From a virus: a DNA stretch of 20,595 bases. This document shows positions 1 through 20,595 of the stretch, piece after piece. The position numbers and the translations under genes were made by a program. The notes under the pieces were generated by a model, which was not told the origin of the DNA, did no database searches, and saw nothing but the letters and a program-made list of their open reading frames with translations. Each line of letters starts with the position of its first letter. Positions within the stretch are counted from its first letter, which is position 1. The DNA lies in IMG/VR virus record IMGVR_UViG_3300030450_001490, positions 1 to 20,595 of that record. One strand, written 5' to 3'.

Positions 1-1
1 C

Positions 2-337
2 CTAGCGGCAACTCTCGCTTCAGCTCCTGCAATGGCTGGCGTTTATATTAACGCTGAGTCAAACGGTTCTTATACAGGCAATAACTTTACTTCACGTACT
101 ACCGATCTTCACATTGGGTATGAAGGAAACGCAGGAGATCTTGGGTACTATATCCAAGGTGGACCAGCTTTCACATCACCCGATGGTGCTGATGGTAACA
201 CAGATTTCTCAGGCAAGCTTGGTGCATCCATAGCTGCTACAGAGAAGCTAGGTGTATATGGTGAAGTATCATTCTTAACTGATGAGACAACCGATACAGC
301 ATATGGCACTAAAATAGGTGCTAAATATTCATTCTAA
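2..337 (+). CDS. Outer-membrane beta-barrel (porin-like) protein, 3' part
   Basis: The gene enters the window already open. The frame that ends at 337 runs back to base 2 without a stop and encodes LAATLASAPAMA before GVYINAE, which is the hydrophobic end and AxA cleavage site of a Sec signal peptide. The ATG at 32 is therefore the M of that cleavage site and not the start. The mature part is about 100 residues of alternating beta-strands (TTDLHIGYEG, LGYYIQGGPAF, LGVYGEVSFL) and ends in GAKYSF; a terminal aromatic residue is the usual signal for outer-membrane barrel assembly. I count about six strands, fewer than the eight of the smallest known monomeric barrels. It could be a phage-encoded porin-like protein inserted in the host outer membrane. 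A role as a virion protein is less likely given the export signal. Lying just before the capsid gene, it is outside the canonical T7 gene set. Confidence 0.65.
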   Translation, partial: LAATLASAPAMAGVYINAESNGSYTGNNFTSRTTDLHIGYEGNAGDLGYYIQGGPAFTSPDGADGNTDFSGKLGASIAATEKLGVYGEVSFLTDETTDTAYGTKIGAKYSF

Positions 338-339
338 AT

Positions 340-498
340 ATGTCACAACAAGCTACCCATTCACCTGCATTCGTTACAAAAATCTCACCTGAACCAGAGA
401 AAGTTGACACTAATCCTAGTGATCAACAGCCTCCAGGTGTAGATAAAGAAGACGAATGGGAACCTCAATCGCTTGAGGAAGCTCTATTAGGTGAATAA
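340..498 (+). CDS. Small acidic protein with capsid-like N-terminus (52 aa)
   Basis: This short frame starts two bases after the stop of the porin-like gene and is not recognised as a known family. It begins MSQQATHSPAF, nearly the same as the major capsid protein start (MAQQATHSNAS) about 390 bases downstream. The middle is rich in proline, and the C-terminus is acidic (DKEDEWEPQSLEEALLGE). No Shine-Dalgarno precedes the ATG; the upstream sequence is CTAAATATTCATTCTAAAT, and several neighbours likewise lack one. Its stop overlaps the GTG start of the next small gene, which suggests translational coupling and supports it being real. The position between lysis/assembly-type genes and the capsid fits a small head-associated or decoy peptide, but the function is unknown. 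A shortened relic of a duplicated capsid start is the alternative. Confidence 0.6.
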   Translation: MSQQATHSPAFVTKISPEPEKVDTNPSDQQPPGVDKEDEWEPQSLEEALLGE

Positions 499-616
499 GA
501 TAAATGAATTATGGGTAGTAGTTTTCTTACTACTATCCTTTCTTCTATTTGTAGAATGGTCACACGTTCTATATCATAATAGGGAAGAAGCACCTCAGTG
601 TAGGACTTCTTCCTAA
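491..616 (+). CDS. Small single-span membrane protein (41 aa, GTG start)
   Basis: This frame starts at a GTG inside the last codons of the preceding gene (8-base overlap GTGAATAA). The product begins MNKINELW, then has one hydrophobic segment of about 14 residues (VVVFLLLSFLLFVEW, residues 9-23) and a short polar tail with one cysteine (REEAPQCRTSS). There is no lipobox before the cysteine. The in-phase overlap, the clear membrane span and the absence of another frame here support it. Small one-span proteins near the structural genes of T7-like phages are sometimes holins or inner-membrane spanin subunits; that role is only a possibility here because no partner gene is visible in the window. 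The 41-residue length is shorter than T7 holin gp17.5 (67 residues). A chance frame cannot be excluded. Confidence 0.5.
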   Translation: MNKINELWVVVFLLLSFLLFVEWSHVLYHNREEAPQCRTSS

Positions 617-733
617 TTGGCATTGGCCCGATACGTCGGATACCCTTTGCCGTCTAGACGGTGGGAAAGACCACAAGAAACTGATCAAAAAATTTTCAGC
701 TGAAGAACGTATATATTATTTTTTTAATTAACA
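617..733 (+). promoter_or_regulatory. Capsid-gene leader with tandem hairpins and possible phage RNA polymerase promoter
   Basis: This is the longest gene-free stretch. It opens with tandem ATTGG copies (616-620 and 622-626), then a small stem CCGA-TACG-TCGG (628-639) and a perfect 12-base palindrome CCGTCTAGACGG (650-661). The palindrome can be enlarged by CCC 643-645 pairing with GGG 663-665. The stretch at 663-680, GGGAAAGACCACAAGAAA, resembles the first transcribed bases after the T7 phi10 promoter (GGGAGACCACAA). The rest, to the ATG, is AT-rich with no Shine-Dalgarno. The position before the capsid gene is where T7 has its strongest late promoter. I infer a promoter for a single-subunit phage RNA polymerase and/or a structured, possibly RNase-processed leader; the -17 to -1 part does not match the T7 consensus. 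Confidence 0.45.
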
Positions 734-1879
734 ATGGCCCAACAGGCAACCCATAGTAATGCCTCGCTGACCAGAGCTGGACAATCCAACTCTACAGGTG
801 ATGCAAGAGCATTATATCTAAGGCTGTTTAGTGGTGAGATGTTTAAAGGCTTCCAGCATAACGCAATTGCTAGAGACCTTGTGATGAAGAGAACCCTAAA
901 GAATGGGAAATCATTACAGTTCATCTACACTGGACACACAAAAGCTGAGTACCATGTACCCGGTCAAAGTATCTTAGGTAACTCCGACGGTGCACCTCCA
1001 GTAGCAGAGAAGACCATCACGGTTGACGATCTGCTAATCTCAAGTGCATTCGTTTATGAATTAGATGAGACACTTGCCCACTATGAGTTACGTGGTGAGA
1101 TTTCCAAGAAGATTGGATATGCTCTTGCTCAGAAGTATGACAGACTAGTGTTCCGTGCTATTGCACGTGGAGCTAGAGCTGCTTCTCCAATTACTAAGTC
1201 TGGTTTCGTAGAACCAGGTGGAACACAGATCCGTGTTGGTACTAACAACCAGGCATCTGATGCTTATGTATCTGCTTCTCTAATTAATGCATTCTATGAT
1301 GCTGCAGCTGCACTAGACGAGAAGGGCGTTAGCTCTGAAGGTCGTGTAGGTGTACTTAACCCGAGACAGTACTACGAATTAATCCAAGCTGTAGGTTCTA
1401 ATGGATTAGTTAATCGTGATGAGCAAGGTGACTCATTACAAAAAGGTAACGGCATCATCGAGATTGCTGGTATCAAAATCTACAAATCAATGAACATTCC
1501 ATTCTTCAGTACATATGGTACTAAGTATGGTTCAGCTTCTGCTACAAACCCTGGGATTACATCTCCTGGTAATGTAGGTTCATTCGTTGGTGAAGCAGTA
1601 GAAGATGCTGCAGCTGACGTAACTGGAATCAACAATGAGTATGGTGAAGAGACAGAATTCGCTAACTCTTGTGGACTTATATTCCAGAAGGAAGCTGCTG
1701 GTTGCGTAGAAGCAATCGGACCACAAGTTCAAGTAACTTCTGGGGATGTATCAGTCGTTTACCAAGGTGATGTGATCTTAGGTCGCCTCGCAATGGGAGC
1801 TGACTACCTCAACCCAGCTGCTGCTGTTGAACTAGTCGCTGGTGCTGCTGCCGGATCTTCTGGTAACGCTGCATTCTAA
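734..1879 (+). CDS. 10: Major capsid protein (T7 gp10A-like)
   Basis: This 381-residue protein forms the icosahedral head shell and has the HK97 fold in this family. It aligns by eye along its length with T7 gp10A: RALYLRLFSGEMFKGF near residue 30, the RTLKNGKSLQFIYTGHTKA segment, then TITVDDLLISSAFVYELDE and the HYELRGEISKKIGYALAQKYD helix, and a C-terminal LAMGADYLNPAAAVEL resembling the gp10A AKYAMGHGGLRPEAA end. It is slightly longer than gp10A (345). The Ala/Gly/Ser-rich tail after residue 360 is extra. The ATG at 734 has no Shine-Dalgarno but is the only start preceding the conserved region and follows the structured leader. A terminator lies directly downstream. GC is visibly higher than in the following tail genes, usual for a highly expressed, conserved gene. 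I saw no slippery site for a gp10B-type frameshift product. Confidence 0.95.
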   Translation: MAQQATHSNASLTRAGQSNSTGDARALYLRLFSGEMFKGFQHNAIARDLVMKRTLKNGKSLQFIYTGHTKAEYHVPGQSILGNSDGAPPVAEKTITVDDLLISSAFVYELDETLAHYELRGEISKKIGYALAQKYDRLVFRAIARGARAASPITKSGFVEPGGTQIRVGTNNQASDAYVSASLINAFYDAAAALDEKGVSSEGRVGVLNPRQYYELIQAVGSNGLVNRDEQGDSLQKGNGIIEIAGIKIYKSMNIPFFSTYGTKYGSASATNPGITSPGNVGSFVGEAVEDAAADVTGINNEYGEETEFANSCGLIFQKEAAGCVEAIGPQVQVTSGDVSVVYQGDVILGRLAMGADYLNPAAAVELVAGAAAGSSGNAAF

Positions 1880-1890
1880 GCACGTTTTAT

Positions 1891-1917
1891 GGGGACTCTT
1901 CGGAGTCCTCTTTTTTT
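1891..1917 (+). terminator. Intrinsic terminator with UUCG loop after capsid gene
   Basis: An 8-pair stem (1891-1898 with 1903-1910, one G-U pair) closes a C-UUCG-G tetraloop, an exceptionally stable loop, and is followed by seven T residues (1911-1917). It begins 11 bases after the capsid stop codon. T7 has its late terminator T-phi in the same place, after gene 10, where partial read-through sets the ratio of capsid to tail transcripts. The same role is inferred here, since no new promoter is evident before the tail genes. Confidence 0.88.
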
Positions 1918-1930
1918 ATATATTAATATT

Positions 1931-2560
1931 ATGCCTTTTCCAACCACTAATGCCACTGCCGAATTACCAGCTATAAATCAGATATTGTCATCATGTGGAC
2001 AGGCTCCTGTAACCACGTTGGACACAACCAACCCTGACGTTGCGATTGCATACGATACGTTATTACAGGTATCAAAAGAAATACAATCTGAAGGCTGGAC
2101 ATTTAATAAAGAATACCATTATGAAATAACTAGAGATTCTAATAATGAAATAGTAATACCAGCTAATATGCTGCAAATTAAACTTACTGATAACTCTTCT
2201 AATTCAGATTTCGATTGCGTAAGACGTAATGGTAAATTATATGACAGACATAACCACACATATGATCTATCAAAAATATCAGGAGATAATGTTGAATGCG
2301 ATATTACATGGGAATTTGATTGGGTAGATTTACCTGAACCCATACAGAACTTTATCGTATCAAGAACGGCATCTCTTGTGTCTCAAAGAATTATAGGTAA
2401 TGCAGATCAATACCAAATGCTACAACAACAAGAAGCATACGCAAGAGCAACCGCCTTAGAATATGAAACACAACAAGGTCAATATACTTTCTTTGGACAC
2501 CCACAAGGACAGCAAAACTTCTACCAAAGCTATCAACCTTTCCAAGCACTTAAAAGATAA
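1931..2560 (+). CDS. 11: Tail tubular protein A (T7 gp11-like)
   Basis: This 209-residue protein is the gatekeeper/adaptor ring that joins the portal to the nozzle in T7-like tails (T7 gp11 is 196 residues). The N-terminal helix pair is typical of the family: AINQILSSCGQAPVTTL, NPDVAIAYDTLLQVSKEIQS, then EGWTFNKE. The C-terminal helix carries FIVSRTASLVSQRIIGNADQ. The open frame extends upstream to an ATG at 1889, but that codon lies at the foot of the terminator hairpin and would add a low-complexity peptide. The ATG at 1931 (MPFPTTNATAELPAI) gives the family-like N-terminus. There is no clear Shine-Dalgarno before it (TATATATTAATATT). The last base of its stop is the first base of the tail tube B start, so the two are coupled. 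Confidence 0.92.
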   Translation: MPFPTTNATAELPAINQILSSCGQAPVTTLDTTNPDVAIAYDTLLQVSKEIQSEGWTFNKEYHYEITRDSNNEIVIPANMLQIKLTDNSSNSDFDCVRRNGKLYDRHNHTYDLSKISGDNVECDITWEFDWVDLPEPIQNFIVSRTASLVSQRIIGNADQYQMLQQQEAYARATALEYETQQGQYTFFGHPQGQQNFYQSYQPFQALKR

Positions 2561-5394
2561 TGCCTGCTGTAACTCAACGAATTGATAATTATTTAGGTGG
2601 AGTATCTAGACAATCTGATGATAAGAAACTTCCAGGTCAAGTCCGAGAGTGTCTTAATGGTTATCCTGATCCTACGTTTGGTTTAACTAAAAGACCAGGC
2701 TTTAAATGGATTGCTAACTTAGGTTCTGGTACTACATATGATTCCTGTAAATGGTTCTATATTGCCAGGGATGCTACAAATAAATATATAGGATGTATTA
2801 CTCCTAAACCAGGAGATGGTCCTCACGGAACTATAGCTATATGGAATGCTACTACAGGTGCAGCTTGTACTGTAACTGAAAATAGTACAGATTATAATTA
2901 CCTTACAGGTACTCGTACAAATTACCATATACTAAATTTACAAGATACATCTATAATTACAAATAATTTAATAACTATAACTAAACAAGCTGATCCCAGC
3001 TATGTAGCTAATAAACAAGCTACACTTGTATTAAGTGGATCAGCATTCAGTAATACTTATACTGTTATCATTGATGGTAACACAACTACTACAACTACAG
3101 ATAGTGATGATACTTATAGTGATGCTTTAACTAAAATTAAAGCCTCAATAGATGCTGCTAGTATATCAGGTATAACTGTAGTAAAATATAAGTCTACACT
3201 ACAAGTATCTAAAGCTTCTGCTATTGCTATCAGTGCAACTGGTGGTCCTCAAGGAGATTCTATCAGAGTCTTTCAAGATGAAGTAGATGGTATAGATGAA
3301 TTACCACTAGAGTCTTTCAATAATCATACAGTTAAAATAATAAATACTGCTAAGTTAGATGAAGATTCATACTGGGTTAAATTCTCAGCAAATGATGGTA
3401 CATCTGGACCAGGTTCATGGCCAGAAACTTTAGATCCTAGTAAGTCCCCAGGCTTAACTGCTTCTACTATGCCTCATCAATTAGTCAATACTGGTACCAA
3501 TGCTTTTACATTTAAAGCAGTTACTTGGACAGATAGATTAGTAGGTGATGATGTAACAAATGAACATCCTAGTTTCTTAGGTAATAAAATTCAACAAAGC
3601 TTCTTCCATAATAATAGATTAGGATTCTTATCAGAAGATAACGTATCAATGGGAAGAGCTGGTAAACGTTTTAATTTCTATTTTGAATCTGCTCAAACAG
3701 TTACAGATGCAGATCCAGTCGATTTAAGTTGTTCAACAATCAGACCTGCAGCTTTACATGCGGTGATTCCTACTACACAGGGCTTAGTACTCTTCAGTAA
3801 GAATCAGCAATTCCTCATGTCAGCTGATGATATGGTTTTAACACCAACAAAGACTACGATCAGAGCACTCTCTAACTATGAAGTAGATACAGAAATCGAT
3901 CCAGTAGATATAGGAACACATATAAACTTCTTAAGTAAAACGCCAAGCTACACTCGTATATTTGGTATGGCCACACGTGGTCAGGATGAAAACCCTCAAG
4001 TATTAGACGTTGGAAGAATCGTGAATGAGTGGGTACCCTCTACAGTGGATACGTTCATTGCTAGCCCTCAGAATCAATTCCTCGCATTGTCAAGTCAATC
4101 TTCTGACAAGGTATATTTCTATCGTACATATAATGACGGAGAAAAGAACCTAATACAAGCGTGGTTTAATTGGCAACTACCAGGAAATGTTCAAACAATA
4201 TTTGTTGACTCAGATGATTTATTTGCAGTCACTAAACAAGGTACACAATTTACATTAAGTAAATCAAGTTTAAGTCAGAGTCCAGAAGATGCTATTATTG
4301 TCAGTAACCAAGGTCAAAAAATTAATCCTTGTATAGATCTCTATGCTTCTGCTAGTAATGTAGCAGCTAATAATAAAGTAGATTATGATGCTACTAATGA
4401 CTTCTCTAAATGTTTTATACCATGGGATAATATCACTAGCTTAACACCTGTTATTGTTATTAAAGGTACTACAGCTACAGGTCAGTTCATTGAATCTGGT
4501 TTCACTACTACACCAACTGTAGTAACAGATGATGGTGATCCTTACTTTAAAGTTGTAGGTAAAGATTTAACAAGTGTTGAAGATGATGTTATCGTAGGAT
4601 GGAAATATGACTTTGATGTAATCTTACCTAAAACATACTTTAGATTAGATGATGCACAGACTCAAAGTGATCATAGTGCTGCTTTAACTGTAGCAAGAAT
4701 GAAATTTGCTGTTGGTCTTTCAGGTGTGATGGGTTTTAAAGTTAAATCTACTGGTGTAAGACAAGGTAAAAAGACTTATACTGGTGATTATACTACAACT
4801 GATTTCCCATTTATTAATGATGATATAGATTATATTGATAGAGATCAGGTAAAAGTAAGAATAAATAATATTGTATCAACTGCATTTACTTTTGTTAATG
4901 ATACAACTATTAGACTTAACTCTATTCCCTCTCAAACATTTACAGCTAGTTCTGGTGCTACTACCTTTACTTGGACATTTGATAGAACAGATGTTACTAA
5001 GATAAAAGTATTAAAAGAAACTGGTAATGGTACTAACTTATATACTACTCAAACAGAAGGTACACATTATAGAATAACAGGTAAGAATGTTATCTTCATT
5101 GATGGTACTGGAGCCCCTGCTGCAGTTACAACAGGTGCTAGAGTTATAGTATATAGTGCAGATGATATAGTAATATACTTAGACGAGTGGTATAACTTAA
5201 CACCTACTCAAATAGCAGATACTTATTTAGCTAATGATATCGCCCTATCAGAGCAATCAGTATTTGTATTACCTATACATCAAAAAACAGAAAACTTTCA
5301 AGTGAGATTATTTAATGACTCACCATTCCCTGTATCTTTAAACTCAATGATGTGGGAAGGTAATTATTCACCACGGTTCTATAAGAGGTTATAA
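2560..5394 (+). CDS. 12: Tail tubular protein B, nozzle (T7 gp12-like), enlarged
   Basis: This is the nozzle of the short tail, which in T7 binds below gp11 and anchors the fibres. The start is typical of the family: DNYLGGVSRQSDDKKLPGQV near residue 8 and KRPGFKW near 43. The central propeller-like region contains HNNRLGFLSEDNV and GLVLFSKNQQFLM, and the protein ends with FQVRLFNDSPFPVSLNSMMW and GNYSPRFYKRL, matching the gp12 C-terminus. At 944 residues it is about 150 longer than T7 gp12 (794). The extra length appears to lie at about residues 740-870, where two tandem stretches resemble the virion-docking head of T7-type fibres (YTGDYTTTDFPF...AFTFVNDTTIRLNSIP, then FTWTFDRTDVTKIKVLKETG...ARVIVY). 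Residues 145-245 form another Thr-rich domain. It starts in a TAATG overlap with the gp11-like gene. Confidence 0.93.
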   Translation: MPAVTQRIDNYLGGVSRQSDDKKLPGQVRECLNGYPDPTFGLTKRPGFKWIANLGSGTTYDSCKWFYIARDATNKYIGCITPKPGDGPHGTIAIWNATTGAACTVTENSTDYNYLTGTRTNYHILNLQDTSIITNNLITITKQADPSYVANKQATLVLSGSAFSNTYTVIIDGNTTTTTTDSDDTYSDALTKIKASIDAASISGITVVKYKSTLQVSKASAIAISATGGPQGDSIRVFQDEVDGIDELPLESFNNHTVKIINTAKLDEDSYWVKFSANDGTSGPGSWPETLDPSKSPGLTASTMPHQLVNTGTNAFTFKAVTWTDRLVGDDVTNEHPSFLGNKIQQSFFHNNRLGFLSEDNVSMGRAGKRFNFYFESAQTVTDADPVDLSCSTIRPAALHAVIPTTQGLVLFSKNQQFLMSADDMVLTPTKTTIRALSNYEVDTEIDPVDIGTHINFLSKTPSYTRIFGMATRGQDENPQVLDVGRIVNEWVPSTVDTFIASPQNQFLALSSQSSDKVYFYRTYNDGEKNLIQAWFNWQLPGNVQTIFVDSDDLFAVTKQGTQFTLSKSSLSQSPEDAIIVSNQGQKINPCIDLYASASNVAANNKVDYDATNDFSKCFIPWDNITSLTPVIVIKGTTATGQFIESGFTTTPTVVTDDGDPYFKVVGKDLTSVEDDVIVGWKYDFDVILPKTYFRLDDAQTQSDHSAALTVARMKFAVGLSGVMGFKVKSTGVRQGKKTYTGDYTTTDFPFINDDIDYIDRDQVKVRINNIVSTAFTFVNDTTIRLNSIPSQTFTASSGATTFTWTFDRTDVTKIKVLKETGNGTNLYTTQTEGTHYRITGKNVIFIDGTGAPAAVTTGARVIVYSADDIVIYLDEWYNLTPTQIADTYLANDIALSEQSVFVLPIHQKTENFQVRLFNDSPFPVSLNSMMWEGNYSPRFYKRL

Positions 5395-5395
5395 T

Positions 5396-6406
5396 ATGCA
5401 TCAAATGATGAATGAATTCGGTACACCATGGAATGAAGCCGAAGAAGCTATGCGTCCTAAAGGTGTAGGACATAGACTTATAGATAAAGAATTAGCAGCT
5501 AGTGGTTTAGAAAGTAACTTTTGGGAATTTTTAATTGCACCTGCAGTTGGTATTATTGGTAATATTATTGGAGGTGGAAAACAGAGAGACGCTGCAAAAC
5601 AACAAGCTCAAGCACAGAATGCTGCTACCGATTCTCAGTATAAATATGATACTGAACTTTGGGAGATGGGCATTGATAAAGTTCTTGCTGATCGTGAACA
5701 GGCTGTTAAGTCTGTAGAAATGCAAGCAGCTAATGAACAGAAATTAGCTGACTGGAAAAATGCTAGTAACTTAAATAGATATAATTATGACTTAATGATT
5801 CGTGATAAAGAACAAGCTTCTTTAGATACTCAATATGCTAAGTCAAATGAAATTTATGGTCAACAAATAACTATAAATGAATTATCTGCTAGAACTGCTA
5901 GAGATGATGAATATAGAAAATTAGAAGAAATAGAAGCTGAATCAAAATATGATCAGAATGATTCTTATATTGAAATGATTCAAGCAAAAGGACAGATGGC
6001 TGCTATAGGTTCATCTGGACGAAGTGTTGCTAAAGGTAAACAATCCACACTTGCAGACTACGGTACGCAAGTACAATTGTTCAATAGATCTCTTACTGGT
6101 GCTCAATCTGAAATGCGTTCAGTAATGAGAGAAATAGCACAAGATAAAACATCAGCAGATTTAGCTGCTTATGGAGCTAAAATGTTAGACCCTGGTATAT
6201 TACCAGATCCAATTCAACCCTTACCTACACCTGTATCTGATTTCCTATACCCTAGAGAAATAGGACAGTATGATTTCGGACCAGCACCTGTAGCAGGAGT
6301 ATATCACTCTCCACAGGCTGCTGCTAATCAAGTATGGGGTACAACTATAACAGGTATCGCTGGCTCAATAGCTAGTGGTATTAATACATATCTAACTACA
6401 CCATAA
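5396..6406 (+). CDS. Internal virion protein (T7 gp14-like)
   Basis: Position and make-up match the first ejection protein of T7-like phages, which leaves the head at infection and forms a pore in the host outer membrane. The 336-residue product has one glycine-rich hydrophobic segment (FWEFLIAPAVGIIGNIIGGG, residues 42-61), then a long charged Gln/Ala/Glu-rich helical region (about 62-250) with IQAKGQMAAIGSSGRSVAKG in it, a proline-rich joint (DPGILPDPIQPLPTPV), and a weakly hydrophobic end (TITGIAGSIASGINTYL). It is larger than T7 gp14 (196). An AAGAGG-type Shine-Dalgarno at 5383-5388 sits well placed for the ATG at 5396, one base after the upstream stop. Assignment rests on synteny, the membrane segment plus coiled-coil design, and the two large proteins that follow, not on strong residue identity with T7. 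Confidence 0.85.
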   Translation: MHQMMNEFGTPWNEAEEAMRPKGVGHRLIDKELAASGLESNFWEFLIAPAVGIIGNIIGGGKQRDAAKQQAQAQNAATDSQYKYDTELWEMGIDKVLADREQAVKSVEMQAANEQKLADWKNASNLNRYNYDLMIRDKEQASLDTQYAKSNEIYGQQITINELSARTARDDEYRKLEEIEAESKYDQNDSYIEMIQAKGQMAAIGSSGRSVAKGKQSTLADYGTQVQLFNRSLTGAQSEMRSVMREIAQDKTSADLAAYGAKMLDPGILPDPIQPLPTPVSDFLYPREIGQYDFGPAPVAGVYHSPQAAANQVWGTTITGIAGSIASGINTYLTTP

Positions 6407-6408
6407 CT

Positions 6409-9039
6409 ATGGGAAGAAATAGAAAAACCTCTTTAAGATTCGCTAAGGGCGGTCAATTTAAAAGAGAGGATTTTGGTGATCTTGGCTTAGGAGCCTTCAA
6501 GAATCAACAGAATCAAATTATAGATTCTATTAAATTACAACAGTCTCGCCAAAAAGAATATGACTCTGAGTACGCTCAGGGTCTTGGTAATGTGGCTCGT
6601 AATGAAGTACAGAATCAAGAAACTTTGAATTCTCTTGAGAATAAGATTTACCAAAATAAAAAAGAAGCTATTCAAAATAGAAAAAGAACTGAAGTTCAAA
6701 AACATCAAGATCAAGCAAGGATCTATGAAAAAGAAGCTGCTTATTGGAAAGAATTAACACCTAAAGCTTCTAAGAATTTTGCTGCCTTAGCTAAGGGTTC
6801 TTGGGATTTAGCTGATGATATAATAAGTGATAAAGCTTTAAAAGAATTAGATGAGAATGGTGGATTAGCTAGCCTTATAGCAAATGAAGAAGAGACTGAG
6901 GCTAAGATAACTAATAATATAACTTTAGATACTAAAAAGAATCAAGATAATCCTGAAGTAGCACGTACATTAAGAAAACAAGGATCTTTATTTCATACTA
7001 AATTCTCAAAAGTTGTTTCTAAAAGAATACAAGATAATAAGAAATATATTGAGGGTAAGATAAGAGAACTAAATCCTGACTTAACTCATACAACTGCTCC
7101 AGGTGTATATAAAGATTTTGTCAAAGGTATGCTAACAGAAGCTGGTATTAGTAATAGGACAAAAGGTTATAAGGATGCAATGGATTTAGCAGCTTCTATG
7201 GGGAATGCTAAATCAATAGAAATGAAATTAGATTGGGATGTAATAGAAGATAAAAAAATTGTGACAGGAAAGCTAGAAGAGCATCTGGGAAATATAAATG
7301 GTAATCATTTGTCACGCTCTGCTACTTACAATGCTTTAGTAGAAGCAATTGATGCTCAAACTCGTCCTGGTCAATACGGAGGACTACCACAAAGAATGAA
7401 TGATCGTGGTGGTTCTAATTTATCAGCAGCTTCTGTACTTGCTAATAAGTTAATAGCAGCTCAAGAAGGTATTAATACTAAGAAACTATTTAATAGTATG
7501 ACATATGATCTGGATACATTAAGTGAACCAGGTGCTAAACCTATTACTTGGCAAGACAGGCATGGTATTAATAATGATCCTCTTAATAAAGATATCTGGT
7601 TAAAAAAGGTTGAAAAAATGAAAGCAGCAGCAGCTGAAGTAGTTGAAACTGATCAATTAAAAGTTAATGGAGATATAAGAGCTAGACTAAATTCTGAGAA
7701 TGAAAACTATATTGATATCAAAGATCCTACTGATAATTATGCAGGTAGAAGAGAACTGATACATCTACTACAACAAAATAAAGATAATCTTTACTTAAAA
7801 GATTTATGGAAAGATGTTGTGTATGCTCCTAAGAGTACAGTTCCTTGGGTTACCCAAATGTTCTTACAGCAAGATGCAGAGAAGGGTAATTGGAGATCAT
7901 TTAATTCCCGTTGGTCTAGTTTAAGCCAGGTAGAACAAAATGCTATGGCTGGACTACATGATAAACTTCAAGCAGTTCAACAGATTAAAGGTAAGGGTGA
8001 TGTTACTAAACTTATAACAAAGAAAGCTACAACAAAGATTAATAGCTTTGATAAACTAAAATCTACCAATAGTGCAAGGCATGATTCAAATGCAGATGCT
8101 ATCAAAGCCTATGAAGTTAATGTTTGGAATAACTTTTTCTCTGAAAAATTAACTAAAGAGTTCACTGATGCATCTGAAAGATTAGAGGAAGCTTTTAAAA
8201 TAACTAATCAACTAGTAGATGACGGAGCACAGGGAGTAGGAATCTTTAGAAGAGGAGATCCTGTTGAAGAAGGCGGTGCCATGATATGGTTAAATTGGCA
8301 TGATGAAGATCATGGAAAAGAAGTAGAAATGAGCCTAGACTGGATGCATCAGAGAGCCGTTGAAAATGGACATACTTGGGAAACATTTAAAGAGAACATG
8401 ACAAGATTCATGACTAGTCCTAATTTAAAAGACGGTTCATATGCGGAAATTCAGCATGGTGAGGGTTTCGGTTATATTGTAGAGAATGATGAAATAGATA
8501 TAGCTTATAGATCTTTAGAAAGTGGACGCCCATTACCTGGTAATAAAAATATAACAAGATTATCCCAGCTTTATAATATACCTGAACATCAAGTATGGAA
8601 TGATTTATTTAATTTAGGTACTAAAGGTACAGGTAAAGGAGATTATCAATTTATTGTTAAACCAAATGCTGCAGCAGAAGTAGAAAGAAAAGCTAAAAAT
8701 ATTAAATGGGAACTACCTGGAGAATTTAGTAATGTAGATAAAGTATCAGCTGGTGTTGCATTAGACATATATAATGCTACAGGATCTATTCCTATGAAAC
8801 CATATATAAGAAAATGGTGGGGAGGAAGAGAACCTAATCCAGAATATGAAGCATACTGGAATCCAGATCAATCTATACTGGAAGGTCTTTCAACTGACCA
8901 TGGTTTGACATATGAATTATTAGAAAATAATAATGTTAAATTTGATAATACTATTGAAGCTATTAAAAGATTAGATAAAGAGTTATCTGGTTATTGGTTT
9001 GACTGGAGAACTGGTGAATTTGTACCTTATCCTTCTTAA
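6409..9039 (+). CDS. Internal virion protein (T7 gp15-like)
   Basis: This 876-residue, highly charged and mostly helical protein lies between the gp14-like and gp16-like genes, the place of gp15 (747 residues), which forms the middle ring of the internal core and, after ejection, the periplasmic tunnel. The basic N-terminus (MGRNRKTSLRFAKGGQFKRE) leads into a long Gln/Lys/Glu-rich coiled-coil-like region (residues about 35-120). No signal peptide or membrane span is visible. I see no catalytic motif. The start is two bases after the upstream stop with no Shine-Dalgarno. Codon use is strongly AT-biased. The assignment comes from position, size and composition. Confidence 0.85.
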   Translation: MGRNRKTSLRFAKGGQFKREDFGDLGLGAFKNQQNQIIDSIKLQQSRQKEYDSEYAQGLGNVARNEVQNQETLNSLENKIYQNKKEAIQNRKRTEVQKHQDQARIYEKEAAYWKELTPKASKNFAALAKGSWDLADDIISDKALKELDENGGLASLIANEEETEAKITNNITLDTKKNQDNPEVARTLRKQGSLFHTKFSKVVSKRIQDNKKYIEGKIRELNPDLTHTTAPGVYKDFVKGMLTEAGISNRTKGYKDAMDLAASMGNAKSIEMKLDWDVIEDKKIVTGKLEEHLGNINGNHLSRSATYNALVEAIDAQTRPGQYGGLPQRMNDRGGSNLSAASVLANKLIAAQEGINTKKLFNSMTYDLDTLSEPGAKPITWQDRHGINNDPLNKDIWLKKVEKMKAAAAEVVETDQLKVNGDIRARLNSENENYIDIKDPTDNYAGRRELIHLLQQNKDNLYLKDLWKDVVYAPKSTVPWVTQMFLQQDAEKGNWRSFNSRWSSLSQVEQNAMAGLHDKLQAVQQIKGKGDVTKLITKKATTKINSFDKLKSTNSARHDSNADAIKAYEVNVWNNFFSEKLTKEFTDASERLEEAFKITNQLVDDGAQGVGIFRRGDPVEEGGAMIWLNWHDEDHGKEVEMSLDWMHQRAVENGHTWETFKENMTRFMTSPNLKDGSYAEIQHGEGFGYIVENDEIDIAYRSLESGRPLPGNKNITRLSQLYNIPEHQVWNDLFNLGTKGTGKGDYQFIVKPNAAAEVERKAKNIKWELPGEFSNVDKVSAGVALDIYNATGSIPMKPYIRKWWGGREPNPEYEAYWNPDQSILEGLSTDHGLTYELLENNNVKFDNTIEAIKRLDKELSGYWFDWRTGEFVPYPS

Positions 9040-9044
9040 ATATT

Positions 9045-12000
9045 ATGCCTAGTCATTATGATGATGAGAAGGATCAGCTGCCTTCTATAACACCCCAACA
9101 ACAAGCTGAAACTCAAACAACTGAGTTTACTGAAAACGTACCAGAATCTAAACCAACTCCTGATGTTCAACAACAGATGGATGACCAGTATAATGAATGG
9201 TATAATATGGATCGAAATGATCCTAATAGAATTAAAAAGAAAGAACTCTATTACCTAGAACACTACGGTAAAACCTTAGATGAAATAAAAGAAGATGAAC
9301 GAAATACTGGTGGATTCTATCCTGGAGCTAATAACTTAATTGGGAATCTAAATAACACATTTAGAGGGTTATCAGTGCCTGGTATAGCTATGACTGATTT
9401 CTTTATGGATGCAGTTGGTAATTTACCTGGTGCAGCACCTATAGATAATTGGTATGATAGGAAAACAGAATTTGATGATCCTAAACTTCAAAAGATTAGA
9501 AACGTTCTTTCAGTTGTACTGCCTTCTATATGGGCTGGTGGTGCTGTTACTACTCAGTTAGGTAAATTGGGGCTTGCTAATGCTCCTAGATTAACACAAG
9601 TAGCTACAGCTATTGGTGCATATGGTGTTACAGATGCTGCTATTATAGGTCTTAGTGATGAAGGATATGAAAATACTATCACTCAAGCTATGGCAGAAGG
9701 GTTCCCTGGTGTCTTTGGTCCAAAGGGATGGCTGCCAATACCTGAATGGGCTAGAACTTTAGATGGTGATTCTCCTGAAGTAAGGAAGTATAAAAATATG
9801 CTAGAGAATACTGTTTTCTCTGGAGCTGCTACAATGCTAGGAGCTTGGATTGAAATCAGTAAAGGTGCTAAAGGTTTATCTTGGTTCCAACCATTAGATA
9901 ATACAGCTGCAGCATATAAAACTAGAGAACTATCAAGAGCTTCTGATCCAGATAAACTCATTCGTATTCAAGAAATTAATAATGCTTTAACAACAAAGAA
10001 ATTATCTAGAAAAGTTGAAGCCCAGTTAATAGATGAGTTAGAAACATTAAAAGACTCAATGGGCGGTATAGATAGTTTTGAAGAAGCTTTAAGACAACAA
10101 GAAGTTTCTGCTGCTAGAGAAGTAGATGAAGCTGCTAAAGGTAAAATAGCTAGAGGTGATGTAACTCCAGATAAGTTTGATCCTGATGTAACTCCTATAT
10201 CACAGAATACAAAACCTGATGTACCTCCAGGTAATGTAGCACGTAACCAAGCAGATGTTGCTGCTATTAAAGCTGGACAATCAACTGGTGATCCTGCACC
10301 TGTTATAACAGAATCTATGAGAAATAAGGGTCTAATGGTAGGCTCTACTTCACGTGATGCTGTTATGGGTGTAGCAGAACAAGCAAGAGATTTAGGTAGA
10401 TTTGATGCTTTAGTAAATGGATTCAGATTCACTAAAAAGAGTATGGATGCACTTGCCTTTGATGTCTATACAAGCATCATAGCTGCAGAAAATATGGATG
10501 ACCTAAGAGGTTTGTTCTTAGATTATAAAGATACTAAAACACTTCTTTCTGGTAAATTAAAAGTAGAATATATTACTGAAGAGCAAGCTAGAGGTGCTGC
10601 ATTTGCTATGCGTGATCTAGTTGATAGATTCTTAGGAAGAGATATTGCAATGAATTCTGCTAGGGTAATGGATACCATGGGTAGAGAAGCTGCAACATTA
10701 GCCGAAGCTGTTCAAGATCTAAAACCTTTTATGGATGATCAGAAAGGAATGGATCTTGTTATTGATAAGCTTCAATTCTTAATGGATGAGTATGCTCTTA
10801 ATAAATATATTTCTGGTTGGCAACTTAAAAATAAAGATTGGGCAGATGCTCTCCCTCCTGCAGACTTTGAAAGTACTATTAAAACACTTACTCAGGAATT
10901 CAAGAAAGGAGAGAATAAAATACATCTGGCTAATTTAAAATTAACTAAAGAACTTAAACAATTAGCTAAAACTAATCCATTAGCTATGCGTCCTTTAATG
11001 GATGCCTTTGCTTATACTAAAGGTGATGTAGATAGTTTAGCTAAATTAATGAGATGGGCATCAGATCAGATATCACCAAAAGGAATGATTATAAGTCCTA
11101 ACCCAAGAGAAATGAATCTCTTTGCTAGGAATGCTTTCGGTGTAGTATTTAATAATGTATTATCTGGTTTATCTGCATTTAGGGCAGGATTAGATGTAAC
11201 TGCTAAATTAACTCTGAGACCTATTACTCAAATAATGGGTAGTGCTTTATGGGGTCCATTAGATGGATTCGATTCATTCAGAAGAGCCATGTATTATAAT
11301 GGTGCTATGTTTGAAACTAATAGACGAGCACTTACTGACGCTTGGAGTATGATGAAGAAAGCTCATCAAGATCCAGAACTAATGCTTAAAGCATATAGAA
11401 AAGACTTAGCAATTAAAAAAACAGATACTGCTAAGTGGGATCTAATGGAGCAGATGAGACCTGTTTGGGAAGCAGAAGGTAATAATGGTAAGATAATGTT
11501 ACTTGATTCTGTTATTGGTATGAGGGACTTAGCTAGAGCCCCTTGGATGCGATATGGTATGACTGGTCTTACTGGACCCGATGCTTATGCATGGACTCAT
11601 GTAGCACACCAATTATCTAGAATAAGAGCTTATGATGATGTATTCTCTGAATTTGGTTTTGCTGATTGGAAGAAAATAGCTATAGCTGAAAAGAAACATT
11701 ATAAAAACTTCTTTGATGAAAATGGTTTAATTAAAGATTCAGCATTAAAAGGTATCTCTGGTGAAATAACACTTAACCTAGATGATAGAGTAGCGTCTTG
11801 GCTTAATCAAGCTACTACTGCTGTACCTATATCTAGACATATATTCATGTTCCCTAGAACACAGAGTAATGATCTTAAACATGCTTTGTCTTGGACTCCT
11901 CTTCAAGTTATACCAGGGTTACAAACCAAATATGGTAAAACTATATGGGCTAGAACTGATGATGAAATAGCAGCTGCATTAGCTGAACATGGTGCCAGTA

Positions 12001-13145
12001 TAAATGATGTTGGTGCTAAACATTTATTTGAGAACTTAAGGAATGAATATATAGGTCGTGTAGCCTTTGCTGCTGGTCTATCTAAACTTCTTTGGAACTA
12101 TGCTCTAGATGGTAATATACGTGGTAATGGTCATTATAGTCCAGACCGTAGAAAGAAAGAAAGAGATCAAATGGGTTATATCCCTAAAGAAATAAGAATA
12201 GCTGGTAAATGGGTGCCTTATCAAGGAATACCAGGTGTAGAGCAGGCATTATCTACTATAGGAGATTTAGCATACTACGCTGCCGATATAGAAGAGCCTA
12301 TGTTAGCTAATTGGTTTGATAAATTAACATGGTCTTTAGCTGCTAACTTCTTAAATGAGACTCCTTTACAAAGTATAGAACCATTAATTGCTGCTATAAA
12401 TAATGAGTTAGGACAGTGGAATAGACTTGTAGCTAATACAGCTAGATCTTATATACCAAATAGTAGTGCTTTAGGGGTATTAGCTGATGCAATATCTACA
12501 AGTCAGAAAGATATTCAAGGTGAAATCTGGGAATACATGGCAAATAAGCTTCCTTTCGCTAATATGATGTTAGATGAAAGAATTGATATTTGGACAGGTG
12601 ATCCTATTAATGATATACATGATCCATTTGCTAAAATTATTCACTCTGTTACTAAGGTTAATGTAAATCATACTGAAGAACCTTGGAGAGTATGGTTACG
12701 TAACACAGGATGGAATGGTCTTCATAAGTTAAATAAAGATTCTTCTGGCTCATATGAGTATAGTACTGCTGAACGTAAACTTATACATAAATATATGGGA
12801 GAACAGAACATGTCTAAGAAGATAAAGAAATTGATGAATAATAAAGAATTAAATAAGCAAATGGGTCAATTAAGATTCCATCGTGCTAGTGGATCAGATT
12901 TAGAAAATGACAAAATTAAACTAGATTCTGATGATTTACCAGTTATTAGTGAGATTAATGAGATAGTAAAAGATGCACAATGGATAGCAGAGCAAAGGTT
13001 ACTTAATGATAGACCTGATATTGCTAATATTATTTTACATCAAAGCTTAACTAATGATGCAATGAAACGTGGTGATGTAACTAGAGCTGCGGAATTACAA
13101 AAAAAAGAATTAGAAACTAGACAATTATTACAAATGGCTAAATAA
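9045..13145 (+). CDS. Internal virion protein, ejectosome (T7 gp16-like), no transglycosylase domain seen
   Basis: At 1366 residues this is the largest protein of the window, close to T7 gp16 (1318), the core protein that is ejected into the host envelope and helps pull DNA in. T7 gp16 opens with a lytic transglycosylase domain. Here the N-terminus is an acidic, Gln/Pro-rich, apparently disordered stretch (residues 1-60) with no such motif. Hydrophobic, membrane-active-looking segments follow at about 150-205 (NVLSVVLPSIWAGGAVTTQL; TAIGAYGVTDAAIIGL) and 692-740 (AFGVVFNNVLSGLSAF). The rest is helical, including MRDLARAPWMRYGMTGLTGP, which looks conserved-core-like. It starts five bases after the gp15-like stop, with TAAATATTATG context and no Shine-Dalgarno, and ends in a charged helix. 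Synteny and size make the assignment firm; lack of the enzyme domain is by eye only. Confidence 0.88.
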   Translation: MPSHYDDEKDQLPSITPQQQAETQTTEFTENVPESKPTPDVQQQMDDQYNEWYNMDRNDPNRIKKKELYYLEHYGKTLDEIKEDERNTGGFYPGANNLIGNLNNTFRGLSVPGIAMTDFFMDAVGNLPGAAPIDNWYDRKTEFDDPKLQKIRNVLSVVLPSIWAGGAVTTQLGKLGLANAPRLTQVATAIGAYGVTDAAIIGLSDEGYENTITQAMAEGFPGVFGPKGWLPIPEWARTLDGDSPEVRKYKNMLENTVFSGAATMLGAWIEISKGAKGLSWFQPLDNTAAAYKTRELSRASDPDKLIRIQEINNALTTKKLSRKVEAQLIDELETLKDSMGGIDSFEEALRQQEVSAAREVDEAAKGKIARGDVTPDKFDPDVTPISQNTKPDVPPGNVARNQADVAAIKAGQSTGDPAPVITESMRNKGLMVGSTSRDAVMGVAEQARDLGRFDALVNGFRFTKKSMDALAFDVYTSIIAAENMDDLRGLFLDYKDTKTLLSGKLKVEYITEEQARGAAFAMRDLVDRFLGRDIAMNSARVMDTMGREAATLAEAVQDLKPFMDDQKGMDLVIDKLQFLMDEYALNKYISGWQLKNKDWADALPPADFESTIKTLTQEFKKGENKIHLANLKLTKELKQLAKTNPLAMRPLMDAFAYTKGDVDSLAKLMRWASDQISPKGMIISPNPREMNLFARNAFGVVFNNVLSGLSAFRAGLDVTAKLTLRPITQIMGSALWGPLDGFDSFRRAMYYNGAMFETNRRALTDAWSMMKKAHQDPELMLKAYRKDLAIKKTDTAKWDLMEQMRPVWEAEGNNGKIMLLDSVIGMRDLARAPWMRYGMTGLTGPDAYAWTHVAHQLSRIRAYDDVFSEFGFADWKKIAIAEKKHYKNFFDENGLIKDSALKGISGEITLNLDDRVASWLNQATTAVPISRHIFMFPRTQSNDLKHALSWTPLQVIPGLQTKYGKTIWARTDDEIAAALAEHGASINDVGAKHLFENLRNEYIGRVAFAAGLSKLLWNYALDGNIRGNGHYSPDRRKKERDQMGYIPKEIRIAGKWVPYQGIPGVEQALSTIGDLAYYAADIEEPMLANWFDKLTWSLAANFLNETPLQSIEPLIAAINNELGQWNRLVANTARSYIPNSSALGVLADAISTSQKDIQGEIWEYMANKLPFANMMLDERIDIWTGDPINDIHDPFAKIIHSVTKVNVNHTEEPWRVWLRNTGWNGLHKLNKDSSGSYEYSTAERKLIHKYMGEQNMSKKIKKLMNNKELNKQMGQLRFHRASGSDLENDKIKLDSDDLPVISEINEIVKDAQWIAEQRLLNDRPDIANIILHQSLTNDAMKRGDVTRAAELQKKELETRQLLQMAK

Positions 13146-13151
13146 CATACT

Positions 13152-15779
13152 ATGGCTGTTACACAAAACTCATACGTTGGGAACGGGTCTACCACCACCT
13201 ATTCCTTTACATTTCCATATCTTAAGTCTGCAGATATAAAAGCTCAAATTGATGCCACCGTAACAACAGCTTTCACCCTTCCAACTGCAACGACATTACA
13301 ATTTAATACTGCGCCAGGTAATGGCACCAAAATCAAAATATACCGAGAAACGAGTGACGATGCGCTTACAGCTACATTCTATGCAGGATCAGCTATTAAG
13401 TCGGAAGACCTGAACGATAACTTCACACAGAACTTATATTCGACACAAGAGATTAGTGCTAGATATCTAAGTAACCTTGGTGGTACCATGGTCGGAGATA
13501 TGACTATGGCAGAAGATGTAGATGTTATATTTGAAGGAGCTACAGATGATGCTTATGAAACAAGATTAACAGTAGTTGATCCTACAGCTGATAGAACTAT
13601 AAGCTTACCTAATGAGACAGGTACAGTATTAACGACTGGTAGTACTGGAGCTGTAACCTCATCTATGATAACTGATGGTACAATTGCTACAGCTGATATA
13701 GCTAATGATGCTATAAACGGAACAAAGATAGCAGATGATTCTATTGATTCGGAACACATAGTTGCTGATTCTATAGATGCAGAGCATTATGCAGCTGGGT
13801 CTGTAGATGCTACAGCTTTAGCAAGTAATGCAGTTACTACTGCAAAGATTGCAGCTGATGCTATAGATGGTACTAAGATTGCAGATAATGCTATCAATTC
13901 TGAACATTATACTGATGGTTCAATAGATACTATTCATATTGCTGATGATCAAATAACAGCAGATAAATTAGCTAATACAGCTGTAACTGCTGGATCTTAT
14001 ACTGCTGCTGATATTACTGTTGATGCACAAGGTAGATTAACTGCTGCTGCTAGTGGTACTGTAGGTACTTCTGAGATTGCAGCTGATGCAATTACAAGTG
14101 GATTAATAGCTGATAATGCCGTAGGAACTGAACATATTGCCGATGCTGAACTCACAACGCTTGCTGGTATGCAGTCAGGTACTGCTTCTGTCTTGGCGGG
14201 CGGGACTGCTCTTGCTGCTACTCTTACTGAAATTAATACAGTATGTGACGGTAAAGGCGTTCACACAACTATATCAGACAGTGATGCTCACTACCCAACT
14301 TCAGGAGCTGTTGTTGATTATGTTAGTACTCAGCTTGCTACAGTAGGTGGTTTTGAAACTATCACTACTGATGCTGCATTCCCTAACACACAACCAGCTA
14401 GCGGTATTATAGTTAGTATTGCAGATGCTGGAGGACTTGTTGTAAATGGATCTGGTGTTAGTACTACAGGTAGAACTGTAGGTGGCTCAACTGTAACTAT
14501 TAATGGTATAAATTCTCAATTCTATAGCAAAACTGTTGCAGCTGGTGTTGCTATGATGGTTGAGTCTACTGGTTCAGGTCAGATATATAACTACCATAAA
14601 GCTACACTTAAAGAAGCAGACTTAATCAATTTAAGTACTGATATAGAAGACTTTGGTAATAGATATAGAACAGCTACTAATAGAACATCAGATGGAGACT
14701 CATCTAATGATGATGGAGATTTATTCTATGATCAAACTGCCAATAAAATGTATGTCCATGATGGATCTACATGGGGTGAAGTAGCATCTACAGGTGAGTT
14801 TAAATTACTATTCTTATGTCCTGCAGGTGGTACAGGAGCACCAACTCTTGACGGTAGTATTGCTACATATGACTTAAGAGAAGCTAGTAATTCAGGTGCA
14901 GTTGCTGATGTAAGTGTTGCAGCACAATTACTTGTTAGTATAGATGGTGTTATACAGAAAGCTAATACTGGTACTAGTGCGCCTGCTGAAGGCTTTGCAT
15001 TAGTAGATACGAATACAATTATATTTGGTGCAAACTTAGCTAGTGGTTCTAGTGTATTTATAGTACAGATAGGTTCTTCTGTAACAGTACCTACCCCTGG
15101 AGATAACTCAGTAACTACAGCTAAGATAAATACTGGTGCTGTAACTAATGCTAAGATAGCTGATGATACTATAGATGAAGCTAAATTAGATATACATGCA
15201 GCTCCTACTGGTACTGATAAATTCCTTAAATATACCTCTAATGGTATGGAATGGGTCGTACCTAGTTATACAACTAATACTAATACTCAACTAACAGAAG
15301 AGCAGGTAGAAGATTTTGTAGGAGGTATGGTCACTGGTAATACTGAAACAGGTATTACAGTAACCTATGAAGACGGTGATGGTACATTAGATTTTGTTAC
15401 TGAAGTCACGCTTGCTGGTGCTAATACATTTACTGGTGTTAAAACCTTTAATGCTGCAGCTATTGGTGAAGTAACTACTATTACTTCTTCAAGTAATTCT
15501 ACAGCTTTAGATTTATCTGGAAGTAATAATTTCCAAATAACTTTAGGTGAAAATAGTACTGTTGCTCAACCTACTAACCAAGTAGCTGGTCAATCTGGAT
15601 CTATCTTTGTAACACAAGATGGTACAGGTTCTAGAACTTTAGCATATCATGCTGACTTTAAGTGGGCTGGAGGTACTGCACCAACATTATCAACAGCTGC
15701 TAACTCTGTAGACAGAATAGATTATGTAGTTGCTGCTGCTAATAAGATACATGCAGTAGCTAGTTTAGATGTGAAGTGA
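13152..15779 (+). CDS. 17: Tail fibre protein with T7 gp17-type head domain
   Basis: This 875-residue protein is the primary receptor-binding fibre. Residues 1-105 are the T7 gp17-type head that docks onto the tail: YVGNGSTTTYSFTFPYLKSA, TLQFNTAPGNGTKIKIYRET, then AGSAIKSEDLNDNFTQNLYS, equivalent to the gp17 DGSILRAYDLNVAQIQ segment. Residues 171-280 are degenerate shaft repeats. A GC-richer ELTTLAGMQSGTASVLAGGT module follows near 336, then a domain with DGDLFYDQTANKMYVHDGS (about 520-540), a second short repeat patch (652-685), an FLKYTSNGMEWV linker, and a C-terminal beta domain (about 770-875) with GQSGSIFVTQDGTGSRTLAY. Beyond the head no similarity to T7 is visible, as expected for a modular fibre. 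Codon composition shifts from mixed to strongly AT-rich after about 13500. Confidence 0.9.
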   Translation: MAVTQNSYVGNGSTTTYSFTFPYLKSADIKAQIDATVTTAFTLPTATTLQFNTAPGNGTKIKIYRETSDDALTATFYAGSAIKSEDLNDNFTQNLYSTQEISARYLSNLGGTMVGDMTMAEDVDVIFEGATDDAYETRLTVVDPTADRTISLPNETGTVLTTGSTGAVTSSMITDGTIATADIANDAINGTKIADDSIDSEHIVADSIDAEHYAAGSVDATALASNAVTTAKIAADAIDGTKIADNAINSEHYTDGSIDTIHIADDQITADKLANTAVTAGSYTAADITVDAQGRLTAAASGTVGTSEIAADAITSGLIADNAVGTEHIADAELTTLAGMQSGTASVLAGGTALAATLTEINTVCDGKGVHTTISDSDAHYPTSGAVVDYVSTQLATVGGFETITTDAAFPNTQPASGIIVSIADAGGLVVNGSGVSTTGRTVGGSTVTINGINSQFYSKTVAAGVAMMVESTGSGQIYNYHKATLKEADLINLSTDIEDFGNRYRTATNRTSDGDSSNDDGDLFYDQTANKMYVHDGSTWGEVASTGEFKLLFLCPAGGTGAPTLDGSIATYDLREASNSGAVADVSVAAQLLVSIDGVIQKANTGTSAPAEGFALVDTNTIIFGANLASGSSVFIVQIGSSVTVPTPGDNSVTTAKINTGAVTNAKIADDTIDEAKLDIHAAPTGTDKFLKYTSNGMEWVVPSYTTNTNTQLTEEQVEDFVGGMVTGNTETGITVTYEDGDGTLDFVTEVTLAGANTFTGVKTFNAAAIGEVTTITSSSNSTALDLSGSNNFQITLGENSTVAQPTNQVAGQSGSIFVTQDGTGSRTLAYHADFKWAGGTAPTLSTAANSVDRIDYVVAAANKIHAVASLDVK
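13662..13990 (+). repeat. Degenerate shaft repeats in the tail fibre
   Basis: About 110 residues are built from short repeating units on the pattern D-x-I-D/N-x-x-K/H-I-A-D. Examples are NDAINGTKIADD, DSIDSEHIVAD, DSIDAEHYAAG, DAIDGTKIADN, NAINSEHYTDG and GSIDTIHIADD. Units are 9-12 residues with drifting DNA sequence, so the repeat is clear in protein but weak in DNA. Such repeats usually build trimeric beta-helical shafts; that structure is inferred. The same motif recurs at residues 652-685 of this protein and in the short fibre-like gene at 18699. Confidence 0.8.
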
Positions 15780-15780
15780 T

Positions 15781-18243
15781 ATGGGAGTATTAAACGATAA
15801 TATACGAATGGGCGCCAGTGCGGCTAGTGCCTATGAAATAAAAAAATCTTGTAGATTTGACTTTGATAGTTCTACATACATGGAACGTACAGTTTCAAGT
15901 GCTAGTAATCGAAGAACTAATACTATTAGTGTTTGGCTTAAACGATCACAATTAGGCAATAAATCTGGCGATGATGCTCAAACTATTTATGGTGCTGGAG
16001 GTGGAGGCGGTGGCTCTTCATCAACTTCTCTATATATACTTACGGATGGTCGTATAGGTCTTTTGACTATGATCGGTAGTGTACATGGTCATCTTGTAAC
16101 TACTGCGGTTTTTAGAGACCCAGCACAGTGGTATCACGTTGTTGTAGTATTTGATACTGAAAACGGTACATCAGGTGATAGGATGAGGTTATATGTTAAT
16201 GGAGTTAGAATTACAGCTTTTGGTACTGAAACTTATCCAAGTCAAAATCAAGATACATATTTACATTATACAGATAAACATGGTTTAGGAGCTAATAGAA
16301 TTTGGGCTGATCAATCACAAATATATAACTATTATGGTGGTTATATGGCTGAACTACATGTTGTTGATGGATCTGCTTTAACACCAAGTTCTTTTGGTGA
16401 AACAAATGAAACTACAGGACAATGGATTCCTATAGAATATACAGGATCACATGGTACAAATGGATTCTATATGGACTTCTCCAATGCTTCTTCATTAGGA
16501 GATGATGCAGCAGGAAGTAATGACTATACAGAAAGTGGTTTTGCAACTAATGATTCATTTAAAGATACTCCAACTAATAACTTTCCAGTTTTAAATCCTT
16601 TAAATAATGATCCCTATGATTCAAATTCATATACTCCTGCAACCATAAGCAATGGAAATCTTCAATTTACATCAAATACAACTTCTCTTAGCAATTACGC
16701 TGAAAGTAGTATTTATTTTCCAACTTCTGGTAAATGGTATGTTGAAGTTACCGCCAGTAATGTAAATATTGCGTCTAGTGGTTATGCAGAGATTAACATA
16801 GCTGGTTATTATCTTTGGTGGTATTATTCTTCTCCTTATTATCAACTAACCACAGACGGCGGGGCACAAACTATAGGTGCTATTTCAAATAATGATGTTA
16901 TACAGGTTGCTTATGATGTTGGTTCAGGAAAGATTTGGTACGGAAAAAATAACACTTGGTATTTAAGTGGGAATCCTTCAGACGGAACAGCAATGTCACC
17001 AGCACAATCAGCTTCTAATACTGATGGTTCTGTAAAACTACATTTAAAAGGAAGATCGGGAAGTGCTGCGAATATCTTACATGTTAATTTTGGCCAACAA
17101 GATTTTACTCATACACCACCAACAGGATTTAAAGCATTATGTACAAAGAATCTACCTGAACCAACAATTACAAAAGGTACTGATCATTTCGGTACTTTAT
17201 TATATACAGGATCTGCAAGTGCTCAAGTTGTTAATGGATTAGATTTTACTCCTGATTTATGGGTTAATAAATATAGAGAGGGAAATTCCCATGTACTTTG
17301 GATAGATAGAGTAAGAGGATTTAATGCTCAAACTCAAATGCTTACCTCTATATATACTTCACCAGAAGGTGGTGAACGAGGTGATCTTTATGGTTATCTA
17401 ATTTCTGCAGCTGGTGGTTTTCAACATCAACCAGGTAGTAGTTCAGGAAACGAATACGCACAAATGAACTCTAGTGGAGCCAAATTTCTTACCTGGTGCT
17501 GGTTAGCAGATGGTACTTCTGGAAGTAGCAATGATGATGGAGATATAACATCAACAGTTAGTGCTAATACATCAGCTGGGTTCTCTATTGTTAAATATAC
17601 AGGAACAGGAACAGATTCAGATACAGTTGGTCATGGATTAGGTGTTGCACCGCAATTAATTATAATTAAACGAAGAGACGATGGATCTGGTAATACAAAC
17701 TGGCGTGTTTGGCATACAGGTATTCCTGCTAATACCCATTTAGAACTAAACAGTACTAGTGGACAACAAACATCACCAGCAGGTATATTTGATAGCTCAA
17801 CTCCTCCTACAAGTACAGTATTCAGACCTAATGATCATGTTTCGGTAAACGCATCAGGAGGTACTTATGTTGCTTACTGTTGGTCAGAAGTAGCAGGTTA
17901 TTCAAGTTTTGGTACATATGCAGGTAATGGAAGTACAGATGGACCTTTTATTTATACTGGATTCAAACCAGCTTGGCTTTGTGTAAAACATTATAATAGT
18001 AGCGGATCTGAACAATGGCAAGTCTTTGATAATGTTAGAGATACTGACAATGTTAATGTAACTAGTACTACATTAGGATCAAACCAACAAGAAGGTGTTG
18101 ATACTGGAGGAGATAAAATTGTTGACTTCCTTTCTAATGGTTTTAAATTTAAAGGAGGAGATGGAGTTCTAAATGATGGAAGTTTAAATTATATTTATTG
18201 GGCTTTTGCCGAAACACCTTTTAAATATGCTAATGCGGAGTAA
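15781..18243 (+). CDS. LamG- and SPRY-containing adhesin / tail-fibre-like protein
   Basis: This 820-residue protein begins one base after the fibre stop. Domains by eye: residues 20-215 a LamG/concanavalin-like jelly roll (TISVWLKRSQLG; WYHVVVVFDTENG; RMRLYVNGVRI near 140), about 300-445 an SPRY-like fold (GKWYVEVTASN at 316; VAYDVGSGKIWYGKNNTWYL near 376-395), a junction (DFTHTPPTGFKALC), then three related units starting near 469, 600 and 707, each with a YTG/YAG turn, a hydrophobic P-x-L-x-x-x-K strand and a W-containing strand. It ends in YIYWAFAETPFKYANAE. LamG and SPRY domains bind sugars or proteins, so a receptor-binding role on the virion surface is inferred. It has no T7-type head domain, so it would have to attach through another protein. 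It could be distal fibre material or a separate spike. Confidence 0.8.
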   Translation: MGVLNDNIRMGASAASAYEIKKSCRFDFDSSTYMERTVSSASNRRTNTISVWLKRSQLGNKSGDDAQTIYGAGGGGGGSSSTSLYILTDGRIGLLTMIGSVHGHLVTTAVFRDPAQWYHVVVVFDTENGTSGDRMRLYVNGVRITAFGTETYPSQNQDTYLHYTDKHGLGANRIWADQSQIYNYYGGYMAELHVVDGSALTPSSFGETNETTGQWIPIEYTGSHGTNGFYMDFSNASSLGDDAAGSNDYTESGFATNDSFKDTPTNNFPVLNPLNNDPYDSNSYTPATISNGNLQFTSNTTSLSNYAESSIYFPTSGKWYVEVTASNVNIASSGYAEINIAGYYLWWYYSSPYYQLTTDGGAQTIGAISNNDVIQVAYDVGSGKIWYGKNNTWYLSGNPSDGTAMSPAQSASNTDGSVKLHLKGRSGSAANILHVNFGQQDFTHTPPTGFKALCTKNLPEPTITKGTDHFGTLLYTGSASAQVVNGLDFTPDLWVNKYREGNSHVLWIDRVRGFNAQTQMLTSIYTSPEGGERGDLYGYLISAAGGFQHQPGSSSGNEYAQMNSSGAKFLTWCWLADGTSGSSNDDGDITSTVSANTSAGFSIVKYTGTGTDSDTVGHGLGVAPQLIIIKRRDDGSGNTNWRVWHTGIPANTHLELNSTSGQQTSPAGIFDSSTPPTSTVFRPNDHVSVNASGGTYVAYCWSEVAGYSSFGTYAGNGSTDGPFIYTGFKPAWLCVKHYNSSGSEQWQVFDNVRDTDNVNVTSTTLGSNQQEGVDTGGDKIVDFLSNGFKFKGGDGVLNDGSLNYIYWAFAETPFKYANAE

Positions 18244-18245
18244 AA

Positions 18246-18698
18246 ATGGCATTTAAACTAGACGGAAAAACATTACCAGTTGATGTCGCCTTTACATCAG
18301 CAGGTATAAATTACCCAGCGAATTGGTTACGACTAACTACGTTGGATGAAAAAAAGGCAATAGGTATAACAGAAGTAGCTGATCCAGCTAAATATGATGA
18401 ACGTTTCTATTGGGGTGTAGATGATCCTAGAGATCTTACACAACTAAAAAGAACTTGGTTACAGATCCAGAAAAATACTGCAGATACTTTATTATCTAAA
18501 TATGACTGGTATGTAACACGTAAAGCTGAGAAAGGTACAGAGATACCTGATACCATACAAATCTATAGAGATGGTGTTAGAACAGCTTGTAATGCTAGAG
18601 AAGTACAAGTAAATGGTTGTAATAATGTAGATTCATTGAAAGCATACGCTGATGGAGAATTCACTCCTTGGCCAACAGACCCTAATGGAGAATTATAA
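18246..18698 (+). CDS. Tail-fibre assembly chaperone-like protein
   Basis: This 150-residue protein lies two bases after the LamG adhesin, with GGAG five bases before the ATG. The N-terminal half holds LDGKTLPVDVAFTSAGINYP and WLRLTTLDEKKAIGITEVAD followed by YDERFYWG. The second half carries WLQIQKNTADTLLSKYDWYV and a K-x-E-x-G-x-x-I-P-x-x-I-x-x-YRDGVR stretch, the pattern seen in small phage tail-assembly chaperones (R-x-x-x-x-LL-x-x-x-DW, then IP and YR-x-x-x-R). These proteins usually lie next to the fibre they help fold, which fits its place between two adhesin genes. Assignment is by pattern only; a structural virion protein is the alternative. Confidence 0.6.
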   Translation: MAFKLDGKTLPVDVAFTSAGINYPANWLRLTTLDEKKAIGITEVADPAKYDERFYWGVDDPRDLTQLKRTWLQIQKNTADTLLSKYDWYVTRKAEKGTEIPDTIQIYRDGVRTACNAREVQVNGCNNVDSLKAYADGEFTPWPTDPNGEL

Positions 18699-19169
18699 AT
18701 GGCACTAACACAAGTCAAAGCATTAGGTTTAACAGCTGATGCTATTGATGAAACAAAAATTGCTGATGATGGTATAGATTCAGAACACTATAATGATGGA
18801 TCTATTGATGAAGCTCATATAGCTGATAACCAAGTAAGTCTTGCTAAGATGGCAGGACTTGCTAGAGGTAAGATCATTTATGGTAATGCTTCTGGAGATC
18901 CTACAGCACTTGCTATAGGTAGTTCTGGGACAGTATTGAAATCCGATGGTACTGATGTATCATGGGGTGATGCTGCAGCTGGAGCTACAGGTGGAGGAAC
19001 TAATAAAATATTTTGGGAGAATGGAACAACAATAGATTATAACTACACCATAACTAATAATAAAAACGCCATGACTGCTGGACCTGTTGAGATTGCTGCT
19101 ACTGGAAACGGTGACGGCAGTGCTGTAGTAGTGACAGTAGGTGATGGCGAAACTTGGACAATCGTATAA
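18699..19169 (+). CDS. Short tail-fibre-like protein sharing the main fibre's shaft motif
   Basis: This 156-residue protein starts directly after the preceding stop; GGAG at 18687-18690 is a well-spaced ribosome site. Residues 12-50 contain DAIDETKIADDGIDSEHYND and GSIDEAHIADNQ, the same repeats as the main fibre shaft (KIADNAINSEHYTDGSID). Next come ARGKIIYGNASGDPTALAIG and GTVLKSDGTDVSWGD, a linker common in marine phage fibres, then a Gly/Ala-rich turn and a small beta-rich end (ATGNGDGSAVVVTVGDGETW). It lacks any head domain. It is likely a short accessory fibre or fibre-tip subunit. Shared shaft repeats suggest that it is derived from, or assembles with, the fibre encoded at 13152. Confidence 0.7.
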   Translation: MALTQVKALGLTADAIDETKIADDGIDSEHYNDGSIDEAHIADNQVSLAKMAGLARGKIIYGNASGDPTALAIGSSGTVLKSDGTDVSWGDAAAGATGGGTNKIFWENGTTIDYNYTITNNKNAMTAGPVEIAATGNGDGSAVVVTVGDGETWTIV

Positions 19170-19172
19170 ATT

Positions 19173-19679
19173 ATGGCAATAACAATTAATGGAAACGGTA
19201 CTGTCTCAGGTATAACCGCTGGATTAACAGCAGCAGCAATGCCAACAGGATCAATTATCCAGGTATCAGCTCAAGCATATGATTATACTTCAAGAACACT
19301 TACTTCGACTAGTTATGTTAAACTTACTACAGATTTGGATGTTACGATAACTCCAACAGCTAGTAATAGCAAGATTTTACTTTTAGGTCAAGTGTCTTTT
19401 GGAATGAATTATTCTGATGATAGTCAAGGTTTTGCAGTATTCAGAGATAGTACAGAACTTAAAGGAATTGCAGTTGCTGCTGCAGAATCTACTAATAATA
19501 ATAAGGTTGGTATGACTGGCTTTTCTGTATTAGATGCTCCTGGTGATACAAGTGCTCATACATATAGTATTTTTGGTAAAGTTGCAAGTGGTTATGAGCT
19601 TTACTTAAACTATGCACCAGGTTATGGTAATCTTGTTACTGCTGGTACGTCATTAATAGCTTTGGAGGTAGCAGGATGA
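19173..19679 (+). CDS. Small adhesin-like protein A (EVAG paralogue)
   Basis: This 168-residue protein has an N-terminus of INGNGTVSGITAGLTAAAMP followed by a beta-rich domain: TSTSYVKLTTDLDVTITPTA, NSKILLLGQVSFG, FAVFRDSTELKGIAV, then PGDTSAHTYSIFGKVASGY and the end SLIALEVAG. The same domain order and end occur in the next gene, so the two are paralogues. Small domains of this kind are common in marine phage fibre cassettes and are presumed distal receptor-binding modules. No Shine-Dalgarno precedes its ATG. Its last codons carry one for the next gene and the genes overlap by four bases (ATGA). Confidence 0.7.
   Translation: MAITINGNGTVSGITAGLTAAAMPTGSIIQVSAQAYDYTSRTLTSTSYVKLTTDLDVTITPTASNSKILLLGQVSFGMNYSDDSQGFAVFRDSTELKGIAVAAAESTNNNKVGMTGFSVLDAPGDTSAHTYSIFGKVASGYELYLNYAPGYGNLVTAGTSLIALEVAG
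19664..19669 (+). promoter_or_regulatory. Shine-Dalgarno inside the EVAG tail, for the 19676 gene
   Basis: GGAGGT, a consensus ribosome site, lies six bases before the ATG at 19676 and is also part of the codons for the final L-E-V-A-G of the upstream protein. It fixes the start of the next gene and implies translational coupling. Most other genes in the window lack such a strong site. Confidence 0.75.
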
Positions 19680-20317
19680 CATTAAAACTAAACGGCTCCT
19701 CATCAGGGAGCGTATCAATAGATGCTCCTGCTAGTACAACAGGTGGAGCAGATGTAACATTGAAACTACCTGTAGCAGATGGTTCAGCTAGCCAGTTATT
19801 AAAAACAGACGGTAGTGGAAACCTTGGATGGGGAACAGGTGGAAAAATTGTTGATATTAAGCAAGCGTTTAAAACAGATTACTTTACCTCATCGAGTACA
19901 TCTTATGTAGATATACCAGGCTTAACCATTACGCATACTCTTGCTGATAGTTCTAATAAATTATTACTTACTTTCCATGTTGTTATGGGTGCTGCTTGGT
20001 GGAATGCTAGTGTAACTTTTATTCAATTATTAAAGGATAGTACAGCTATTGCTGTTCCAACGCAATCAGGTCTAGATTCAGGTCTTACAGGTACTTCAAT
20101 GGCTTGTAATTATTCTAATAATGCTAATAATTCATCAGTGAACGTAAGTTTGATTACAGCTTCTTATTTATATACACCTGGCGATACAAGCTCTCATACT
20201 TATAAACTTCAAGGAAAGGTTTCAGGTGGCGCTTATAATTTCCGTGTTAACGGTGTTGAAGGTTACAGCACATATGGAGCAACAAGTACCTTGACTTTAA
20301 TGGAGGTAGCAGGTTAA
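19676..20317 (+). CDS. Small adhesin-like protein B (EVAG paralogue)
   Basis: This 213-residue protein starts in the ATGA overlap with its paralogue. The N-terminal 55 residues differ from protein A: MTLKLNGSSSGSVSIDAPAS, then VTLKLPVADGSASQLLKTDG and GNLGWG, the LLKTDG-x-G-x-x-x-W linker frequent in phage fibres. From residue 70 the domain parallels protein A: SSTSYVDIPGLTITHTLADS, NKLLLTFHVVMG, FIQLLKDSTAIAV, PGDTSSHTYKLQGKVSGGAY, and the end TLTLMEVAG. A shared fold with different loops suggests duplication followed by diversification of the binding surface. A receptor-binding role is inferred from context. Confidence 0.72.
   Translation: MTLKLNGSSSGSVSIDAPASTTGGADVTLKLPVADGSASQLLKTDGSGNLGWGTGGKIVDIKQAFKTDYFTSSSTSYVDIPGLTITHTLADSSNKLLLTFHVVMGAAWWNASVTFIQLLKDSTAIAVPTQSGLDSGLTGTSMACNYSNNANNSSVNVSLITASYLYTPGDTSSHTYKLQGKVSGGAYNFRVNGVEGYSTYGATSTLTLMEVAG
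20302..20307 (+). promoter_or_regulatory. Shine-Dalgarno inside the second EVAG tail, for the 20317 gene
   Basis: GGAGGT is placed nine bases before the ATG at 20317, which overlaps the upstream stop as TAATG. It lies in the same codons (M-E-V-A-G) as in the preceding paralogue, within an identical 12-base string GGAGGTAGCAGG. Confidence 0.72.
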
Positions 20318-20595
20318 TGGATCACGATGCAATTTTTAAAGCTTATCCTTCTATAGTCACTTTTGATGATTCATTTAAAACTTATGGATTAGATAAAGAT
20401 GGTAATAAAGTAGATATAGCTCAATCAAATATAGATGCAGCAAGGGTTACCTTGAATAATGAAGCAACAGCTACTAAATATCAAACAGATAGAGCTGATG
20501 CTTATCCTCCTTTAGAAGATCAATTAGATATGCAGTATTGGGACAAAAAGAATGGTACAACAACTTGGGTCGATGCCATTGCTAAAGTAAAATCA
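20317..20595 (+). CDS. Tail-fibre assembly-type protein, 5' part (runs off the window)
   Basis: The frame opens at the TAATG overlap and stays open for 93 codons to the window edge. It begins MDHDAIFKAYPSIVTFDDSF, continues through a charged helix (NIDAARVTLNNEATATKYQ), and reaches AYPPLEDQLDMQYWDKKNGT with TTWVDAIAKVKS at the edge. The YPxxxDQLDxxYWDKxNGTTxWxxAI signature is common in small proteins beside tail-fibre genes of marine phages, often annotated as tail-assembly or fibre-associated. It probably ends soon after the edge. It is not evidently paralogous to the 18246 gene, but the two together bracket the small adhesins. Confidence 0.65.
   Translation, partial: MDHDAIFKAYPSIVTFDDSFKTYGLDKDGNKVDIAQSNIDAARVTLNNEATATKYQTDRADAYPPLEDQLDMQYWDKKNGTTTWVDAIAKVKS

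Follow-up and report, generated by a model that had tools for sequence, protein, structure and literature searches.

A tail-fibre-head domain inserted in the nozzle protein of T7-like cyanophages, with a second, probably nested copy

The window analysed here is the whole of a 20,595-nucleotide stretch of viral DNA (IMG/VR record IMGVR_UViG_3300030450_001490, positions 1 to 20,595), and the nozzle, adaptor and tail fibre genes described below lie on its + strand. Positions 2560..5394 encode a nozzle protein of 944 aa (tail tubular protein B, the T7 gp12 homologue). It is covered by the Phage_nozzle profile PF25675 (E 5e-182), and a PDB sequence search with it returned P-SCSP1u gp23 and T7 gp12. 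The partner of the nozzle, the adaptor (tail tubular protein A, T7 gp11 homologue; PF17212, E 1.7e-38), is encoded directly upstream (1889..2560), and the gene order MCP, adaptor, nozzle is that expected for the family. The tail fibre gene (13152..15779, 875 aa) was identified by PF03906 and by PHROG tail-fibre families; residues 1-101 of its product (13152..13454) form the fibre head, including the docking-helix part (PF03906, E 1.8e-14). Among the related contigs 7 out of 10 contain psbA, so the clade consists of cyanophages.

Several accessory proteins are encoded after the fibre (15781-20595). The first of them, an 820-aa protein directly after the fibre gene (15781-18243), shows a DUF7483 match (E 3e-91) in the C-terminal half, and a 156-aa protein (18699-19166) has a repeat (DAIDETKIADDGIDSEHYNDGSID) that also occurs in the middle part of tail fibres of related phages. 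At the opposite end of the window, a partial ORF (2-337) that immediately precedes the capsid gene reads like a small outer-membrane beta-barrel, an unusual neighbour for a capsid gene.

The initial annotation of this DNA had pointed out that the nozzle is about 150 residues longer than T7 gp12, and the lengths bear this out (944 vs 794 aa). Nearly all of the excess is an insert of 143 residues (733-875; 4756..5184) in the C-terminal platform domain, since the nozzles of S-B28, S-SRP01 and T7 align without these residues. The insertion point is equivalent to T7 gp12 725/726. Alignment to the close cultured relatives S-B28 and S-SRP01 covers residues 1-732 and then everything from 876 onwards, with no counterpart for the residues in between. 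The insert is also missing from the nozzles of S-RIP1, P-SSP7, Syn5, S-RIP2, S45-C4, DSL-LC07 and HTVC025P. A profile search of the T7, P-SSP7, Syn5, S-RIP2, S45-C4, DSL-LC07 and HTVC025P nozzles detected no trace of the domain, and Pfam did not find PF03906 in those of T7, P-SSP7, S-RIP2, Syn5 and S-B28. The nozzles of S-RIP2, P-SSP7 and Syn5 (L179, L180 and L181) are themselves longer than T7 gp12, at 905-981 aa, yet have no insert; the additional residues are found towards the N-terminus, ahead of Pfam nozzle position ~100-160, and gave no significant domain match. In T7 gp12 the first 45 residues join the C-terminal part in forming the platform jelly roll (PMC6702177), and in P-SCSP1u the nozzle platform contacts the fibre helices (PMC10575957).

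Two tandem fibre-head-like domains had been proposed initially for window positions 4780-5175 (residues 741-872), on the basis of motifs that are indeed found in the nozzle: YTGDYTTTDFPF begins at residue 740 and GARVIVYSADD finishes near residue 869. The place was correct and the unit slightly larger, running from 733 to 875; the presence of two domains also stands, and their tandem order does not, as described below. The profile-profile comparison with the fibre N-terminal domain proved significant, the predicted fold is fibre-head-like, and T7 gp12, inspected for the same region, has none.

The first of the two domains, domain 1, consists of a main part at residues 733-790 (4756..4929), which corresponds to PF03906 positions 10-63 and was recognized by the nozzle-insert profile, hhalign and fold, and of a last strand, DDIVIYLD, at residues 868-875 (5161..5184), which aligns with DKVLIYLD of one-domain nozzles. 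Its kinship with the fibre head can be seen within the same phage, where BLASTP aligned nozzle residues 733-873 with the fibre head at 31% identity over 54 aa (E 7e-7). PF03906 matched residues 739-792 with an E-value of 0.003 when the whole protein was searched and of 2.6e-4 with the fragment alone; at 21.1 bits, this match falls under the gathering cut-off of 25.2 bits. In relatives the same family was matched by 24 of 25 one-domain inserts, the best at 1e-9, and L024 reached 29.4 bits vs the cut-off of 25.2. Annotation pipelines miss the domains because individual matches often lie below the usual cut-offs. Matches of the fragment to PF05065 (capsid) and PF04266 (ASCH) were also below cut-off, and the relatives gave them no support.

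Searches with pooled sequences were more decisive. A profile of the relatives' nozzle inserts, built without the window sequence, picked out the nozzle insert at E 6.9e-29, the fibre head at 6.2e-16 and nothing else in the six-frame translation of the window. By hhalign, one-domain nozzle inserts matched fibre heads at 99.1% over 61 columns; column-shuffled profiles gave at most 7.3%, with scores never above 20 against the observed 38-100, and unrelated nozzle C-termini, used as a negative control, gave 0.2%. When a one-domain insert was compared by tblastn with 50,697 phages, the listed matches included one nozzle, that of MedDCM-S28-C3, and almost all the others were annotated as tail-fibre or similar genes. 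On this evidence, together with the predicted fold, domain 1 is homologous to the tail-fibre head, specifically to its PF03906 core.

No structure of an insert-bearing nozzle was found, and the fold was predicted with AlphaFold2. A one-domain insert (KEYTGDGSTTVFNWTEEDFKYIDKDQIKVQINGVVSSAFTVSGDTQVTMDSAPANNDKVLIYLD is an example of the type), modelled from an alignment without fibre sequences, reached a pLDDT of 88.8 and a pTM of 0.76. In a Foldseek search of the PDB with this model, the top eight matches were all N-termini of podophage tail fibres or adaptors (TMq 0.64-0.73, rmsd 2.2-3.4 A): HRP29 (TMq 0.64, rmsd 2.2), Kp7 (0.70), LME-1 (0.72), P-SCSP1u gp28 (0.73, rmsd 3.3), T7 gp17 (0.69, rmsd 3.0), two chains of Kp9, and T7 8dsp. 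The small size of the domain keeps the E-values modest (7e-4 to 4e-2). The two-domain model of the window had an overall pLDDT of 76.5, with 80-92 over most of the insert. It also retrieved fibre N-termini first from the PDB, with a large rmsd where the alignment spans both domains, and fibres and tailspikes from BFVD. The last strand of domain 1 is strand E66-71 in the one-domain model and strand E157-162 in the two-domain model. As modelled, nozzle domain 1 has the jelly-roll or beta-sandwich fold of the fibre head.

The nozzle copies differ from the fibre head in extent and position. They match PF03906, a profile of 157 positions, to position 62-64 only; the docking-helix part (profile ~64-157) is missing and the chain returns straight into the platform. 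Nor do they have the FPYL/R65 positions, which fibre heads conserve. The copies also sit inside the nozzle protein and not at the N-terminus of a trimeric tail fibre. Since they lack the docking-helix region, the nozzle domains are not complete attachment modules.

Domain 2 occupies residues 791-867 (4930..5160) and was defined by hhalign and by its absence, as a block, from one-domain relatives. In two-domain inserts this second unit lies between the penultimate strand of domain 1, which ends in TTIRLNSIP, and its last strand, DDIVIYLD. Because the last strand of domain 1 follows domain 2, the latter is placed inside the hairpin loop of domain 1; this nested arrangement is read from the sequence alignment, and nesting in three dimensions would follow from it. 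Plain tandem duplication was ruled out, as one-domain relatives show an uninterrupted domain 1 and the last strand comes after domain 2. Domain 2 exists in two flavours, 2a, which is that of the window (TFTWTFDRTD), and 2b (LSGNGSTKTFDLTF). By hhalign, 2a matched fibre heads at 89.5%, nozzle domain 1 at 95.9% and 2b at 97.1%, and 2b matched fibre heads at 96.2% and domain 1 at 98.4%. PF03906 was detected in 9 of 15 domains 2b and, weakly, in 3 of 17 domains 2a. Judged by these profile comparisons, the evidence is weaker than for domain 1 but consistent, and domain 2 is a more distant copy of the fibre-head domain. In the fibres of L012, L013, L079, L081 and L096, short insertions occur in a fibre-head hairpin loop (AP..NG), the same loop that hosts domain 2 in the nozzle.

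Scans of IMG/VR provided 134 distinct insert sequences, whose lengths fall into just three classes: 0-2 aa in 5 sequences, 60-79 aa in 89 and 130-159 aa in 40, and no intermediate or longer insert was seen. Every sampled nozzle has thus zero, one or two domains. Closely related phages can differ in this respect; L081, with two domains, and L096, with one, share 97.7% protein identity outside the insert, and their DNA aligns cleanly across the site save for the cassette, which takes the place of a few loop residues. A tree of the nozzle backbone, from which the insert had been removed, required at least 15 changes of architecture, mostly between one domain and 2a or 2b, and domain 1 was never lost within the main insert-bearing clade sampled. 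In the tree of the domains themselves, fibre heads formed one group (SH-aLRT 96) and 2a and 2b fell together on one side of a branch (93); a single change separates nozzle from fibre copies, in an alignment of only 69 columns in which many forks are weak. This topology fits one old capture rather than repeated shuffling from each phage's fibre. Recent shuffling from the phage's own fibre was also considered and is unsupported, as the domain tree, from a short alignment, splits fibre heads from nozzle copies.

Substitution rates indicated purifying selection in all parts of the nozzle. Domain 1 changes at about the rate of the nozzle core, domain 2a faster, and domain 2b slightly faster. Receptor-binding tips are usually hypervariable; domains 1 and 2 are not, and no binding signature was found in either. 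A separate pattern was noted in L252 and L095, with one-domain and two-domain nozzles, where the first half of domain 1 is almost identical and the sequences then diverge, which suggests recombination inside domain 1.

These observations can be combined in one explanation, to which we would assign a probability of roughly 0.6 as a whole. By sequence and predicted fold, the nozzle of this T7-like cyanophage clade has taken up the beta-sandwich core of the fibre head (PF03906) in a turn of its C-terminal platform domain, and in the lineage of the window a second, diverged copy sits within the hairpin loop of domain 1. The six copies in a virion would point away from the tube at the upper end of the nozzle; we infer this placement from their bulk, 8-16 kDa for each subunit, for which the DNA channel offers no room. 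Domain 1 would serve as a fixed structural element of the collar, close to the docking groove of the real fibre heads, and domain 2 as an exchangeable outer unit through which the phage modifies its contacts with the host surface or with adjacent tail parts, perhaps in the manner of the Ig-like decorations on siphophage tails. A further, tentative step, to which we give slightly less than even odds, is that the last hairpin loop of the fibre-head fold acts as a self-similar socket: the nozzle would first have gained one fibre-head domain, whose loop would later have served as the entry site for further copies, providing a switchable nested cassette that varies the surface of the ejection tube independently of the fibres.

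Other roles can be envisaged for the same domains. Domain 2 might be an adhesin in its own right, binding a glycan or protein of the host surface. Its presence or absence and its two diverged flavours among close relatives would agree with this, as would the somewhat faster amino-acid change in 2a, the carbohydrate-binding module at another nozzle insertion site in L072 (see below), and the weak carbohydrate binding that has been proposed, and is unproven, for Ig-like tail domains (PMC8718954). However, there is no convincing match to a known binding family, the domain is under purifying selection, and the precedent domains are dispensable in some phages (PMC8718954). Direct adhesion is on the unlikely side.

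The nozzle domains might instead brace the fibres, in line with the initial annotation's suggestion that they pack against the real fibre heads, contacting the fibre trimers or the adaptor dock and thereby fixing the fibre angle or strengthening attachment. Their fold is that of the fibre head, they are inserted in the very platform domain that touches the fibre helices in P-SCSP1u (PMC10575957), and domain 1, with its core-like rates, occurs in all nozzles sampled from the main insert-bearing clade. Such a brace is nevertheless unlikely, because the docking helix and the FPYL/R65 positions are missing from the nozzle copies and because nozzle and fibre vary separately. The fibre head of S-B28 belongs to the same family though its nozzle is without insert, and domain 2 differs without any change of fibre head in L081/L096 and L049/L063; among the cases compared, having or lacking the second domain bears no relation to the type of fibre head.

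It is quite unlikely that the domains are structurally neutral passengers, persisting without a role in a loop that tolerates insertion. The equivalent loop carries inserts in the fibre heads of L012, L013 and L079, domain 2 has been gained and lost frequently, and the FN3 extension of SPP1 is dispensable (PMC8718954), all of which a passenger would permit; purifying selection on both domains, and the retention of domain 1 throughout the main clade sampled, speak against it. The initial annotation had also suggested that the nozzle seats the extra adhesins encoded downstream of the fibre, an idea for which the several accessory proteins of the window speak. Profile searches and the six-frame search of the window found no fibre-head-like domain in these proteins, and among the few contigs that extend past the fibre accessory content does not follow the state of the nozzle: L007, with the same two-domain nozzle type as the window, is without the window's accessory set, L012 has part of it, and S28-C3, with one domain, has no homologues of the window accessory proteins. 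The idea found no support, and an adhesin socket is highly improbable. Chance or compositional likeness of Thr/Asn-rich beta strands, for which only the sub-threshold Pfam score of the window taken alone might speak, can be practically dismissed, being refuted for domain 1 and very unlikely for domain 2 by the shuffled and negative controls, the fold search and the PF03906 matches of the relatives.

Returning to the capture of a fibre-head core as an outward decoration, comparison with known systems shows both familiar and unusual traits. With T7 gp17 and other PF03906 proteins (7ey9; 8i4m_M, P-SCSP1u gp28), domain 1 shares a homologous beta-sandwich core of ~60 aa (TMq 0.69-0.73). The nozzle copy differs from them in being internal to the nozzle and without docking helix and stalk (profile 64-157), and in two-domain nozzles its hairpin loop harbours a second copy. 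The rest of the window protein is a full-length nozzle of the T7 gp12 type (PF25675; P-SCSP1u gp23, 8i4m), from which it differs by the insert, as T7, P-SSP7, Syn5, S-RIP2 and S-B28 have none at the equivalent of T7 725/726. The Ig-like or FN3 decorations of siphophage tail tubes (lambda gpV, T5 pb6, YSD1 domain2, SPP1 gp17.1; PMC8718954), which offer the closest analogy in function, are also added beta-sandwiches of variable presence. They face outward in those siphophages (PMC8718954), and an outward position would be expected here from size and insertion site; the present case differs in concerning the nozzle of a short-tailed phage, a domain of fibre-head-family origin, and nested copies. 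Family profile searches gave no Big_1, Big_2 or FN3 match for the nozzle inserts. The nearest annotated case is the tail tubular protein B of MedDCM-OCT-S28-C3 (AP013539), the sole nozzle detected among the listed annotated-phage matches, which has one copy at the same site, lacks the second domain, and is annotated simply as tail tubular protein B. Among annotated isolates, no cultured cyanopodovirus with the insert turned up. A literature search confined to open-licence papers found no account of a nozzle with a fibre-like domain. Domain insertions are known from phage tail proteins; the source of the domain and the nesting are unusual.

T7-like phages are commonly pictured with variable fibres that face the host and a nozzle that is a constant tube. 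Here a fibre-attachment module has moved into the tube protein and been maintained by selection throughout a broad cyanophage clade, and a nested second copy comes and goes between near-identical phages, an unexpected way to decorate a tail tube. If the domains are exposed, the nozzle would constitute a second modular surface to be considered in host-range and adsorption studies of these abundant marine phages, and natural pairs with and without the second domain are available for testing a decoration function.

A second insertion site occurs near nozzle residue 600 (window 4340-4440), where the propeller ends and the fibre dock starts. This site is expanded in L012-L015, L020, L022-L024, L058, L060, L072 and L073. 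In these relatives it holds ~75 aa of Gly-rich GGSGYTSAPTVTI..GGGGSGATATA repeats, and in L072 it reaches ~190 aa, the nozzle of this phage containing CBM_5_12 carbohydrate-binding modules in four stretches (E 2.8e-14). The existence of this other site, with its Gly-rich repeats and the CBM_5_12 modules of L072, makes the reading of the inserts as decorations more natural.

Follow-up and report, generated by a model that had tools for sequence, protein, structure and literature searches.

The window, by which we mean the whole 20,595-base virus record analysed here, has a gene order that looks T7-type structural. A tail fibre N-terminus of the T7 type (PF03906) was found in a single gene among the seven proteins scanned, and the Pfam scan gave no such domain in ORF1 or ORF2. 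This fibre gene is followed by a gene for a DUF7483 protein, and two smaller genes of the window ORF list precede the pair ORF1-ORF2. Near the other end of the record, an open-ended ORF (2-337) upstream of a capsid-like gene has a signal-peptide-like start and resembles a small outer-membrane barrel protein. The features used below are as follows.

13152-15779: gene with the PF03906 fibre N-terminus (E 1.8e-14)
15781-18243: DUF7483 protein (Pfam scan)
19173..19679, + strand: ORF1, 168 aa, type A N-terminus (MAITINGNGTVSG) and C-terminal TNF/C1q-like head; putative tail adhesin (ORF list, PHROG 6942, identity to ORF2, HMM set)
19663..19783, + strand: junction block, ORF1 tail and N-terminal part of ORF2 (DNA identity to relatives, codon comparison)
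19664..19675, + strand: dual-coded tail 1, last G of TTG plus GAG GTA GCA GG (EVAG), exact 12-mer
19676..19679, + strand: ATGA, ORF2 start over ORF1 stop, 4-nt overlap
19676..20317, + strand: ORF2, 213 aa, type B N-terminus (MTLKLNGSSSG) and C-terminal TNF/C1q-like head; putative tail adhesin (ORF list, marine phage relatives, head model)
19844..20314, + strand: ORF2 head domain (modelled region), jelly roll (AlphaFold2 model, closest solved fold 9ib7)
20302..20313, + strand: dual-coded tail 2, last G of ATG plus GAG GTA GCA GG (EVAG), exact 12-mer
20315..20319, + strand: TAATG, ORF2 stop and ORF3 start, 1-nt overlap
20317..20595, + strand: ORF3, small protein of PHROG 9114 that runs off the record end; putative fibre-assembly factor (PHROG 9114, next-gene clusters)

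ORF1 ends in LEVAG and ORF2 in MEVAG, with the common coding string GGAGGTAGCAGG. ORF1 finishes with TTG GAG GTA GCA GGA TGA and ORF2 with ATG GAG GTA GCA GGT TAA; the ATG codons that follow lie at 19676 and 20317, respectively. A preliminary description of this DNA had reported an identical EVAG string that holds a consensus Shine-Dalgarno (SD) site for an overlapping next start, and both tails bear this out: GGAGGT lies 6 nt before the ORF2 start (19664-19669) and 9 nt before the ORF3 start (20302-20307). Two sequence features of coupled gene pairs, a 4- or 1-nt stop/start overlap and an SD in range, are present at these junctions.

The SDs of the two adhesin junctions are the strongest matches before any of 13 window genes; for eight of these genes, the 20 nt upstream contain no SD-like 4-mer. 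In this the adhesin junctions differ from most window genes at 734-19173, which lack any SD-like sequence over the same distance before the start. The exact 12-mer occurs nowhere else in the window on either strand. With up to two mismatches there are three matches against 0.82 expected, which taken alone is weak evidence because 5 of 100 shuffles reach three. Given window codon usage, the probability of GAG-GTA-GCA is 0.033 at a given EVAG end and 0.0011 at both. RNA folding around both junctions gave no clear pattern.

Adhesin family, fold and array order

ORF1 and ORF2 are distant paralogues with a C-terminal TNF/C1q-like jelly-roll domain, being 32% identical over 167 aa in the C-terminal part. 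In an AlphaFold2 model of the ORF2 head (71 sequences, mean pLDDT 87.7, pTM 0.84), the tail forms the last strand (model residues 148-155, TLTLMEVA). The nearest solved folds are the TNF-like lectin PLTL (9ib6, 9ib7; Z 15.4, rmsd 2.0 and 128 aligned for 9ib7_A) and the N-terminal domain of BC2L-C (2wq4, Z 14.8), with C1q heads at about 10-11. All 30 PDB chains that match the model at E <= 0.001 are TNF-like lectins or Pgp3. PLTL and BC2L-C share 16-20% sequence identity with the phage heads, the likeness being one of predicted fold. Neither ORF1 nor ORF2 matched a Pfam C1q or TNF family at E <= 1, and one relative, Lederberg_5, carries the depositors' annotation C1q-like. ORF1 also matches PHROG 6942 (tail fiber, E 3.9e-10), and fold and position together suggest that both proteins act as adhesins.

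The match of ORF3 to PHROG 9114 (2e-17) places it in a family that is annotated as of unknown function and that is the most frequent gene after adhesins in the next-gene clusters. One of six ORF3 relatives scanned (L035) matches the tail assembly chaperone PF16778 at E 3.2e-14; the window's own ORF3 has no Pfam chaperone match. A model of another relative (L012) has a pLDDT of 95.7, and its best PDB match is no better than E 2.1.

Relatives of the adhesins are present in phages of Pelagibacter, Prochlorococcus, Synechococcus, Methylophilales, and Limnohabitans. One of the latter, Limnohabitans phage DC33 (L090, PQ492659.1), is classed as Inoviridae, yet it has 39 kb and an adhesin of this family, and its taxonomy looks wrong. 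The view that the tail is both a protein end and a ribosome-site sequence holds beyond this genome, as the arrangement is common in relatives. EVAG, which had been proposed as the conserved end, describes ORF1 and ORF2 correctly and proves too narrow for the family: the general form of the tail in relatives is E-[V/I]-A-[A/G], and among abutting genes EVAA (n = 85) is commoner than EVAG (n = 55).

By N-terminus, adhesins can be assigned to type A (MPITLNGSGT-like), type B (MSQLKL.. or MTLKLNG..), or type C (MATLNTTNIKHASS-like). Arrays of two to four abutting adhesins are common (73 chains), the usual next gene being a further adhesin or the small gene of PHROG 9114. The 101 steps in these chains comprise 54 A-B, 27 B-C, one B-B, one A-C, and no A-A step, with an unassigned type in 18, where the types were defined by motif after the sequences had been seen. 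An independent single-linkage clustering placed neighbours in the same class in 5 of 97 cases. Overlaps also differ by step, with ATGA at 50 of 54 A-B steps and TAATG or TGATG at 23 of 27 B-C steps. As far as these sequences go, the N-terminal types succeed one another within the arrays in a fixed order, A-B or A-B-C, and the window follows it with A, B, and the small gene. Copies per genome, which the preliminary description had proposed to count, range from 0 to 6 in the 49 records searched, many of them fragments. Its idea that such arrays grow by the addition of copies fits poorly with the near absence of same-type steps.

Codon choice in the tail

Loci were collected by protein search, from annotated phages, and with two DNA patterns, the source of many of the genes, that do not specify the third base of the Glu codon. 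The first tail list and alignment A1 required Glu by regular expression, so that Glu invariance in A1 is by construction. The counts given here use an HMM without the last ten alignment columns, which gave 435 domain ORFs; 377 were kept after removal of 54 duplicates and of ORFs on two loci repeating the window.

Among the 286 genes in which the next ATG overlaps the stop (283 scorable), 265 encode the tail Glu as GAG and 18 as GAA. Where a next start was identified at least 12 nt away, GAA is found in 25 of 31 genes and GAG in 6; this count requires an identified start and leaves out nine 'TAG AACTG' cases in which a non-ATG start probably abuts. Inside the domains, 185 of 898 Glu codons are GAG (20.6%, earlier ORF set). 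On these three figures, one synonymous base tracks whether the next gene abuts in the sequences compared, and the DNA-level constraint beyond the protein that the preliminary description had expected is borne out. Relatives that encode the Glu otherwise, which had been regarded as potentially fatal to the idea, exist, for the most part where an abutting gene is lacking.

Before any subclass is set aside, the 59 genes without an abutting start (57 scorable) comprise 28 with GAG and 29 with GAA. The smaller groups are genes with an abutting ATG that opens only a short ORF (n = 17; GAG 16, GAA 1), genes with a close start (n = 12, 11 scorable; GAG 6, GAA 5), and genes at a contig edge (n = 3; GAG 3, GAA 0). 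For 265 of 283 GAG in abutting genes against 25 of 31 GAA in genes with a start at least 12 nt away, a Fisher test gives an odds ratio of 61 (p 5e-20, an optimistic value as the sequences are related). When the genes are clustered at 70% identity, 243 GAG and 17 GAA clusters remain among those that abut, and abutting genes give 66 GAG and 4 GAA in the protein-based loci alone and 13 GAG and no GAA in phage isolates. GAG is found at 60 of 63 junctions with a next adhesin via ATGA, at 41 of 41 with an adhesin via TAATG or TGATG, at 73 of 76 with the small gene via TAATG or TGATG, and in 1 of 21 genes before a spacer beginning CA.

The contrast is also found within genomes. In 28 records with both kinds of gene, 50 of 68 within-record pairs combine an abutting GAG with a spaced GAA, none shows the reverse, and the remainder are GAG/GAG (n = 14) or GAA/GAA (n = 4). 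In cyanophage P-SSP7, gp37 and gp38 have GAG and gp39, which is followed by a spacer, has GAA. The Lederberg array reads GAG, GAG, GAG, GAA, with a separate AAGGAGG downstream of the last gene.

Fifteen of the 18 abutting genes with GAA have no SD-like 4-mer in range. In four loci with GAA and a near start (L092, L139, L061, L201), the tail is E-I-G-A and a GGAGC supplies GGAG one step on. A related observation is the tail E-I-G-G of L057:3365 (GAG ATT GGA GGT, TAATTATG), in which two glycine codons rebuild GGAGGT. The group with a TATAATT element keeps GAG in 18 of 18 genes despite a next long gene about 35 nt away, and the abutting ATG is lost in three of them. The Val and Ala codons GTA and GCA are uniform in spaced genes too, and part of the tail DNA conservation is therefore not explained by the SD.

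Two further elements were noticed downstream of adhesin genes. In 19 loci (e.g. L184, L106, L123, and L151), a conserved element CTATCTnnTATAATTAAGGAAAAAC(A)CTAT(T)ATGG lies between the adhesin and the small gene. A role as promoter or ribosome site is more likely for it than a mini-ORF, as the mini-ORF start is not conserved; a conserved relay peptide MAISYN was considered and rejected, the ATG being lost in L247, L285, and L281 with the surrounding DNA kept. In nine loci (L031:7131 (P-SSP7), L238:1497, L218, L145, L149, L233, L242, L246, and L291), the stop after the adhesin is ATAG and the frame from the overlapping ATA reads a conserved IELPTIKLP or IELPTIVIP. The first NTG codon after this overlap comes no earlier than codon 31 in L238 and L218. 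In P-SSP7, the annotated start at this junction is a TTG two codons further on, and relatives begin with ATG or GTG. The overlapping ATA, which lies behind a strong SD, is a candidate AUA start codon.

Exchange of head domains

Shuffling of adhesins, which the preliminary description had also envisaged, does take place. It is the head domain that is shuffled, however, between an N-terminus and a tail that both stay fixed, and not the whole gene. In 54 gene pairs from 30 loci, the N-terminal part and the downstream DNA are at least 88% identical, whereas the head between them differs. For 53 of the 54, the point at which identity resumes lies at -40 to -12 nt relative to the stop. Anchored at the stop, head-replaced pairs are no more alike than unrelated pairs up to about -24 (0.25-0.47 vs. 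0.29-0.50), slightly more alike at -24 to -13, and clearly so from the stop on (0.96 vs. 0.48). Because the tail is about 85% identical even between unrelated heads, crossovers cannot be placed inside it.

The converse arrangement, a common head (at least 85% over at least 240 nt) with unlike downstream DNA, was found in 13 pairs, where the match begins near -445 to -546 and ends within 7 nt of the first base of the stop. In the clearest case, that of L123 and L252, the heads are 95.5% identical over 110 aa with unlike N-termini; taken in 30-nt windows, DNA identity stays at 87-100% between about -450 and the stop. One of these genes ends in TTG GAG GTA GCA GCA TAATGG, the other in ATG GAA GTA GCA GCT TAACAA before a spacer. 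Among heads at least 60% identical in different contexts, with the subclasses still included, an abutting GAG is paired with a GAA apart in 23 cases and with a GAG apart in 18, and an abutting GAA with a GAG apart once. Heads at least 70% identical also cross the N-terminal types, in 19 of 87 pairs (A-B 11, A-C 4, B-C 4). L123 and L252 and the other common heads that carry GAG or GAA by place show that head and tail come apart and that the tail codon goes with position, not with the head.

The junction block of the window (19663-19783) has 88-97% DNA identity to seven loci (L001, L036, L002, L052, L050, L045, and L053) and lower identity, from 72%, to others, and it is kept where the heads on both sides differ. 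Over codons 1-36 of the ORF2-type gene, 163 of 184 fourfold sites agree with the window in those ten loci whose upstream gene matches as well, compared with 285 of 420 in that upstream gene. This conservation is only suggestive, because all 26 other loci together give 323 of 440 in the ORF2-type gene.

Interpretation and relation to known systems

We propose, with a probability of about 0.74, that these genes form an ordered adhesin operon. Each protein is built of an N-terminus particular to its array position, a TNF/C1q-like head that can be exchanged, and a conserved last strand, Met/Leu-Glu-Val/Ile-Ala-Ala/Gly, whose codons double as the SD site of the next gene, with its ATG overlapping the stop. 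As the strand is usually Met-Glu-Val (ATG GAR GTN), one synonymous base suffices to make (GAG) or remove (GAA) the GGAG. GAG is kept where a neighbour abuts, and the base otherwise drifts to the usual GAA. Ribosomes finishing one adhesin would then start the next adhesin or the PHROG 9114 gene by termination-reinitiation, so that array members may be made in set ratios. Such coupled translation is suggested by the known behaviour of overlaps of this kind, as far as PMC10666635 covers it. Heads are swapped from phage to phage and from one array position to another, probably by recombination with its right-hand end in or beside the tail, which would leave the ribosome site in place whatever head is installed. 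Tail, SD, overlap, codon switch, order of positions, and head replacement are seen in the sequences themselves; coupling, adhesion, and a role of the tail as recombination seam are inferred from them. A more tentative idea, possible but on balance doubtful, is that the tail is a built-in exchange seam. Needed both as protein strand and as ribosome site, the tail block would be fixed and would provide shared right-hand homology, with the slot-specific N-termini providing the left, and a cross-genus pool of heads could fit any slot.

Other explanations account for parts of these data. Ordinary packing of a compact phage genome, in which an overlapping successor forces an SD into the last codons and the EVAG tail just happens to occupy that stretch with no special link to adhesins, agrees with the finding, in the portion of PMC10666635 available, that overlaps with the SD in the upstream gene are common in prokaryotes, and some other abutting pairs in these loci do have a strong SD. 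It is unlikely here, as the adhesin junctions stand apart from their surroundings. GGAG or AGGAG is in range at 234 of 268 adhesin overlaps (221 of the 234 at the commonest position for the overlap type) compared with 114 of 472 (24%) other overlapping ORF pairs in the same loci, which have it at scattered positions; since the other pairs are mechanical ORFs including spurious ones, the difference should be read as an upper estimate. Where other abutting genes have Glu among their last six codons, it is mostly encoded by GAA (126 vs. 69 GAG), and the majority of the window genes have no SD. Descent alone, with A and B genes inheriting GAG and the last gene GAA without selection on initiation, would explain why GTA and GCA are uniform in spaced genes as well and why spacer-type genes, which seem in the majority to be one marine podovirus lineage with a common spacer, have GAA in 20 of 21 cases. 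It too is improbable, as the codon varies with abutment within a type: GAG is found in 63 of 66 abutting against 8 of 18 separate type B genes, and in 19 of 20 against 4 of 12 type C genes. Moreover, GAA in spaced genes is also found outside the spacer group (Lederberg, L096, L256, and L038), and the codon before the tail Glu shows the same bias: for residues that can be encoded with or without a final G, 48 of 57 such codons end in G, compared with 6-16% G-ending codons for L, T, V, and A in the domains.

The preliminary description itself had favoured a plug-in arrangement in which the tail travels with the whole gene, an imported or duplicated copy is coupled automatically, and arrays grow by copying. 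The many arrays of abutting adhesins and the up to six copies per record are as this would predict, but like neighbours are rare, the tail codon of genes with common heads goes with position, and head boundaries fall at the domain start and the tail rather than at gene starts. In addition, those inspected among 103 candidate whole-gene insertions between near-identical phages proved to be heads matching in another position. Growth by whole-gene copying thus appears unlikely, and the ordered operon with exchangeable heads is the reading we retain.

Coupling by overlaps and modular fibres are already known, as are C1q-like genes with hypervariable heads, the latter according to the available part of PMC3909814. 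Termination-reinitiation pairs, as described in the accessible portions of PMC10666635 and PMC12548453, have the same 4-nt and 1-nt overlaps with an SD near the upstream stop. Unlike in those pairs, the SD here lies at fixed residues of a conserved strand in hundreds of genes, where coupling would follow by analogy, and a synonymous base tracks the presence of the neighbour. C1q-domain receptor-binding proteins were placed in metaviromic islands of marine phages with an under-recruited head, and the pelagiphage genes likewise adjoin the tail fibre and have a conserved N-terminus and a hypervariable head (available part of PMC3909814). The same part mentions neither such a tail nor a ribosome site, and neither an order among N-terminal types nor heads exchanged from one array position to another, and the words 'tandem' and 'duplicat' are absent from the text of PMC3909814.

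The closest parallel in gene arrangement is that of the tandem fibre genes gp37, gp38, and gp39 of P-SSP7, which share the A-B-C order, ATGA followed by TAATG, and GAG-GAG followed by GAA; these genes are annotated only as tail fibre or uncharacterised proteins. Modular adhesin exchange also occurs in T4-like phages, where conserved motifs flank variable receptor-binding segments, and we know of no ribosome-site role for those motifs. The tail, the synonymous switch at a head-exchange seam, and the ordered types were not found, by title and abstract start, in the searches made of open papers in PubMed Central.

These arrays offer a natural and countable case of one DNA stretch serving both protein structure and translation control, with a built-in control, since a silent base turns the signal on or off in the same protein tail. 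They also allow a prediction from sequence alone of which tail genes should be co-translated, and provide a concrete rule by which abundant marine phages could change putative receptor-binding heads with the operon intact. If the tail does act as an exchange seam, marine phages of different genera would use a common pool of heads, leaving the expression of the next gene undisturbed.
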